Virus record (IMG/VR): IMGVR_UViG_3300042884_000193
Location: 1 to 64,000 of that record
Strand: one strand, 5' to 3'
Source: a virus
Length of the DNA stretch: 64,000 nucleotides
Position 1 is the first letter of the stretch; each line of letters starts with the position of its first letter. Below the pieces are notes generated by a model. That model did no database searches and was not told where the DNA came from. It saw only the letters and a list, made by a program, of their open reading frames with translations. Shown piece after piece: positions 1 through 64,000 of the stretch. The translations under genes were made by a program, and so were the position numbers.

Positions 1-839
1 ACTGGACCATTACTAATGATGCATCTAAAGCAGATTTCTTTATTGGTCATAGTAATAATGTGAGTAGAGGTAATGCAGATCAACAAGTTCCTAATGCTCT
101 CGTAGCTAGCAATTGCTCTGTAATGAGGTATGATATGCCTGATGACTTTAGTAGAGAGAAGATAAAACTGAAAGGTGGTGTCTTTAATACTATTATGGAT
201 ACTGAGAACTGGATGGTATTCTCTAAAGCATATTACCGCTATTATGATTCTTGGTCACCCCTACATAATAATGAATGGACATATAACTTCCTGCATTCAA
301 GAACTGTAGAGATGTTATACCGCATACTATCTATGAAGACACCTGTTATAGATGAAGAGTTAATCTTTAATTCTATAGAGCGTGTCACCATAGATGAGTC
401 TGTATATCATACTCTATTTAGTATGTTTAACGCTGACATAGAAAACCGCAACGTTGCTGCAGAGATGTTATTCAATTGTAACTATGAGAATTCTATGTAT
501 TATATCTATAAGCTTTTCAAAGCTGAGTACTATACTATAACTAATAGTATGACTACTAATAATTATAATATTATGAATAGTAAATTAGATCTAAGTAGTC
601 TTAGACATAAAGATTATCCTGCTGCTATAAAACTATTCCTTAAGAAGGGTTGGTTAAATGAGGAGATATATGATAATCTTATTGCGGATACAATTGAAGA
701 TTGTGTTAAAGATAACCTGTCTGATGATGCAAGAAGGTTTGTAAAACTTACACCTACTTGGACCAGGACTTACCAAGAGTTTATGGAGGAAAATAAACCT
801 AAAGAGGAGCCTAAAACTGAAGCTCCATTACCATTTTAA
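1..839 (+). CDS. Unknown replication-region protein, 5' end cut by window edge
   Basis: The frame is open from position 3 (W-T-I-T-N-D...), so the gene begins upstream of the window. The GTG at 60 that could be taken as a start is only an internal valine. About 279 residues are visible. No catalytic motif is recognised. The C-terminal half has a block with N-C-N-Y-E followed by an aromatic helix, which matches a block in the next gene (G-C-N-Y-E-K-S). The two also share a D-x-x-x-A-D segment near the start of the visible part, so I infer they are paralogues. The C-terminus is rich in Lys, Glu and Pro and looks disordered. It lies 2 bases upstream of the next gene at the head of the visible replication operon, which suggests but does not prove a role in DNA metabolism. 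Confidence 0.75.
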   Translation, partial: WTITNDASKADFFIGHSNNVSRGNADQQVPNALVASNCSVMRYDMPDDFSREKIKLKGGVFNTIMDTENWMVFSKAYYRYYDSWSPLHNNEWTYNFLHSRTVEMLYRILSMKTPVIDEELIFNSIERVTIDESVYHTLFSMFNADIENRNVAAEMLFNCNYENSMYYIYKLFKAEYYTITNSMTTNNYNIMNSKLDLSSLRHKDYPAAIKLFLKKGWLNEEIYDNLIADTIEDCVKDNLSDDARRFVKLTPTWTRTYQEFMEENKPKEEPKTEAPLPF

Positions 840-841
840 TT

Positions 842-1966
842 ATGATACAAGAACAACTAACACTTACTGTAAGTAATAATGAGCTGGTACTTGAAGCTAG
901 CCGCGTACTAGTGGATGATAAAGGAAAATATCTATATTACCGCTGGAATGAACAGGAGTATCTAAAAGTATTTAAGCAGTCAACTGCTGATAAGAAATTA
1001 GATCTCACTAATGTAAAAACAATATACTTTGCACCTAAGTGCAGTATTCCTAGAGATAAGGCTAAGCCTTTCTTGGAGGAAAAGAAGATCAAGACTGTTA
1101 GAGATAGGGATACTGCAGATGTAATAATTGCATCTGTAGATTCTGTAGAGGCAGGTCTAGATACTAAACACCTATATCATGTAAAGACCTCTGATATAAT
1201 CCCATTTGTTAAAGGTTTTAGAACTGGTGCTGATATAGATAATCTTATAGTGCAATTATCTACCTATACTGGTAAAAATGTTATTATAAATAGATCTGTT
1301 GTTGAACCATTTTATATAAATAATCACATTAAGCCTACTAAAAATCTCTATGGTAATAGCTTAAATGGTAAATCATTTCAAAGTGGGGACTACTATGGTG
1401 AGTATATAACAACTGTAACAGATGACTTCTTACTATTTGGTGCAAACCTTAGTAATGTTTATTCACAAGAAGTATTTAATAATCTTATTGGTGACACTGT
1501 TATTGATAGAGATGCCTTTGAATCTTTGAGAACTATGCTAAATAGTGGGGATAAAGATAATCACCTAGTTGCTATGACCATTATGGCCGGATGTAACTAT
1601 GAGAAAAGCTTTGTCTATCTAGCATTACTCCTAGAAGAGTTTGGTAGAAACGCTATCTATAATCATAAGTATAGAAATACTGTAGCCTTTAAGTCTTTGA
1701 CTAACTGGATTGGTTATAACAAGTACCGCTGGGACAAAGATGCTATCCTAGACGTATCTATAGAGAAAGAGTTACTAACTCAAGAACTATTGGATACTGT
1801 TAAGGCTAGTGTATTAGGTGGGTCTAGAACTTATAGTGACAACTTTGAGGTTGTAGATATTAGATTAACTGCAGAGATGCAAATCAAGGTAGATAAACTT
1901 TTAAATAAACAAGATGATAGATTTCCAAGCGGAGGAGAACTTCTACAAGAAGAAGTTTCACTTTAG
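842..1966 (+). CDS. Unknown protein, paralogue of the preceding gene
   Basis: A 374-residue soluble protein that I do not recognise. Its middle and C-terminal parts (residues about 215-330) resemble the preceding protein: an I-D-x-x-x-F/Y-x-x-L segment, then A-G-C-N-Y-E-K-S and an amphipathic helix, then a W-rich stretch. It starts at ATG 842, two bases after the preceding stop. It ends in a true TAG stop at 1964-1966, evidence that TAG is not reassigned. The last 53 bases overlap the start of the nuclease gene at 1914. The position between replication genes suggests co-expression in DNA metabolism; the function is unknown. Confidence 0.8.
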   Translation: MIQEQLTLTVSNNELVLEASRVLVDDKGKYLYYRWNEQEYLKVFKQSTADKKLDLTNVKTIYFAPKCSIPRDKAKPFLEEKKIKTVRDRDTADVIIASVDSVEAGLDTKHLYHVKTSDIIPFVKGFRTGADIDNLIVQLSTYTGKNVIINRSVVEPFYINNHIKPTKNLYGNSLNGKSFQSGDYYGEYITTVTDDFLLFGANLSNVYSQEVFNNLIGDTVIDRDAFESLRTMLNSGDKDNHLVAMTIMAGCNYEKSFVYLALLLEEFGRNAIYNHKYRNTVAFKSLTNWIGYNKYRWDKDAILDVSIEKELLTQELLDTVKASVLGGSRTYSDNFEVVDIRLTAEMQIKVDKLLNKQDDRFPSGGELLQEEVSL

Positions 1967-2882
1967 TTATTCCGGGTTCAACAAATTATTGTTTGCCCCT
2001 AGTGCTTTTTACAAGCATTACATCTTAAACCAAAGAGAGGACAAGATGGAGCAGCACCTGATTGAAGGTAGCCTGCTTCATTGTCTTCTCCTAGAAGAGG
2101 ATAAGTTTCATGATAAGTATGTGGTGTCCCCGGTAAACTTACCGGGTGACAGCATTAAGAATGTTGTTGACAAGGTATTCACAAGAGCCTGGGCTAATAA
2201 CAATCTTGACTTATCTTTGGAGCAGAATGAGTTTGAGATCCTTGATACATTAAAGGAAATCAATCTGTATCAGAGTCTCAAGACTGATGCACAAAGAGTT
2301 GAGAAAGTAATAACTGACGCAAGTATAAGTTACTATAACTTCTTAACTACAAAGGGTGACAAGGCTGTTATAGACGAGGAAACCCTGAACAAAGTAAAAG
2401 GTTATGCTGAGATCGTAAGATCTAATGAGAAGATTACAAGCTTACTCAATATAGGGGGTCCCTTTAGTATGAGTGAGGTGCCATTTGTAATGGACACAAA
2501 GTATGCCTTTGGTCTTAGGGGTTTTGTAGATAATGTTAACATTGATCACGGTGCCAAAGTGATTTATATTAATGATCTCAAGACTAGTGGAAAACTATTA
2601 CAAGATTTCCCGGAGACCGTAGAGTATTATAAGTACTGGTTGCAAGCTGCAGTGTACTGTAAATTAGTAAGAGCTAACTATGGCTTAAGTAATTATCAGA
2701 TTAAGTTTCATTTCATAGTGGTTGACAAGCTCACCCAGTGTTATGCATTTGAAGTTAGTCAAGTAACTCTTAATAGCTGGATGGATAAGCTTGATGAGAT
2801 AATGAAAATTGCAGACTATCATTACACAAATAGAAAATTTGACTTACCTTATGAATATGAGGTTGGTAATGTAATTTTATAA
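1914..2882 (+). CDS. PD-(D/E)XK superfamily nuclease (RecB/Cas4/RecE-like)
   Basis: A 322-residue protein with the residue pattern of the PD-(D/E)XK nuclease superfamily. It has an N-terminal helical S-Y-S-x-F-x-x-L segment (residues 18-26), a G52-x-x-x-H56 motif followed by L-L-L-E-E, an acidic residue in G-F-V-D206-N, then D221-L-K223-T-S, the D-x-K metal-binding and catalytic signature. Phage relatives (RecE / DUF3799 type) degrade or process DNA ends for recombination and replication. Start choice: ATG 1914 overlaps the upstream gene by 53 bases. A GGAGGA sequence just inside the frame might favour a later start, but no good ATG follows before the conserved S-Y-S motif. It sits two genes upstream of the DNA polymerase, consistent with a recombination or replication nuclease. 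I cannot say whether it is an exo- or endonuclease. Confidence 0.75.
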   Translation: MIDFQAEENFYKKKFHFSYSGFNKLLFAPSAFYKHYILNQREDKMEQHLIEGSLLHCLLLEEDKFHDKYVVSPVNLPGDSIKNVVDKVFTRAWANNNLDLSLEQNEFEILDTLKEINLYQSLKTDAQRVEKVITDASISYYNFLTTKGDKAVIDEETLNKVKGYAEIVRSNEKITSLLNIGGPFSMSEVPFVMDTKYAFGLRGFVDNVNIDHGAKVIYINDLKTSGKLLQDFPETVEYYKYWLQAAVYCKLVRANYGLSNYQIKFHFIVVDKLTQCYAFEVSQVTLNSWMDKLDEIMKIADYHYTNRKFDLPYEYEVGNVIL

Positions 2883-2885
2883 TGT

Positions 2886-3437
2886 ATGATCAAAAATGTA
2901 TATGGTAAGTATTTTCAAAAGTCTAGGATATTCTTATATCCTGCATTAGACATACATGTGTCTAATTTTATGCCGTATCAGACATATGTTGCATGGGATA
3001 ATGAATTAGATCTCGATGCAAAGTTCTTAATCTGTGTGTTTGATTTACAGTCTACACCAGAATTTCATCAGTTTGAAAAAGCTCGCCTTATGAATCATGT
3101 ATTATTTGAGGATTATTATGAGCTGTCAAATGGAAGAGGTGCCTATATATTTCGGATGGCTGGCTTACCTATATGGGATGCCTTCATATCCGGCAACTAT
3201 AGCAAGTTCCCTGATGTATACAAGGACAAGATTATTAAATGTCACGGCATATCAACAGCTAACAAAGAGCATCTTGAAAGTTATTTGTATCCCGAAAAGT
3301 ATTATAGGGATTACGCAAGAGCTTTAGATATTGATGAATCTGTGCTGCAAGAGGTGGGGCAATTGTGTAGCCCACCAAATCTAAAGAAAGAAAAACTAAC
3401 TGTCTTAAAAAAAGAGTTGGATTTCTCAAACAAATAA
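2886..3437 (+). CDS. Unknown 183-aa protein of the replication cluster
   Basis: A soluble protein of 183 residues, rich in Tyr and Phe, that I do not recognise. It has no membrane segment, no metal-binding cluster and no nucleotide-binding loop. The C-terminus is Lys-rich (K-K-E-K-L-T-V-L-K-K). The start codon follows the nuclease stop by 3 bases, so it is very probably translated from the same message as the nuclease and polymerase. The shorter frames on both strands across this stretch look like shadows: their composition is unlike the neighbours and they have no plausible starts. The function is unknown. Confidence 0.7.
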   Translation: MIKNVYGKYFQKSRIFLYPALDIHVSNFMPYQTYVAWDNELDLDAKFLICVFDLQSTPEFHQFEKARLMNHVLFEDYYELSNGRGAYIFRMAGLPIWDAFISGNYSKFPDVYKDKIIKCHGISTANKEHLESYLYPEKYYRDYARALDIDESVLQEVGQLCSPPNLKKEKLTVLKKELDFSNK

Positions 3438-3459
3438 CTAAATTTGTAAAAACCAAATA

Positions 3460-3858
3460 ATGATGAGTATAAATAAATCTATGATTTTGACCACAGGTCA
3501 ATGGAATAATCAAAAAACCTTTAAGTTAATGCCTGTTACACGTGAGTGTCCTTTCATTGAAGGTATTTATGACCCAAATGTTAAAGTATTAGCTATGATA
3601 AGCGATACTAAGAAGCAAGTATTTCACATGGTTCCTAAGATTGATCCAAATGGTGATCCAGAAAAGCGTAAAACTCTTGCTCAAGACGGTAACCCTTATA
3701 AACAAGAGCGCCGCACACTAGAAAGTTTCCAAGAATATTATATTGAGGAGCGTTCTGAGATTGAGGAGATGATCAAATTGTTTGCTATCAATGCAGACTC
3801 TTATGATTATACTGGATTTTTAGATGCTGCGCCAACTGAGGCTAACACCACCATCTAG
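3460..3858 (+). CDS. Unknown 132-aa protein before the terminator
   Basis: A 132-residue acidic soluble protein with no recognised domain. Visible features are a charged segment with P-N-G-D-P-E-K-R-K near residues 65-75, then a Glu-rich helix (about residues 84-105). It begins M-M-S-I-N-K; either of the two Met codons could be used. It ends in a TAG stop at 3856-3858, followed 20 bases later by a strong intrinsic terminator. It is thus the last gene of the first + strand sub-operon and may be expressed more strongly than the polymerase that follows. Small genes in this position in phages often encode single-strand binding or regulatory proteins, but nothing in the sequence shows that here. 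Confidence 0.7.
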   Translation: MMSINKSMILTTGQWNNQKTFKLMPVTRECPFIEGIYDPNVKVLAMISDTKKQVFHMVPKIDPNGDPEKRKTLAQDGNPYKQERRTLESFQEYYIEERSEIEEMIKLFAINADSYDYTGFLDAAPTEANTTI

Positions 3859-3878
3859 TAAATAAAAAAAGTTTATAC

Positions 3879-3907
3879 AAGGGAGGCATGTCCTCCCTTT
3901 ATTTTTT
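3879..3907 (+). terminator. Strong intrinsic terminator upstream of DNA polymerase
   Basis: A perfect 8-bp inverted repeat, AAGGGAGG (3879-3886) and CCTCCCTT (3892-3899), with the 5-base loop CATGT. TATTTTTT follows on the + strand, the classical rho-independent layout. An A-rich run precedes it (3861-3870), so it may work weakly in reverse. It lies between the 132-aa gene and the DNA polymerase, whose ATG is only about 20 bases past the stem. Polymerase expression must therefore depend on readthrough or antitermination, or on a promoter overlapping this site. Confidence 0.85.
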
Positions 3908-3919
3908 AAATGTAAATGT

Positions 3920-5914
3920 ATGAGCAAAAATTGGGTAATGGACTACGAGACCCTAATCAATTGTTTTGTTGCAGTTTTTACTGAGTACAAGACAGATGAG
4001 ACACATGTCTTTGTTATCCATAGTAGTCGTAATGATTTTACTGCTCTAGCAAGTTTTCTAAATGATAATATAGTAGAGGAACAATTCCATATTTCTTTTA
4101 ACGGTATTCACTTTGACTCTCAGATTACTGAGTATATGATACGTGACTATGACTGGTTAGAGAATATGCCCGCTGAAGAAATAGCACACTTGCTATATCT
4201 AAAAGCACAGGAGGTTATTGACCGCTCTAATGCTAATGAGTTTAGTGAGTTCTCTGAAAGAGACTTACATATCAAGCAGTTAGATGTTTTCAAGCTTAAC
4301 CACTGGGATAATCCTGCTAAAAGATCTAGTCTTAAATGGATTGAGTTCTCAATGGATTGGCACAATGTCCGAGACATGCCAATACACCATAGTACTTATA
4401 TCAATGACCAAGATCAAATAGATACTATTATAAGTTATTGCATCAATGACGTAGCTGCAACTAAGCGGATTATGGAACTGAGTAAAGATCAAATCATGCT
4501 CAGAAAATCTCTTACTGCAGAGTATAACATTAATCTTATGAGTGCTTCAGAGCCTAGGATATCTAAAGAGTTGTTCCTGTATTTCCTTTCTGAGAAAACA
4601 GGGATGAACAAGTATGATCTTAAGCAGATGAGGACAATCAGAGAAAGCATCAATGTAGGGGATATCATATTACCGTATATCAAGTTTAAACGTAAGGAGT
4701 TTATAAACATCCACGAGAAGTTTAAATCTCTAGTTATAAATACTAATGAGACTAAAGGTGGGTTCAAGTATTCTCTGACTCACAAAGGTGTTAAAACTGA
4801 TTATGGTTTGGGTGGTTTGCATGGTGCTACTAAGGCTGGTGTGTATGAAGCAGGTAATGGTATGATAATAATGACGTCTGACGTTACTAGTTTCTATCCT
4901 AACCTTGCTATCCGCAATGGCTGGTCACCTGCGCATATCCCGCAAGCAGAATTCTGTGAGCAGTATGAGTGGTTCTTTGATGAGAGAAAGAAGATTCCAA
5001 AGAAGGATCCAAAGAACTATGTATATAAGATTATACTTAACAGTACTTATGGTTTAAGTAATGACGAGAACTGTTTCTTGTATGATCCTGAATTCACTAT
5101 GCGCATCACTATCAACGGTCAGCTTAGTTTGACTATGTTATATGAGATGTTATCTGATGCTATACCTGGGAGTATTCCTCTCATGCAAAATACAGATGGT
5201 CTAGAAATGATGATACCTGCTAACATGCGTGAAGTTTATCTTGGCGTATGTACTAAGTGGGAGCAAATGACTAATCTGCAGCTTGAGCATGATGAATATT
5301 CCAGAATGATCATCGGAGATGTCAACAATTACATTGCAGTACTAAAGGATAAGAAGGTAACTAAAGAAGAGTGGGAAGAGCTTAAAGTTAAGAATCCCCA
5401 CTATGTATACAAACAGAACAATGATGTATATACTTACAATGCTACTAAGTGTAAAGGCCGGTTTGAGTTTAGCGATCTCGCTTTACATAAAAACAAGTCA
5501 TCACTTATAGTATCTAAGGCTATCTATTATTATTTTGTTCACAACATAGTACCTGAAGCTTATCTGCAACGCAATAGAAACATCTTTGATTATTGTATTG
5601 GTGTAAAGAAGAAAGGAGATTGGTTTTTTATGGAGACCTGTTTTGTAAAAGGCCAGAGAATAAACAATGAGCTGCAGAACGTGGTAAGATATTATGTATC
5701 AAATCATGGTTGCAAAATCATTAAGATTAATTCTGCTGATGGTCGAGAAATCCAAGCTGAGGCTGGTAAATGGATGCAGACTGTATTCAATGAGTATGTT
5801 AACAAGCCTTGGTTTTCCTATGATGTTAATGATGACTATTATCTTGAGAAGATCTATAAAGAGATAGAACACATTAACAAGAAAAATGCAAGTGCCCAAC
5901 TAAATTTATTTTAA
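3920..5914 (+). CDS. Family B DNA polymerase with 3'-5' exonuclease
   Basis: Replicative DNA polymerase of 664 residues, short for family B. The exonuclease motifs are all present: ExoI D8-Y-E10, ExoII F60-N-G-I-H-F-D66, ExoIII Y173-C-I-N-D177. Polymerase motif A is S-D321-V-T-S-F-Y-P, motif B is K370-I-I-L-N374-S-T-Y-G, and motif C reads N424-T-D426-G instead of the usual D-T-D-S. Only about 50 residues separate motifs A and B, so there is no room for the TPR1 insertion of protein-primed polymerases. The last residues are Q-L-N-L-F at the very C-terminus, matching the sliding-clamp-binding consensus Q-L-S/D-L-F; I infer docking on the host beta clamp. The gene follows a terminator hairpin and is one base from the next gene. 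crAss-like phages carry either family A or family B polymerases. Confidence 0.92.
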   Translation: MSKNWVMDYETLINCFVAVFTEYKTDETHVFVIHSSRNDFTALASFLNDNIVEEQFHISFNGIHFDSQITEYMIRDYDWLENMPAEEIAHLLYLKAQEVIDRSNANEFSEFSERDLHIKQLDVFKLNHWDNPAKRSSLKWIEFSMDWHNVRDMPIHHSTYINDQDQIDTIISYCINDVAATKRIMELSKDQIMLRKSLTAEYNINLMSASEPRISKELFLYFLSEKTGMNKYDLKQMRTIRESINVGDIILPYIKFKRKEFINIHEKFKSLVINTNETKGGFKYSLTHKGVKTDYGLGGLHGATKAGVYEAGNGMIIMTSDVTSFYPNLAIRNGWSPAHIPQAEFCEQYEWFFDERKKIPKKDPKNYVYKIILNSTYGLSNDENCFLYDPEFTMRITINGQLSLTMLYEMLSDAIPGSIPLMQNTDGLEMMIPANMREVYLGVCTKWEQMTNLQLEHDEYSRMIIGDVNNYIAVLKDKKVTKEEWEELKVKNPHYVYKQNNDVYTYNATKCKGRFEFSDLALHKNKSSLIVSKAIYYYFVHNIVPEAYLQRNRNIFDYCIGVKKKGDWFFMETCFVKGQRINNELQNVVRYYVSNHGCKIIKINSADGREIQAEAGKWMQTVFNEYVNKPWFSYDVNDDYYLEKIYKEIEHINKKNASAQLNLF

Positions 5915-5915
5915 A

Positions 5916-6896
5916 ATGAGTAAAAGAATTCCAACTGGTATAACCAGAGAGTACTTAGAAAGTATAGCCCTCCCTAACCACGGGGGGCGCTATACTCCTA
6001 TTAGCCACAAGTCTATTATAGATAAAGTTCATGAAGAACTTGTTACTCGTGGCTTTAATGTAGAATCAGAATTATACCGCGCAAGTATTGGCGGTAATGT
6101 TGCAAACGGTATATATATACTAGACCAGGGTACAGATCCTGATATGAAGATGATGTTTATCTGGGGTAACTCTTATGATAAGTCTATGAGATTTAAGTGT
6201 GGCATAGGTGTATACATACCAAAGACTGGTAACTATATCTTTGCTGGTGACCTATCTAGTTATGCTAGAAAGCATACAGGCAAAGCTGATGAAGAAGCTA
6301 TTTCTATGATTCAGACTCAACTTAATATGGCCAATGTTCATTATGCTGAGTTACTTGAATCAAGAGATGTGCTTATTAATCAGACGGCTAGCTTGCATAC
6401 TTATTCGCAATTAGTAGGTGAGATGTTTATTGAGAAGCAGTGTCTTAATAAAGAGCAAGCCTCTTCAGTAAGGGACCGTCTCCTTAATAAAGTTGTCCTA
6501 TTTGACAACATGGACCACACTAATGCGTGGAACTTCTACAACTGTGTAGCTACCGCATTACGCATGTCACATCCTAAGAACTGGTTTGAGGATCAATCAG
6601 AATGCCACAAAGTTATTAACAAATACTTTGCGTTAACTACTTTAACACAGATGGATTGCGATATGGAGTTTGTACAAGAACCTGTACAGGAGGAAGTACA
6701 ACCTACTAACCAACTAGACATCTTTGAAGTAATAGCTGAGATAACTAAGCCTAAGCTTACTAGTCCTACAGATGTTATAGAAGATGACTTAAGTCTTTTA
6801 GTGGAAGAAATTCAAGAAAAAGTTGTTGAGGAGAAGGTAGAATTCTTTAACTTTGACGGTGACGAATTACCCACATTTGATTTACCTGATTTATGA
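5916..6896 (+). CDS. Unknown protein with clamp-binding-like peptide (possibly DUF932-like)
   Basis: A 326-residue protein. The N-terminal two thirds form a globular region with W-G-N-S-Y-D-K-S (about residue 86) and a later C-I-G/C-G-I-G strand-rich part. The layout is reminiscent of DUF932-type phage/plasmid proteins, but the match is weak. The C-terminal third is acidic and probably disordered (repeated V-Q-E-E, V-V-E-E, ending D-L-P-D-L). It carries Q266-L-D-I-F270, close to the clamp-binding consensus Q-L-S/D-L-F. The polymerase next door ends in a similar peptide. The start is one base after the polymerase stop, and the stop overlaps the next gene by 4 bases (ATGA). A replication accessory role is inferred from these two facts only. 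Confidence 0.65.
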   Translation: MSKRIPTGITREYLESIALPNHGGRYTPISHKSIIDKVHEELVTRGFNVESELYRASIGGNVANGIYILDQGTDPDMKMMFIWGNSYDKSMRFKCGIGVYIPKTGNYIFAGDLSSYARKHTGKADEEAISMIQTQLNMANVHYAELLESRDVLINQTASLHTYSQLVGEMFIEKQCLNKEQASSVRDRLLNKVVLFDNMDHTNAWNFYNCVATALRMSHPKNWFEDQSECHKVINKYFALTTLTQMDCDMEFVQEPVQEEVQPTNQLDIFEVIAEITKPKLTSPTDVIEDDLSLLVEEIQEKVVEEKVEFFNFDGDELPTFDLPDL

Positions 6897-7396
6897 CAAG
6901 AGAAGATTTTAGCAGAAGAGTAGAGAAGCGCATCGACCTGGTGCGCCAATCTCTACTAACTAAACATAAAGAGTACGCTAAAGATGATAATGTATTCAGA
7001 AACTTTGATGAAGCTGCGGGGGGATTATCCCTCCACAGCACATCAGCTGAAGTTCTCTGGAGCTATATGACTAAGCATTTAGTTTCTATTAAAGATATAG
7101 TATCTGATAATGTACCTGTTACAAATGAACTAGTGTCTGAAAAGATTGGAGATGTGATAAACTATCTTATCTTACTAGAGGCTATGTTAAATGAGAAAGG
7201 TGAAAGACACTGTAAGCTTAAAGAAGCATACGCTAAGCATAAGCTTTATAACAAATCTGTAGATAGATTGTCTATGTGGACTAGTGACTATACTAAGAAT
7301 ACAGATATGCTAGGCTTGGTAAACATGTCTAAGAATGGTACTGACCATGATATAGATAAAGTAAATTATAATAGTAACGGAGATAAAGGATATTAA
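6893..7396 (+). CDS. DUF1599 / nucleotide-modification-associated (Nmad1)-like protein
   Basis: A 167-residue helical protein. Residues 24-42 read K-H-K-E-Y-A, then D-D-N-V-F-R-N-F and an A-A pair. Next come Y-M-T-K-H (about residue 58) and E-K-I-G-D-V-I-N-Y (about residue 84). This spacing fits the DUF1599 (Nmad1) family, found in phages near nucleotide-modification and dNTP-handling genes and distantly like all-alpha NTP pyrophosphatases. The C-terminal 50 residues are polar and likely flexible. The gene overlaps the previous stop by 4 bases and shares one base with the next start, so it is translationally coupled to the MazG-like gene. A role in the nucleotide pool or base modification is inferred. 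Confidence 0.65.
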   Translation: MTREDFSRRVEKRIDLVRQSLLTKHKEYAKDDNVFRNFDEAAGGLSLHSTSAEVLWSYMTKHLVSIKDIVSDNVPVTNELVSEKIGDVINYLILLEAMLNEKGERHCKLKEAYAKHKLYNKSVDRLSMWTSDYTKNTDMLGLVNMSKNGTDHDIDKVNYNSNGDKGY

Positions 7397-7779
7397 TGAA
7401 GAAGTATATCAATATGGTAGCGGAGTTCCATACCGCGTTTAACATGCCTGATCCACAAGATTACAAACAACTAACACAAGAACAATATGAGTTACGTCAC
7501 AGGCTCTTGGAAGAAGAGAACAACGAGTACCTTGAAGCTTGCGGTGATGATGACCTTGTGGGTATTGCAGATGCTCTTGGTGACCAGCTTTATATCATTT
7601 ACGGGACTATTCTTAAGCATGGCTTACAAGACAGGATTGAAGAAGTCTTCACAGAAATCCATAGGTCCAACATGAGTAAGCTAGATGAAAATGGAAAACC
7701 CATCCTCAGAGAAGATGGGAAGATCCTTAAAGGTAAGAATTACTTTAAACCTAATATCACTAAGATACTAGGAGTTTAA
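7396..7779 (+). CDS. MazG-like / phosphoribosyl-ATP pyrophosphohydrolase-like NTP hydrolase
   Basis: A 127-residue protein with the all-alpha NTP pyrophosphatase signature: E40-E41-N-N-E44 on one helix, then D59-A-L-G-D63-Q-L-Y on the next, the metal-binding acidic residues of the MazG/PRA-PH fold. Phage members usually hydrolyse (d)NTPs or alarmone-like nucleotides rather than acting in histidine synthesis; the substrate cannot be read from sequence. The C-terminal part includes N-G-K-P-I-L-R and K-G-K-N-Y-F-K-P, common in this phage subfamily. It is the last + strand gene; its stop (7777-7779) overlaps the stop of the convergent small gene on the other strand by 4 bases. Confidence 0.85.
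   Translation: MKKYINMVAEFHTAFNMPDPQDYKQLTQEQYELRHRLLEEENNEYLEACGDDDLVGIADALGDQLYIIYGTILKHGLQDRIEEVFTEIHRSNMSKLDENGKPILREDGKILKGKNYFKPNITKILGV
7695..7719 (-). terminator. Candidate terminator for the leftward (structural) unit
   Basis: Read on the - strand: CCCATC (7719-7714), a 9-base loop, GATGGG (7704-7699), then TTTTCC and ATTTTC. The stem is 6 bp with four G-C pairs and the T-tract is on the - strand side only. It lies about 60 bases past the last - strand stop, inside the 3' end of the MazG-like gene on the opposite strand. It is plausible but weaker than the terminators at 3879 and 7812. Confidence 0.4.
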
Positions 7780-7913
7780 CCCTGACCTCTATAACTTTTC
7801 TTGTATAACTTACTAGTCTTTGATCGACTAGTTTTTGTTTTTGCAATAACCCCTGGGCGGCTAACTTTAGTACGCTTAGGGGAATTGCTTTTTATAGTTG
7901 CTACTTTTGCCAT
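7776..7913 (-). CDS. Small basic protein, last gene of the leftward unit
   Basis: A 45-residue frame: ATG at 7913-7911, 45 codons, TAA at 7778-7776. The product begins M-A-K-V-A-T-I-K-S-N, then has R-P-G-V-I-A-K-T-K-T-S, and ends in Y-R-G-Q-G. It is strongly basic (Lys, Arg, Ser, Thr). The R-P-G-x-x-A-K-T-K ... Y-x-G-Q-G pattern is one I associate with small proteins of Bacteroidota phages, and this supports a real gene despite its size. It begins 2 bases after the stop of the upstream gene, and its stop overlaps the convergent MazG-like gene by 4 bases. The role is unknown; the charge suggests nucleic-acid binding. Confidence 0.7.
   Translation of the reverse strand: MAKVATIKSNSPKRTKVSRPGVIAKTKTSRSKTSKLYKKSYRGQG
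7812..7842 (+). terminator. Terminator of the rightward replication unit
   Basis: A perfect 7-bp stem ACTAGTC (7812-7818) / GACTAGT (7826-7832) with a 7-base loop, followed on the + strand by TTTTTGTTTTT. It sits 33 bases after the MazG-like stop. It lies inside the coding sequence of the convergent 45-aa gene, where the same T-run encodes Lys and Thr codons on the other strand. Confidence 0.8.
7843..7894 (+). terminator. Possible second, tandem terminator
   Basis: GCAAT (7843-7847) and CCCCT (7850-7854) can pair with AGGGG (7878-7882) and ATTGC (7884-7888), separated by a 23-base loop and followed by TTTTTA on the + strand. The two-part stem with a small bulge and the large loop make it less convincing than the hairpin just upstream. 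Confidence 0.35.
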
Positions 7914-7915
7914 AA

Positions 7916-8206
7916 TTATCCTAATTTTTCTGCGGCTGCTGCATCACCGCCGTTATACATTAAACTATCAATCATGTCTCTAAGCTTATAGATTTTTTGT
8001 ACAGAGGTTTCGCTAACAGTCTCTAAAAATTTAAAGTAAAGATCTTTATCTTTATCTTTGTTAAGCTTAAAGTTAGACTTGCCAATAGTAACTGTTAAAT
8101 CTGTTGCAGTATCCTTAGGTAAGTTATTTACAAGTACATTTAACTCAGTCATGTATGTCATGATTGTAGGCATATTCTTGATTAGAGTTTGGATATCATC
8201 TTTCAT
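7916..8206 (-). CDS. Small unknown protein (96 aa)
   Basis: A 96-residue soluble protein, mostly helical, with a K-L-N-K-D-K-D-K-D segment around residue 50 and an Ala-rich C-terminus (D-A-A-A-A-E-K-L-G). No known motif is recognised. It starts at the base where the upstream gene stops (TAATG-type coupling at 8206) and ends 2 bases before the next small gene. It is one of a string of small genes downstream of the lysis cluster, and probably a minor or accessory protein. Confidence 0.65.
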   Translation of the reverse strand: MKDDIQTLIKNMPTIMTYMTELNVLVNNLPKDTATDLTVTIGKSNFKLNKDKDKDLYFKFLETVSETSVQKIYKLRDMIDSLMYNGGDAAAAEKLG

Positions 8207-8547
8207 TATTTCTTACCTCCTTTGTTTAATTTTGTCTTATAGAAATTCTGAACTTGGTCCATAGCTGTAATAGCACCACCTCTTTTAGCTTCACCTGGTG
8301 CCATTTGTATTTGCATTGTATCAGGATTTATCCTAGGGCCAGGTGTTGTATTTGTTGGTGTTGTATCTGCTTTAATACGAGATTTAATTCTGGGCATATA
8401 TTCACGGGGAGTGGTAGGAACACCATAGAGAAGATCTAACATCTTTTGTTTCTGCTGGTTGACCTTAATCGGATCATATGCCGGAGTACTTATAGTATCC
8501 TCCGTCTCTCTTCCAGGTTGAGCTTTTGGTAATTTTTTCTTAGCCAT
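8206..8547 (-). CDS. Small protein with N-terminal KLPKAQ-type peptide
   Basis: A 113-residue basic protein rich in Pro, Thr and Lys, probably largely unstructured. It starts M-A-K-K-K-L-P-K-A-Q-P-G. The L6-P-K-A-Q-P-G12 peptide (8512-8532) is of the same kind as short peptides scattered through the large cargo proteins (for example at 45591, 50297 and 52277). It ends N-K-G-G-K-K. The shared peptide suggests it belongs to the virion cargo set rather than to lysis; the function is unknown. It is coupled by one base to the following gene. Confidence 0.65.
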   Translation of the reverse strand: MAKKKLPKAQPGRETEDTISTPAYDPIKVNQQKQKMLDLLYGVPTTPREYMPRIKSRIKADTTPTNTTPGPRINPDTMQIQMAPGEAKRGGAITAMDQVQNFYKTKLNKGGKK

Positions 8548-8562
8548 TGTTTTATGTTTTAT

Positions 8563-8709
8563 TTAAGATCCACAGTATAAACAGCCATCATCTGCGTCTT
8601 CGCTTTTGCCGGCTAATATGTTTTTGCACTCAGCATCTATTTGTTCCTCAGACCACTGAGGATGAAATGCTTTTACTTGAGCTTTAAGAAATTGATACTT
8701 GTTATCCAT
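8563..8709 (-). CDS. Small 48-aa protein with C-terminal Cys motif
   Basis: Read directly from the - strand: ATG at 8709-8707, 48 codons, TAA at 8565-8563. The product begins M-D-N-K-Y-Q-F-L-K-A, has a W-S-E-E-Q-I-D-A-E-C helix and ends D-D-G-C-L-Y-C-G-S. The C-x-x-C near the C-terminus plus an upstream Cys could bind a metal or be redox-active. The start overlaps the stop of the preceding small gene by one base (TGATG), a typical coupled arrangement in this unit. Confidence 0.6.
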   Translation of the reverse strand: MDNKYQFLKAQVKAFHPQWSEEQIDAECKNILAGKSEDADDGCLYCGS

Positions 8710-8861
8710 CAACATCCTTTCTTCATACCCCCACCTCTTTTCATTGTTGGTTTTGCTTTTGCTGTACCACCTTTACTAAAGTGTGCTCCTGCTAATACGC
8801 GAGAGTTACTTGATTTAGCAGGCATTACAAATGCTGCTGTGTTTTTCTTTACCTTTGCCAT
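8709..8861 (-). CDS. Small basic Gly/Lys-rich protein (50 aa)
   Basis: ATG at 8861-8859, 50 codons, TGA at 8711-8709. It begins M-A-K-V-K-K-N-T-A-A, then has H-F-S-K-G-G-T-A-K-A-K and finishes M-K-R-G-G-G-M-K-K-G-C. It is highly basic and Gly-rich, of low complexity. K-G-G and R-G-G-G segments also occur beside the recurring LPKAQ-like peptides of the cargo proteins. It begins 12 bases after the stop of the spanin-like gene. The start is shared in style (M-A-K-V) with the 45-aa gene at 7776. Confidence 0.6.
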   Translation of the reverse strand: MAKVKKNTAAFVMPAKSSNSRVLAGAHFSKGGTAKAKPTMKRGGGMKKGC

Positions 8862-8873
8862 TGTATATATAAT

Positions 8874-9338
8874 TTAGTTTGTTATTATAAAGATACCTAA
8901 TAAAAATACGGATATTCCTCCAAAGATCCAATTATTTCTTCTAGAAGTATGCAGTTTACCCTGTGTTGTTTCTATTGAGTCTCTTGCTACTACCAAGTCT
9001 GATTGTAAAACAAAGTTTCTATCAAGGCACTCTGTTGTTCTTTGGTTTGCTGCATCCAGGTATCCACCCACTTTTTTGATCTCAAACTCCTTATCAAGAA
9101 TGCGGAGTTCATAGGTTTTAATGATCTGGTCTTTGCCTGCAATACTTTTCTGCAAGTAGTCATAGTCCACAATAGATTTAAGCAAGAACTCCTCTTGTTT
9201 ATCTGTGAAGAAGATACCTTTGGCACCATTATAATTAATTCTTTGGGGAGTAAGCTGCCCATATACGGTCACGCTGCTCATCATCTGCATTAGGGATAAT
9301 AGCAATAAGTATATCCCGATCACCTTTATCTTTGTCAT
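8874..9338 (-). CDS. Coiled-coil membrane protein, spanin-like partner
   Basis: A 154-residue protein. It has an N-terminal hydrophobic signal-like segment (residues 5-27, L-L-L-L-S-L followed by V-T-V-Y-G-Q), a long helical and likely coiled-coil middle (residues 45-125), and a C-terminal membrane segment (W-I-F-G-G-I-S-V-F-L-L-G-I-F, residues 137-151). Two membrane anchors around a periplasmic coiled coil suit a protein that bridges the envelope. No lipobox Cys is present after the signal, so it is not a classical o-spanin or u-spanin. Its first 104 bases overlap the upstream gene in another frame, as in Rz/Rz1 pairs. Lysis function is inferred from shape and neighbours. Confidence 0.65.
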   Translation of the reverse strand: MTKIKVIGIYLLLLSLMQMMSSVTVYGQLTPQRINYNGAKGIFFTDKQEEFLLKSIVDYDYLQKSIAGKDQIIKTYELRILDKEFEIKKVGGYLDAANQRTTECLDRNFVLQSDLVVARDSIETTQGKLHTSRRNNWIFGGISVFLLGIFIITN

Positions 9339-9600
9339 CTTGTTTGTTTATAGTGTTTATACTGTTAACTCGTTGAATATCAACAATCTCCAAGCTGTCT
9401 TGTAGTATCTTAAGCTTTAAAGAATCTACTAAGATACTATCTCGTACATCACCAGCATATGCTTGACGCTTAAGATCCTCTATCTTAAGATCTTTTACCT
9501 TATTCTTATATTGTAATATTGCGATAGAGATTACAATAATTACAAGGGCTACTGCTACAGCTATATCGCTATACAGTTTCTTCAGTTGGCGTGTTGTCAT
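9235..9600 (-). CDS. Rz-like (i-spanin-like) protein
   Basis: 121 residues if started at ATG 9600 (M-T-T-R-Q-L-K-K-L-Y). It has a short basic cytoplasmic tail, one membrane segment (residues 12-29, rich in Ile and Val), then a charged helical periplasmic domain with heptad-like Leu spacing (residues 30-85). This is the topology of inner-membrane spanins. A longer frame begins at 9678, but its first 26 residues are basic, overlap the upstream gene further and put the membrane segment out of place, so I chose 9600. It overlaps the upstream holin-like gene by 32 bases and the downstream gene by 104 bases. Confidence 0.65.
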   Translation of the reverse strand: MTTRQLKKLYSDIAVAVALVIIVISIAILQYKNKVKDLKIEDLKRQAYAGDVRDSILVDSLKLKILQDSLEIVDIQRVNSINTINKQDDKDKGDRDILIAIIPNADDEQRDRIWAAYSPKN

Positions 9601-9874
9601 AGTTGATCTCAGGTTGTGGCTCAGGAGCCGGTTGTACTGGTGCTGGTACCTCTTTCCTTTTATCAAAAATCTTTTCAATAACCGTTAAGCCTAGTCCTCC
9701 ACCTGCTATTAGACATAGAGCGTCAAACATAAACTCCGGGGTGATATGATCATCATTACGGAAAGTAGCAACGTATGCTAAGATAATAATATTGAATAAT
9801 GTGAATGCAGATAAGACTCTCTTACTTGAGAGAGAAGACTCATTGCTAAATAGATCATAGAAAAACTTTTTCAT
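9569..9874 (-). CDS. Holin-like small membrane protein (2 TM)
   Basis: A 101-residue protein with two hydrophobic segments (about residues 20-38 and 50-66), a K-K-F-F-Y start and a Pro/Glu-rich, likely cytoplasmic C-terminal tail (P-A-P-V-Q-P-A-P-E-P). Size, topology and position between another small membrane protein and the spanin-like gene fit a holin or antiholin. No family signature proves it. The start overlaps the preceding gene by 4 bases. Confidence 0.6.
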   Translation of the reverse strand: MKKFFYDLFSNESSLSSKRVLSAFTLFNIIILAYVATFRNDDHITPEFMFDALCLIAGGGLGLTVIEKIFDKRKEVPAPVQPAPEPQPEINYDNTPTEETV

Positions 9875-10173
9875 ACTTGTGTTTTTTCTGCCTTCTGTGT
9901 ACCAAAGTAGTACGAGAAGATCATTAGGGTTAGTGTTTTTATTAAGTCAAATAACTCTTGGTTCTGGTGGCCACTCAGCAATGGCATTCCAAATGCTACT
10001 ACCTTATCTACTATAAATACTCCTACCAAAGATGCAAAGATTAATAAGATAAACCTTACTAATATGTCTTTGGTATCAGCTTTAAATAGTCTATTAATGT
10101 AGTAAACAAATAATGATATAAAGGCCATACCAAATATGACCCCAAATACCATTGTATTTCCGTGACTAAACAT
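9871..10173 (-). CDS. Holin-like small membrane protein (2-3 TM)
   Basis: A 100-residue hydrophobic protein. Membrane segments are visible at about residues 8-26 and 42-60, with a weaker one at 75-92. The C-terminus is polar and basic (G-T-Q-K-A-E-K-T-Q-V). It starts on the last base of the endolysin gene and overlaps the next holin-like gene by 4 bases, so three lysis-type genes are translationally coupled. Two adjacent small membrane proteins after an endolysin suggest a holin and antiholin pair; which is which cannot be told. Confidence 0.65.
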   Translation of the reverse strand: MFSHGNTMVFGVIFGMAFISLFVYYINRLFKADTKDILVRFILLIFASLVGVFIVDKVVAFGMPLLSGHQNQELFDLIKTLTLMIFSYYFGTQKAEKTQV

Positions 10174-10718
10174 TAGAATTCTCTAAGTAAAGTGTAAGTA
10201 AATGCACTTTTAGCTGAATCTTCACAAGTTGTAATTAATGTAGCATATTGCTTAGGATCATTAAGTACTTGACATCCTGCTGACCATTTATCAATGATGC
10301 TAGATACAGCATTAGGATTAGCACGGTGTATGTTAATACCAAATAAACCGGTATCTTCTTTACCTTGCTCTTCTGCAGTATCATCTTTGTCACCATCACG
10401 GTATACAGTTACAGGTTTACGCTGCACTAATGCTTTGTATTTACCTTGGTGTAATCCTAATTGGTAAGCATCAACATATTGTCCTGGCTTTAACACTGCT
10501 GTACCTTTTGGATTTAGCAAGTTCTTCAACCAGTGTGTACCTGGATTAGTTGTTCCTGAGAATACATGCATCAATGGACCATTTACTAAGTAAAAGGTAT
10601 CATCAAACTTGTTCTTCTCATTTGCTTTAGACCTTACTCCTACAATATGTAGGGTTGGCCATTGGTAACCTAGTTCAGCAAACTTTGCTTCTAGTTCTGT
10701 GTAAGAGTATTTTTTCAT
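10173..10718 (-). CDS. Endolysin-like protein with L,D-transpeptidase-type active site
   Basis: A 181-residue protein. The C-terminal half has N-I-H131-R-A followed 15 residues later by W-S146-A-G-C149-Q-V, the H ... S-x-G-C pattern of L,D-transpeptidase/YkuD-like cysteine enzymes that act on peptidoglycan cross-links. Phages of Bacteroidota use such proteins as lysis enzymes; hydrolytic or carboxypeptidase use of the fold is inferred. There is no signal peptide, so release would need the holin-like proteins encoded directly downstream. The N-terminal part (residues 1-90) contains H-V-F-S-G-T and W-L-K-N-L segments without a known motif. It lies 16 bases after the stop of the 2093-aa gene. 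Confidence 0.75.
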   Translation of the reverse strand: MKKYSYTELEAKFAELGYQWPTLHIVGVRSKANEKNKFDDTFYLVNGPLMHVFSGTTNPGTHWLKNLLNPKGTAVLKPGQYVDAYQLGLHQGKYKALVQRKPVTVYRDGDKDDTAEEQGKEDTGLFGINIHRANPNAVSSIIDKWSAGCQVLNDPKQYATLITTCEDSAKSAFTYTLLREF

Positions 10719-10734
10719 GTTGCTAATATATTAA

Positions 10735-13700
10735 TTAATTTCTTTTGTTTTCTATTCCTTTCTCATAAGAATTACCAAATGTAAGGTTGCTAAGTAAAAT
10801 ATCAAAAATACTTTGCTGAGCTTTCTTCTTCTCAATTTGTACAAAGTTTTTGATAGCTAAACCAGGCTCTACGTTGTTACCAGTAATACCTATAGCTTTC
10901 ATGGTATAGTTGATCATTTTAGATCCCCCTTCTTTCTGCCAGCTGTAAGGACCAATATCTCTTACATAGAATGCTGCATCATCTCCTGCAATTGTAGCAG
11001 GTAACATACCTAAGATTTTACTATATGCTTCAAAGGTGGTACCGTATACTGCAGATGTTAATGCTAACTTCTGAGTGTAGTCATCTAAACCTAAACCTGG
11101 GATTGGAATCCAAGCTTCAGCATCTGCTTTTGTTTTTAATAAAAGGTATAGGGCGTGATTGCCTAGCCATCCACCAAAGTCAAAGTCAGGGTTATCCTCA
11201 TCTGTAAATAAACCAGGTAATGGGCCACTGCGCTCTCTGATCTTATTGAACTTATCATCATCCCCCATATCAAAACCAAACAGTAATCTAATTAAGATAG
11301 AGTTGATAAGAATCTGAGCTGCCTCTGCCACCATACGCATAGTAGATTTTTTCTCTTCATCAGTCATAAACATAGCACCATTGCCTACATTTCTAACATT
11401 ACGCAAAATACCGGATAGAGCTTGAACATAGAATCCCATTTCACTGTCTCCTGTTCCAATATCATATCTCTCTTCTGGGCTCCAGAACTTACCTCTATGA
11501 GCAAAACGTTTTAATAAACCTCTAGTAAAATACTTTTGTAAGAATGTAATATAGCGATATGCAACATAACGGTTAGCTTCAGGCTGGTCAAACTTAGCAA
11601 ATGCTCCTTGGATGTTTGTAATAACTCCTTGTACTCGGTTTCTGAATTTTTTGAATTCCTCAGAGTTAGATATCTTAAGCTGCTCTATTTGATCTAAGTC
11701 ATTAGACTTTAGACGGTTAAGTTCTTTAATTCTATCTACTGTAACATCATACTTCTTAGCAATTTGATCTAGTGTTTCTCCAGGTAATACATCATGGGTT
11801 ACCTTCTCGTGTGAGTATTCTAGGTTAATACCATCTTTTAATTTAAGTTGACCATCTACTTTCTCCCAAGCATCAGCATAATTGATAGTTATAGGAACAC
11901 CATCTACAGTTCTTGTGATTTTCTTATGCTCCATCATTCCCCACAACACAGACAAAGAAGCTTGCATGTCAAGCCATTGACGAGTACTTGTTAACCAAGT
12001 CATCTCAGCTGCATCACGTGCAAGTGATCGAGTTAATGATCTGCCTAATGTTTTTTGGAAGTATCCTTGAGTAGGATCAAATGCCATAGAAACTTGAACA
12101 TCAAGAGATTTGTCTTTCTCATCAGCATATAAAGAAAAACTGATACTAGCCATTACACCACCAGATCTTGCTAAACCTCTTTGGTAACTAACTAAGTTAA
12201 GATACTTACCTGCAGCTGCTTCAATATTATTTTGCAACACGGCGTCAAAGTAATTGACAAGGGCACTATCTATATTTAATCCAAAGAATCCTAATGATGC
12301 TCTCTTAAATAGTTTATTAGTAAGATTGACAATCCATTTCTGAGATAATACTCCCGTGTTGTTTTGTCCTAAGAACATCCAGTCATAGAAGTTATCTATA
12401 GTTTTAGCTCTAATGTTTTCACGCTTACCGCCTCTGTTAAACCATTTACTTCTTGCACTACGCATCTTCTTATTCATATCCTCAATAGGCTGAATAGCGT
12501 TATATTGTCCAGTAAGTGGATCCCGCATTGCATTTTTAACTGCTTTCAGAATAGGGTTCATGTCCAGTAACTCCTTCTGTACTTCTAGTGAGTAAGCATA
12601 TCTTAAGATAGTAGAACTAAGCTCAAGAGATACATTTTGATGCTCTAAGTTAGAAATACCGTGTACAGGAATTCCATCACGGTCATCATCAAAAAAATCT
12701 CCTACGGATAATCTTCTTTGTGTTGTTGATACTATTCCTTGATCATAGTCATCTTTAGCATCCTTAAAGAAATCTCGTGCATTCTGGTACCATCTCTTAA
12801 TAAGATTTTCATCTTTACCAGTACGGAATCTCTCAACAGAACCTCCAACTAACCCACCTTCAATTCTAAATCTAGGTGCATCAAGATACATCTTAGAACC
12901 TTTAGGTTTTTTGTTTTGTGCATCAAGATACAACTCTGTAGTAGCTTGTATTAATTCAAATAAAGCTGGGTTGTTTTTCTTAATCTCATAGTACTGTTCA
13001 TTGATGAAAGGACTATCAGCCGGCGCATCTTCTTTAACACGTGGTAACCACTTGTATTTGTTATCTACGGTTTTACCTACAATCTTTTCAGTTCTCCATT
13101 TAGGATCTATATAACTACTATAGTAAGCATCACTAGGTGCAAATGGAATTGTAACATCTACACCTTCTGCGTTTACATAGGTAAGGGTCTCATAGTACTT
13201 TTCTTCTGTAGGCATTACTTCACGCCAAACATTTAGAGGTTCCCAAACTTCATAATTTGCTTTGGTAGTCTCATCTCTTTTAACTCCATTTACGTGGTTC
13301 TTTGCAAAGAATGCCGCAAACTTTTTAGAGTTTTTATAGAGCTCCTGCTCTTCTAGAGTACCATCTTTTTTACCTTGATGAGCTAACTCATCTATTATAT
13401 CTTTTCTTTCTAAGAGAATCTCAATGTTTTTTCTATTTACTGTTGTGCTATTTATCAGAGCTACAACACTATCTGTATCAAGTCCTTCTAATAATGCATT
13501 AAAAGTATTAAGGTACTGATCAGTAGCTTGCTTTACTCGTAATTGCTCAAGCTGCTGACGTATCATTCTAAGAGCTAACTTATCTGCTTTGCTAAGCGGA
13601 TCACCCGCCTGTTTTTTAGCATCTAAAGCTACCTTCTTATCCATGTCTTCTTTACTGATAAAAAGTCTATCCTTAGGATTATTTTTGTTATGCTGTAACT

Positions 13701-16700
13701 TAGAAACTATATCAGCATAGAAGTCAGCTTCTTCAGTAGTCAGACCATCATATCTTTTACCACCTCCGTATTTTTCTTCATTGATTCTTTGCTGAGCTTG
13801 TCTTACCTCATCTAAAATATCATCGGGTACATCTAATCCAAGTAACTCTCCAGTGTCTGGATCTCTGTATGCCTTGTTTACATTGCGGAGGAATATCTCA
13901 TCATCACTCATGGTTGAGCGCTTCTCCTCAGGAATTTTATCAAAGATTGCTTTTCTCTGCTCGAGTAACTCCTTTACCAGATCATCAAACTCTTTGGTAG
14001 TTCTTTTCTTTGTATTTTCTGTAAGGAACTGATCTACAGATTGCTTAAACTCATCACTTGCAGGATCAATATTTTTATTGATTAATCTCTGCATATAGTC
14101 AGTAATAGCAGTTTGGAAGGCTCCCTCATTCTTTACTTTAATTTTATACTGCCTCTTCTCATTCATCCACTCTCTAAGCAACTTAGCTTTAGTAAGAGGT
14201 TTGTTAGTATCTGTATCTACCTTAGGATCACCATTGATATATTTATCTGATGTTAACTCTGATATCTCTCTTAATATTTGTTTCTTTCTAGTGAGAACTT
14301 CCGTATATGCATTAGGATCATTGTAGAATGACTTATCTAAAGAGTTAATCTCTTGCCACTTCTTACTATACTCCTCTCTTGCTTCACGTCCTTCAGGTGT
14401 ACTATCTATTTTGATGTCTGGAGCATATACTCGAACATCAAAATCCATGTAGAAATACTTAAGCTCATAGTTAAATTTATCAGCTTTAGCTTGTCTAAGG
14501 TTATCCTTGTCTGCCTGTGTACCGCTTTTTTCAGCAATGTCAGCAAGCTCTTTAATATTTTTATCTTGAAGTGCTCTGAAGTATCTATAATTTTTATGTG
14601 GAGAAAGTATAGTCCATACAGGAAACTTAACTAAGTTACCGTTTTTATCATTCTCATAAGACTCATCTAAAAATGTAACAGCTTCTCCATACGCCGCAGG
14701 ATTTAATGATTTGTCTAGTCCATTTTCACGGAGCTTAGGTCCTATTATCTTATTGAATTTATCTTGGAACTTTGCAGTACGCAAGTCTACATCTGTCAAT
14801 CTATTTTTAACAAACATTGCAATACTTGACACAACCGGGTCTTGGTTGTGAAGGTAACTCTCTAAGAAACTATTTGCTTGGCTACCGTCTCCTAGTTTAC
14901 CTGATAAGATCATTTCAAACTTCTCTGGTGTTAAACGGATAGCTTCATACTTTGCTTTCCAATCTTCTTGCTGTCTGATGTAACCATCTTTTTTCTTACC
15001 GTCAGAAGCATCAATTCTCTTTTGGAGAATATCAATGATATTAGTATACTTCTCATCAATCTCGGCAGCCATAGGCATAAGTTGCTCATACAACACAGGT
15101 CCAATAGCTGCTCTATCTACACGGTTAATTGTCTTATTCAGCTGATCAACTTCATCTTGGATGTTTGATATAAGTGAGTATAGTGGTGAATTAGTTTTAA
15201 TATACGCCCCGGCAATCTGCGGGTTGTCTAACTCCTCTTTAATTACTCGTATATAACCAGTCCAGTAGTTTGCAAAACCTTTGTAGAATGTAAGAGCATA
15301 CATTGCCTCTACAGACTTCTCAGGTGTAACAGCATCTGCTGCTTTGTTTCTAGCATCCTCATTGATCCTTGTTACAATATTCTGAAGCTTGTATAAGTTA
15401 GTAGCAAATACCTCAGCTCTTACTGCAGCCTGACGCATTTCTGCTTCTACTGTTTCTGCTTCTCGATAGATTTTATCCGACTGAGCGTATAGGTTATTCT
15501 GAATTTCTCTAAGCTCATTATTACTGAATCTATCTTTAAGTAGGTTAGCAATCTCTTTTGTATAACCGTTGTCCTTTAATTTTTGTAAGTAATCCGCCGC
15601 CGAATTATATGTAAAGGTTACTTGTTTGGCAATGGTATTGCTATTTAATTTAAGTAAGTCTTCCACAACATCATTGCGGTTTTCCATGTAGTCAATAACA
15701 TCTTGCTCTGTAATATCTTCTGCTGTAATGTCAGCAATCTTTTTATTCAAGAGCATCTCTGCTAACTCGTTAATAGTGGTATCTAAACCAAGCTTATCCA
15801 ATCTTACTTTAGTATCACCTTTGCTAAACAGCTTACGTAAGAACTGTCTAATGCGGTATAGTATATTACCAATTGCTGTCTTAAACTGCGGCGTCTCTGT
15901 GTTACCCTCTGTTCTATTCTGAAATGCTTCAGTCATAGCTTTTACTATAACCTCATCATAAACCTTAGGAGAATCCTCAGACTCATTAGGCTTACTTGCT
16001 AGAACTTCATTGTATATAAGTTGCCCTTCTTGTGAAGAAAGCAAGTCGTCAATTAATGTGTTATATAACTTAGGGTTCTTTACGCGCAATGCTTTTACAA
16101 ACGGGTGAGAGAACTCGTGAAATGCCATTTGTGGTGTAACATTGTCACTAACAAAGTATGCAGCACCATTCCAAAAGAATGCGGGCTGGTTATTGTAAGG
16201 TTGATTAAGGTCTCTGTGAATCTGTTTAGCCTCTTCCACGGTAATAAAGTTAGCCTCAGCAGTATTGCCAAGGTTATCTATAAGGGTACCGATAAGAGCT
16301 CTTACTTGTTGGTTAGGTTTATTAGTTATAAACTCTGCTGCTGTATTCTGTAGACTTGACTCATTAGCTTTGAAGTTCTCATACTGTATGTATAGATCTA
16401 GCTCATTAACCATAACACCACTTGCATCACGGGTTACTCCCTCACTTAATATATTGTCTGTACTAAACAAAACTACATACGGACTATCAGAAAACATAGT
16501 ATAGTCTATACCCTTGTATCCTTTATCCCTAAGGAAGTCATAGAACTTAGCTTGGTTCTGTAATCCCTCAACGCCATCATCAAAAAGATCATACTGAATG
16601 CCAGTTTGGTTTTGGAACTCAGTTGTCATCTGACGGTATATTTTAGTATCACCGGCAAGCGTACCTGCTAAGTCAATTGTAACTCTTCTAACATTACTTC

Positions 16701-17016
16701 CATAATCCTGCGCCTCAGCCGCATCCATTGTAAAGTAATTTACACTGCGGTTGTCAAGCTCATTAAAACCTTGGAACATTGACACCGTCCTAACTGGAGT
16801 AATAAACTCAGACGCAATCTCAGGAAAGCGGCTTTGGTATTGAAGAACTTTAGAAAGATCCTCTTTCATAATAGATCTAACAACATCTTCTACTGGGCGT
16901 ACTACACCTCCTGATCTAAAGACAGCATCTTTTACTGCTTCAAATAAACCTACACCTTCAGTTTCAGACTTTAATTTTGCCCATTCCGGGCTGCTAGTAT
17001 CTACTCCGCAATACAT
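10735..17016 (-). CDS. Giant polyvalent virion-cargo protein: ART-like, zincin and LysM domains
   Basis: 2093 residues. Residues about 78-192 look like an ADP-ribosyltransferase of the polyvalent type: N-Y-F-T-M-D-A-A-E-A (93-102), then F-L-R-D-K-G-Y-K-G-I-D (161-171) and Y-V-V-L-F-S-T-D-N-I. A zincin metallopeptidase follows with H300-E-F-S-H304 and a trailing helical I-R-Q-F-L-R-K-L-F segment. The centre (500-1400) is long, charged and helical. A LysM-like repeat occurs near residues 1737-1785 (L-P-G-E-T-L-D-Q-I-A-K-K-Y, then I-K-E-L-N). The end is helical with a few hydrophobic stretches (I-L-I-N-S-I-L-I-R-L-L). It is the last of the giant genes, 5 bases after the 3512-aa gene. Proteins in this position of crAss-like genomes are packaged and ejected with the RNA polymerase; that role is inferred here. 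Confidence 0.75.
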   Translation of the reverse strand: MYCGVDTSSPEWAKLKSETEGVGLFEAVKDAVFRSGGVVRPVEDVVRSIMKEDLSKVLQYQSRFPEIASEFITPVRTVSMFQGFNELDNRSVNYFTMDAAEAQDYGSNVRRVTIDLAGTLAGDTKIYRQMTTEFQNQTGIQYDLFDDGVEGLQNQAKFYDFLRDKGYKGIDYTMFSDSPYVVLFSTDNILSEGVTRDASGVMVNELDLYIQYENFKANESSLQNTAAEFITNKPNQQVRALIGTLIDNLGNTAEANFITVEEAKQIHRDLNQPYNNQPAFFWNGAAYFVSDNVTPQMAFHEFSHPFVKALRVKNPKLYNTLIDDLLSSQEGQLIYNEVLASKPNESEDSPKVYDEVIVKAMTEAFQNRTEGNTETPQFKTAIGNILYRIRQFLRKLFSKGDTKVRLDKLGLDTTINELAEMLLNKKIADITAEDITEQDVIDYMENRNDVVEDLLKLNSNTIAKQVTFTYNSAADYLQKLKDNGYTKEIANLLKDRFSNNELREIQNNLYAQSDKIYREAETVEAEMRQAAVRAEVFATNLYKLQNIVTRINEDARNKAADAVTPEKSVEAMYALTFYKGFANYWTGYIRVIKEELDNPQIAGAYIKTNSPLYSLISNIQDEVDQLNKTINRVDRAAIGPVLYEQLMPMAAEIDEKYTNIIDILQKRIDASDGKKKDGYIRQQEDWKAKYEAIRLTPEKFEMILSGKLGDGSQANSFLESYLHNQDPVVSSIAMFVKNRLTDVDLRTAKFQDKFNKIIGPKLRENGLDKSLNPAAYGEAVTFLDESYENDKNGNLVKFPVWTILSPHKNYRYFRALQDKNIKELADIAEKSGTQADKDNLRQAKADKFNYELKYFYMDFDVRVYAPDIKIDSTPEGREAREEYSKKWQEINSLDKSFYNDPNAYTEVLTRKKQILREISELTSDKYINGDPKVDTDTNKPLTKAKLLREWMNEKRQYKIKVKNEGAFQTAITDYMQRLINKNIDPASDEFKQSVDQFLTENTKKRTTKEFDDLVKELLEQRKAIFDKIPEEKRSTMSDDEIFLRNVNKAYRDPDTGELLGLDVPDDILDEVRQAQQRINEEKYGGGKRYDGLTTEEADFYADIVSKLQHNKNNPKDRLFISKEDMDKKVALDAKKQAGDPLSKADKLALRMIRQQLEQLRVKQATDQYLNTFNALLEGLDTDSVVALINSTTVNRKNIEILLERKDIIDELAHQGKKDGTLEEQELYKNSKKFAAFFAKNHVNGVKRDETTKANYEVWEPLNVWREVMPTEEKYYETLTYVNAEGVDVTIPFAPSDAYYSSYIDPKWRTEKIVGKTVDNKYKWLPRVKEDAPADSPFINEQYYEIKKNNPALFELIQATTELYLDAQNKKPKGSKMYLDAPRFRIEGGLVGGSVERFRTGKDENLIKRWYQNARDFFKDAKDDYDQGIVSTTQRRLSVGDFFDDDRDGIPVHGISNLEHQNVSLELSSTILRYAYSLEVQKELLDMNPILKAVKNAMRDPLTGQYNAIQPIEDMNKKMRSARSKWFNRGGKRENIRAKTIDNFYDWMFLGQNNTGVLSQKWIVNLTNKLFKRASLGFFGLNIDSALVNYFDAVLQNNIEAAAGKYLNLVSYQRGLARSGGVMASISFSLYADEKDKSLDVQVSMAFDPTQGYFQKTLGRSLTRSLARDAAEMTWLTSTRQWLDMQASLSVLWGMMEHKKITRTVDGVPITINYADAWEKVDGQLKLKDGINLEYSHEKVTHDVLPGETLDQIAKKYDVTVDRIKELNRLKSNDLDQIEQLKISNSEEFKKFRNRVQGVITNIQGAFAKFDQPEANRYVAYRYITFLQKYFTRGLLKRFAHRGKFWSPEERYDIGTGDSEMGFYVQALSGILRNVRNVGNGAMFMTDEEKKSTMRMVAEAAQILINSILIRLLFGFDMGDDDKFNKIRERSGPLPGLFTDEDNPDFDFGGWLGNHALYLLLKTKADAEAWIPIPGLGLDDYTQKLALTSAVYGTTFEAYSKILGMLPATIAGDDAAFYVRDIGPYSWQKEGGSKMINYTMKAIGITGNNVEPGLAIKNFVQIEKKKAQQSIFDILLSNLTFGNSYEKGIENKRN

Positions 17017-17021
17017 ATTTA

Positions 17022-20000
17022 TTAAGATTTAAAGCACGTTCTTTGTTCTATAATATCAAGCACCATATCATCTGTTATGTTAAGAGCTGGTGTAACATCT
17101 GGTTTATCAGTCTTTAGTACAGTGTCAGAGTTTGTATTTACAACTCCAAGTTGAGCTAGAGCTTCAGACAAATATAAGAAAGTTTTAGTGCCCTTAGCCT
17201 TAATTTTATTCATGGCTCCACCTGTGAAATCACTTGCTCCAATCATACCTTGACCTAGTCCAGTTTTAGGAGTAAAGATTCTAATAGATTCTCTTCTAAC
17301 ACCTTTGTCAACTAACTCCTGGATCTTATTTTTAATACGGGCTATGTCCTCATTGATCATCATAACATTGGTATCATAGCTTGCATCTGTGAAAGACGCA
17401 TCATTATTGTATACCATATTATAAGTTCTCATTGGTATCAAGTTATCAGTACCTACATCATTCAGGATACCCACAACATTATTAAAGGTAGACAAACTCC
17501 ACGCTGGGTTTGTAGTACCGTTGTATAGGAATATGTTTCCTTCTTCCTGGCTAGCAAATACTTTCTTAATATCGGCACTAACTAAGTTATTGATACTATA
17601 CTTGTTTCCAGCAGAGAAGGTAACGGCACTTTCTTTTATACCCGTTGCTTTAGAGTTAGTCTGTGCACCCATTTTGTTGAAGGTACCATCTACCATGTAA
17701 GATCTAAATTGACGGCGAGACTTAAAGCTAGATTTACTGTTAGCCTGTTGGAACCTAGTTATATATTCTCGTATAATATTTTTCTTAGTCTTACCACTAG
17801 CAGCCTGAACAGCTTCTTCTAACACAGGATTTAAGTTTCCTTTGTCTACAAATTGCCATAATGCATTCTCACCTTTACCAGAAATACCAGTTGCAAGTAA
17901 AACAACTGTCGGTAGACGGCTAAAGAATTTAGCAATAGCTTCTTTCTCTTGGTAAGGAATGTTTAATCTTATACTTGTAGGATTAGATAACTCTTTGAAG
18001 TTCTGATAAAGCTTTTCTTTAAGTGGCTTTGAAGGTCTACGGGTCTTTAAGATAAGAACATTAGCTCCTGAAAATAAACCTTTACCGATTGCAGATGCTC
18101 TTAGCAGATCTACCAATGGGTACATTTCCTGAAGGGTAGGGTACTTTAACTTAAGTGCTTCAAATTGCATAGCATAGCTAGCCTCCCCATTAGGAATACC
18201 TCTAAATAACTTATAAATATTAAATACTTGATCTAAAGTCCTATCTCTTAAAATTTCTTCATAGACCTCACGCATAGCTGCGGCGCCTTCTTTTTCTGCA
18301 GGAATAAGTGCTGGACCTAAAACTTTGTTTAGTTGCTCTAGTTCATTAGCTGTAGCAGCTGCTGCACTTATTATATTAACTTTTTTATGAGCTCCTTGTG
18401 ATAAGAAAGTTCTTAGTTGCTGAGCACTAGGGTTAAGCAAGTAAGGTATTTTTCTTGAGTTAATTATCTCAATTGCTCTCTTAGTCTTAGTAGCATCAGC
18501 CACACCATATATAACACATGCATCAGCAAGCTCAATGTTTAAACGTAATACATTTTTAGGATCGGTTCCCTTAATGTTAAATCCAGCAAGATCATTTAGA
18601 TTTTCACCGGTTCCTGTATAACCATCAAGTTGATAACCAAATCTATCCGCAAGGTCCATTGTAAGCCTACCTATACCAGCACTACCGTCTGTGATTAATT
18701 GCTTAACCTCAAGTGGAGCATTTAATGTAAGTGAGTTCTGAGCACGCAACTCTTTTTTCTTCTGAATAAGTCTAGTTTTAAATTCAGGAGTAGTAATTAA
18801 TTGATCAACATCTGTGATTGATCTTAATATCTCTCTGTTCAGAATAAAGTTTTGATACTCCTTCTCAGTAGAGAAAAGATCAGTATCTATTTTAGCGGTA
18901 CGTACCTGCTCATTACTTATGTCTTGATGGTTAGCTACAAGAGTTGCATAGTTATTCTTTATAGACTCCTTTGATACATAAAGAATACCATTTAATACAT
19001 AGGCACCAAATGATTTAAGACCAGCTGCCTCAGCTACAGGTAATTTATTATTTACCGCAAGACCTTTGAATTCTTTTATAGTATCAATGTCTACATCATT
19101 TAAATAGTTCTGCAATAAGAACTGAATATATTGATTTTTAAGTTCATTGAGGGTAACTTCCATGTCATCATAAGTGTTCTTATCAATGCTTTTGATTGAG
19201 GACCACTCAGCTATAAGTATGTCATTGAAATCTTTATCTTCTCTTACTCCAAATAAACCACCTATTAAGTCTTTAGCAACATCTGCAATACGGAATGATG
19301 ATATAACAGAGTTATTAATCATGTGGTCAAGACCTTCAGGATTAAATCTTGCATCTTCAAGCATACCTTTAGCCAACAAATCTTTCTGCATAGTAGCAAA
19401 TAGTCTAGACTCTTTCTTAACGTCAAAGTTTGTATTTCTTTTAAGTTCTGCTAGTGCTTTACCAACGTCCTCCATCTCAAAAAAATGGAATAATACAGCA
19501 TAGTCCTCTGGTCCATATTCAGTGCTCTTATTTAAGATTTTTTTATTCAGGGTATCCTTGTTAAATAGACTCTCTGTATTGTAGTTATCTATAAGCTCAC
19601 GACCAAAAGTATAGGTCAAGTTTCCTAAGCTATACTTACCAGAACTCTCTTTTGTTCCGGTTTTAGGATCAATACTTAATGGTTCTAATTCTAAAGCTTT
19701 AAGTAGATCTATAGGATAGTCAAGTGTATTTTTTGCATTCTCAGAAATCAACATGTCTTTACGAGACTTTACACGGAAGAAGTTAGCATTCTCAGGTGCA
19801 ATGTTGCTAAGGAATGCAAACGGACTCTTAAGTATAGACATGCGTCTTACATACTCACGTATAATAGGCTGATTAACAAAGGCTGCTACATCTTCAAGAG
19901 CAACACCTGCTTGAAGCATTGCAATCATAACCGGCGCCACAGTCTTAACACCATTTAAATAAAAGATCCATGCATCTTTCTCAACGTCTACCCAACCATT

Positions 20001-23000
20001 AAGCAATTCTTCAAGTTGGTTTACAATCTTCTTGTAGTTGTTTTTACCACGTAATGCTGCTAATGATACTACAGGAACACCATCTAGTATCAAGTAGTTG
20101 TGGTCAAACTCAATAGTAAACATGCGCTTTTGTGATGACTTACCTTCAGTCTTGTACTCTCTATTTAGGTAGAGGTTAGCTTGGTTCATCATAGCATCCC
20201 CTGTAATACTTACAGCACCAATACCCAAAGATTGAAAACCTACACTATTCTCACTTAACTTTTTAATGTTATGTAAGATTTCAAAGATACGAGTAGGGCT
20301 AGTAGTCTTACCAATAGTACCATCTGCACGCAACTTATGATTATAGGTCATAACGTATTGCTCATATTTCTTAGCAATTGGTAATGCCGTTTGAGTTGTA
20401 ACAGGTCTGACAAAGTCAGAATAAGACATCAGGTCAAGTAAACCTTTAACAGAGTTTAAGAATTCATTCTCTACTCCTCTCATTCCTTTATCAGCCATAT
20501 ACACCTTTTCAGTAAGTGCGGCTTTAGCTACAGCGTATACTTGTTTCTGCTTTGGTTTAAGTGAGGCAATACCATCTTCCTCAACCAAATCAAGTATTTT
20601 ATTAAGGTACTTGATATCCAGTTTGAGGTCAGGCGAAAGAGTTTTCATTTCCTCAATATAGTTTTTATCAAACTCTCTTTGGAATGAAATGTTAGGGAAG
20701 TAACTAACCTGCTTATCTGTATCAAAGTCAGTACCTGATTTACCTACAACTTCCATAGGAAGAACTATAATAGGTCCCGCATTTTCATCAAGGAATTCAT
20801 ATACCTGTAAGTACTCAATAAAGTTTTCTTTAGCTGTAGGGATACGTACAGTAACTATAGTAATAAGATCCTCATACTTGGCTAACCATGACTCTTCTCT
20901 AATTAATTGATTAAGAGCTTGCAATCTTGTAATAGGTGCTTCACTTTCAGCTACTCTCTGGGTAGTCTCTTCCATCATAAGTAACTTCTTGAAGTCACCA
21001 TTTATACCCATTTTAGCTCCGGCTTTTGTAAAGTGACCGTCTTCTGTTATGTTATAAAACGGTAAGTCACCAGTACCTAGATACTTGAGTCTCTCTTCTT
21101 CAGTAGCATATCTAAGTTTCTTTTCTGCATAGTTTCTGGTAAATCCAGAGTTACTTACTTGTACCAACTGATCACCTTTAATTTTAGGTTTAATGAGTGA
21201 TTTATTAATCATGCTCATTAAAAGCTTTTCTATATCATCTGCACCAAAGCTCAAACTTAAATCACTATTGATTTTACCAGTCTTTGGATCATAAGATATG
21301 TCATTTATTATATGGCTTGGTAAACCGAGAACAGCTAGTTGATTTCTCAAAAACTCAACCATGCCTTTAGCATTATTGGTTTTATTGCCTTCTTCGTCTA
21401 TTACACCAAATCTTTTATATAGCTTTTCAGTATTAGCTGCAACAAGAGACAACAATGCTTTTTTGTAGCGATTAACTGCCACATACTTTGGTGACTCTTT
21501 CTCTTTTTGATTTTCCGTTAACTCACTCCAAGCTTTAATTCTATCAACAGGTTTACCATCAAACTTAAAGTCAACAGGTACACCATACTCATCCATATTA
21601 TTAATGATGGCTTTTCTCATCTGTGTAGCAAGGTTTGTCTTGCCTTTGTACTTGTCTGAGATTTCAGCCTGCTTCTTAAAATACTGTAAGAATAAAGTGT
21701 TAGGTGTGAATCTATAGTTCTCATCAACAAGAGCCAACTCTCTATTTTCTATATCGGAATAGAAAAGATCTGTTTTACCATTATTAGTGAAATGCATAAG
21801 CTTGCTACCTGATTCATATGTAGCAATATCCATATTCTGCTCTACCATTTTGTTATGAAGTACATTTAATTCTGTACCTTCAATAACATTAGGGATCAAT
21901 GGGAAGATCTCAAACTTAAGAAGTGCATTTAAAGGTAATCCGGTTCCTGATAAAGGACCATCATATTGCATCTTAAGGATAGGGAATATCTGTAAAAGAT
22001 CTGATCTAGATTCTGTAATGTACTCCTTCTTAAGTATCTTTTTATAAAGTGCTTCTTGCTCAGGGCTCCATTGATCAAGTTGATCACATAGACCTCTATA
22101 GAAGTCAAATGCTGCCCAACCTTGACCATCTCCCTCTTTCATATTACCATAGGCTTCATCAACCATTTCAGTAATTTCTGCAGTAAGCTGCTCCCTCAAA
22201 ACTGCTTGTTCCTCCTCACTAGCATCCTTATACATATCTAGTGCTTCAAGTGCTGCCATGTCATCACCCAAAATACTATTCAATATCATATCATAGTATA
22301 TTGACTTAATCTTAGCTTCTTTAAAAACAGCAAAAGTTGCTTGTTGACTGAATGGTTTAATAAATGTCGGCTCAACACCTACATACTTTACGCCATTATA
22401 AGTATAGTCAGCAAACCATGGAGAATCAACGTATGGCTTACTTAAGAAATCATTTAAATAGTCAAGACGCTCCTTACTAAGTATTGGGAATTTACCAGAT
22501 GATTGTGCTGGGGCATTACGTTTATGGAATTCATCTGACGCATTGTTAAATTGCGCAGCATCACCATGTATAATAACAGTAGTTTCTATATTATGTATGA
22601 GTGAGTTTGTCACATAAGCCAGCAATGCGGCTTGGTAAGCATCTTGGTCACTAACTTCTGATCTTATACCATTAGACAAAGCCTCATTCCTAACTGTATT
22701 AATAACATTAGGATCAATAAAAGGATTCTCATTAGGGTATAGCTTTGCTATGTCACCAATAAGAGCATTCTGCGTATTGGAGTATTGTCTGATCAAATAG
22801 CTTCTGATATCTTTTATTACATTGTCTGCAATGTCACCACCTTCTTCAGATTCTCTAAAGGCTATATCAGCCATAAGAGCATCTAGGCTTTCTCCAGATA
22901 AACCGTATAGTTTATCCTTTGTGGCATCAGTAAAAATATCATCAAATAAAGTAAATACTGTACCTCTATCATAGAAGGTATTTTTACCATCGTTTGCTAA

Positions 23001-26000
23001 TGCTTCAGGTGAGTTAGGGTTTTCTTTTAACCAGTTGATTCTATCTAATTCCGCAGCAGCATATCCTACAAAAATATTAACAACTTTATCTAATCCTCTT
23101 CCTTTAACAGCTGAATTACTAATAAACTCAGCCGGCGAAACATAAAACTTTCTGGTATTTGATTTTAGAATAACAGATGTAGGTTTACCCGCAGAACGAG
23201 TACCTTCACTAACACCTTTTAAAATTACAGTGATAAAGTCTTGTTGAAGTTTACTGTAATCATCAAGATCAATGTTAGCAAGACCCTCACCAATACCATC
23301 TTTAATAACAGCAGTTCCACCTAAAAGAGTAATATCAAGTCTAGCTTTTGTATCTACAAATGCCGATGCACGCTTTCTCTCACCCTCAATGCTATTGAAG
23401 TTAAAGAGGTCATTCATAAGAACTAATCTCTTAACCCAAGGGTTTCTTCTATAGTCAAACTCACTAAGATGTGGTTGAGCTATAGTCTCACCATAGGTAT
23501 CAAAGCTATTCAGACCTCTTATTTTAACAGTAAGTGTACTGTTTCTCATAAACTCAGATTGAGCATTTCCATCAGGGCGTAAAGCCATGAAGTCAGATCT
23601 GTCCTCTGTGTATTTAAGATGCAGTCCTTGGATATTACTATATATAGTAGCAAGGCTTTTACCATCCTTTTGTTTAGGATTAACAACAGCATCTATACTT
23701 GAGACAAATTTTACATTATTCTCAATTAAGAATTCTAGATTGTTTAAAAAGTCTTTAACACGGCCGGTATTAAAGCGACCATTACTTTGAAGTCTTTCTC
23801 TTACTTGAGGTTTGTTAATTATATTAATCCCTAAAGCATGGAAAAATTCAATCTCACGTCCAAGATAATTGTTTTGGAACTCATCTAATACAGCTTGAAC
23901 ATCAAGTTGGTTAGGTGCTCCAATAGTTTCTTTAATATAAGGATGATTTTTAACCTGTTGGAAGTAATCATCCCAGTCTCTAGCTGCAGCTTTAGAGCTA
24001 CTTGATGCTACACCAAAGGTAGCACCACCAGATGTAAATGTTTCTTTTTTAGTTTCCTCTTCTTTAGTCCCAATTAACTCAATAGTAAGAGCTTCTATAG
24101 GAGTTCTTATGTAATTGAAGTCAGTTACAAAGCTAGCCCACATCTTAGATACCCAAGGGTTTCTAGTCTCAGGGTCACCTAACTTTTTCAAAAGCTGGAA
24201 TAAAAACGGAAAGTCTCCCGCTTGACTAGCTAACTGTGATCTAAATACAGACTCACTTGGATCTAAGTTATCTAAAACTTGAGATAGTTTGTTCCATACA
24301 TAGTCAAAGTCTACAAGCTTGGGAAATCCTAAATAGTCTTTCTCATACTCATACTCAGTTTCTCCAGTCTTAGTATTGACTTTTGGATCCTCGTACTTCT
24401 GAGTCTTGCTGTTATACTTAGGTTGTAGTAAACTCTCTACTAAGTAAATAGTTCTAGCATGTGCTTGCTCATAGATGGTATTCTCATTACCTGTAAGGTC
24501 ATATGTCTTGTTCTTTTCAGCAACAAACACAGTCTCATCTAGATCATCTTCTTGATCTAGCATTTTCTGATAAGCTAAGAATGATCCATTATCTTCATAG
24601 TGTTTAACAAATCCATAGGTCTCTGACATATTATCTACGTCCCCGAAATTGTCAACTGTTGTTTTAAGAATATAAATCTGATGTTCAAGAGTAGCAAGCT
24701 TCATTTGATACTCATCATATCTAGGATTAGATGCATCAAGATTAAGATCTTTTATTGCTTTGTACTCATTAGCAATAGCATTAAGTCTTTTTGTAAATGC
24801 ATTTTTAATAAACTTGTAAGTCTCTTTCTTAGAGTCTATAAGTAATTTTTGTGTATAAGCGCTTGTGTTAGAGTCAGCATTAAGCTTATCAATAAGACTT
24901 GATATAACAGAATTAGCTGATAGCATGACCATATCGGTCTCTGAATCATTTAAAACAGCATCACCCGTCGCAGAAATAATACTCTTTTCAAGTATCTCAG
25001 ATGAGACATTGGCATTATCAGCAGTGTATTTAGAGATATCACCAAGAGCAAGCTTTTGGAAGATCTCATTAATCAACGGTAATGATGTATCATAAGTAAG
25101 TACATCCTTGTAGGTTGCACCTCTTCTAAATAGCTTCTGAATAAAATCAAATATCTTTTTAAAAATGCTACGTGCAGCTCTACGCTCAATCTCCACTTTA
25201 CCATTAGAGATCATATAAGCACGAAACTCCTCTGCCAAGTATTCATCTAACTCTCTTTCTGTAGCTTCTCCAAATGTTTTAGTCTGGCCTTTATATGTAG
25301 TAAACTTCTCGGTTGCTTTATTAACAGCAAGCTCTTTATATAAACTATTTCTTTGATTACGAGTCAAGAACTTTTGAGTAAATCCGTGATAAGCCTCGTG
25401 GAAAATATCAATCTTATCAGAACCGGCATAAAGATTAATAGCATTTCTTGTCCAGGTTGCAACTGCTTTAGAGTTAACAACATTGAACAATACATTTATC
25501 TTGAAGTGCTTATTCAAACCTGTCTGATTGTACCACTCTTCTACTAGTTCGACTTGCTCTTTAAACTCTTCTTCTGATGCAAACTCATTTTTGTTAAGCA
25601 CCTTTTGTGCAAATGCTTTCTCAAGACCTTTTCTTTTGATTTGGTTGAACAAGTCATCCTCATCTTCAATGCTGTCATCAGCTGGACTAAAGAAGTCAGG
25701 AATAGCACCAAAGTCAATATTACTAGTTTCTACTGCAGGTTGTTCTCCAATTTTAATATTTTGATCAGCTTTGATAGAAAAAGTAATATATGGGTTCTTA
25801 CCTCTGATTTTTCCTTCAGCATCCAAACCAGCCTGTACACTGAAGTTATCTTTAATCCACTCACTATAATCTAAGTTGGTTGGTACAATAGCATAGCGAC
25901 CACTGCCATCATCTTGTAAAGTATAATCAAAAAATTGAGTAGGATCTACAAGTTTCTTCTTATCTATATTAAGAATAACTTTCTTATTATTTCTTAGAGG

Positions 26001-27560
26001 TGTCGTAAGGTAATTCTTAATAGCCGCGATTGTTTGTTCTTTAGTAAGAGTTTGTCTTCCGGTAGTACCAAGAGTAACATTGTATTGATCATCTTCTACC
26101 TTAGTTACAGTAAACTCATTAGGCATTGTGTAAATAAAGTTCTTGATTAGTTTCTGCTTATCAAGTGTTTTAATAGTCTCAGACTCTGGATCATTCTGGT
26201 AGTATGTATCTTCTACTAAAGTTCTGGCAATTAAATCAACATACTTTGCAGGTACGCCATAGTTAAATAGATCAACAGTTCTATTGTTTCTTAATACTAA
26301 TTCAGCATTAGCAATTCTATTTACCTGACGAACCTCCACAGTTCTTACAATAAAAGGCTGACCATCTAAATTAATGTCACGGATTGGTGTCACCTTCTGA
26401 ATCTTGGTATCTATAAAACCTTCAGATACCCCAGTAATTTCATTTACAATAAAATGTTCTTTATGATTTTGGTTGACATAATCATTTATCTTTTCAGCAA
26501 GAGCTGTTTCAGAAGCATATCTATCCTTGAACAATATTTCTTCTGCTGATATTTCCTCATCAGTAACCGTTTGTCCTTGTAACTCTTTATTATAGATATA
26601 TCTTTTAAGATGGCTCTTTGTAGCTTCTTCTATGGACTGATATGTCTGTCTAAGCTCTCCTTTATATTTAGTCTGTCGCTTTCTGAATCTATAGTAAATT
26701 GCTTTACCTTTTTGTTCAGATGTTACATTATACTTAGCATCAAAGAAAAGAGGCTCCCCTAAAGAATTGGTAATCACTTGAACCTTATCAAAGTTTTCTT
26801 GATACTCCGGTGAACCAAATCTTTCATAAATTGAATCTGCAGGTAGTGCACCTAACCATTTAGTAGTTAAATAAATAGGTATTGATGTACCAGGCAAATA
26901 GACTTTACCATCTACAGTGTTGGCATAAGGTATTGAAGATGCAATGTGGCTGATAAAACCAGTATAAAATCTTTTATTAATATCTTCTTTTTCAGCAGGT
27001 TTATTTGTAGTAGGGTCAGTATAAGTCATTTCACTATTCATCATAGTGCTAAGTACTGTAAACGGCTTAGCCTCATAAGTAACGGCTGCTTTGATTAAAG
27101 CTACATAGTCATTAGTAAGACCTACTTCCTGAAAAGTTACAACCTGCTCAACTGCAGCATTAATAGCTGCAACATCCGGCTTTGGTTTAGACTGTAAAAC
27201 TACATCAGATAATACACGACTAACAGCCTCACCCATTGTCTCACCTGCTTGTGGAGTAATTGAACCAAAGGTTTCAGTCAGCTTAGCTAACTCAATGAAA
27301 TCCAATCCATTAGCGGCTAAGTAACCAAATAGAGGAACACTTGATCCAGCAGCCATTGCTACTGTTTTTGGTAGGTTCTTTACGATGTCAGCTGCCTTTC
27401 CCTCAAGACTTGGATCTTCCTTAATCTCATTACTTACCTCATCATAGACTTGCCCAATGTAATTACGCAAATTAAAAGGTTGACCAGCCTCCTTAACTAT
27501 AAGGAGATCAGCTTGTACCTTTTTAAAAAAATCTTCAGGTTTTTGTATCGGACAACTCAT
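17022..27560 (-). CDS. Giant virion RNA polymerase with zincin and SLOG-like domains
   Basis: 3512 residues. A zincin metallopeptidase lies near 650-830 with H721-E-A-Y-H725. The RNA polymerase core contains F-P-L-I-P-N-V ... S-G-S-K1920 and, 360 residues later, G-T-D2278-F-D2280-T-D2282-K, the D-x-D-x-D metal-binding loop of two-barrel RNA polymerases, as in the virion polymerase of crAss-like phages. R-I-P-T and I-I-V-L-P just upstream fit the same family. At about 2950-3080 a Rossmann-like segment (G2959-S-A-G-I-G-R, later N-I-E-L-A-D-A-C-V-I-Y-G) resembles SLOG/putative molybdenum-carrier domains; polymerase-type C-terminal helices resume after it. At 3512 aa it is well over 1000 residues longer than the roughly 2200-aa crAss-like enzyme known from Cellulophaga phage phi14:2. 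It would transcribe early genes after ejection into the host. It sits 3 bases after the 515-aa gene. Confidence 0.85.
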   Translation of the reverse strand: MSCPIQKPEDFFKKVQADLLIVKEAGQPFNLRNYIGQVYDEVSNEIKEDPSLEGKAADIVKNLPKTVAMAAGSSVPLFGYLAANGLDFIELAKLTETFGSITPQAGETMGEAVSRVLSDVVLQSKPKPDVAAINAAVEQVVTFQEVGLTNDYVALIKAAVTYEAKPFTVLSTMMNSEMTYTDPTTNKPAEKEDINKRFYTGFISHIASSIPYANTVDGKVYLPGTSIPIYLTTKWLGALPADSIYERFGSPEYQENFDKVQVITNSLGEPLFFDAKYNVTSEQKGKAIYYRFRKRQTKYKGELRQTYQSIEEATKSHLKRYIYNKELQGQTVTDEEISAEEILFKDRYASETALAEKINDYVNQNHKEHFIVNEITGVSEGFIDTKIQKVTPIRDINLDGQPFIVRTVEVRQVNRIANAELVLRNNRTVDLFNYGVPAKYVDLIARTLVEDTYYQNDPESETIKTLDKQKLIKNFIYTMPNEFTVTKVEDDQYNVTLGTTGRQTLTKEQTIAAIKNYLTTPLRNNKKVILNIDKKKLVDPTQFFDYTLQDDGSGRYAIVPTNLDYSEWIKDNFSVQAGLDAEGKIRGKNPYITFSIKADQNIKIGEQPAVETSNIDFGAIPDFFSPADDSIEDEDDLFNQIKRKGLEKAFAQKVLNKNEFASEEEFKEQVELVEEWYNQTGLNKHFKINVLFNVVNSKAVATWTRNAINLYAGSDKIDIFHEAYHGFTQKFLTRNQRNSLYKELAVNKATEKFTTYKGQTKTFGEATERELDEYLAEEFRAYMISNGKVEIERRAARSIFKKIFDFIQKLFRRGATYKDVLTYDTSLPLINEIFQKLALGDISKYTADNANVSSEILEKSIISATGDAVLNDSETDMVMLSANSVISSLIDKLNADSNTSAYTQKLLIDSKKETYKFIKNAFTKRLNAIANEYKAIKDLNLDASNPRYDEYQMKLATLEHQIYILKTTVDNFGDVDNMSETYGFVKHYEDNGSFLAYQKMLDQEDDLDETVFVAEKNKTYDLTGNENTIYEQAHARTIYLVESLLQPKYNSKTQKYEDPKVNTKTGETEYEYEKDYLGFPKLVDFDYVWNKLSQVLDNLDPSESVFRSQLASQAGDFPFLFQLLKKLGDPETRNPWVSKMWASFVTDFNYIRTPIEALTIELIGTKEEETKKETFTSGGATFGVASSSSKAAARDWDDYFQQVKNHPYIKETIGAPNQLDVQAVLDEFQNNYLGREIEFFHALGINIINKPQVRERLQSNGRFNTGRVKDFLNNLEFLIENNVKFVSSIDAVVNPKQKDGKSLATIYSNIQGLHLKYTEDRSDFMALRPDGNAQSEFMRNSTLTVKIRGLNSFDTYGETIAQPHLSEFDYRRNPWVKRLVLMNDLFNFNSIEGERKRASAFVDTKARLDITLLGGTAVIKDGIGEGLANIDLDDYSKLQQDFITVILKGVSEGTRSAGKPTSVILKSNTRKFYVSPAEFISNSAVKGRGLDKVVNIFVGYAAAELDRINWLKENPNSPEALANDGKNTFYDRGTVFTLFDDIFTDATKDKLYGLSGESLDALMADIAFRESEEGGDIADNVIKDIRSYLIRQYSNTQNALIGDIAKLYPNENPFIDPNVINTVRNEALSNGIRSEVSDQDAYQAALLAYVTNSLIHNIETTVIIHGDAAQFNNASDEFHKRNAPAQSSGKFPILSKERLDYLNDFLSKPYVDSPWFADYTYNGVKYVGVEPTFIKPFSQQATFAVFKEAKIKSIYYDMILNSILGDDMAALEALDMYKDASEEEQAVLREQLTAEITEMVDEAYGNMKEGDGQGWAAFDFYRGLCDQLDQWSPEQEALYKKILKKEYITESRSDLLQIFPILKMQYDGPLSGTGLPLNALLKFEIFPLIPNVIEGTELNVLHNKMVEQNMDIATYESGSKLMHFTNNGKTDLFYSDIENRELALVDENYRFTPNTLFLQYFKKQAEISDKYKGKTNLATQMRKAIINNMDEYGVPVDFKFDGKPVDRIKAWSELTENQKEKESPKYVAVNRYKKALLSLVAANTEKLYKRFGVIDEEGNKTNNAKGMVEFLRNQLAVLGLPSHIINDISYDPKTGKINSDLSLSFGADDIEKLLMSMINKSLIKPKIKGDQLVQVSNSGFTRNYAEKKLRYATEEERLKYLGTGDLPFYNITEDGHFTKAGAKMGINGDFKKLLMMEETTQRVAESEAPITRLQALNQLIREESWLAKYEDLITIVTVRIPTAKENFIEYLQVYEFLDENAGPIIVLPMEVVGKSGTDFDTDKQVSYFPNISFQREFDKNYIEEMKTLSPDLKLDIKYLNKILDLVEEDGIASLKPKQKQVYAVAKAALTEKVYMADKGMRGVENEFLNSVKGLLDLMSYSDFVRPVTTQTALPIAKKYEQYVMTYNHKLRADGTIGKTTSPTRIFEILHNIKKLSENSVGFQSLGIGAVSITGDAMMNQANLYLNREYKTEGKSSQKRMFTIEFDHNYLILDGVPVVSLAALRGKNNYKKIVNQLEELLNGWVDVEKDAWIFYLNGVKTVAPVMIAMLQAGVALEDVAAFVNQPIIREYVRRMSILKSPFAFLSNIAPENANFFRVKSRKDMLISENAKNTLDYPIDLLKALELEPLSIDPKTGTKESSGKYSLGNLTYTFGRELIDNYNTESLFNKDTLNKKILNKSTEYGPEDYAVLFHFFEMEDVGKALAELKRNTNFDVKKESRLFATMQKDLLAKGMLEDARFNPEGLDHMINNSVISSFRIADVAKDLIGGLFGVREDKDFNDILIAEWSSIKSIDKNTYDDMEVTLNELKNQYIQFLLQNYLNDVDIDTIKEFKGLAVNNKLPVAEAAGLKSFGAYVLNGILYVSKESIKNNYATLVANHQDISNEQVRTAKIDTDLFSTEKEYQNFILNREILRSITDVDQLITTPEFKTRLIQKKKELRAQNSLTLNAPLEVKQLITDGSAGIGRLTMDLADRFGYQLDGYTGTGENLNDLAGFNIKGTDPKNVLRLNIELADACVIYGVADATKTKRAIEIINSRKIPYLLNPSAQQLRTFLSQGAHKKVNIISAAAATANELEQLNKVLGPALIPAEKEGAAAMREVYEEILRDRTLDQVFNIYKLFRGIPNGEASYAMQFEALKLKYPTLQEMYPLVDLLRASAIGKGLFSGANVLILKTRRPSKPLKEKLYQNFKELSNPTSIRLNIPYQEKEAIAKFFSRLPTVVLLATGISGKGENALWQFVDKGNLNPVLEEAVQAASGKTKKNIIREYITRFQQANSKSSFKSRRQFRSYMVDGTFNKMGAQTNSKATGIKESAVTFSAGNKYSINNLVSADIKKVFASQEEGNIFLYNGTTNPAWSLSTFNNVVGILNDVGTDNLIPMRTYNMVYNNDASFTDASYDTNVMMINEDIARIKNKIQELVDKGVRRESIRIFTPKTGLGQGMIGASDFTGGAMNKIKAKGTKTFLYLSEALAQLGVVNTNSDTVLKTDKPDVTPALNITDDMVLDIIEQRTCFKS

Positions 27561-27563
27561 TGT

Positions 27564-29111
27564 TTAACATCTAAGGGTTTTAATAAAATCATATCCAAAT
27601 TTACGCAAATTATCCATGTGTTCCATAACATCTTTAACAGCTTTAGCAACAGCCTCAGGATTGCTAAAGAACTTATCCATTACTGAATCACTTTCAGCAA
27701 TAATCTCAGTATACTCATCACTAACGTTTACAAAGTTAGGAGCAGTATCTCTTAACGGGAAGTACTCAGTCAGGATATCTTCTCTTTTCATAAGCATAAT
27801 ACCACCATTGGTTATAACGGTAAAGTTATCTCCATTACTTTTTACAACCATTCCTGTTACACCATCAGTTGATACAAAGTAAGAACCTTCATTAAGGTTC
27901 TCATTACCTATTACCTCATCAAATGGAGTACTTCTTGTTTCATATAAGTTAGTTAAAAACTGGAGTGTCACACCATTATCCTGGTATTCTTTTAAATTAT
28001 TAAAGTAGTCTAATAGCAAACCATTATATGTGCCACTTGTTTCATCAAAGGTTTTAGCTTTATCAAATAGACCTTCAACAGCAACTTGTGATCTAGTTTT
28101 AGATACAACTGGTTGAACTCCAGTATCTTGTGCTTTTTTCTCTTGTTCTAACTTTAATAGTCTTGCTGCTAGGGCATCTGAATTAGCACTTCTAGACTGA
28201 GCAGTCTCACGAGGACTAGGTAGCGCAGCAATAGACAATGACCCATTGCTCTGTATCAAAACAGGTTCTCCATTAGCATCTAATGCCTTGTTTATCTGTG
28301 ATGGGTTTAATACTTGGCTACGATCAAAAGTTACTACAAACCCATCAGAACTAGCGCTTTCTGAATAGATACCCAGGTAGCCTTTACTTTTAACATATTT
28401 AAAAAACTCATTCTGTATAGCAGCTATATTACCTTGTTTGACTATACGTGGATCTAAAGGTTCAGCTTTTTTAAGTATCCTGGTTCTGTAAATGTCCTTA
28501 AGTTCTCCCTGTGTTTTATTCAGGGTAATGTAAGTTCCACCACGATATTCATTATATGAATCTATATCTCTTTGTACAGCTGATCTTTCCGTACCCTCTT
28601 TATACACTTTTATATTTCCAACCATAGTACCATTGTTAGACTCAAGAGATCTAACAAACTCTTCTGGTGTTACATTAAATTTAGTTGGAATTGTTCTCTG
28701 AGTAGTGGGTATTCTAAGGTCTATTTTATTTTTTGTACCGCGCTCAAAATCTATAGCAAGTTCTCGATATTCTTCAGAAGCTGCTAGAAGATATTTACCT
28801 CGTGTATCAACAAATTGACTTGAGTCATAGTCTTCAGAAAAAGTCTCAGGCGCAGCTTGTGTAAAATAACTAAACTCACTATTGCTATACTTAGCGTCTG
28901 TTGAGTAAACACGTCTTACAGCACTCCACCCATTTGTTAAATTATTAGCTGCACGTGTATAAACTTTAAAGTAATCACGCTTTGCAGCAGGTGCATTATT
29001 GTCATATGCACGTAGCAAATCAAGATAAAGCTCAGATGGTTTACCGTTTGGTGCTGCAAAGTTTACAGGATTACCATTATCATCGTATATAAGGGCGCAG
29101 TTTACTGACAT
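27564..29111 (-). CDS. 515-aa cargo protein with weak ART-like pattern
   Basis: A 515-residue protein. The region from about residue 60 to 280 has F-S-Y-F-T (about residue 80), Y-R-T-R-I-L-K-K-A, then F-F-K-Y-V-K-S-K-G-Y and G-F-V-V-T-F-D-R-S-Q-V-L. This order resembles the polyvalent ART-like domains of the 2093- and 3176-aa proteins but is weak. The middle is low-complexity, and the C-terminal 120 residues are a compact acidic domain including G-V-T-G-M-V-V-K-S-N-G-D, possibly a small beta-barrel. It overlaps the 3176-aa gene by 10 bases and is followed after 3 bases by the RNA polymerase gene. Co-packaging with the polymerase is inferred from position. Confidence 0.6.
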   Translation of the reverse strand: MSVNCALIYDDNGNPVNFAAPNGKPSELYLDLLRAYDNNAPAAKRDYFKVYTRAANNLTNGWSAVRRVYSTDAKYSNSEFSYFTQAAPETFSEDYDSSQFVDTRGKYLLAASEEYRELAIDFERGTKNKIDLRIPTTQRTIPTKFNVTPEEFVRSLESNNGTMVGNIKVYKEGTERSAVQRDIDSYNEYRGGTYITLNKTQGELKDIYRTRILKKAEPLDPRIVKQGNIAAIQNEFFKYVKSKGYLGIYSESASSDGFVVTFDRSQVLNPSQINKALDANGEPVLIQSNGSLSIAALPSPRETAQSRSANSDALAARLLKLEQEKKAQDTGVQPVVSKTRSQVAVEGLFDKAKTFDETSGTYNGLLLDYFNNLKEYQDNGVTLQFLTNLYETRSTPFDEVIGNENLNEGSYFVSTDGVTGMVVKSNGDNFTVITNGGIMLMKREDILTEYFPLRDTAPNFVNVSDEYTEIIAESDSVMDKFFSNPEAVAKAVKDVMEHMDNLRKFGYDFIKTLRC

Positions 29112-32100
29112 GATTTTGTTTTTTCTTGAGCTACGTTATTTATTTCTTCTTCAGAAGGATTAATATCAGAAAGCTGGATAACCTTTTGTGTACTAGATAC
29201 CGAAATAATCAAAGCACTTCCTGCATTAGGATGTATTTTATTGAAGCCATCCCACTGGTCACTCTTAAGTACTCCATTTTTAGATGCAGGTTTTGCACTA
29301 AATGAGCCGGCATCAAATGCACCAATTGTGAGGTCTTCCGGTTTTACCTGAAACTGCTGCATGATATTCTCACCCTCCTGCTTAATAGCGTTGATACTTC
29401 CTGTAAACTCTCTAACAATTGTATTACCCTTCTGATCTTTAAAGATAAAGATAACAGTTGATCCAGAGAAGCGGCTATATAAATCTTTACCATTAGCCTT
29501 TTTACTAAAGGTAAAGCTATAAGCCTTATCACCAGATTTAGTTGTTAAACAGTAAGCTTTATCATATAAGTTAACTTGAGAGTTAAAATCAATATCTCCA
29601 AATTTCCATTGGATTAATTTAGTAATTGCATTATCATCAGCAGTTAGCTCAGAAGCTAATTTAAATTGCATATTAACAACATCTTCTCCATCTTGTCTAG
29701 GCCTAAATTTAAATACCGGAACATAATCTGTTGGTTTAACATCATATGTACCTATACGAGATTTGAAATTATTCTTTGCTTCATTAAACTTAGTAACTGT
29801 TGTATAACGACTTAGGTCACCTCCTGTATTATCCATAATGTAGAAGTGGGCTACACCAACAGTGTTATCATATGTAGTTTGACCTACACGATCTCTTGTA
29901 CTGTTACTGGCTCCTGTAATATACTCAAATCCTACATCATTAAACCACTGATTACGGTACATCATAATACTATCTAGTAACTGTTTTCCAGGTCCTATAG
30001 CGCCTTGACTATCAGCAAGCCTTCCTAAGTTTTGGAAGTAAGTATTTTGTCTGATATACTCAAGTTTATTATTTGATTCTATGATTGCTTTTGCATCAGA
30101 TAACATTTCATAGTTAACAGCCTCCTCTTTAACAGCTGCAATATCATAGATACCATACTTAATTAAACCTCTGTACATGGTTTGCTTATAAGAATCAGAT
30201 ATAGGTAGTATTGACATAGTATTATCTATAACATTGACCATACTCCATACAGGTCTTTCAGCCATTTCTTCACCTATCTCAGCTTCAGTATTTCCGCTAA
30301 AGTCAAATCCAGCCACACCTGTATATGTAGAAAGGGCAATCATTAACCCAATGGTCATCTTCTTGAGTTTTCTAATTATACGGCTGATGATACCATCCTT
30401 TTTTGTTCTAGGTGCTTTATCAGCTTCAGTTTTACTTCTAGCAAAGTTTGCAGTATTCAAATAGTTAAGAACTGCATTTTTAATACTAGTTACAACATCA
30501 GTTATAGATTTACCCTCTTCATCAGCAATCTCTTGTAGATCTTCAGCTGAAGCCTCCTCAGCAATAAATACATCAATAGGTTGGGCTATTCTATTTAGTA
30601 AGAAAGTAACTGGGTCCATACCTGAAGCCATAGCATCACCTAAAACATCAAGCGGCGTCTGTAATGTGTTATTGATAAACTCTTCATAAAGAGCATCAGA
30701 CATTAACAAACCATCTTGTATTTTGATAAATGACTTAGTCTTGTTATAAGTTACACGTCCTGCAGAGTCTTTGAAAAGAACCATTTCCTTAGCTAGGCTT
30801 TGGAACTGAGCTTGAATCTCAGGAGACAACCTAGATATAAAAGATCTGAATGGTGTATTAGTCAAATACTGAATAACAAGTTCCTGTGCAGGATTCTTAT
30901 CAAACATGTAATTAATTTTCTCAATATATACGCCTACATTAGGGTCACCTCCTGCCTTACTTATTTCTTGCAGAACAGGGCGTAGTATATTTATAAGAGA
31001 CTGTGCCTGAGCATTGTAATCTTTGTCAGATTTAGGCCCAGTCCTATCCATATACATGTGAAGAATTCTATGTAGCGTATTCTCCATAGTACTTCTATTC
31101 TCTAATAGAACATTGTCGCCACGCTTGGTACCTAATGCTTCTAAGTTAAGAATAGTATTTGCATCAATAGTCATTCCTTGCTCAGCAAAGAACTTTACAA
31201 AACCATACTGGGTTAATTGTTCTACTACAAAGTCTGCAAGTATCTCACGAGTATTATCTACCACTTGCGGTTTAGTAGATGACATCTCAGGAGTTCCTGC
31301 ATTAGGCTGTACACCTCTCTTGACTCTTCTGGCTCCAACAGTCTTACTTGCTTTAATTAAAATTTGCTTAAGTTTTCTTAGATACTTCTGAATTGAATCT
31401 AATACTTTAGCTAGTTTCTCTTTAAGCTTACCGCCAGTTTTCTTATATGCTCTACGTAATTTCTCATAGTTGTTCTCTAAAGCTTGTGGCATTCTAGAGT
31501 AAGACTTTTTCATAGCATCACGGACAGAACCTAATGCATCTTTAATACTTTGCATTGTTTCTTTAGCAAGCTCTGAAAATGGAGGAGTTTTACCTTCATT
31601 AGCACGACGCTGAGCCTCATCCATCTCTTGTTCTACCTCTCTAGAAGTATCATCAATTCTTGATTCACCTTCTTTAACATCATCACTATCCTCAGGGTTG
31701 CTATTGATTTCCTCATCTACTTCTTCCTCTTCTGTCTTTATAGACTCACCCCCAGAAACAAATTTTTTAAATCCCTCTTTGTCTTGTTTAGTTCCCAGTA
31801 TGTAAATTTGTTCAGGCTCAAATACAACTAAAAATGGGCTATCCTGATCTCTAATTCTACCTTTATTAGTTAATGCATTATAGTTATTATCTAATAACCA
31901 CTGTACGTCTTCCTTAGAAATGCTTACTAAATCAATTTCTTTTTGGTCTTTATTTCTTTTTTCTACCTGCTTAACATTATCATAGGGTCTAACATTTACA
32001 AGGGCACTATAAACTTTTTTATTTTTATCTTTGAAAATAAACTTTTTAGTATATCCTTCCGCCTCTGTTTTATTATAAGCAAAATAAATCCCCTCTTTGG

Positions 32101-35100
32101 TATTGAAGTCATTTTTCTTATAACCTTCTTCTCCGGGTTTATAAAATCTTCCTAAATTTTCTATTCCGATATTTCCTCCATGATAAACAATATTTTTTTC
32201 TTGGCTATCCGGAAATATAGTAGTAAGGTATTGAGAGTATTGTTGCAGAGTCCCGATAGATGCTAATTCAAGATCAGCATCAAATAATTCTTTAACACCG
32301 CCTTTTATTTCTTCTGTCTTCTCTGGTTCTGCTTTAGTAGTAGTTGTTGTTGTTCTTCCTAATAAAGGTTCAAACTGTTTTGTTTGTTTATTATAAACTT
32401 CTACATCTTTAGCTTTTACAACCTCATTTTCTTTAAAGTTTGCTTGATTAACTCTAATAGTTTCAGTAGTGTCTTTATCTCCGTACCAGTTTTTATTATT
32501 TCCCTTAGTCCAATACTTAGTATTTTTATTACCACCTCTTTGTTTACCCTCTCTTGAAAATACACCACCACTTTCTATAATTGCATCTATTTCTGTTTGT
32601 GAGAGTGTACGATAATTATAACCTTCTTCCGATATATGGTCATCAGCAGATGCTTCACCTAATTGCAGATTACTTTCAAATACTCTATTTGTAAATCCTT
32701 CTGGTGTAATTACTTCTTTAGTAGTAGTTGTAGTTGCAGGTCCGGCTTTTTTCTTAAGTACTGGAAGTTGAATGTTAACTGTGTTGTTAGCTTGATTATA
32801 TGAAACACGAGCATTAGGCATAAGAGCTAATATCTCTTCTTTTATTTTATTAAACTCTTCTCTATTTGCAACAGTTATTGGATTATATAAGTCTTCTTTC
32901 TCTTGCTGACTCTTGGCATTTCTAAGACCTTCTTTTGAAGCAGCATTTAAACTAATACTGCTCATTACAGGATTACCACTAGCATCTGTAAGAATTTCAT
33001 ATTCTCTATTTAGTTGTTGAGCATAAAGCTTAAGACCTTCTAATGATATATTAGTTGATTCAGTATACTCATGATCTACAGGAAGTCTAGACTGAACTTC
33101 AGATAGCATAGTTTTAAATGCTTCTTTGTTACCAGACTCATTTGATATTTTAGATGTCCATCTGTTTGTGGGCTTATCATTTACATATAATCTGACATAG
33201 CCTACATAATCATTATCACTTGTTCCTGACATGATAACATCCACAACACCACTTATAGGATTGGTATACACAGCCATTCCAATTCCATTTACCTCTGTAT
33301 ATGCAGATATTTTAGATCGTCTTCTTTCTAATTCTGCTTCTAGCTCCTGAGCTTTTTGCTCATCTTTCTCTACAAGACGAGCTTTTTTTATTTCATTTTC
33401 TAATACAGATTCAGAGTCACCAATAGCTTGCGCAAAATTGGAAGTTTCTGGAAACATCTCGGTATCTCTATTAGCCTGTACATCTGTAGTAGTTTCTGTA
33501 TCCATTGGTACAACTAGAGGTACAAACTCTTCTGTTGTTGTACCTCCTGAAGCAGCTAGTTCTGCATTGTATTTAGTGTCTAACCATTTTTGACCTTCAG
33601 CATAACTGTCAAAAGTTTTTTGTTCTCCATAGTTATTTACAATATATACATTCTGGCCAACCGGTCTTATGTTATCTAACTCGTTATAATCAAAAGGTCT
33701 TACATGTGTAAAAGTAAATCTATTTCTTTCATAGGAAGATTGACTTCCTGGCTCTAATGAATAGCTTATTTTTTTTCTTCTTTCTATATCATCAATTTGA
33801 GCTTGTATAGCTGGATCAGTTGTTGTTGACTCCGCAACAGGTACTTCAAGCTTTGCTTTAACCTCAGCTTGAATAGCATCTAACTTATTCTGGATTACTC
33901 TTAGGTTATTGATAAGCTGTATTACATTAGGCTTTGTATTCTCATCAATAGGTATACTAAGTGTAGCAGAAGCAGCATAAGGCTTTGGATCTATAATAGT
34001 ACCATCAGCTTTGACCTGACCATTAAGATAGAATATAAAATCTATAGGACTATCAAGATAAGTATCCATATCCTCTCTTCTGATAATGCTGAAACCATCC
34101 ATTGTTACAACGGTAAAGTCACCAGGTTTACCTGAAGAGAAAGGCATGTTTTCTTGATTACCAAAGAAGTCAGCTAATGTTAGATTACCGAGCTCATTTA
34201 GCATTGAGTTTATCAATTGAACTTGGGTTATAGCGACAGCAGATTTCTGAGATATAGCTTTATCAATTGCTTCTTTATATGCTTGATAGATCTCATCTTG
34301 ACGTGGCGTCAATGATCCTGCTTCTACGGCAACTTTGATATCTAGTAGAATCTGATCTGATACCGGCTCATTATTTTTAAATGCACGGTATGCGTCATCT
34401 GTAATAATCTCAGGTGTAATACTTACTGATCCAGATCCTCCTTGTGATTGACCAGGAGTTTGTGCTTGACCTCCACCAGTGCGACCAGTTGTAATATTAA
34501 ACTGATCAATAACATATGCAGCAAAAGGATTAGTAGTTACAAATGTCTCAAAGTCATCTGGTGTTTCTCCTGTAGCTTGTTGTTGAGGTAAGTATGTATT
34601 AGTATATACATTCTGAAGACTAGTAACAAGATCAGTAAGAGCCATAATCTCTTTTATATCTGTCTGCTGGGTAATAGGTACACCTCCTGGTTGACTGTTG
34701 CCACCGGTTGTGCCGCCTTGTCCAGACATATTACTTCCAGAGGTACCTTGCTTATCAAATGTATGAGCTGTTAAGTTAATTACCTCATCCAATAAGCTGT
34801 CATTCTTTGAAGGATTAATTCTAAAGATTTTGCTTAAGAAATCAAATAATGCTTTCTTAAACTCAGACCACATAGATATAGGTGTAGACTTAGGACCATT
34901 ATAGGTTATGTTTTGAAGTATTGCTTGGAATGTACCATTAGTCAATGCCTCTGCAACAAAGGTGCGCACATCATCTAAACCAATTGGTAAGATAGATGTT
35001 TTAGATGTCTTATAGTATTCAGATTTAGCTAAGTTTAATAACTGAGTCATCTGTAACTCAAATTGCTCATTCTCATCTATCTGACGGTTAACTAAGTATT

Positions 35101-38100
35101 GTAATGCACCGTTTAAGATAAGTGACTCTAATCTTAGAGTACCACCAATATAATCTGATGATGCAAAACGAGCATCAACTACAATACCACCAGTATCACT
35201 AAACCTTACAGGTACTGTAGCATTTTTAACAAAACGTATTTGGATCTTGTCTGATACAAGGTTCATAAGCTTCTTAGCTAAGAACTTATCATACTTACCA
35301 GCAAAGCCACTTATACTTACAGCCTTTAATATCTCCTGCAAAGAAACAGATTGATCAAACTGATCAATGTCCAGGTTAAACTGTGCATAGATCTGTTTTA
35401 ATATTCTTTTATCTGTAGCATCTTTGTCTAGTCTATTCAAAGAGAACTCATCTTGAAATTCAGATATGGTTTTACCACTTAAAGTTTTACCAGTAGATCT
35501 TTCAAAGTTATCTATCTCTTGAAGAACCTCTTTGTACTTTGGGTGGTTATGGTCAATAGTTTCCATATTCTCCGCATCTACAAACTCGTCTGGTAAAATA
35601 CCATCATCCTCAAATGCTTTAACAAATCTAGGATCAAAGAATATCTTCTTATTTATTAAGTTATTAAGAAATGCATTTAAGTCATTCTTGTGCTGAAGTG
35701 CATCCCAAATCTTTTCTCTTTGTAGCTTGCTATTTTTATGTACAAACTCAAGGGCCTCTTTAATTCTACCGTGGTGTATATTAAAACCTTCTGGATCATG
35801 TAGTCTATTCAATGCATCAACAGCATTACCTAGATCTGATCCATGTTGCATCATTTCTACTAAGTTGTTAAATGCCTTGTCAATGTTCTCATCAAGAACC
35901 ATATCTTTATTTACTCCGGCCTTAAACTTAAGTAAAGTATAAAAAGAATTGCGTAAATCGGTAATAGCGTTCTCTATATCAACAGTTACAGGATCCACAA
36001 TATCACCAGTAACAGGATCTCTTTGGATCTTATCTCTATTTTTAGCATAGTCTACAGCTGCCGATTTTAATTTATCTGTAACTATATCATATGTTGCTAA
36101 GTAATTTTTATAGTGTGCTAACTCAGTATCAATTTCCGCAAGCTTTTTAGCAGCCTCATCTGATGTTGCAGCAGCCTCAGCATATACAAGTCTTTCTTTA
36201 GCTAGTAAATCTACCTCTGTAGCAATTCCTCCACGGGTCATCATGTTTGTAAATGCGATACCCGACATTGATTGTAGGGGTTTGCTCTTAGAAGCTCTTG
36301 CTGTAATTTCAGAAATATAATCTTGAGCAGTTACAAGTTTAGTCTTCATTAATGCCATGTCAAATCTTACATCCTCAAATGCAATGTATTTGTACATCTC
36401 ATCTTCAAACTTCTCTTTGTCCTTTACTTGATCATACTGCCAAGGATTATAATGATTTTTTAAGCTTTGAGCTTCCTCAAAACTTTGTTTCATCATATCT
36501 ACTTTTTCAATAGAATTTGTAAGTCTATCTCTTAAACTTTTATTATCACCTTCTGCTTCTAGTTTTACACCAGGGAAAGCAGCCTGAAGATCTTTGTCCT
36601 CTAAGTTTAAGAACTCACTTAATGTATCTTTTAATAAATCAGTTTGACCGGACTTAAATAAAGTATGTAATTTTTTAAATAGCGCAAGATCTTGTGCCTC
36701 TAATTGAGAATGGGCAGATCCCGCATTACGACCCATCATCATAAAATCGGAGAAGCTTACCTGATGCGCTAGGTCACTGTCTATCATATTAAAGAAAGCC
36801 TGTGGGTTTGTATCCATTACAGCTACAACCTCCATAAAATCTTTCTTGAATTCAGCTCTTTGTTTTTTTACATTACTATATGTTTTATCTATGCCTAATT
36901 TATCAGCAACTATTGCAGGCGCTGTCTGTGTGGCAAAGTTTAAGGCTTGTCCATATTTACCCATAACACTACCAATAGCAAAACCACTAATAAATGTCTC
37001 TAAACCTTGTGCTGTAAATTGTTCATCTAATCCTTTTTGAAAGGATGCACGCATTCCAGCAGACTGAGCTAACTCAGGAGTTAAATATAATTTTGTATAG
37101 TAATCTTTATATCCCGTAGAAATCATCTCCTGATAGTTTTCTTGAAGACCTTCAGGGGCACCCGCAATAAACATATTCTTTACACGGCTAGGTGATGTTT
37201 GTAGTATGTGCTTATAGTATAATCTTGAGTTCTTAGCAAAAGGATTAAGCCTGCTTAATCCAGCTTTAAATCCTGTTTCAAGGATCACTGTTTTACCACC
37301 ATCTCTCACGGCCTTACCACCCACAGCTGCACCAACATTAAGCAACCTATCAGATGCTCTACCAATACCTCTAAACATATTGTTTAGAGTAATCTTATTA
37401 GTGTAAAAAATTATAGGTGCATTTGCTTTTGTTGTGGCGGCTCCTGCAGTTGTAGCAAGTTCATTTAATCTATTAATCTCTTGATCAGTAAGATTTCCTT
37501 TTTGTTTAGTTACTTCATTAATAATATCATTTTGCACCATACCTCCTTCAAGACGAGACTCTGACATTGCCATGTTTATTTCAGAGGCATCTCTGAAAAA
37601 CTCCCCAAATATAGTACGACCTTGTGCAATTGCAGTCATTGTTTTTCCTGCTCTTACTCCTTTAATTGCGTCAAGTCCTAGTCTAGTACTTCTAAAAAAA
37701 GGATTAGCAAAAGCATTAAGTGTTTTAGCAGTACCTACAGCTGCAAATCTAGCAGCTTGATAAAAGTCTTTTGCTCTATTTACAGTTTTTATTGTACGCA
37801 TTAATTCAGAACCTGTAGATAAAGTTCTACTAAGCTGCATTAAATTTCTACCCATTCGGGGTAGTGTAAATTCTGAAAGTGATCCTCTTGATGCTGTAGT
37901 AAGAGCTGCTAATGCAACTTCTTCTGCAGCAAATTCAGTAATAGCTCCTAATGAATATTGCAATGAACCAAATATATTTGCAGCGCTTCCCCAAAAACCT
38001 TCACGATCAGAGTGCATTAGATCTAATTGATCTGCAAAAAGTTGTGCAGCATAAGGATCTGTATCTTTATTCCATTCTACCCAGCTCGATGCTTGGTCAG

Positions 38101-38632
38101 CCATACCCCGACCAAATAATTCCATATTAGCAGCTGTCTGAAAATCATCCCATCCTGTAGTGTATTGTAAATAATAGTCATTATTATTTCTATATGGGTG
38201 AAAACCCACATCATCAAACTCATTATGATTATACCATTTTGCAAATCTTCTTCCATCAACATTAGCTCCATATATTCTATCTCCTGCCATGTGATAGTTT
38301 GTAGGACTAGACCATTGTTCTGATGCAATCATTTGAGCACCTGCTCCTTCAGCAAATGCCATAGATGACGTAGGTTTAGGTTGCGGTCCTCCATCAAAAC
38401 CAGCAGCCAAAACAGGAGAGTTCTCTTTAAATTTATCAGATGCAGCTTTTACCTCAGAATCAATTACTGTAACTAAAGGAGGAACATTACTAGATTCAGC
38501 AATATCCATCATATTGGGTGTATCTTCTAAAGCTAAATTGTTAAGCATATTAGCAGATTCAGATACAGGAATATTTGCATTCATATCAAAAGCCTCTTGA
38601 TTAAATGCCTCAGATTGTAAGTTTTCTGCCAT
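29102..38632 (-). CDS. Giant polyvalent cargo protein with ART-like and degenerate zincin domains
   Basis: 3176 residues. The N-terminal 600 residues are Ala-rich and helical, with hydrophobic stretches. Near 1140-1260 a zincin-like domain lacks the active-site motif (L-E-S-L-I-L-N-G-A-L-Q-Y-L where H-E-x-x-H is expected), although the following F-V-A-E-A-L-T-N-G-x-F helix is typical. Near 2000-2090 there is a possible ART-like unit (L-S-Q-T-E-I-D-A-I, then Y-W-T-K-G). At 2130-2275 there is a clearer one with V-Y-H2151-G-G, I-Y-F-A-Y-N-K-T-E-A and F-L-V-V-F-E-P-E-Q-I. A second zincin-like unit has H2521-R-I-L-H2525, the Glu replaced by Arg. A membrane-type segment occurs near 2760 (M-T-I-G-L-M-I-A-L-S). 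The family knowledge is that of polyvalent phage proteins; packaging and ejection are inferred. It is coupled to both neighbours by short overlaps. Confidence 0.7.
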   Translation of the reverse strand: MAENLQSEAFNQEAFDMNANIPVSESANMLNNLALEDTPNMMDIAESSNVPPLVTVIDSEVKAASDKFKENSPVLAAGFDGGPQPKPTSSMAFAEGAGAQMIASEQWSSPTNYHMAGDRIYGANVDGRRFAKWYNHNEFDDVGFHPYRNNNDYYLQYTTGWDDFQTAANMELFGRGMADQASSWVEWNKDTDPYAAQLFADQLDLMHSDREGFWGSAANIFGSLQYSLGAITEFAAEEVALAALTTASRGSLSEFTLPRMGRNLMQLSRTLSTGSELMRTIKTVNRAKDFYQAARFAAVGTAKTLNAFANPFFRSTRLGLDAIKGVRAGKTMTAIAQGRTIFGEFFRDASEINMAMSESRLEGGMVQNDIINEVTKQKGNLTDQEINRLNELATTAGAATTKANAPIIFYTNKITLNNMFRGIGRASDRLLNVGAAVGGKAVRDGGKTVILETGFKAGLSRLNPFAKNSRLYYKHILQTSPSRVKNMFIAGAPEGLQENYQEMISTGYKDYYTKLYLTPELAQSAGMRASFQKGLDEQFTAQGLETFISGFAIGSVMGKYGQALNFATQTAPAIVADKLGIDKTYSNVKKQRAEFKKDFMEVVAVMDTNPQAFFNMIDSDLAHQVSFSDFMMMGRNAGSAHSQLEAQDLALFKKLHTLFKSGQTDLLKDTLSEFLNLEDKDLQAAFPGVKLEAEGDNKSLRDRLTNSIEKVDMMKQSFEEAQSLKNHYNPWQYDQVKDKEKFEDEMYKYIAFEDVRFDMALMKTKLVTAQDYISEITARASKSKPLQSMSGIAFTNMMTRGGIATEVDLLAKERLVYAEAAATSDEAAKKLAEIDTELAHYKNYLATYDIVTDKLKSAAVDYAKNRDKIQRDPVTGDIVDPVTVDIENAITDLRNSFYTLLKFKAGVNKDMVLDENIDKAFNNLVEMMQHGSDLGNAVDALNRLHDPEGFNIHHGRIKEALEFVHKNSKLQREKIWDALQHKNDLNAFLNNLINKKIFFDPRFVKAFEDDGILPDEFVDAENMETIDHNHPKYKEVLQEIDNFERSTGKTLSGKTISEFQDEFSLNRLDKDATDKRILKQIYAQFNLDIDQFDQSVSLQEILKAVSISGFAGKYDKFLAKKLMNLVSDKIQIRFVKNATVPVRFSDTGGIVVDARFASSDYIGGTLRLESLILNGALQYLVNRQIDENEQFELQMTQLLNLAKSEYYKTSKTSILPIGLDDVRTFVAEALTNGTFQAILQNITYNGPKSTPISMWSEFKKALFDFLSKIFRINPSKNDSLLDEVINLTAHTFDKQGTSGSNMSGQGGTTGGNSQPGGVPITQQTDIKEIMALTDLVTSLQNVYTNTYLPQQQATGETPDDFETFVTTNPFAAYVIDQFNITTGRTGGGQAQTPGQSQGGSGSVSITPEIITDDAYRAFKNNEPVSDQILLDIKVAVEAGSLTPRQDEIYQAYKEAIDKAISQKSAVAITQVQLINSMLNELGNLTLADFFGNQENMPFSSGKPGDFTVVTMDGFSIIRREDMDTYLDSPIDFIFYLNGQVKADGTIIDPKPYAASATLSIPIDENTKPNVIQLINNLRVIQNKLDAIQAEVKAKLEVPVAESTTTDPAIQAQIDDIERRKKISYSLEPGSQSSYERNRFTFTHVRPFDYNELDNIRPVGQNVYIVNNYGEQKTFDSYAEGQKWLDTKYNAELAASGGTTTEEFVPLVVPMDTETTTDVQANRDTEMFPETSNFAQAIGDSESVLENEIKKARLVEKDEQKAQELEAELERRRSKISAYTEVNGIGMAVYTNPISGVVDVIMSGTSDNDYVGYVRLYVNDKPTNRWTSKISNESGNKEAFKTMLSEVQSRLPVDHEYTESTNISLEGLKLYAQQLNREYEILTDASGNPVMSSISLNAASKEGLRNAKSQQEKEDLYNPITVANREEFNKIKEEILALMPNARVSYNQANNTVNIQLPVLKKKAGPATTTTTKEVITPEGFTNRVFESNLQLGEASADDHISEEGYNYRTLSQTEIDAIIESGGVFSREGKQRGGNKNTKYWTKGNNKNWYGDKDTTETIRVNQANFKENEVVKAKDVEVYNKQTKQFEPLLGRTTTTTTKAEPEKTEEIKGGVKELFDADLELASIGTLQQYSQYLTTIFPDSQEKNIVYHGGNIGIENLGRFYKPGEEGYKKNDFNTKEGIYFAYNKTEAEGYTKKFIFKDKNKKVYSALVNVRPYDNVKQVEKRNKDQKEIDLVSISKEDVQWLLDNNYNALTNKGRIRDQDSPFLVVFEPEQIYILGTKQDKEGFKKFVSGGESIKTEEEEVDEEINSNPEDSDDVKEGESRIDDTSREVEQEMDEAQRRANEGKTPPFSELAKETMQSIKDALGSVRDAMKKSYSRMPQALENNYEKLRRAYKKTGGKLKEKLAKVLDSIQKYLRKLKQILIKASKTVGARRVKRGVQPNAGTPEMSSTKPQVVDNTREILADFVVEQLTQYGFVKFFAEQGMTIDANTILNLEALGTKRGDNVLLENRSTMENTLHRILHMYMDRTGPKSDKDYNAQAQSLINILRPVLQEISKAGGDPNVGVYIEKINYMFDKNPAQELVIQYLTNTPFRSFISRLSPEIQAQFQSLAKEMVLFKDSAGRVTYNKTKSFIKIQDGLLMSDALYEEFINNTLQTPLDVLGDAMASGMDPVTFLLNRIAQPIDVFIAEEASAEDLQEIADEEGKSITDVVTSIKNAVLNYLNTANFARSKTEADKAPRTKKDGIISRIIRKLKKMTIGLMIALSTYTGVAGFDFSGNTEAEIGEEMAERPVWSMVNVIDNTMSILPISDSYKQTMYRGLIKYGIYDIAAVKEEAVNYEMLSDAKAIIESNNKLEYIRQNTYFQNLGRLADSQGAIGPGKQLLDSIMMYRNQWFNDVGFEYITGASNSTRDRVGQTTYDNTVGVAHFYIMDNTGGDLSRYTTVTKFNEAKNNFKSRIGTYDVKPTDYVPVFKFRPRQDGEDVVNMQFKLASELTADDNAITKLIQWKFGDIDFNSQVNLYDKAYCLTTKSGDKAYSFTFSKKANGKDLYSRFSGSTVIFIFKDQKGNTIVREFTGSINAIKQEGENIMQQFQVKPEDLTIGAFDAGSFSAKPASKNGVLKSDQWDGFNKIHPNAGSALIISVSSTQKVIQLSDINPSEEEINNVAQEKTKSCQ

Positions 38633-41600
38633 TATTTTTTTCTTGGTGGATTAGAACGGTAGTCATTGATAATCACTCTATTTAACTGAGACAATGTTTT
38701 TTCTGTAGTATCTCTTATAAGAGTTAAATTCTCACCAACACCTATCTCACGATATACATTTGTATGGGGTACAATTTTTCCTTGTGAAGGATCATATGCA
38801 TTATAAGCACCTGAAACTAAAACATTAGTACTGTTTGGTACAGGACTAAAAGTTATTTTTCCTGCATATGTGCCTTGCATAGGGTTATTGTAATCAACTT
38901 CATAAGTATTACCACCTCTAACATAATTACCTAGTTGATCTCCTTTTCTCAATTCTTTAATTAATTGAGTATTAGCTTGAGATGCTGGCATAATAACAGT
39001 ATATATTTCATCATCTTTTTTAGATGTCGCGGCAATTGCAGCTTGTTCTTCTTCTGTTAAATTTTTACCAGCTTCTCCCGACTGAGTTCTTGATGCAATG
39101 TAACCACCGTTTAATGAAAACTCAAATGACACATAATCCTTACTACCTAAAGTAACAAGACGTGTAGTCATTCCTCCTCTCGGTCTTTGTAAATCTTTTG
39201 AAGTCCATTTAGAGTCAAAGTCATTTATATCTTCAATAAAGTGTTTAAGAGCATCTGCCCCTATAGTGCTATTATCTTTTGATAGCATGTCAGATATAGT
39301 TTCATATGATGATAACTTACCTGGTAAAATTTTAACACCCTTAGGATCGACTGCAACAGCTTCTTGATAATTTCTATAAGCATCTCTAACGTGAGCCATT
39401 CCAGGACCTGCATAATTTGCAGCATCAGAATGTGAGTAATAAGGAATTGATACAATACCTCCTCCTGCTTTTTGAGTATCCATTCCTGGAAAAATTTGTT
39501 TTAAATCAGTAGAGGCATTATAGGATCGTTTATAGTTTTGAGTATAAAGCTCAAAAAATTCAGCATACTTGTCATCCCTATCTATCCAGTCTTGTGCATT
39601 TTCTTTTGATATATTAGTACCATCTGAGTTTACAATTCTTTCTGGTTGAGCCCAACCTAAAAGAGAACCCTTATTACCATAACCGGAACGCACATAGTTT
39701 AAAGTATATTCCTGTACCTTATCATCAAACTCAATAGATTTCATTCTTTGAGCATAATAATTTTTACCTTTTTCAACAGCCTTATCCCAAAGATCACCAG
39801 CATTTGTAGAAGCACTCCACGTATCTAAATTAAGATCTGTATAACCACCTCTTAATTTTCTGTATTCTTCATTAACTACAGCTTGTGACTCAAGCAAAAT
39901 GCCCTGTTGCGTATATCTTGTTGTTTCATAATCAACTACATATGAATTTTTATCCTTATCAAAACGCATATATTTACGCACAATGTGATCATTAGCATCT
40001 GTGATATTTTTATTAGCATTTTCAGGTCTATACTGTTCTTCTCTTTGCTTTTCTTTGTACCGGTCCCACCATTTATTTATGGATTCTTGTTTCTTTTCTG
40101 GAGATAACTTTAAATAAACTGGATTTTGTAGCCAATTTTGTATTAGCTCACTGCCATACTCATCAGTTAATCTACTATTATTAGCACCTCCTTTTTCAGC
40201 AGCAGTTATAGTATATGCTAGTTTAGATACTTTTTCATTATTAGCAGCTAAATCCTTCTCCATTTGGTCTTGGTTGACAATTGGAATTTTGAGTGCTGAT
40301 ATTTTAGCAAATATATCACCCTCATCACCTCTTCCTAATTTATTAGCTTTAAGAAGTGCAGCTGCAGCTGGGTTATCAAATGCTGCCATTACTTGATCGA
40401 TACCTTTCATACCCTTTGGTTGTTTATCTTTTTGCCAACTTGGTAACTTATATCTGTAGTAATCCTCTATTTGAGATCCTGGTAAATTAATTAATCTAGT
40501 TCTCCAGTCTCCTTTATCATCATTTGTAACACCCAATAGATCAGCAATAACTGATTTTGCTATTAAAGCTTGACTAGGATTATCACCTTTAGCAATATTA
40601 ACCAGTAAGGCTAAGGAACTTGTATACACAAGTCTTAATTGTTCTTTAGGATTTCCCGCATCTTTAATAGCATCTTCCGCCAATAATTGTGTACCATATC
40701 TCCAGTCAGATTCACCGCCGGCAGTTATATCAAATAAATTTCCATCAGTTCCTCCTTCTGGAGTCATCGGACCTGTTGGATCATTAGGATCTGCACCATT
40801 AACACCATTATTTCCTTTAACTTCACCTTTGGCTATTGCCAACTTCATATCATTCTGAGCTCTAAGATTTTCTTTGGCAATGTCCATCCCAAAGTCAAGT
40901 TGCATTTTTGCAGCATCTAATTGAGATTGCAACATCATTTTAGATCTATCTAAAGCAGCATCATATGCGGATTTTGCATACGGGTTTACCTCAAGATCTA
41001 CACTCTCATAAGCACTCGCAAATGCTACAGATGTATCATATAATGTTTTAGATAGTATGTCTCTTGATACAGCGGCATCAATCTTATTTCTTAAAGCACT
41101 AATGTTATTTACATCAAGTACTTCAGGATCTGTAATGCTTAATGTTTCATTATGATACTTAGCTGCATTATTTTCTACTGCAATCTGCTCGTCATTTAAA
41201 CCAAGTGCTTTATTTAATTCATCTTCAGGATTAATAAATATACCTTTATCTATAGCATCTTTAACAACGGTATTAGATGCTGTAAGTTGATCTCTATTAG
41301 ATTCAGCTTGAAGTTTTTGTTGTCTTGCAAAGTCATTAAGCTGAGTTGTCATATCATTTAAGTACGCAAGTTCAGCCTGTTGGGGATCACCACTACCAGA
41401 ATTTTGAGCAACATAATCCTTTCTTTTTAGGTATGCTTGGGTACGCATAAGTTCTTGGACTTTTGGATCAGAACCATAACTTTGCAATAAATAATTATAT
41501 AGGGGTGATACAATGGGGGCACCACCTTTAGTTTTTACTATCCATTTACCATCTGAAGAAAAACTTACTTTCTCAACATCTTCAAAACCCATCTTCTTAA

Positions 41601-42150
41601 GATCATTCATTGCATTTTTAGCAACATTAACATAAGAAGTATAAGTAGGTTTACCATATTGACGAGCTTGATCAGCTGATGCTTTAGAGAAATCTTGAGC
41701 CCAATAATTTAAAGCTCTTACACCACCTTCCCAATATTCTTCCCCACCACAATCCTTAGGATCAATACAGTTTTTAAGTCTTTCAGCTTTAGCTAACTCT
41801 TGCTGGTATTGACCAGTACGCATCATATCATAATTAATATCTTCATCATCAATTAATGGCTGAAATATTTTAGCAGCTGCGTTAACATTTTGCTCTAATG
41901 ATAAGTCAAGGGTAGATACTTTTTGAATACCACTCTGGATCTTTTTAAAGAACTCATCTCTACGCTGTGAGCTCTCCTGTCTTAGGACCGGAGCATTTAA
42001 TAATGATGCATAGAGATTGTTTACCTGATTGTAACCTTGGTCATACTGATACTGCTTAGTTTGCAGCATATTACCAAAGAAATTAAGGTCAGGTTGATAC
42101 GGTTGTATCTCTGGAAGAAACTGTGATATACCTTGGAGAAAAGCTGTCAT
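38632..42150 (-). CDS. crAss-like cargo/structural protein (1172 aa)
   Basis: 1172 residues, soluble, helical and charged. The N-terminus contains L-Q-T-K-Q-Y-Q-Y-D-Q-G-Y-N-Q-V-N-N-L-Y (about residues 29-48) and L-D-L-S-L-E-Q-N-V-N-A-A (about 80). I associate both with a conserved crAss-like virion protein encoded next to the giant genes. No enzyme motif is visible. A low-complexity linker (G-N-N-G-V-N-G-A-D-P-N-D-P) lies near residue 450, separating two long halves. The start is preceded by a 56-base gap, the longest in this part of the unit, in which no convincing promoter was found. The stop shares one base with the 3176-aa gene start. A role as a capsid-internal or ejected protein is inferred. 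Confidence 0.7.
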   Translation of the reverse strand: MTAFLQGISQFLPEIQPYQPDLNFFGNMLQTKQYQYDQGYNQVNNLYASLLNAPVLRQESSQRRDEFFKKIQSGIQKVSTLDLSLEQNVNAAAKIFQPLIDDEDINYDMMRTGQYQQELAKAERLKNCIDPKDCGGEEYWEGGVRALNYWAQDFSKASADQARQYGKPTYTSYVNVAKNAMNDLKKMGFEDVEKVSFSSDGKWIVKTKGGAPIVSPLYNYLLQSYGSDPKVQELMRTQAYLKRKDYVAQNSGSGDPQQAELAYLNDMTTQLNDFARQQKLQAESNRDQLTASNTVVKDAIDKGIFINPEDELNKALGLNDEQIAVENNAAKYHNETLSITDPEVLDVNNISALRNKIDAAVSRDILSKTLYDTSVAFASAYESVDLEVNPYAKSAYDAALDRSKMMLQSQLDAAKMQLDFGMDIAKENLRAQNDMKLAIAKGEVKGNNGVNGADPNDPTGPMTPEGGTDGNLFDITAGGESDWRYGTQLLAEDAIKDAGNPKEQLRLVYTSSLALLVNIAKGDNPSQALIAKSVIADLLGVTNDDKGDWRTRLINLPGSQIEDYYRYKLPSWQKDKQPKGMKGIDQVMAAFDNPAAAALLKANKLGRGDEGDIFAKISALKIPIVNQDQMEKDLAANNEKVSKLAYTITAAEKGGANNSRLTDEYGSELIQNWLQNPVYLKLSPEKKQESINKWWDRYKEKQREEQYRPENANKNITDANDHIVRKYMRFDKDKNSYVVDYETTRYTQQGILLESQAVVNEEYRKLRGGYTDLNLDTWSASTNAGDLWDKAVEKGKNYYAQRMKSIEFDDKVQEYTLNYVRSGYGNKGSLLGWAQPERIVNSDGTNISKENAQDWIDRDDKYAEFFELYTQNYKRSYNASTDLKQIFPGMDTQKAGGGIVSIPYYSHSDAANYAGPGMAHVRDAYRNYQEAVAVDPKGVKILPGKLSSYETISDMLSKDNSTIGADALKHFIEDINDFDSKWTSKDLQRPRGGMTTRLVTLGSKDYVSFEFSLNGGYIASRTQSGEAGKNLTEEEQAAIAATSKKDDEIYTVIMPASQANTQLIKELRKGDQLGNYVRGGNTYEVDYNNPMQGTYAGKITFSPVPNSTNVLVSGAYNAYDPSQGKIVPHTNVYREIGVGENLTLIRDTTEKTLSQLNRVIINDYRSNPPRKK

Positions 42151-42206
42151 AATTATGTTATAAAAGTATTACAAAAGATTTAGATTTACTAAACCTCATA
42201 AATTTA

Positions 42207-45200
42207 TTAGGATTCCTCCTCGTATGGATTATAGTTATTTGGCTTTACAGTAGGGCTTGTATATACATTAGCAGCGGAAGCTCCAGGATACACCTGCATC
42301 ATCTGAGCAAGCATTGCTGTATTTAGAGCCTCTTTTGTTTTAGGTGTATTAGACCCTGTACCTTTGTAGTACGCTGATAATAAACCAGTCAACTCCTCAT
42401 TAGATAAACTTGAATACTTAGGATTCTTTCTTGCTGCTGCATATTGATCTAAAATAGTAGGCATTGAACTTGTAGCTTCTCCTGTTGGGGATTTACCATT
42501 AATCTGAGACATATATCCACCAGCCTCAGGATGTATCCAAAATTGATCACCATATACAGAATTAAGATTTTGAGTTTTCATCATATTGGTAACTCCTGCT
42601 ACTGTATTTCTAAGTAGGTTATTTAACTTAATCTGCTTATTCTTATCATAGATAGCCTTAGATCCTACTACATTAGTATAGTAATCAGCATCAGCCGCAG
42701 CTTGTAACTGGTCTCTTTGTTGAGCACCTTGGAAGTTAGCAGCCTCAGCAGCATTAGAGTATCCAATATTTCTTGCATCTACTTCTGATGCGTTCTGTGC
42801 AGCCTGATCCATAAGTTGTCCCATAAGACCTGATGAAATAGATGCTGCGGCACCTGGAGATTTTGCAAAAGCATTAACCCCCTCAGTCATACCACGTACC
42901 ATTCCTGATGCTACTTGATCCCTGTATATAGGTGATTCAAATTGTGGTGTCATATATGCATTCTGTGGTAAGCGTTGGCGTATTGGCATATACCGATTTA
43001 CCGGTTGCAATGCAGATGCTGCAATATTAAGTTGATCTTGTAACCAAGGTTTAGGTCCAGGTTGTCTGTAAGGAGTAATATCATTGTCTACTTCAATATC
43101 TCCAGCTTCTCCTGGAATGATTTCTTCATCGGGACCAAACTCAGTCATCTCTAATGATGGATCCATATTAATCAAATCATACTGACCTGAAGTAGTATTT
43201 GTATTATAGGAGTCAGCGGGACTTATCATTCCTGCTGCTGCAGATCCAGCAATATATTCATCGCCATAACCACGTTGTCCAATATCAAAAGGTTTTAATT
43301 TAGTTTGTAGTTCGGGAGCAAGATTTGCTTTATCAAACATTAAATCTTTATAGCCTATGTAGGCCATTTGCTCTGCAGCATTAGCTAAACGCTTATCAGC
43401 TCCTTCCTCATAGGGTACACCAATCTCCTTAGCTTTGTTATATAATGTTTTATTAGTAATATCCTTACCATCAGCATCAGTAGCATTATTACTACCTTTT
43501 ACATCAAAACCATGAGCCCAAAGTGCTAAGTTTCTTTTTTGATGTCTTAAGTGAATTTTGACTAACTCATCATCAGTCATATTTTTTATAGCATTTTTAT
43601 TAGATATGCCATAAGTACCTTTATAGTTTGCATCTTTATCAGCAGCAGCTCTAATTTTATCAGCAAATGCTTTTTTAATAGCAGGATCCTGGAAAGTATC
43701 CTCAAGCATTTGATACATGCCTGCAAACTTATCACTACCATTAAATACTTTAGCTTTATCAGAACCTTTGTATGCAGGGTATTTACCTGCAGTTTCTTTA
43801 AAATTAAAGTACTTACCATCAGCTCCCTTTACAAAGACTTTACTCTTATCTGTGGCCTCCCTGTATTCTTTTTCTTTACGGGCATTAAAGGTAGCATCAT
43901 CCTCATCTTCTTTTCTCTCAATAATAATAGCGCCCTCTGGTATATTATATTTAGTAATTACTTTATCGGGTGTTTTTGTTTTAGTTCTTCTTACAACATT
44001 AGGGTTGTTAACATCATAACCACCACCCCCGCCGCCATTATTATTATCACTACCGCTATCATTAATAAAACCTAAGTTAGGCTCCGTTGTTTCATAGATA
44101 TTACCATCAGCGTCCTCATATATATATAGGCCTTTTCTTCTGCTATATGTTTGCTTAACAATATTATCAGGATCAAATTTGTTACGACCTTTTTTAGCAT
44201 AAGGTATAAATCTGCCTAACTTGTCAGCAGCTCCACCTTTTGCAAATACTTGCATTCCATATTGAGCCATCATTTCCATATCAGCTGGCATCTCCTCAGG
44301 CATTTGCTCAGGCATTCCTTCTGGCATCTGTTGAGACATAGCCATTTCAGCTCCCATCTCATCAGGCATTTGTTGAGCAGAAGGGTCCATTCCTTCAGGA
44401 CTACCTTGTTGCATTTGTTCAACCACCTGAGATATAAGTTGCATTACTTGATCCTGAGGCATACCAATTTGCACAAAGATTTGTGCTACTGCTTGAGGAG
44501 GAACACCTTGCTCTAATAAAGCAGCAACAACTTCTTCAGGTTGTGCACCTTGTTGTAATGCTTGTGCTACTTGTGCCATCATCTGTTCCATTTGTCCACC
44601 ACCTCCACCTTGTGGTTGAGGAGGTCCTTGTGGGGGCATACCTTCTGGAGGCATACCTTGTGGCATCTCTTGCGGCATTCCCTGAGGCATTTGTTGCATC
44701 ATTGCTTCTGGTGGCATCATTCCTGGACCACCTTCTTGACGACGGATAAATCTATTTAATCCGCCACCTCTTGAAAATACTTGATAACCTAACATAGCTT
44801 GAGGCATTGCATTTGGATCATTTACTTGTTGTGCCATTTGCTCAGCCATTTGAGCTGATTCGGCATCTGGCATATTTTGTTGATCAGGATTAGCAGTCAT
44901 GTTTTGATCAAACTGTGCAGCCTGCTCTTGGTCTACTTGAGCCATAGAGTTTATCATGTCCTGATAAAAAGGAAGATCCTTTATTGACATAGCCGGAATT
45001 TCCATAGCTTGTCTATCAAGACTTAATGCAGCAATTGCTGGTTCAGCAATCTTAGGTATCTCATCATTCTTCTTGGACTCTTGAGCAATAGCCAACATAC
45101 CAAGTTTCTTTGTCTTGTTCTTTATATTTGCAATAAGGGTATCCATTGTCATTTTATCCTTAGTCTCCGTAGGATCCATAAGGTTAGCAATGTCTTTATT

Positions 45201-45641
45201 AATATCATACTTCTTTGCAATATCTGCAAATGTGTAACCACCCTTACGATCAGGTAAACCAAAGTATGCAAGAATACCCGCATCCATATCTTTAGTTTTC
45301 TTATTACCACCTAACTTAAAGTCTTTACCATGAAAGTCACTGAAGATAAAAGTCTCTGGTGGAACATTAAGAGGAACACCGCCCGCATTGTGACGAGGTC
45401 CGTTAATTTTATATTGAGTTAAAAAACCTGTTGCTTTATCAATTACTGCAGCAGTTTCCCCACCCTCAGCTTCAATATTAGCGTCCTCACGCTTTACCTT
45501 TTTAATACTATCTCTAAACTCCAAACTAGGATCAGCTAGATCACTTGTTATAAATGAGGGAGCTGCTTGATAATAATCAAGGTATGAGTTACCGCCTTTT
45601 TTAGCTTGAGGTAATTTTTTAATTTTAACTTTACGTATCAT
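42207..45641 (-). CDS. Low-complexity cargo protein with Met/Gln/Pro repeats (1144 aa)
   Basis: 1144 residues. Residues 7-17 carry the L10-P-Q-A-K-K-G-G peptide shared with other cargo proteins. A compact N-terminal domain follows, with E-A-E-G-G-E-T-A and G-P-R-H-N-A-G-G-V-P-L-N-V-P then F-I-F-S-D-F, a conserved unit in Bacteroidota-phage structural proteins. The middle (about 300-470) is Met/Gln/Pro-rich with tandem M-P-Q/E-G/E-M repeats, interrupted by two more peptide copies (R-F-I-R-R-Q-E-G-G and R-F-I-P-Y-A-K-K-G). The C-terminal 500 residues are helical, with an A-M-Y/A-L-W-A-H segment in a lysozyme-like context that I could not confirm. It is a probable virion cargo protein lying 11 bases after the 791-aa gene. 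Confidence 0.7.
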   Translation of the reverse strand: MIRKVKIKKLPQAKKGGNSYLDYYQAAPSFITSDLADPSLEFRDSIKKVKREDANIEAEGGETAAVIDKATGFLTQYKINGPRHNAGGVPLNVPPETFIFSDFHGKDFKLGGNKKTKDMDAGILAYFGLPDRKGGYTFADIAKKYDINKDIANLMDPTETKDKMTMDTLIANIKNKTKKLGMLAIAQESKKNDEIPKIAEPAIAALSLDRQAMEIPAMSIKDLPFYQDMINSMAQVDQEQAAQFDQNMTANPDQQNMPDAESAQMAEQMAQQVNDPNAMPQAMLGYQVFSRGGGLNRFIRRQEGGPGMMPPEAMMQQMPQGMPQEMPQGMPPEGMPPQGPPQPQGGGGGQMEQMMAQVAQALQQGAQPEEVVAALLEQGVPPQAVAQIFVQIGMPQDQVMQLISQVVEQMQQGSPEGMDPSAQQMPDEMGAEMAMSQQMPEGMPEQMPEEMPADMEMMAQYGMQVFAKGGAADKLGRFIPYAKKGRNKFDPDNIVKQTYSRRKGLYIYEDADGNIYETTEPNLGFINDSGSDNNNGGGGGGYDVNNPNVVRRTKTKTPDKVITKYNIPEGAIIIERKEDEDDATFNARKEKEYREATDKSKVFVKGADGKYFNFKETAGKYPAYKGSDKAKVFNGSDKFAGMYQMLEDTFQDPAIKKAFADKIRAAADKDANYKGTYGISNKNAIKNMTDDELVKIHLRHQKRNLALWAHGFDVKGSNNATDADGKDITNKTLYNKAKEIGVPYEEGADKRLANAAEQMAYIGYKDLMFDKANLAPELQTKLKPFDIGQRGYGDEYIAGSAAAGMISPADSYNTNTTSGQYDLINMDPSLEMTEFGPDEEIIPGEAGDIEVDNDITPYRQPGPKPWLQDQLNIAASALQPVNRYMPIRQRLPQNAYMTPQFESPIYRDQVASGMVRGMTEGVNAFAKSPGAAASISSGLMGQLMDQAAQNASEVDARNIGYSNAAEAANFQGAQQRDQLQAAADADYYTNVVGSKAIYDKNKQIKLNNLLRNTVAGVTNMMKTQNLNSVYGDQFWIHPEAGGYMSQINGKSPTGEATSSMPTILDQYAAARKNPKYSSLSNEELTGLLSAYYKGTGSNTPKTKEALNTAMLAQMMQVYPGASAANVYTSPTVKPNNYNPYEEES
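44276..44336 (-). repeat. Short M-P-E-x tandem repeats in the 1144-aa gene
   Basis: In-frame codons for M-P-E-G, M-P-E-Q, M-P-E-E and M-P-A-D in a row. It is a second, shorter copy of the repeat tract at 44596. On the opposite strand the same bases make an apparent His/Leu-rich frame, which is a shadow. Confidence 0.75.
44596..44732 (-). repeat. M-P-Q-G/E tandem repeats in the 1144-aa gene
   Basis: Roughly seven imperfect repeats of a 4-residue unit (M-P-Q-G, M-P-Q-E, M-P-P-E and similar), bounded by a G-G-P-G-M and a run of five Gly. The tract is probably disordered and prone to length change. Confidence 0.8.
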
Positions 45642-45652
45642 GTAATTAGTTA

Positions 45653-48028
45653 TTAATCTTCATATTCAATTTCACCACCGTTGCTGATAATATCATCTAT
45701 CATATCTTGTGTAAGATAGATTGAACCACCTACTTGTAATCTAGGCATTTGCATACCTCTTTGAGCAAATGCTCTTAATGGACCACTGCTGAACTGAACA
45801 GGAGATCCCGCTAAACCACCTCCCTCAGGAGCTCCTGTAAATGTATTATAACCAAGGCGATCAGCATCTCTTACATCTGGTGATGCAGACTCCGTGTTCT
45901 CTGGCATAAATGCATTTCTCATAGCTAGATCAGCATTTCTTTTCTCCTTACGATTAAAGAAAGGTGTCGCAATATTAGCAATACCTGAGTTAATAAGATT
46001 AAGTGTAGGTATTGCGTTAAATGGATTTTTAACTTTACCACTACCTGTAGCTGTTACACTTTTCTCAACCTCACGTTCCCCCATCGCATAGCTATTTTCT
46101 TTATTGGTACCATTAATATTAAGAGTTTGATCCTGAGAACCTACCATAAGTGGATTATCTGTCTTAGCTCCAATGAAATCAAAAAATGATTTTTTATCTG
46201 TTGCTTTACCAGGTTGGAATGGCCCAGTTGATGGACCAGGTCCACCAAAAATATCGGGTATACCAAAAGTACTAGGTCCATAATCACCTTTAAAACTTGG
46301 TAGTTGTGAGCCACCCATTTTCTTTTCACCCAAGTATTGTTTGCGCATATAAGAATGCCAACTTTCTTCCGTATCTGGATTTTTATTAGGTTGTCCTTTT
46401 ATCGGATAACTAACTCTTTGTTTATCATCTGCTGGTGGATTTACAGGTGGTTCATCCTTAGAGGGATCTACTTGTGGTTCTGTTTGTTTAGGTAAGTTAT
46501 TAATATCTATCTGCATTGATGTTCCAGGTATAGTGATCATACCTGATCCTGAGCCTGGTGCTGGTATATTTTTCATACCACTTCTATCAATAGGTCTTTC
46601 AGACTCTATCATAGCAGCTTCATTTTTAAGGAATTTTCTACCCATCCCTCTTAGATTTTTTCTATTAGGATCAATACCAGCTTCATTTAATAACTCACGA
46701 CGCTCACCCCTTGAAATATTTTGCCATAGATCAGGGCTTAGTTGATCAGTTTGCATTAAACCTCCTCCTGGAGATTTTGCATTTTGCGCATATACTTTTT
46801 CATTTGATGCTTTCTCCCAGTCATAGTTATCAAATACTGACTGACCTTCAGGAAGAACTGTTATACTTGTATCATAGTTTCTAGTATCAAACATTTTACC
46901 TATTCCTATTTTATCTAGAAGTTTCCCGGCTACTGTTGGATTTGCTGTAACAGATTTTTGAATTCTATCATAGTCACCACTATCTAAAGCTTCTTGAAGT
47001 TTTTGGCTAAACCCCTGATCATATTTAACACTGTCCTCATCTAAATCAAATTGCCTACCTTGACGTAATCCCATATAGTCAGCTAAACCCATTTCAGGAG
47101 CTGCCATTTGAGTTGTGGTAAATGGAGCATAGTTTCTTCCTGTAAGCATCTCAGGAGATGCACCAGGACCACTTAAGTCTGTGCCAGGCATCTTTAATCC
47201 TTGCATTATAGGATAGTTACTTATAAAAGAAAGATCGGGTGGTCCACCAAAAGATGGCACTTGATTATTTTTAAACGCCTCTCCTACTTGACTATAGTAG
47301 TTATTATACAACTCAGGTAATATCGCATTAAGCTGCTCATTTGTCAATTCACTAATGTCTGAAACATTAGCTTGTTGCATAATTTGATTTTGAGATTCTT
47401 GCGGTAAGCCTGCAAACAATTGTGATTGCCATGTCTGTCCATCAATCTGATATTTATGTAAGCTGGTCTTTCCGCCTTTTTGTTTTATTACACCACTAGT
47501 TTGATTTGTACCATCTGGAATGTACTCAGGTGATGATACACCAATAGACCAGTCATTTGGTGCAACTTGTTCTTGTTGAGTTGCAGCAGCTTCTTCTTTA
47601 TCCTTTGCTTCTTTTGCTGCTTTTTCTTGTGCTGACATATATTGATAATATGCAGGCGCAACAAAAGTATCAACTAAAGTTTGACCAATATTTTGTAAAC
47701 TGTTTGTCTTATATTTTTCAGCTGCTGTTACAAACAACTCGGGATGAGCTACTTTAGGATTTTCTAAACCAGGATAGCCATAAGGAGCTTGCCAAGGAAT
47801 TTGCCCTCTAACTTCAGCAGTCATCAAATTACCCATAGGCATTTGCTGAGGAAACTCAGGAACATGATTTTGTTCTAAGTATCCTTGAGCAGAAGCTACA
47901 AACTTCTGTATTTCTTCTTGAAGCTTTTTATTTTGAGCATCTTTTTTATTCTCGGTAACTCCTTTTACAAAGTTATCAAGACGCTGTTTAAAAAAGCCAT
48001 CTGGTTTTGTTATTGGTTTTATGCTCAT
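45653..48028 (-). CDS. Low-complexity cargo protein (791 aa) with recurring G-G peptide
   Basis: 791 residues rich in Pro, Gln, Gly, Met and Asn. Three copies of the recurring short peptide are visible: L-H-K-Y-Q-I-D-G (47438-47464), Q-L-P-S-F-K-G-D (46283-46306) and M-P-R-L-Q-V-G-G (45725-45748). Each has a G-G or R-G on its N-terminal side. The last 20 residues (I-Y-L-T-Q-D-M-I-D-D-I-I-S-N-G-G-E-I-E) form a C-terminal element that I have met in other Bacteroidota-phage cargo proteins. The N-terminus is helical and coiled-coil-like (Lys/Gln/Glu-rich, residues 15-45). No enzyme motif is seen. It is coupled to the upstream small gene by a one-base stop/start overlap. Virion-internal location is inferred. 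Confidence 0.7.
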   Translation of the reverse strand: MSIKPITKPDGFFKQRLDNFVKGVTENKKDAQNKKLQEEIQKFVASAQGYLEQNHVPEFPQQMPMGNLMTAEVRGQIPWQAPYGYPGLENPKVAHPELFVTAAEKYKTNSLQNIGQTLVDTFVAPAYYQYMSAQEKAAKEAKDKEEAAATQQEQVAPNDWSIGVSSPEYIPDGTNQTSGVIKQKGGKTSLHKYQIDGQTWQSQLFAGLPQESQNQIMQQANVSDISELTNEQLNAILPELYNNYYSQVGEAFKNNQVPSFGGPPDLSFISNYPIMQGLKMPGTDLSGPGASPEMLTGRNYAPFTTTQMAAPEMGLADYMGLRQGRQFDLDEDSVKYDQGFSQKLQEALDSGDYDRIQKSVTANPTVAGKLLDKIGIGKMFDTRNYDTSITVLPEGQSVFDNYDWEKASNEKVYAQNAKSPGGGLMQTDQLSPDLWQNISRGERRELLNEAGIDPNRKNLRGMGRKFLKNEAAMIESERPIDRSGMKNIPAPGSGSGMITIPGTSMQIDINNLPKQTEPQVDPSKDEPPVNPPADDKQRVSYPIKGQPNKNPDTEESWHSYMRKQYLGEKKMGGSQLPSFKGDYGPSTFGIPDIFGGPGPSTGPFQPGKATDKKSFFDFIGAKTDNPLMVGSQDQTLNINGTNKENSYAMGEREVEKSVTATGSGKVKNPFNAIPTLNLINSGIANIATPFFNRKEKRNADLAMRNAFMPENTESASPDVRDADRLGYNTFTGAPEGGGLAGSPVQFSSGPLRAFAQRGMQMPRLQVGGSIYLTQDMIDDIISNGGEIEYED

Positions 48029-48234
48029 TATCCGTAATGTGAAAGGTCTTGTTTCATTTTAGTAAAGAGGTCTGCGCCAAGTTTCATCTTAGGCAGATCT
48101 TGAGGCATTGTGTACTGACCCATTGGGTTGTACATAGCTGGTCCTCCTTCTTGCATAAAGAAGTATCTTCTATCATAAGTTCCTCCCTCGGACATTACAA
48201 TAGGGACACCAAAAAGGTTCTCGTAGTTATACAT
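48028..48234 (-). CDS. Small conserved-type cargo protein (68 aa)
   Basis: A 68-residue protein with no membrane segment. The middle reads F-F-M-Q-E-G-G-P-A-M-Y-N-P, similar in style to the Q-E-G-G-P-G-M segment of the 1144-aa protein and to the recurring peptides of the cargo set. It ends D-L-S-H-Y-G. The stop shares a base with the start of the 791-aa gene. It is probably a small virion or cargo-associated protein; the function is unknown. Confidence 0.65.
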   Translation of the reverse strand: MYNYENLFGVPIVMSEGGTYDRRYFFMQEGGPAMYNPMGQYTMPQDLPKMKLGADLFTKMKQDLSHYG

Positions 48235-48271
48235 ACAGCTAAGTTACATTATATTGTTAAGATACTCAAAT

Positions 48272-51200
48272 TTAGTTAGTTTTCCTAGAGTTTGTCCATG
48301 CTGCTTCAAAGTAATTGTCTAGTGATTTATGATCTCTTGGTTTAGCAGTACCTCCTAATTTTTTAACAGAATTAGTTAACGTAGAAATTTCACCCTCAAG
48401 GTTATATAAGTTAAGTAACTCATCTGGTGTAAGATTTTCAAAACCTCTTCCAACAAGACTGGCAAATTCTTTTCGTGCAGCATCTAATCTTTTAGTAGCT
48501 TCAGCTCCTGTTAATTGTACAGCTGGTTTAGAAACTGCAGAATTTGATCTATACAGTGGGTGTTTTTCAGGTATGCGATCAAATGCATTAAAATGTTCTC
48601 TTAGTTTTTCAATAACCAGATCTGGATTTTGATATGATATTCCTTGTGCGGGTTTTGAAACATCATAAATATCTACAACATTTTTTGTATCATTGTATCT
48701 AAAGTTACCTCTAAGATTATCAACATCTAAGAAAAACCCCCTAGACATTAAATCTCGTGCATCTGCTTCTAATTTATTTAGGACTTCTTCTTTTGTGAGG
48801 TTTTGGAATTTTCCGGTTCTATTTAAATTTGGCATTATTTCAATAAGACCGCTGCCATCTTTATGTGCTCTTTTAACAACAGCTATATTATCACCTATAA
48901 CACCTTCAAAAGATTTTAGTAAATCGTCAACGTTATCTGTTTTAAATGTCTGACCTACTTTGATAACATGACCTGGATCATCAGCTAATTCAAAAACCAT
49001 ACCTTCAGCACCATTACCAAGACTTCTACCTAAAGGAGAGTTAGGTTGTATATTTTGTTCTTCTAACAAAGTTCTAAACTCTTTTGCTTGGTCTCTGCCT
49101 ATTCCCCAGGCATCAGAAAAATTGCTACGTGTATCAAAAGGACTACCTTTAATTTTAGCTCTTCCTATATCAGTTAAATCCTCAGCTAATTTATATTGCG
49201 CACTCCATCTATTATTATAGGCTTTCCAATAATCAGCAAATTGAGCAAGATCTATATCATCTGCTTTTCCACCAGTAAGAGTTACAAAGTTTTCAAGCAT
49301 TTTAGCTTCTGCATCAGCCTTTACTTTACCTATTAAAGGATCCCAATTTAATTTAGATGCATCTTTTATTTCTCTATACCCCATTAAAAAATTAGGTTTC
49401 GCTTTATAAGCAGTGTAATTTCTTTCAGAGTCTGCTAGGAATGCTTCTTTTCCTTTTCCTACTATTTTACTTTCTGCATTTGCAATATCAAATGCTAAAG
49501 GATTATATTTATAAATATTACTTACAAAATTATTTGTTGCATTCATTGCAGGTTTTGCAAGCTCATATCCTGCTTTTAATACAGGAGCTGCAAAAGGTGC
49601 TATTTCTAAAGCAGTTATTAAATTTTCAGCAAAAGCATTTGCATAATCAAGGGGATTACCCGTATCATTAGCATGTCGCCAAGGTTCGAGAGCTTGACCG
49701 CTTTGTATAGTTTTTAAACCATGTACTCCAAATCCGTAAGTTAAAGCATTACCTGCATTAAGCCAAGGAACAGCTTTTGGAGCTGCATTTAGAAGTTGTC
49801 TTCCACCAGCTACTGTAGCTTGAACAAGTGGTGATGATGCCGCTGCACCATATACCAATTCTCCAAGTCCTGCTAAGCCTGCTTCTCCAAGAGCAACAGG
49901 AGCCATTAATAAACTTTCAAAAATAGGAACACTTGGTAAACCTGCTGGATCATTAATAGGGGCACGTCTGAAGTTTTTTATATCTTTTTTTCTCTGTTCT
50001 TCTTCTACCTTTTCTTTATCAAACCTGCTTCTTCCTTCTTGTAGATCTATAATAGAAGCAAGTTCAGGGCTAATCTTTTTTTCTTCTATCTTCTCATACT
50101 CCGGTATTTGATCTGCAGGAATACCTTTAGCAATTCTTTGTTGACGAATTACATCAGGTACTCTAGCATAACCTTTCCTACCCCAATTAGATGCTTCATA
50201 TTCTTTTACTGAATTCCACCCCATAGCTTGAGCTCGCCTATTAAGTTCCATATTTTCAGCAACAGATTTACTAGAATCATAGCTAAAATCAAAGTCACCA
50301 CCTTCTTCTGCTTTAGGTAGCTCACCTCCTTCCTTTAGAGGTTTTATAATAAGATTGTTAAGACCATTTTCCTTACTGCTACCAATAACTTTAAAACCTT
50401 TAGGTATATTACCCATTATTTCTTTTTCTGAAATTGCACCACTATTAAGCCCTGTTTTAGGATTCCAGATAAAAGGTATTCTTTTATCACTATACGGCAT
50501 TCCGGCAAAGTTACTTCCTAAACCTTTGGTATATCTACTAGGGACAACAAGTCTTGTATTTCCAAAAGCGCTTAGGTCACCTGCTCCTGGAGTACCCACA
50601 CTCCAAGTTCTAATAGTTTTTTCGGTAGGAGTATTAAATACATCTCCTGCTTTTAGTCCTTCAAGTAATTTATTTTCTGCTGATCCACGTTCATAATAAC
50701 CAAGAATTCTAGAAATAGGGTAATCAGCTTTACTAAAATCAGTAGCGCCGGATCTTGTAAAGTCTTCCATTTGTGCCCATTCTTCAGGAGTTAATTTCAT
50801 ACCCTTACCAAATTTATCTAATAATCCAGCTTGAGCATCAGTATAAGTCTTTGGTATATAGCCTGAAGATTTAATTGGAAAATTAGGTCTTTCAACTTTC
50901 CATGCTGGAAAACCAAAATCTGTTAAACGAGAATTTCCTGTAGCAACTTTGTTATAAACTTTTCCTGCACTTTTAACTAAGGGTCCTGCAGTCATTCTTG
51001 CAGAGTTTATGGCCATTCCCAAAGGTTTTACGATAGGGGCCGCCTCCAGTGCCTCCGAGGCCATATTAATTAAACCTTCTTTAGTTGTCCATGACTCAGG
51101 TTGAAGTGCAGCATTAGACAATCTATAAGCAGCATTTGCATAAAAAAAAGGATTAGCATATTGAGTTACATCTGAAAAGGCATCTCCATCTTCCCTATAC

Positions 51201-52528
51201 CCATAGTTACCAAGATTACCTTGAGGAATATATCCATATTTCATTGCATGCCCAGCAGCTTCTATAGGATTACTTAAAGCATAATAAATTTGATTAACAG
51301 TTTCCTGGGCAGGAGTTGTTCTTTTAGCGGTGAGTGTATCATGTCTATTTAATTTTTCATATGCTTCACGTTCTTTTTCTGCTTTAATACGTGCCTCTTC
51401 TGCTCTCACCTCAGCTAAAATCTGCGGACCAGTTTTACCTTCCCATTCTAAAGGAGGTTTGAACGTATTAGCAGGCATAGTAGATTCTGCTACAGCAAAT
51501 CCTGATATTAAATCCTGATTCATCTTTTTTATATCAGCTTTTAAAGAAGATGAAGAAGTAGTAGTTTTTGATTTTGCTTTAGGAGGTAGTGTAGAATACC
51601 CAGGTATACCTTCCATTACTTGTTGATCCCAAGTTTGTTGTTTTGGTTGAGCTTTAATTATACCTATACCCGTTCCTTGTCCTTTAGTAAAGTGAGTTTT
51701 CTCTGGCTGCCATGCCCAACCTGATGCTTCATACTCACCAACAGAGTTATGACCAGCTGCTTCAGCTCTTCTATTAAGCTCAGCATTTTCTTTAGGGCTT
51801 TTTCTCCAATCGTAACTAGGTTTAAAATTAGGATTAGAAAATTGACCCTCAATTTGCATCCTATGTAAAGGACCACCTTGTTTTTTTCTTTCTACATAAC
51901 GCATTCTCTGTATCTCAGGATCAAATATTAAGTTTTGATTTTTACCGCCCCAGTTGCGATCATTACTTAACATAAAGTCCTTATACTCCATCCAACCTGT
52001 ATCGCCAGGTTTATTCTCTCCTGGAATATGTGACTTTAACCAAACACCTGTATTAGGGTTAGTGCTAAAACCATGATAATAACCATCACCAGGATCCGGT
52101 TGCCATTGAGGATAATTTGCTAAAGCCTCTTCAAAATTCTTAGGTTTACCTAAGGCATCCCACATGCCATAGTGATCATATTGTCTAGGATTTCCATATT
52201 GCCACTCAGCATCAGGTCTTCTATTCTCAGGTGCAGTTTCACTATATTTTAAAAACGCTTCATAATCATTAGGTAGTCCTTGTTGAGCTTGAGGTAACTT
52301 CTCTTCTATAACACCTACAGCTCCTGGAAATGTATAGCTAGGTACACCCGGTATCATGGTAATAGGATTACCATACATATCATTTGGATATACGGGTGTA
52401 GCCTTTACATGTTTTTTAACACCGGTCATTGTAAGGTTAGAACTTGGTACATATAGTTTATCCAAGTTCTTATCCTTGCTGTTTTCTTTGTAACCGGTTG
52501 TGCTAACCTTTAATTTCCGTGCTGCCAT
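48272..52528 (-). CDS. Effector-like cargo protein with ADP-ribosyltransferase-like and kinase-like domains
   Basis: 1418 residues. Three copies of the recurring peptide are present (52277, 51845, 50297) and two copies of a 34-residue repeat (51716-51817, 50182-50284). Between the repeats, at about residues 570-720, lies an ART-like domain of the R-S-E class: Y-E-R614-G, then G-D-V-F and T-W-S643-V-G, then S-E701-K-E703. Residues about 1150-1320 are kinase-like: G1171-N-G-A-E-G-M-V-F loop, V-I-K1190-V-G, D1270-N-L-R-G-N1275 catalytic loop and V-D1286-I-Y-D. A hydrophobic Ala/Gly-rich middle (about 870-1010) may interact with membranes. The gene shares one base with the 1775-aa tail gene. I infer an ejected host-takeover protein, in principle like the virion ART of T4, but fused to a kinase-like unit. 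Activity is unproven. Confidence 0.65.
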   Translation of the reverse strand: MAARKLKVSTTGYKENSKDKNLDKLYVPSSNLTMTGVKKHVKATPVYPNDMYGNPITMIPGVPSYTFPGAVGVIEEKLPQAQQGLPNDYEAFLKYSETAPENRRPDAEWQYGNPRQYDHYGMWDALGKPKNFEEALANYPQWQPDPGDGYYHGFSTNPNTGVWLKSHIPGENKPGDTGWMEYKDFMLSNDRNWGGKNQNLIFDPEIQRMRYVERKKQGGPLHRMQIEGQFSNPNFKPSYDWRKSPKENAELNRRAEAAGHNSVGEYEASGWAWQPEKTHFTKGQGTGIGIIKAQPKQQTWDQQVMEGIPGYSTLPPKAKSKTTTSSSSLKADIKKMNQDLISGFAVAESTMPANTFKPPLEWEGKTGPQILAEVRAEEARIKAEKEREAYEKLNRHDTLTAKRTTPAQETVNQIYYALSNPIEAAGHAMKYGYIPQGNLGNYGYREDGDAFSDVTQYANPFFYANAAYRLSNAALQPESWTTKEGLINMASEALEAAPIVKPLGMAINSARMTAGPLVKSAGKVYNKVATGNSRLTDFGFPAWKVERPNFPIKSSGYIPKTYTDAQAGLLDKFGKGMKLTPEEWAQMEDFTRSGATDFSKADYPISRILGYYERGSAENKLLEGLKAGDVFNTPTEKTIRTWSVGTPGAGDLSAFGNTRLVVPSRYTKGLGSNFAGMPYSDKRIPFIWNPKTGLNSGAISEKEIMGNIPKGFKVIGSSKENGLNNLIIKPLKEGGELPKAEEGGDFDFSYDSSKSVAENMELNRRAQAMGWNSVKEYEASNWGRKGYARVPDVIRQQRIAKGIPADQIPEYEKIEEKKISPELASIIDLQEGRSRFDKEKVEEEQRKKDIKNFRRAPINDPAGLPSVPIFESLLMAPVALGEAGLAGLGELVYGAAASSPLVQATVAGGRQLLNAAPKAVPWLNAGNALTYGFGVHGLKTIQSGQALEPWRHANDTGNPLDYANAFAENLITALEIAPFAAPVLKAGYELAKPAMNATNNFVSNIYKYNPLAFDIANAESKIVGKGKEAFLADSERNYTAYKAKPNFLMGYREIKDASKLNWDPLIGKVKADAEAKMLENFVTLTGGKADDIDLAQFADYWKAYNNRWSAQYKLAEDLTDIGRAKIKGSPFDTRSNFSDAWGIGRDQAKEFRTLLEEQNIQPNSPLGRSLGNGAEGMVFELADDPGHVIKVGQTFKTDNVDDLLKSFEGVIGDNIAVVKRAHKDGSGLIEIMPNLNRTGKFQNLTKEEVLNKLEADARDLMSRGFFLDVDNLRGNFRYNDTKNVVDIYDVSKPAQGISYQNPDLVIEKLREHFNAFDRIPEKHPLYRSNSAVSKPAVQLTGAEATKRLDAARKEFASLVGRGFENLTPDELLNLYNLEGEISTLTNSVKKLGGTAKPRDHKSLDNYFEAAWTNSRKTN
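50182..50284 (-). repeat. Second copy of 34-residue repeat in the 1418-aa gene
   Basis: It encodes S-Y-D-S-S-K-S, then E-N-M-E-L-N-R-R-A-Q-A, then E-Y-E-A-S-N-W. It is the same unit as at 51716, diverged at DNA level but with the same residue spacing. It sits just downstream (in protein terms) of the ART-like domain, directly after an L-P-K-A-E-E-G-G peptide. Confidence 0.8.
51716..51817 (-). repeat. First copy of 34-residue repeat in the 1418-aa gene
   Basis: It encodes S-Y-D-W-R-K-S, then E-N-A-E-L-N-R-R-A-E-A, then E-Y-E-A-S-G-W. It begins shortly after an L-H-R-M-Q-I-E-G peptide (51845-51868), so peptide plus repeat is duplicated as one module. Confidence 0.8.
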
Positions 52529-55500
52529 TATCTAGGTGAGTAAAGAAGTTTATTGTTTGTAATTTTAAGAGTCATCAACATTTCCCTTGGTGCCTGCTTA
52601 ATCAACAATACGTGATTAGAGTAGTGACGGAATTTCTTCCTCTGTAAAGGAGGCTTTTGATAATTCATATTATTAGCATTCAAGGTTCTAATGTAGCCAT
52701 TTTCTTGAGTATCCCAAATAGGTTGTTGTACAAGTACTCCACCCACTTGATACTCACCACGATCATTAGTAATATCCCAGAATTGGTTGAATCTATATTT
52801 GTTCTCCTCTTTAGAGAATATGATATCTATACTATTAAAGTTAATAATAGGATAGCTAATCATTGCAAATGGATTATTCTTAGGCTTAATAAATAGGTTT
52901 AATAATCCAGATACCTGCTCCGTATTAAATACAACAGCCTGATCAAAGTTTCCATCTAGTATATGAAATTGGTCAATACCATTAGCTGCTACTTTATAAC
53001 ACTCTAGCATATATTCAAGGCTTCTTGTGGTATTTACTATCTGTCCTGTTTGAGCTATATACTCTACTTCAAATGAGTAGTCTAGACCATAGAAGTTACA
53101 ATATAAATCCCAGCGATAGTTATGTCTCCAAATATCTTTACCTTTAGTACTATAAAAGTCAATAGGTGCTGACATAGTTAAATCAGGATGCCAGTCGTGG
53201 AATGATACCCAATACTTTTGTTTAGGGTCATAGCTTACAGTCCAAGAGGCATCTTCAAAATACAAAGGATCACCTAGATAGATATTAGTACGTACAGGTT
53301 TTCCATTTATAATGGGGTAGAATATATTGTCACTTATATAGGTTATAGGATTAGGTGCATCTTCACGTAACTTATAATCCTTCTTACAGAAATATACAAC
53401 TTGGTCTTGGTTATCAAATATTGTTTGACAGCCGATACCTATTACTGGATTATCTGTTAAAGCAAATGTAGGGAAGTCTTGTAATAGACGGTAAGGTAAG
53501 TAATAAGCAAACCACCATTTCAGTCCAGCATTTGATATTTCCTCTAAGCCCTCACCGTATGCAAAGACTTTTCCTTGGCTCTGACTCATCCAATATAATC
53601 CAAATGGTGTTGTAGTTACTGACCATTTATTTTGACAAGCTCCATATTGGAATGCATTCTCTGTATTAGATATACTTTGAGGATCTGTAGAGAACAGACC
53701 TCCATCACCTAATATAATTTTAGTATTAAGCTCTGTTTGAAGAACATCCTGACCAGCATAAAGCAATGGACTAGCATCTTTAAATAACACAGCAAATCCT
53801 GTTTTGTTAACAGGCTTAATCATCAAAGGTCTGTTAGCGTAATCTACATAGTTCATTGCTAAGAAAATATTCCAAGTATCTTTTGGAGCATCATTTTTAA
53901 ATGGCAATGAGTATATAATCCTATTAGGCATATATGTAAAACATGATGCTGATACTGCTGGATTATAATACGGAAATTGCATTTGACCCCATGAGTTGAA
54001 ATTAGACATTAGATAACTTACTCCTAATGAATAATCATACTTATAGTAATTACCAAACTTGATAATCTGTGTATCAAACATTTGAGCTAAGTCTGTATAT
54101 GTATACTCATCGTAATGTCTGCGGGCTGGTTCATTATCCCAGTCGCGGCATGCTAGATTAATCTCAGACTCAACATAGAAATCTCTAACACTTGAATTAA
54201 ACAAATACATATATGCATCTTTTAATCCAAATACAAAGTTTGCAGCATTGAAACCAGAGCCAAATCCTCCCATATTTTCGGGATCAGCAGCATCATCAAT
54301 TGCAGCCTGATCTACTGTAATACTAGTAGTTGTTGTTGTTTGTGTAATGTACGGGGGACAACCATCGCAACCAGGTTGAAATCCTCCGGCTGTGTAAACA
54401 CCATTGTCCCAATAAGCAGGATTGGGAACTGTCTCAGTTGTTGTCGTTGATGATGTATTAGCAAGATCTGGTGATTCTATACCATTACCACCTTGAATTT
54501 CAGTAATTCCAGCAAATGGATTTCCTCCAACTCCCCTATCTAAGTGGTGTAAGTTACTAGGTATCTCCCATGCGTCAGGATGTATAAGATTTTGGAACAC
54601 AGATGATATAAAGCCAGAAACCTCAAACTCAGTAAAGTCAGCCCAATATCTAGGGAAACCTAACATATAATAATTAGCATAGTTAAACTCAGTGCCATCA
54701 GGTACATTATACAACCAGTCCCTAAAATAAAAGAAAGTATTCTTTTCGGTATAGCGTCCTACATAAGTATCGCCACCAAATAATACAGGACTTGTAAATC
54801 TAGTATTAGTATTTGTAAGGGGAATATTATTATTAACTATTATCTTACAAGGTATAGGTATTTGTCTAACTCCATTTAATTGCCCATATTGATTTACGAG
54901 TCTTACTTTAAGACCGGCATAAAAACATGATGCTGATGTCCCAAACTCTGGAAGAGGGCTATTATCATGATCCCAATCAGATGAAGAAACAGCAGAACCA
55001 AAATGACTACCAATAGTTTGTGCAGTATTGTCTAGTATATTAGGGTTATTTACTGCTGCTGTAACATGTAGAGCTACTGTCCTATGTCTGTTTAGATTAT
55101 TTATTTTATAGTAAGTTCCGTTATCTGTAAAGAAGTTTTGTACACTGGGATCTAAATACATAGACTTATCAATGTATCTTCTTGTATTGCCATAAATAGC
55201 GTTACCTGTCCAATGATGATGTAGGTTACCATGACTTAAATATCTCCAAGCATATTGACGATATTTAACTAAAGCTTTAATAAGATCTATAGCCACATTC
55301 ATACCTTGGCTAAAGTATTGAGCTGTTAATACAAGCCCTGTTGCAATACGTAAAAATTTAGGTAATGATTGCAGATCTGTATTTTCATTTTCTTTCTTAT
55401 ACCTATTTCCCTGATAACCAGCCACCTGTGCAACTTCGGAAGCCAAATAGGCAACTGCCATATTCATCGGGCTATCTAACTGAGGACCTCCTACTGATGC

Positions 55501-57855
55501 AGATGCTAAGTTTAAAAAAGAGCTACCTGCGATATTTAAAGGTATAACTGTACCACTTTGTAATGCTGCAATTAGTCCACTATTATAAGCATTTAAAGAA
55601 GCAGTGCCTTCTACAGATTCTTTTTTCTTACCTGCTATATGAACAACAATTGCTTCAGCGATACCCGTTAAACATGCTACAATAAATGCTAAGTCAGTAA
55701 GTAACTTATGTCTAGGATGTCCAGGAACAGGTCTAAACTTACCCCTTACATTATAACCAAACTCATCAGAATTTTGAGATATCTCTGTATAGATTTTAAG
55801 TTCTGTTGGGGATAAGTAAGGATTTCTAAAGTTAGTTTCTGGTGAGTGAAATGTAAAAAGATTTTGGCTATAAAATTTTATATCAGATGCTGATGTAGTT
55901 ACACCAGGCCCATAAAAATAAATTTCATTAGTATCATTAACACCCCCATTAGTTTCGTCATTAACAATAGCAGGATCTACATATAATGGATTAAAAGGAT
56001 AGTTTTGAAATAAACCAATTGTAGTAGGCTCACTTGAGCCATCTACATCACTAACATTTTGTAACTTATAAGTACGCATGTTATTAATGATACCTTTTGC
56101 AAGTACTGTTTTATTACCTACACGAGTACCTCTTAATATTTCATAGCCTACAATACTAGGTATTATGTTACCATAATTATCTACAGGTGGTTTTATATTA
56201 TCAAAAGTAACACCTAGCAATCTTATATATTGAGCTTTACCTAATGAGTCAGTTCTAACATGTGTGTAGCTATCATTTATCACACCGTTAGCTGGTCCGT
56301 TAAATGTGTTAAGTAAATCGGCTGGCATCTTATGGTGTCGTATCGGCTTACCACAAAGATCATAATCAAAACTATTAGTAGTTCCACCAATGTTTACTCC
56401 TGTATCAGGATCTGTATATGTAGCATTCCAGATATTGGGTTTATTATCTGGATAAATCTCAGATGATTCCCAGTAACCCATATCACCTTGAGCAATTACT
56501 ACACCTCCATCAGGTAGTGTATAGTTAGTTGGTGTAAAGGTTGCTGTATTATATACCTCCCATCTTTTAGGTATATAGGGCTCCATAGGATCCCCAGCTT
56601 CAATAGCATCAATATTATTTACAACAAAGTCTTGTCCTGTTGCAATATTATATTCTATAAAAGGCTTACGCGCGCGACCCGGTATATGATAAGATGAACT
56701 TGTCTCGCCCGTATCATACACCCACCTAATCCAAAAAGCATATTGCTCATCACGCATATATCCAACATTGGTTCCTGCTTTTTCATAGTAGGTATGTGGG
56801 TACTCGGTCATTACCCACTGTGTTGAAATCTGATTTGCTAAAGGTTGATAGTTGAAATCAAATCTTCCTGTAGGTGCAATTCTAAATAAATACTCAGAGC
56901 TTGCTGCCATTGTATCTGATTTCTCATAAGGAAAGTTTCTATATGGTATTAGGGCCAATGGTATAGAGGGTAAAGACTCCTCTAAATTATCTATTGACAC
57001 ATATTTTGTACGAGTACTATAAGTACCAAATCTTTTAGCTGAACTATTAGCAGCCACCATCCTAACTACAACAAGTTCAAACTCATCATAGTTATCTTGA
57101 TCTAAGTTACTAAAGGTAATATCTAAAGATCCTTGTAAGTTATCGTGATTAAATACAGCAACAACATTACTTGGAGAAAAATAATCAGTAGCCTTTACTC
57201 CATTTATAGTATATGCGATTACAACAAAGTAAGATCCATTAAGTAATGTCCCTCCAGTTGTTCCAATATCCATTGACATACAAGGTGAATGCGCATGTGA
57301 TATAAGTCTTATTGCATCACAGTCTAATTGATTTGTAGGTGTGCATATAATACAACTATCAATAGTAGTACAGTTTTGGATATACGGAACATTATCTACA
57401 TTTAAAGATCTATCAGGATTTAATCCGTCTGCCCAGTATAATTGCCAGCTGCAATCAAAATTAAGTTTAGCAGCTCCAGTAATAAGATTACTTTGACTAA
57501 AACTTAAGCAATCATCATTAACAACTTTTATATAAGCATCAGTATCTCCACATTTTGCAGTATCAAAAAGACCAACCTCAGAATGAATATTATCTGTAGA
57601 GAAAATACCCCAAGTGGTATCGTGCATATATACAGCACCAATAACAGTATAAGGAGCAGAAGCACATAACAAGGTAGCCTGCTCAGTACTCAAGGTACCT
57701 AACTGTCCCTCATTTGTATTGTTTACAGCATTACGCGCATGTGACCACGCCCCTTCGGGAAAGAACACTTCATCATAGTCTTTAGTAAGACCTTTATTAA
57801 ATGTACTTGTATTAACTTCTGATCCTGCATTTGAAGGGCCTTCTTTCTTTGCCAT
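52528..57855 (-). CDS. Giant crAss-like tail tube/muzzle-type structural protein (1775 aa)
   Basis: 1775 residues, beta-rich with many Tyr, Asn, Asp and Trp. The N-terminus has F-N-K-G-L-T-K-D-Y-D-E-V-F-F-P-E-G and H-A-R-N-A, the opening pattern of phage tail-tubular / stabilization proteins (P22 gp10-like), which in crAss-like phages corresponds to the large tail 'muzzle' type protein. Cys are frequent in the first 220 residues. A Thr-rich disordered insertion lies near residues 1130-1185 (T-T-T-T-E-T-V and T-T-T-T-T-S). No enzymatic motif is seen. It lies directly after the two ring-like genes (2 bases from the second), the order expected for tail assembly, and shares one base with the 1418-aa cargo gene. 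Confidence 0.75.
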   Translation of the reverse strand: MAKKEGPSNAGSEVNTSTFNKGLTKDYDEVFFPEGAWSHARNAVNNTNEGQLGTLSTEQATLLCASAPYTVIGAVYMHDTTWGIFSTDNIHSEVGLFDTAKCGDTDAYIKVVNDDCLSFSQSNLITGAAKLNFDCSWQLYWADGLNPDRSLNVDNVPYIQNCTTIDSCIICTPTNQLDCDAIRLISHAHSPCMSMDIGTTGGTLLNGSYFVVIAYTINGVKATDYFSPSNVVAVFNHDNLQGSLDITFSNLDQDNYDEFELVVVRMVAANSSAKRFGTYSTRTKYVSIDNLEESLPSIPLALIPYRNFPYEKSDTMAASSEYLFRIAPTGRFDFNYQPLANQISTQWVMTEYPHTYYEKAGTNVGYMRDEQYAFWIRWVYDTGETSSSYHIPGRARKPFIEYNIATGQDFVVNNIDAIEAGDPMEPYIPKRWEVYNTATFTPTNYTLPDGGVVIAQGDMGYWESSEIYPDNKPNIWNATYTDPDTGVNIGGTTNSFDYDLCGKPIRHHKMPADLLNTFNGPANGVINDSYTHVRTDSLGKAQYIRLLGVTFDNIKPPVDNYGNIIPSIVGYEILRGTRVGNKTVLAKGIINNMRTYKLQNVSDVDGSSEPTTIGLFQNYPFNPLYVDPAIVNDETNGGVNDTNEIYFYGPGVTTSASDIKFYSQNLFTFHSPETNFRNPYLSPTELKIYTEISQNSDEFGYNVRGKFRPVPGHPRHKLLTDLAFIVACLTGIAEAIVVHIAGKKKESVEGTASLNAYNSGLIAALQSGTVIPLNIAGSSFLNLASASVGGPQLDSPMNMAVAYLASEVAQVAGYQGNRYKKENENTDLQSLPKFLRIATGLVLTAQYFSQGMNVAIDLIKALVKYRQYAWRYLSHGNLHHHWTGNAIYGNTRRYIDKSMYLDPSVQNFFTDNGTYYKINNLNRHRTVALHVTAAVNNPNILDNTAQTIGSHFGSAVSSSDWDHDNSPLPEFGTSASCFYAGLKVRLVNQYGQLNGVRQIPIPCKIIVNNNIPLTNTNTRFTSPVLFGGDTYVGRYTEKNTFFYFRDWLYNVPDGTEFNYANYYMLGFPRYWADFTEFEVSGFISSVFQNLIHPDAWEIPSNLHHLDRGVGGNPFAGITEIQGGNGIESPDLANTSSTTTTETVPNPAYWDNGVYTAGGFQPGCDGCPPYITQTTTTTSITVDQAAIDDAADPENMGGFGSGFNAANFVFGLKDAYMYLFNSSVRDFYVESEINLACRDWDNEPARRHYDEYTYTDLAQMFDTQIIKFGNYYKYDYSLGVSYLMSNFNSWGQMQFPYYNPAVSASCFTYMPNRIIYSLPFKNDAPKDTWNIFLAMNYVDYANRPLMIKPVNKTGFAVLFKDASPLLYAGQDVLQTELNTKIILGDGGLFSTDPQSISNTENAFQYGACQNKWSVTTTPFGLYWMSQSQGKVFAYGEGLEEISNAGLKWWFAYYLPYRLLQDFPTFALTDNPVIGIGCQTIFDNQDQVVYFCKKDYKLREDAPNPITYISDNIFYPIINGKPVRTNIYLGDPLYFEDASWTVSYDPKQKYWVSFHDWHPDLTMSAPIDFYSTKGKDIWRHNYRWDLYCNFYGLDYSFEVEYIAQTGQIVNTTRSLEYMLECYKVAANGIDQFHILDGNFDQAVVFNTEQVSGLLNLFIKPKNNPFAMISYPIINFNSIDIIFSKEENKYRFNQFWDITNDRGEYQVGGVLVQQPIWDTQENGYIRTLNANNMNYQKPPLQRKKFRHYSNHVLLIKQAPREMLMTLKITNNKLLYSPR

Positions 57856-57857
57856 AC

Positions 57858-58760
57858 TTAAACTGCATTATTAATATTATAGTCAATCGGATAAAAATAT
57901 GACTTGAACATGTCATAGTATTTACCATACATAGCCTTACGATTCATAGCCCAAACTTTCTGCATCTCAGAGAAGTTAGGAGTATTAACTACCGATAGTG
58001 CATTATTACGCGCAGCTCTAAATTCAGTAGCAATTAGTTGATACTGAACTGTCACATTTTCTCCCATAAGAAGTAATGTCTCATAGATTTTCTTTTTAAG
58101 GGCATACTCGTAGTACTCATTTAAAAAAGGGTGATCTGGTACCATTAACTCTCCATCCTCATTCTCCATATTTCCTTGATAGTTGATATAGATGTTACCC
58201 TCTTGGAAGCTTGTCCAAATAAAATTATCTTTTATGTAGGCGTCATCAGAAGAGTACATCTGGAGATTAGGGCAATCACAGTCAATAAACTGAGAATTTT
58301 TAAACCTAATAGGAAACATAGATTTGTAATGACGTGTAGTTGTATTGACAACTTGAATAAGCTGGTAATCATTTCCACATTTTGTTAGGCATACTGGTGT
58401 ATTTGTAGTGTTTACTTGAGAACACAAGTTACCTTCAACCCAATCTCTATATTCAGGAACTACTTGTTGAATCTGAGTACCTTGAGGATTTACAATAGTA
58501 CTCGTATACTCACCACAAATAAGAGCAAAGTTCATTACAAAGAAGTCATCAGGAAGTCTAACCTTTCCTTTAACAACTTCTAAAACTTTTTCTTTAGTGT
58601 GATATATACGTAGACCTAAATCATAGTTAGCTTTAATTGCAATTTTGACAAGCGTAGCAGGCTCAATTTTGTTCTCCAATGACGCAGTTGGAAGATCCAC
58701 TCGGACATCTTCCAAAAGTTGCTCAAAAGTCCTATATTTAAGAGTGTAGTTATAGTTCAT
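57858..58760 (-). CDS. crAss-like tail-ring / connector protein 2
   Basis: 300 residues. It has I-A-I-K-A-N-Y-D-L-G-L-R-I (about residue 47), K-V-R-L-P-D-D-F (about 70), I-Y-I-N-Y-Q-G (about 200) and D-G-E-L-M-V-P-D-H-P (about 213), then N-E-Y-Y-E-Y-A-L-K-K. I associate this set with a conserved crAss-like structural protein of the head-tail ring. It overlaps the preceding ring gene by 4 bases and ends 2 bases before the giant tail protein. Assignment to a particular ring position is not possible by eye. Confidence 0.75.
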   Translation of the reverse strand: MNYNYTLKYRTFEQLLEDVRVDLPTASLENKIEPATLVKIAIKANYDLGLRIYHTKEKVLEVVKGKVRLPDDFFVMNFALICGEYTSTIVNPQGTQIQQVVPEYRDWVEGNLCSQVNTTNTPVCLTKCGNDYQLIQVVNTTTRHYKSMFPIRFKNSQFIDCDCPNLQMYSSDDAYIKDNFIWTSFQEGNIYINYQGNMENEDGELMVPDHPFLNEYYEYALKKKIYETLLLMGENVTVQYQLIATEFRAARNNALSVVNTPNFSEMQKVWAMNRKAMYGKYYDMFKSYFYPIDYNINNAV

Positions 58761-59431
58761 GTTCTGATAATGTTTTGTTTGTCATCTTGAGCACTGTCCG
58801 CTGGCATTTGAGCTGTTGTAAAGAATCCTGATACAACCTGCTGCTCAATCTCCATAAATAGATATTCAGGTAATGCTAGTTGTTGATCTTGTCTTATAGA
58901 ACATTCTGAATTTGCATCACAAGTAAATAAAGTAACATCATCTTCAAATATACCTTCAACCTTTGCAGCATCCCAATCTACATTAGGAAAATACAAATAA
59001 CCATTGAGGTACCAAAAATACTTAGTCTTATTGTATCTAAATTTGGTAGTCTTAGTCATTGCTGTATATTGAGCAGGGTCTGTTTTATATACAAAGAATG
59101 ACCCGTCAACAGAAGTCACACTCCTAAGCAATGGGCCATAGGTACCTTCCATAAGGTTAGGTAACTTTTCTCTAGTGCGTTTTATTATTACTCCGGACTG
59201 AACATCGCAGCATGCCTCAACCTTGTCTATCTCAATAAGCTCGACGCAAGGCAAAGTTTTAAATATACTGTTATACTTAAGCAGTTGATTCAGTGAATCT
59301 TGTCGCTTAAGATAAAATTTTGCAGCCTTTGTTATAAGACTGAATAAGAGTCTATCAGTAATAAAAGCATCTTGAGTAAGACCTTTTATTAATGAGCGGA
59401 CCCTTGATATGCTTTCTCCTACTGTAGTCAT
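58757..59431 (-). CDS. crAss-like tail-ring / connector protein 1
   Basis: 224 residues. It begins M-T-T-V-G-E-S-I-S-R-V-R-S-L-I-K, then Q-D-A-F-I-T-D-R and K-R-Q-D-S, with L-P-C-V-E-L-I-E-I-D-K-V-E-A (about residues 60-74). This opening is highly characteristic of a crAss-like structural protein that forms a ring below the portal. The C-terminal region is helical (Y-L-F-M-E-I-E-Q-Q-V). It is followed by the second ring gene with a 4-base overlap and preceded by a 193-aa gene with a 2-base gap. This gene is among the stronger indicators that the phage is crAss-like. Confidence 0.8.
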   Translation of the reverse strand: MTTVGESISRVRSLIKGLTQDAFITDRLLFSLITKAAKFYLKRQDSLNQLLKYNSIFKTLPCVELIEIDKVEACCDVQSGVIIKRTREKLPNLMEGTYGPLLRSVTSVDGSFFVYKTDPAQYTAMTKTTKFRYNKTKYFWYLNGYLYFPNVDWDAAKVEGIFEDDVTLFTCDANSECSIRQDQQLALPEYLFMEIEQQVVSGFFTTAQMPADSAQDDKQNIIRT

Positions 59432-59433
59432 AG

Positions 59434-60015
59434 TTAAAATTCAAATTCATTATATGTTGAAATATCTTGTTCTTTAAGCTCAGAGAAAACAAAAGGCTTT
59501 GTTCTATTTGATATTAAAGCTGATACATTATCGCGTCTGCCTATGGTTACATAGGTCTTCCAGTTATTCTTAAACTCAGCAGAAAAGGTTCTCTTAAACT
59601 GTCTAATTGGAGTAAACCCCCACATAGAATAGTCTTTCATTGTACCCTTCTGCGTATAGTTGGTATAAAATATTTTAGCCAATGCCCCATCTGACTCCCA
59701 ATTCTTTCTTGCTACAGCTCCATCATCATTATGATAACTATAATAAGTCTTATAGTTATTACCATCATTGATGCAAGTAGCGCCAAATAACATTCCCAAA
59801 TGCTCCGGAAGCTTAATACCATCTCGGGTAGTAATAACAGTTTTCCAGATCTCTTCAGAATGATGCATTATAATTTCTTTAAACTCCTTGTACTCAAGGT
59901 CTTTGTATTTAGGGAACTTGTTAATGAATTCTTTAAACATGTCTATGTTCAAAGTAGTTATAACATTCTTCCTAAATCTAGGTCCTTTTATATCAGGTCT
60001 TTGGTTATTACTCAT
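59434..60015 (-). CDS. Conserved crAss-type hypothetical protein (193 aa)
   Basis: 193 residues, basic. It starts M-S-N-N-Q-R-P-D-I-K-G-P and continues with M-F-K-E-F-I-N-K-F-P, F-K-E-I-I and G-I-K-L-P-E-H-L-G-M-L-F-G. The general plan (a short P-D-I-K start, a helical F-K-E-I part, then G-x-K-L-P) resembles a small protein encoded upstream of ring genes in crAss-like phages. No enzymatic motif is visible. It is the first gene after a terminator and a candidate promoter, so it may head a transcription unit covering the ring, tail and cargo genes. The function is unknown. Confidence 0.7.
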   Translation of the reverse strand: MSNNQRPDIKGPRFRKNVITTLNIDMFKEFINKFPKYKDLEYKEFKEIIMHHSEEIWKTVITTRDGIKLPEHLGMLFGATCINDGNNYKTYYSYHNDDGAVARKNWESDGALAKIFYTNYTQKGTMKDYSMWGFTPIRQFKRTFSAEFKNNWKTYVTIGRRDNVSALISNRTKPFVFSELKEQDISTYNEFEF

Positions 60016-60052
60016 AACGTATACTACAATTTACAAAATTTCTTTCAGGTTT

Positions 60053-60084
60053 GAAAGATAATACATAATTGATTACTAGACAAG
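60053..60084 (-). promoter_or_regulatory. Candidate Bacteroidota-type promoter
   Basis: On the - strand: CTTG (60084-60081), 20 bases, then TATCTTTC (60060-60053). The Bacteroidota housekeeping promoter is TTTG, 19-21 bases, TAnnTTTG; this matches 3 of 4 and 5 of 6 fixed positions. Transcription would begin near 60046, leaving about 30 bases before the ATG at 60015. It directly follows a terminator hairpin. Confidence 0.45.
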
Positions 60085-60085
60085 T

Positions 60086-60116
60086 AGTAGAAAGCCCCCA
60101 AGTTGTACTTGAGGGC
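60086..60116 (-). terminator. Terminator after the Cys-rich protein genes
   Basis: On the - strand GCCCTCAAG (60116-60108) pairs with CTTGGGGGC (60102-60094) with one mismatch, loop TACAA, followed by TTTCT. The stem is strong; the T-tract is short. It separates the surface-protein genes from the ring/tail/cargo genes. Confidence 0.55.
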
Positions 60117-60120
60117 CCCC

Positions 60121-60142
60121 TGGTTTAGTCACGAATAAACCA
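60121..60142. other. Inverted repeat next to the terminator
   Basis: TGGTTTA (60121-60127) and TAAACCA (60136-60142) form a perfect 7-bp stem with an 8-base loop. It lies between the stop of the 181-aa gene and the terminator hairpin. It could be part of a composite terminator or an mRNA-stabilising structure. Confidence 0.5.
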
Positions 60143-60153
60143 ACAAACGTAGA

Positions 60154-60699
60154 CTATAATACAGGTAATGTCTTTATCATAATAAGCGCACTAATAGAAG
60201 TATCGCCATCACAATCTGTTCTCACTCTAAAATAATAGTTAGTATTAGAGTTTAAAAGAGTAAGTGTAAAAGTAGGAGTTGTTAAAGTAGGTGAGGTTGT
60301 ATATACCCCTTCTACAGTTCCATAATCTACAGTATAACTTTCTGCTCCTGTATCTTCCCAATTAAGTATGATAGCTGTTGTACCTACATAACTAGGATGT
60401 ATATTGATTGGAGGAAGACAGTTAGGATCAACACTTTGTGCTGACATTGCTTGGTAAGCATTTTCTAGTGAAGCTCCTGCAGGTAATGCTGGGTAAGAGT
60501 CACCACCTGCTAATAATTCTCCAAAGTTAATGATGCTATAGTTACCATGTTTTACACAAGTGTCTTGGATAGTCTCATAGCACGGAGTTGGATCCGGGCA
60601 TTTAATATCAGGAGGACATGTATATACAGGTGCAGTTGTAAGGGGGAGATCCTTACAACCGCATGATGTATTTGTAGATTGACAAGTTGAACAAGCCAT
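60154..60699 (-). CDS. Cys-rich protein with C-terminal FN3-like domain (181 aa)
   Basis: 181 residues. The first 50 contain about ten Cys (M-A-C-S-T-C, S-C-G-C-K-D, C-P-P-D, C-P-D-P, C-Y-E-T, T-C-V-K), a compact Cys-rich module that I have seen at the start of surface proteins of Bacteroidota phages. Residues 100-181 are fibronectin type III-like: I-I-L-N-W-E-D-T, Y-T-V-D-Y-G-T, then N-T-N-Y-Y-F-R-V-R-T-D. The combination suggests a virion decoration or fibre protein exposed outside the cell, where disulfides or metal could stabilise it. It is 5 bases downstream of the 500-aa gene and followed by a terminator. Confidence 0.7.
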   Translation of the reverse strand: MACSTCQSTNTSCGCKDLPLTTAPVYTCPPDIKCPDPTPCYETIQDTCVKHGNYSIINFGELLAGGDSYPALPAGASLENAYQAMSAQSVDPNCLPPINIHPSYVGTTAIILNWEDTGAESYTVDYGTVEGVYTTSPTLTTPTFTLTLLNSNTNYYFRVRTDCDGDTSISALIMIKTLPVL

Positions 60700-60704
60700 T
60701 TTAG

Positions 60705-62207
60705 TTAGGGTTTAGTAGTTACTGAGGTAAATGGACAATCTGTAATTGTTGATCCAATAATTACTCTCATGCGAATTTGATAATTAGTAGCTGCTACAAG
60801 ACCTGTTATTTGTCCAAGTACAGGACCTACTGCAGGATTTATAGAAGATACTGTGGTTACAATTGCAGTTTGAGCTGAATTCCAACACTCAAGCATGTAC
60901 GTAACAGGACTTGATAATGGATTAGCAAACACATAATCAATATAAGTAACGTCTGCAGAGTAAGTTACAGATGGACAAAGTGCACTATTCACAATTGAAT
61001 AATTTAAAGATTGGCTACACTTTAAACCAGCTATTGTATCATCCATACATAAGTTAAGACTTACGGTATAGTCAGTATAAGCATTTAAAGATGTTGCGGT
61101 TATATTAATTGGAACAGGTGCTCCATTAATATTAGATGCAACATTAATTTGTGTAGTATAGGCATTACCATATGCATCGGTTATTGTTATGTAACAACCT
61201 GCTGCATAGCAATCTGTAAATGATCCAATAGAACCAGTTAGATCAACAAGGATACTTGGTGATGTGTAAGATGCTGTCATAGTTACATCAACATCATCGC
61301 AGCTTGGTGTGCAGCATGTAGTAACTACATTGTATACTGCATTACGCATATCACAAATAGTAATCCACATATTGTTGATTGCATCTGCCATAGTGTTATA
61401 ACTACCTGCCAATACCCATCCTGGCAAACTACCCATGTTAACGGATGTGTTAGTTAGGGAAGGTGATGTATCTAAGTTTATACACTCTTGTGAAATGGCT
61501 GAATAAATCTGAGAAGGTGTACCTGTAGAGTTTTGAAGAGCACAGAATGTAGTCTCAAGGTTCTCTACAAAATCACTAATATCAATATTAGTTCCAGCAG
61601 TTAAACAACTAGTAGGAATTGTAATAGGGGGGTATACGGGATTACAAGGATCACAAGCTTCAATTATTATCAATCTATCATTGATATCTGTTACTGTATT
61701 TGTTAGGGCCGTTAAGCTGCTTGCAATAGAGCAAACTCTTGATCCAATTGCTGCAGCATAATCTGCAATAGACATTTCTACAACAAGATTACCAAATCCA
61801 TCAGTATATTGAAAACAAGAAGCAATTGGAACTAAACAGCTCATTGATTCTTGACAATTGGTTACAGGAACTTCTCCAGGAACTAAAGATTTACTTGTAC
61901 CTGTAGTAGTGGATGTTCCTGTTGTAAGTGCACAAAGTTGATCTAAGATAAACTGAATAAGATCATGAATATTCTCAGGCTTTGGACAAATAGGTGAGAA
62001 ACACGTTAAGTCAAAACCAGGATTGGTAAGACTTAGTTGCTCAGCTAATGTGCATATCTCTATTGCTACCTTATAAGTAACATCAGAAATACTATCTCCT
62101 CTGCATAATGTAATGCATGGAATATCCGGTCCCTGCCAGATTACGCAGTTACTTGAAACAGGATTACATCCTGCTTGAGTATTAGTTGGTTGAATAGGAA
62201 GTGCCAT
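60705..62207 (-). CDS. Cys-rich fibre/adhesin-like structural protein (500 aa)
   Basis: 500 residues, Thr/Ser/Ile-rich and beta-rich, with about 30 Cys, unusual for a phage protein. The N-terminal part has N-C-V-I-W-Q-G-P-D-I-P-C and L-C-R-G-D-S-I-S-D-V, a module I associate with surface fibre proteins of crAss-like and other Bacteroidota phages. A helical segment follows (residues 45-95), then repeated beta domains. The last two (about 310-410 and 415-500) look Ig/FN3-like (Y-T-D-Y-T-V-S-L and T-N-Y-Q-I-R-M-R-V). Cell-surface binding is inferred. It lies 37 bases after the Asp-box gene. Confidence 0.7.
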   Translation of the reverse strand: MALPIQPTNTQAGCNPVSSNCVIWQGPDIPCITLCRGDSISDVTYKVAIEICTLAEQLSLTNPGFDLTCFSPICPKPENIHDLIQFILDQLCALTTGTSTTTGTSKSLVPGEVPVTNCQESMSCLVPIASCFQYTDGFGNLVVEMSIADYAAAIGSRVCSIASSLTALTNTVTDINDRLIIIEACDPCNPVYPPITIPTSCLTAGTNIDISDFVENLETTFCALQNSTGTPSQIYSAISQECINLDTSPSLTNTSVNMGSLPGWVLAGSYNTMADAINNMWITICDMRNAVYNVVTTCCTPSCDDVDVTMTASYTSPSILVDLTGSIGSFTDCYAAGCYITITDAYGNAYTTQINVASNINGAPVPINITATSLNAYTDYTVSLNLCMDDTIAGLKCSQSLNYSIVNSALCPSVTYSADVTYIDYVFANPLSSPVTYMLECWNSAQTAIVTTVSSINPAVGPVLGQITGLVAATNYQIRMRVIIGSTITDCPFTSVTTKP

Positions 62208-62244
62208 ATATATAATTTACTGTTTTTTTATCTATTATCAAAAT

Positions 62245-64000
62245 TTATCCTCCGCATAATAAGCATGGCAAAACACCATCTTCTAAAACTATACTTGTAA
62301 TATTTGCTGAGGTCATAGTATATGTTTGAAAAGTAGGATCGGAACCAGCAACTATTGTAAATCCAATTGCCCATAAACAATTACCATTATAATTAAATAC
62401 GTATGCAGAAAAAGGATCCAGGCTATCTAAAATATTATAATCAAGTACCAGATTAAATTGAGGACAAAGATTAGCACCTCCGCTAGGGGCACTCCCATCA
62501 AGACACTGTGTGCAACCAAAAGTACCTGGATCAACTCCATACGCTCCTACTGTAAATGTATAAGTTATAGGTGGAGGTGGTGGTATAAAAGGATTACCTG
62601 AAGGTTCTGGACAAATAACTGGAACAACAGGTGTTGTTATTATACAGGCTGTAGGATCATTGATAACAGCTAAGTCTGATAAATTCTTTTTAATCCATAA
62701 TCTTTCTAGGTTAATACCATCGCATTGATTACTTATACCATACTTTAACTCTTTAAACAGTCTGTAGTAACCATCTGCAAATCTTATGTTAGCCGTTATA
62801 TCACACTGACTCTGCTGGATCTGATAAAACTTTCTATCAGGCTTAGGAATAACTCTTGTATACTTTATAGGAGCTGGATCTGGTGCTGGAAGACAGCACT
62901 CACAGTCTTTAAATATTTGAAGAACTCCTTCCTCATCTACGTATATAGTAAGATTACTAATTGCTTGATCATCAAAAGGAATTTCTGCTACTTTCCAACA
63001 ACTTCTTGGATCTGTATCTTGTGTTATTTTAACAACCTGCTCAAGTTCTGCAGGTTCTGCAAACTGAGAATTATAAGTATAAAGAATATCTAAAGGATCT
63101 AAACAATTAGTCAACTCATAAACAGGAGGTGGGCCAGGTAATTGACTTGCACAATCTGGACAAGTTCCAAAATTATTTAGTATTGTTATTGCTTGAGGTG
63201 AATCACCTGATTGTTCTACTACTAACCAACAAGTATTCGGATAACCTGCAATATAAAGAACTTGGCCTACGTATCCTGATATACCTGGTGTTAAAGCTAC
63301 CGTTGTGTATTGTGTTTGCTCTAGTGCTATACAGTCCCTTATAGCATAAATAGTCGGAGGTGGATCACATGCTGCGCAGTTTGCAACCGAGATAATATTA
63401 GAATATACCACATGTATTGTATTACTACAATCCTCTGATTCTGTTACATAAAAACAAGAACCATCAATATTAACAAAACCGTCAAGGTAAGATGAGAATT
63501 CAGTATTAGATGCAATTAAAATATCACCTGTTTGACCACAGGGTGTTAATACATAACAAGTTACATCAGCTACAGAACTTGTCATTGCAAGTACTGACTT
63601 CTGGTATGTGTCAGATACAGATGCCGTAAATGTAGTTAAATTAACTTGTTCTAATCTATAGATGGTTTCATCAGCGTCACTGTTAAAAAATCCAACTGGG
63701 GCACCACTTGTAGTAAATCCTTGAAAAAGGGTTGATCCTGATTTAGAGTCAATTGTTGTAGGGGGTATCATACCTACTGTATTTATCCAACTAGCACCTG
63801 CATTGTAAGAATACAATACATTACCATTACCTGCAGAAGCAATTAAAATATTATCACTTGACCAAGCTAGATTAGTATACTTAGGTGATTTGCCCATAGC
63901 AGCAACGGTTGTACCAAAGTACTGGACCATAGTAAAACCTAATCCACCATCTGTTGATCTAAATATTTTTCTTTTTGTAGTTACTATAATAGTAGATGCA
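62245..64000 (-). CDS. Asp-box (BNR)-containing fibre-like protein, 5' end beyond window
   Basis: The frame is open from the right edge. An ATG at 63930 could be mistaken for the start, but the 23 codons before it read on without a stop and include S-T-D-G-G-L-G-F, an Asp-box-like motif. A second one lies 30-odd residues later (S-Y-N-A-G-A-S-W). Asp-boxes mark beta-propeller repeats, so I take the gene as truncated by the window. The rest is Cys-rich with C-x-x-C groups (C-A-A-C-D-P-P, C-P-D-C) and Pro-rich linkers, followed by a C-terminal domain ending C-L-L-C-G-G. It is a probable tail fibre or host-recognition protein; glycan binding is possible but unproven. Confidence 0.7.
   Translation of the reverse strand, partial: ASTIIVTTKRKIFRSTDGGLGFTMVQYFGTTVAAMGKSPKYTNLAWSSDNILIASAGNGNVLYSYNAGASWINTVGMIPPTTIDSKSGSTLFQGFTTSGAPVGFFNSDADETIYRLEQVNLTTFTASVSDTYQKSVLAMTSSVADVTCYVLTPCGQTGDILIASNTEFSSYLDGFVNIDGSCFYVTESEDCSNTIHVVYSNIISVANCAACDPPPTIYAIRDCIALEQTQYTTVALTPGISGYVGQVLYIAGYPNTCWLVVEQSGDSPQAITILNNFGTCPDCASQLPGPPPVYELTNCLDPLDILYTYNSQFAEPAELEQVVKITQDTDPRSCWKVAEIPFDDQAISNLTIYVDEEGVLQIFKDCECCLPAPDPAPIKYTRVIPKPDRKFYQIQQSQCDITANIRFADGYYRLFKELKYGISNQCDGINLERLWIKKNLSDLAVINDPTACIITTPVVPVICPEPSGNPFIPPPPPITYTFTVGAYGVDPGTFGCTQCLDGSAPSGGANLCPQFNLVLDYNILDSLDPFSAYVFNYNGNCLWAIGFTIVAGSDPTFQTYTMTSANITSIVLEDGVLPCLLCGG

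What the first reader, a model, noticed from the sequence alone, without database searches (positions are those of the whole stretch)
17022..27560. A 3512-aa virion RNA polymerase fused to a zincin and a SLOG-like domain
The D2278-F-D-T-D2282 loop and upstream S-G-S-K1920 mark a crAss-like two-barrel RNA polymerase. The same chain has H721-E-A-Y-H725 (zincin) and a nucleotide-binding-type G2959-S-A-G-I-G segment near 2950-3080, apparently inserted among polymerase C-terminal helices. A SLOG domain could sense or process a nucleotide signal and act on the host or control the polymerase; this combination would be new to me.
Basis: partly seen in the sequence, partly recalled or inferred. Interest (0 to 1): 0.8.

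Follow-up and report, generated by a model that had tools for sequence, protein, structure and literature searches.

The report
SLOG domain inside phage virion RNA polymerase
The window encodes a giant RNA polymerase that a crAss-like phage probably carries into its host, and a small domain from a nucleotide-binding family (SLOG) has been spliced into its rear half, with the usual binding residues largely eroded; relatives carry other extra domains in and around the same polymerase, so it looks like a carrier of exchangeable payloads.

Summary
Observation confirmed, on the minus strand. The 3512-aa ORF is a crAss-like two-barrel RNA polymerase: it matches phi14:2 gp66 (PDB 6vr4, profile E=1.4e-159), with K1920 and DFDTD2278-2282 conserved. 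The zincin (HEAYH721, downstream Glu) is ordinary: all 87 relatives with complete N-termini carry it. Residues 2931-3088 are a clean insertion. Flanking blocks align with relatives that have 0-16 residues there, while one ortholog (L206, 44% identity) shares the insert. The insert is a circularly permuted YpsA (cpYpsA, PF12694) SLOG domain: hhalign probability 94.6% (200 shuffles far below); L206's copy passes Pfam's cut-off; the AF2 model's best PDB match is 3IMK. Its GQTGxD signature is largely lost: 11 of 38 conserved family positions kept, against at least 31 in ordinary members. Nucleotide sensing or processing is therefore not supported by the residues. SLOG-RNAP fusion recurs in relatives at two other places. 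Near-identical polymerases differ by whole cassettes: cpYpsA+NADAR versus ART-like+AlkB-like, or DUF7831 present versus absent. Best reading: a packaged, injected polymerase that also carries exchangeable accessory domains; this SLOG is a divergent passenger, probably a binding or docking module rather than an enzyme. New variant of a known kind.

The parts
17022..27560 (-). Whole ORF: giant crAss-like virion RNA polymerase, 3512 aa
24891..25643 (-). Zincin-like metallopeptidase domain (residues ~640-890); boundaries approximate
   Evidence: conserved with relatives E 1e-44 to 1e-52; 87/87 relatives with complete N-terminus have HExxH
25386..25400 (-). HEAYH motif, residues 721-725; conserved downstream Glu in LDEYLAEEFR (E777)
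20571..22193 (-). RNAP catalytic core, residues 1790-2330
   Evidence: profile vs 6vr4_A E=1.4e-159; alignment A1
21801..21803 (-). K1920, invariant lysine
   Evidence: invariant column K131 of A1 and A6
20715..20729 (-). DFDTD metal-binding loop, residues 2278-2282
   Evidence: invariant in A1; DFD/DYD forms in 127 loci
18771..20570 (-). RNAP C-terminal part 1, residues 2331-2930
   Evidence: aligns to relatives E~1e-70
18297..18770 (-). Inserted segment, residues 2931-3088, holding the cpYpsA-type SLOG domain (core ~2952-3085)
   Evidence: insertion; shared with L206; SLOG identity:
18669..18686 (-). GSAGIG, residues 2959-2964: degenerate counterpart of the GQTGxD signature loop
17661..18296 (-). 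RNAP C-terminal part 2, residues 3089-3300, resuming after the insert
   Evidence: relatives E 2e-16 and weaker, Suoliviridae cr4_1 E 3e-6, AF2 pLDDT mostly 74-94
17025..17660 (-). C-terminal tail, residues 3301-3512, weakly DUF7831-like (3373-3438)
   Evidence: DUF7831 E=0.0064, below cut-off; shared with L079 and L021

Best explanation
This is the virion RNA polymerase of a Crassvirales phage: one giant chain with an N-terminal part, a zincin, the two-barrel polymerase core and a helical C-terminal part. A cpYpsA-type SLOG domain has been inserted into the C-terminal part (shown by sequence). By analogy with phi14:2 and phicrAss001, the protein is packaged in the capsid, ejected with the DNA and transcribes the early genes (inferred). 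The polymerase also acts as a carrier of exchangeable accessory domains that enter the cell at the very start of infection; in relatives these are SLOG, NADAR, ART, AlkB-like, DUF7831 and helicase domains (cassette exchange shown by sequence, function inferred). The SLOG here is one such passenger. It was inserted without disrupting the conserved blocks on either side and was kept through the divergence of two lineages at 44% identity, but has lost most signature ligand residues. Its most likely present role is therefore a binding or docking module with changed specificity (a protein partner or a different ligand), not a canonical nucleotide-processing enzyme.
For: RNAP identity. Zincin is the family norm. 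Clean insertion: L079 aligns 1-2930/1-2909 then 3089-3512/2926-3347, and L039 has no residues there; gap 187 in the window against 56 or less in most of 90 sequences. Ortholog L206 keeps it. SLOG identity. Erosion of signature: 11/38 positions kept, L206 16/38, other members at least 31/38; identity to L206 is 30-34% in the SLOG against 40-56% elsewhere. Other SLOG placements. Cassette swaps: L042/L052, L243/L248, several C-terminal tails. Virion cargo precedent: PMC10172136, PMC7886860.
Against: No experiment or proteomics for this phage, so packaging and injection are by analogy. Loss of signature residues is judged from sequence only; a pocket could be rebuilt with other residues. The AF2 model of the SLOG used an alignment of cpYpsA members, which biases the fold; without it the insert was not folded confidently. 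Only two sequences carry the insertion at this site, so evidence that it is maintained by selection is thin.
Confidence: 0.6

Rival explanations
1. The SLOG is a working sensor, decoy or enzyme for host NAD+/ADP-ribose-type immune signals (for example cyclic ADP-ribose variants of Thoeris-like systems), delivered with the polymerase and either regulating it or mopping up the signal.
For: Viral SLOGs are mostly of the YpsA clade and are predicted to act on ADP-ribose derivatives (PMC9503650). The Thoeris effector ThsA has a SLOG (PMC7272460). Relatives pair cpYpsA with NADAR or ART domains in the same chain. A neighbouring giant ORF has an ART-PolyVal match. L206 keeps the acidic residue of the signature.
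Against: In the window copy GxD becomes GxG, the glycine loop is altered in both copies, and the RT, GxxxT and AGxR positions are lost in both. In B. subtilis YpsA, mutating the GxD/E motif abolished function (PMC6459960). The domain evolves faster than the rest of the chain.
Confidence: 0.22
2. The SLOG is a decaying passenger with no function, kept only because precise loss in the middle of an essential protein is rare.
For: Signature erosion and faster divergence; found at this site in only the window and L206 among about 115 distinct relatives.
Against: Frame, length, scaffold residues (G2980, N3008, D3013, P3039, N3062) and the second half are kept between lineages at 44% overall identity. 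Presence/absence differences between near-identical relatives (L243/L248) show that precise loss or gain does happen.
Confidence: 0.15
3. The 2931-3088 segment is ordinary polymerase sequence that merely resembles a nucleotide-binding loop.
For: In a nine-sequence alignment it could be forced onto the Suoliviridae C-terminal helices.
Against: Relatives align on both sides with 0-16 residues between. The SLOG profile match is far above shuffles, and the orthologous copy passes Pfam's cpYpsA cut-off.
Confidence: 0.02

Closest known systems
Virion RNA polymerase gp66 of Cellulophaga phage phi14:2 (PDB 6vr4) and Crassvirales RNAPs
   Same: Core region, conserved lysine and DxDxD loop; the only significant structural match for the C-terminal model
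   Different: gp66 (2180 aa) has no HExxH motif and no SLOG insertion; the window protein is 3512 aa
Suoliviridae fused RNAPs (cr1_1, cr50_1, cr53_1, cr4_1)
   Same: HExxH about 1430-1530 aa upstream of DFDxD in one chain; C-terminal block shared with cr4_1
   Different: No SLOG found; cr50_1 carries a C-terminal helicase-like extension (sequence, not tested by a profile)
cpYpsA / 'putative molybdenum carrier' family PF12694 (PDB 3imk; Maribacter phage Colly_1 SLOG protein)
   Same: Five-stranded Rossmannoid order, scaffold glycine, Asn, Asp; profile match over the whole domain
   Different: GQTGxD, RT, GxxxT and AGxR positions lost; inserted in a polymerase rather than standing alone; the window copy has no Pfam hit of its own
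N4-type virion RNAP (gp50)
   Same: Giant virion RNAP fused to an HExxH zincin-like domain; N4-like RNAP chains also carry ART, lysozyme or PBECR domains (PMC5512222, PMC12633501)
   Different: N4 RNAP belongs to the single-subunit (T7-type) polymerases, an unrelated catalytic fold (established knowledge); no SLOG reported in the papers read

Membership tests
Crassvirales two-barrel virion RNA polymerase | DxDxD loop in homologous context | tested here: met
Crassvirales two-barrel virion RNA polymerase | Conserved lysine upstream (K1920) | tested here: met
   invariant in A1 and A6
Crassvirales two-barrel virion RNA polymerase | Two double-psi beta-barrels in one chain | tested here: inconclusive
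   inferred from profile match to 6vr4 over the core; barrels not modelled here
Crassvirales two-barrel virion RNA polymerase | Phage belongs to Crassvirales | tested here: met
   TerL matches cr1_1 E=7e-40; portal and major head protein PHROG matches; RNAP tree
Crassvirales two-barrel virion RNA polymerase | Packaged in the virion and injected | not testable with these tools
   only by analogy with phi14:2 and phicrAss001
Zincin-like metallopeptidase | HExxH plus downstream Glu | tested here: met
Zincin-like metallopeptidase | Zincin fold and activity | not tested
   no structure prediction spent on it
cpYpsA SLOG (PF12694) | Whole-domain profile similarity | tested here: met
   hhalign 94.6%; ortholog L206 99.4% and above Pfam cut-off
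cpYpsA SLOG (PF12694) | Window copy itself reaches the Pfam cut-off | tested here: not met
   no hit
cpYpsA SLOG (PF12694) | GxD/E signature (SGGQTGxD) | tested here: not met
   TDGSAGIG in the window; D kept but glycines changed in L206
cpYpsA SLOG (PF12694) | Rossmannoid SLOG fold | tested here: inconclusive
   AF2 pLDDT 86, pTM 0.80, Foldseek 3imk E=3.4e-5, TM 0.63 support it, but the alignment was made of family members; the model without them did not fold the insert
Polyvalent proteins (multi-domain injected proteins) | Several unrelated activities in one virion-type chain, coded near virion genes | tested here: met
   RNAP, zincin and SLOG here; SLOG, NADAR, ART, AlkB, helicase in relatives; virion-type genes nearby

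The most novel reading that the evidence does not exclude
The giant RNA polymerases of environmental crAss-like phages are a general delivery vehicle: an essential, injected enzyme into which phages plug and swap anti-host modules (SLOG, NADAR, ART, AlkB-like, DUF7831) at a few favoured sites, several of them linked to NAD+/ADP-ribose signalling, so that counter-defence arrives in the cell together with the first transcription.
Probability: 0.45. Interest if true: 0.8.

Novelty: new variant of a known kind. Interest (0 to 1): 0.6.

Why it matters
None of the papers I could search describes a SLOG domain fused to a virion RNA polymerase, and none describes whole-cassette exchange between near-identical crAss-like polymerases. 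If the polymerase is a payload carrier, it gives a direct, testable route by which crAss-like phages could deliver counter-defence before any gene is expressed, and it marks sites in the polymerase that tolerate whole-domain insertion.

Tried and rejected
Pfam, NCBIfam and PHROGs searches with the window SLOG gave nothing useful. tblastn of the C-terminal segment and of the SLOG in phages gave only chance hits; the Goslar hit was a helical protein, and L206's SLOG found none. Single-sequence searches of viral contigs found no relatives; alignment-based searches were needed. phmmer matches of the whole protein to nicotinamide phosphoribosyltransferase (E~0.05, residues 288-385) and the T7_gp14 match (E=0.0026, below cut-off) were judged chance. 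I suspected that L018's 465-aa insert at the same site was DUF4326-like; Pfam gave no support. L243's DUF7831 insertion first looked like the same site, but its flanking sequence, read by eye, places it roughly 90-100 residues earlier, so I do not claim an identical site. The AF2 model of 2250-3345 did not fold the insert confidently, so it does not confirm the SLOG fold independently. One script's iterated SLOG profile shrank to 110 columns and drifted; its hits were re-read by eye and recounted with a fixed profile.

Full report
What was checked. The ORF 17022-27560 lies on the minus strand and encodes 3512 aa. The window is part of a 119,556-base virus record, G000, with a TerL that matches Crassvirales cr1_1 at E=7e-40 and PHROG matches for portal, major head protein and other virion proteins.

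Polymerase. tblastn of residues 1700-3512 against named phages finds crAss-like polymerases or their unannotated kin, including phi14:2 gp66 (E=6e-10) and cr108_1 (2e-13). In an alignment of 11 sequences, K1920 and G-x-D-F-D-x-D are invariant. The profile matches the solved structure 6vr4_A at E=1.4e-159, and the C-terminal model's only significant structural match is again 6vr4 (E=1.5e-5). The two-barrel architecture is inferred from this homology; it was not modelled here.

Zincin. Searches with alignments gave 127 relatives with a DxDxD ORF (115 distinct cores). Every one of the 87 with a complete N-terminus has an HExxH 1294-1777 residues (median 1525) before the DxDxD loop, with a downstream Glu conserved in the examples printed. 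The same order occurs in Suoliviridae. This fusion is the norm, not a novelty.

Insertion. The block 2330-2930 aligns with relatives at E~1e-70 and the block 3110-3300 at E down to 2e-16, while 2930-3110 aligns with none of the first 80 relatives at that position. BLASTP with L079 gives 1-2930/1-2909 and 3089-3512/2926-3347. With L039 the two blocks meet with no residues between. Over 90 sequences where both blocks were measured, the gap is 187 in the window, 473 in L018/L214, about 100 in L237 and L240, and less elsewhere. The closest relative, L206, aligns end to end (44% identity, 1-3511/1-3557) and contains the insert. The block after the insert is real polymerase-family sequence: it reaches Suoliviridae cr4_1 (E=3e-6) and is modelled mostly at pLDDT 74-94. 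In that same model, built without SLOG homologs, the insert was not folded confidently.

Identity of the insert. Relative L052 holds a canonical cpYpsA SLOG elsewhere in its chain (PF12694, E=1.1e-24). Against a profile of 37 cpYpsA sequences, the window segment scores 49.6 (probability 94.6%, E=7.2e-8); 200 shuffles reach at most 22.2, and windows of the protein that do not overlap the SLOG reach at most 16.7. The orthologous L206 segment gives probability 99.4%, E=4.6e-21 and passes Pfam's curated cut-off, 27.4 against 26.2 bits. An AF2 model with the cpYpsA alignment has pLDDT 86 and pTM 0.80 with alternating strands and helices; its best PDB match is 3imk, a putative molybdenum carrier (E=3.4e-5, TM 0.63). 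The alignment biases that model, so the sequence evidence carries the conclusion.

Is it a working SLOG? Of 38 positions conserved in at least 80% of the other cpYpsA members, the window keeps 11 and L206 keeps 16, while ordinary members keep 31 or more. The signature SGGQTGxD reads TDGSAGIG here. L206 keeps the acidic residue but not the glycine loop. In B. subtilis YpsA the GxD/E motif is needed for function (PMC6459960). The domain is 30-34% identical between the two lineages against 40-56% elsewhere. Scaffold residues (G2980, N3008, D3013, P3039, N3062) remain. I therefore do not file it as a functional cpYpsA member: it is a diverged cpYpsA-type domain, more likely a binding or docking module than an enzyme.

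Wider pattern. YpsA-type SLOG sequence occurs in other polymerases of the clade: before the zincin (L052 in cp order; partial or classical-order matches, several weak, in L054, L056, L058, L059, L067, L072, L094, L239, L245) and in C-terminal tails (L037, L047, L053, L096, L247). Tails and N-terminal segments also carry NADAR, AlkB-like 2OG oxygenase, ART-PolyVal, DUF7831 and helicase domains, some below Pfam cut-offs. Near-identical polymerases differ by whole cassettes. L042 and L052 are 92-97% identical on both sides of about 300 residues that are ART-like plus AlkB-like in one and cpYpsA plus NADAR in the other. L243 holds a DUF7831 domain (E=2.4e-35) in a 152-residue segment that L248, 92-95% identical, lacks. 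Several other pairs differ in their tails. These are metagenomic contigs, so chimeric assembly cannot be excluded for any single pair; for L052, a contig from another sample (L232) shows the same arrangement.

Mechanism. Inferred from relatives: such polymerases are capsid cargo, ejected through the tail and used for early transcription (PMC7886860, PMC10172136). The zincin may process the chain or a host protein (proposed for polyvalent proteins, PMC5512222; not tested). The SLOG rides along; viral YpsA-type SLOGs are predicted to act on ADP-ribose signals (PMC9503650), but the residues here argue against the canonical role.

Novelty. Crassvirales RNAP, zincin fusion and cpYpsA SLOG are each known. 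The papers searched and read mention no SLOG-RNAP fusion, but the primary structure paper for phi14:2 and the 2018 crAss-like survey were not held, so absence from the literature is not established. I rate it a new variant of a known kind.

Noticed in passing
window 31805-32191 (minus), in ORF 29102-38632: The neighbouring 3176-aa ORF has an ART-PolyVal (ADP-ribosyltransferase in polyvalent proteins) match at residues 2148-2276, E=4.6e-5 but below Pfam's cut-off.
   Followed up: no
window 10735-17016 (minus): The 2093-aa ORF next to the polymerase has HEFSH at residue 300 and a LysM domain at 1742-1774 (E=3.5e-8).
   Followed up: no
L042 vs L052: Two polymerases 92-97% identical carry different ~300-aa cassettes before the zincin: ART-like+AlkB-like versus cpYpsA+NADAR.
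   Followed up: yes
L243 residues 2923-3074: A DUF7831 domain (E=2.4e-35) inserted in the polymerase C-terminal region, absent from near-identical L248, roughly 90-100 residues before the SLOG site.
   Followed up: partly
L018 residues 3176-3640: A different insert of about 465 aa at the same site as the SLOG, no Pfam match; part resembles a segment of L240.
   Followed up: partly
L037, L047, L053, L096, L247 C-terminal tails: The SLOG halves occur in the opposite order to cpYpsA (profile ~43-127 before ~3-46), suggesting the classical YpsA order.
   Followed up: no
BFVD A0A516MIS3_3 and UPI00191DE41A: Unnamed large viral proteins with structural matches to the SLOG model (E=2.6e-8 and 3.2e-7).
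   Followed up: no
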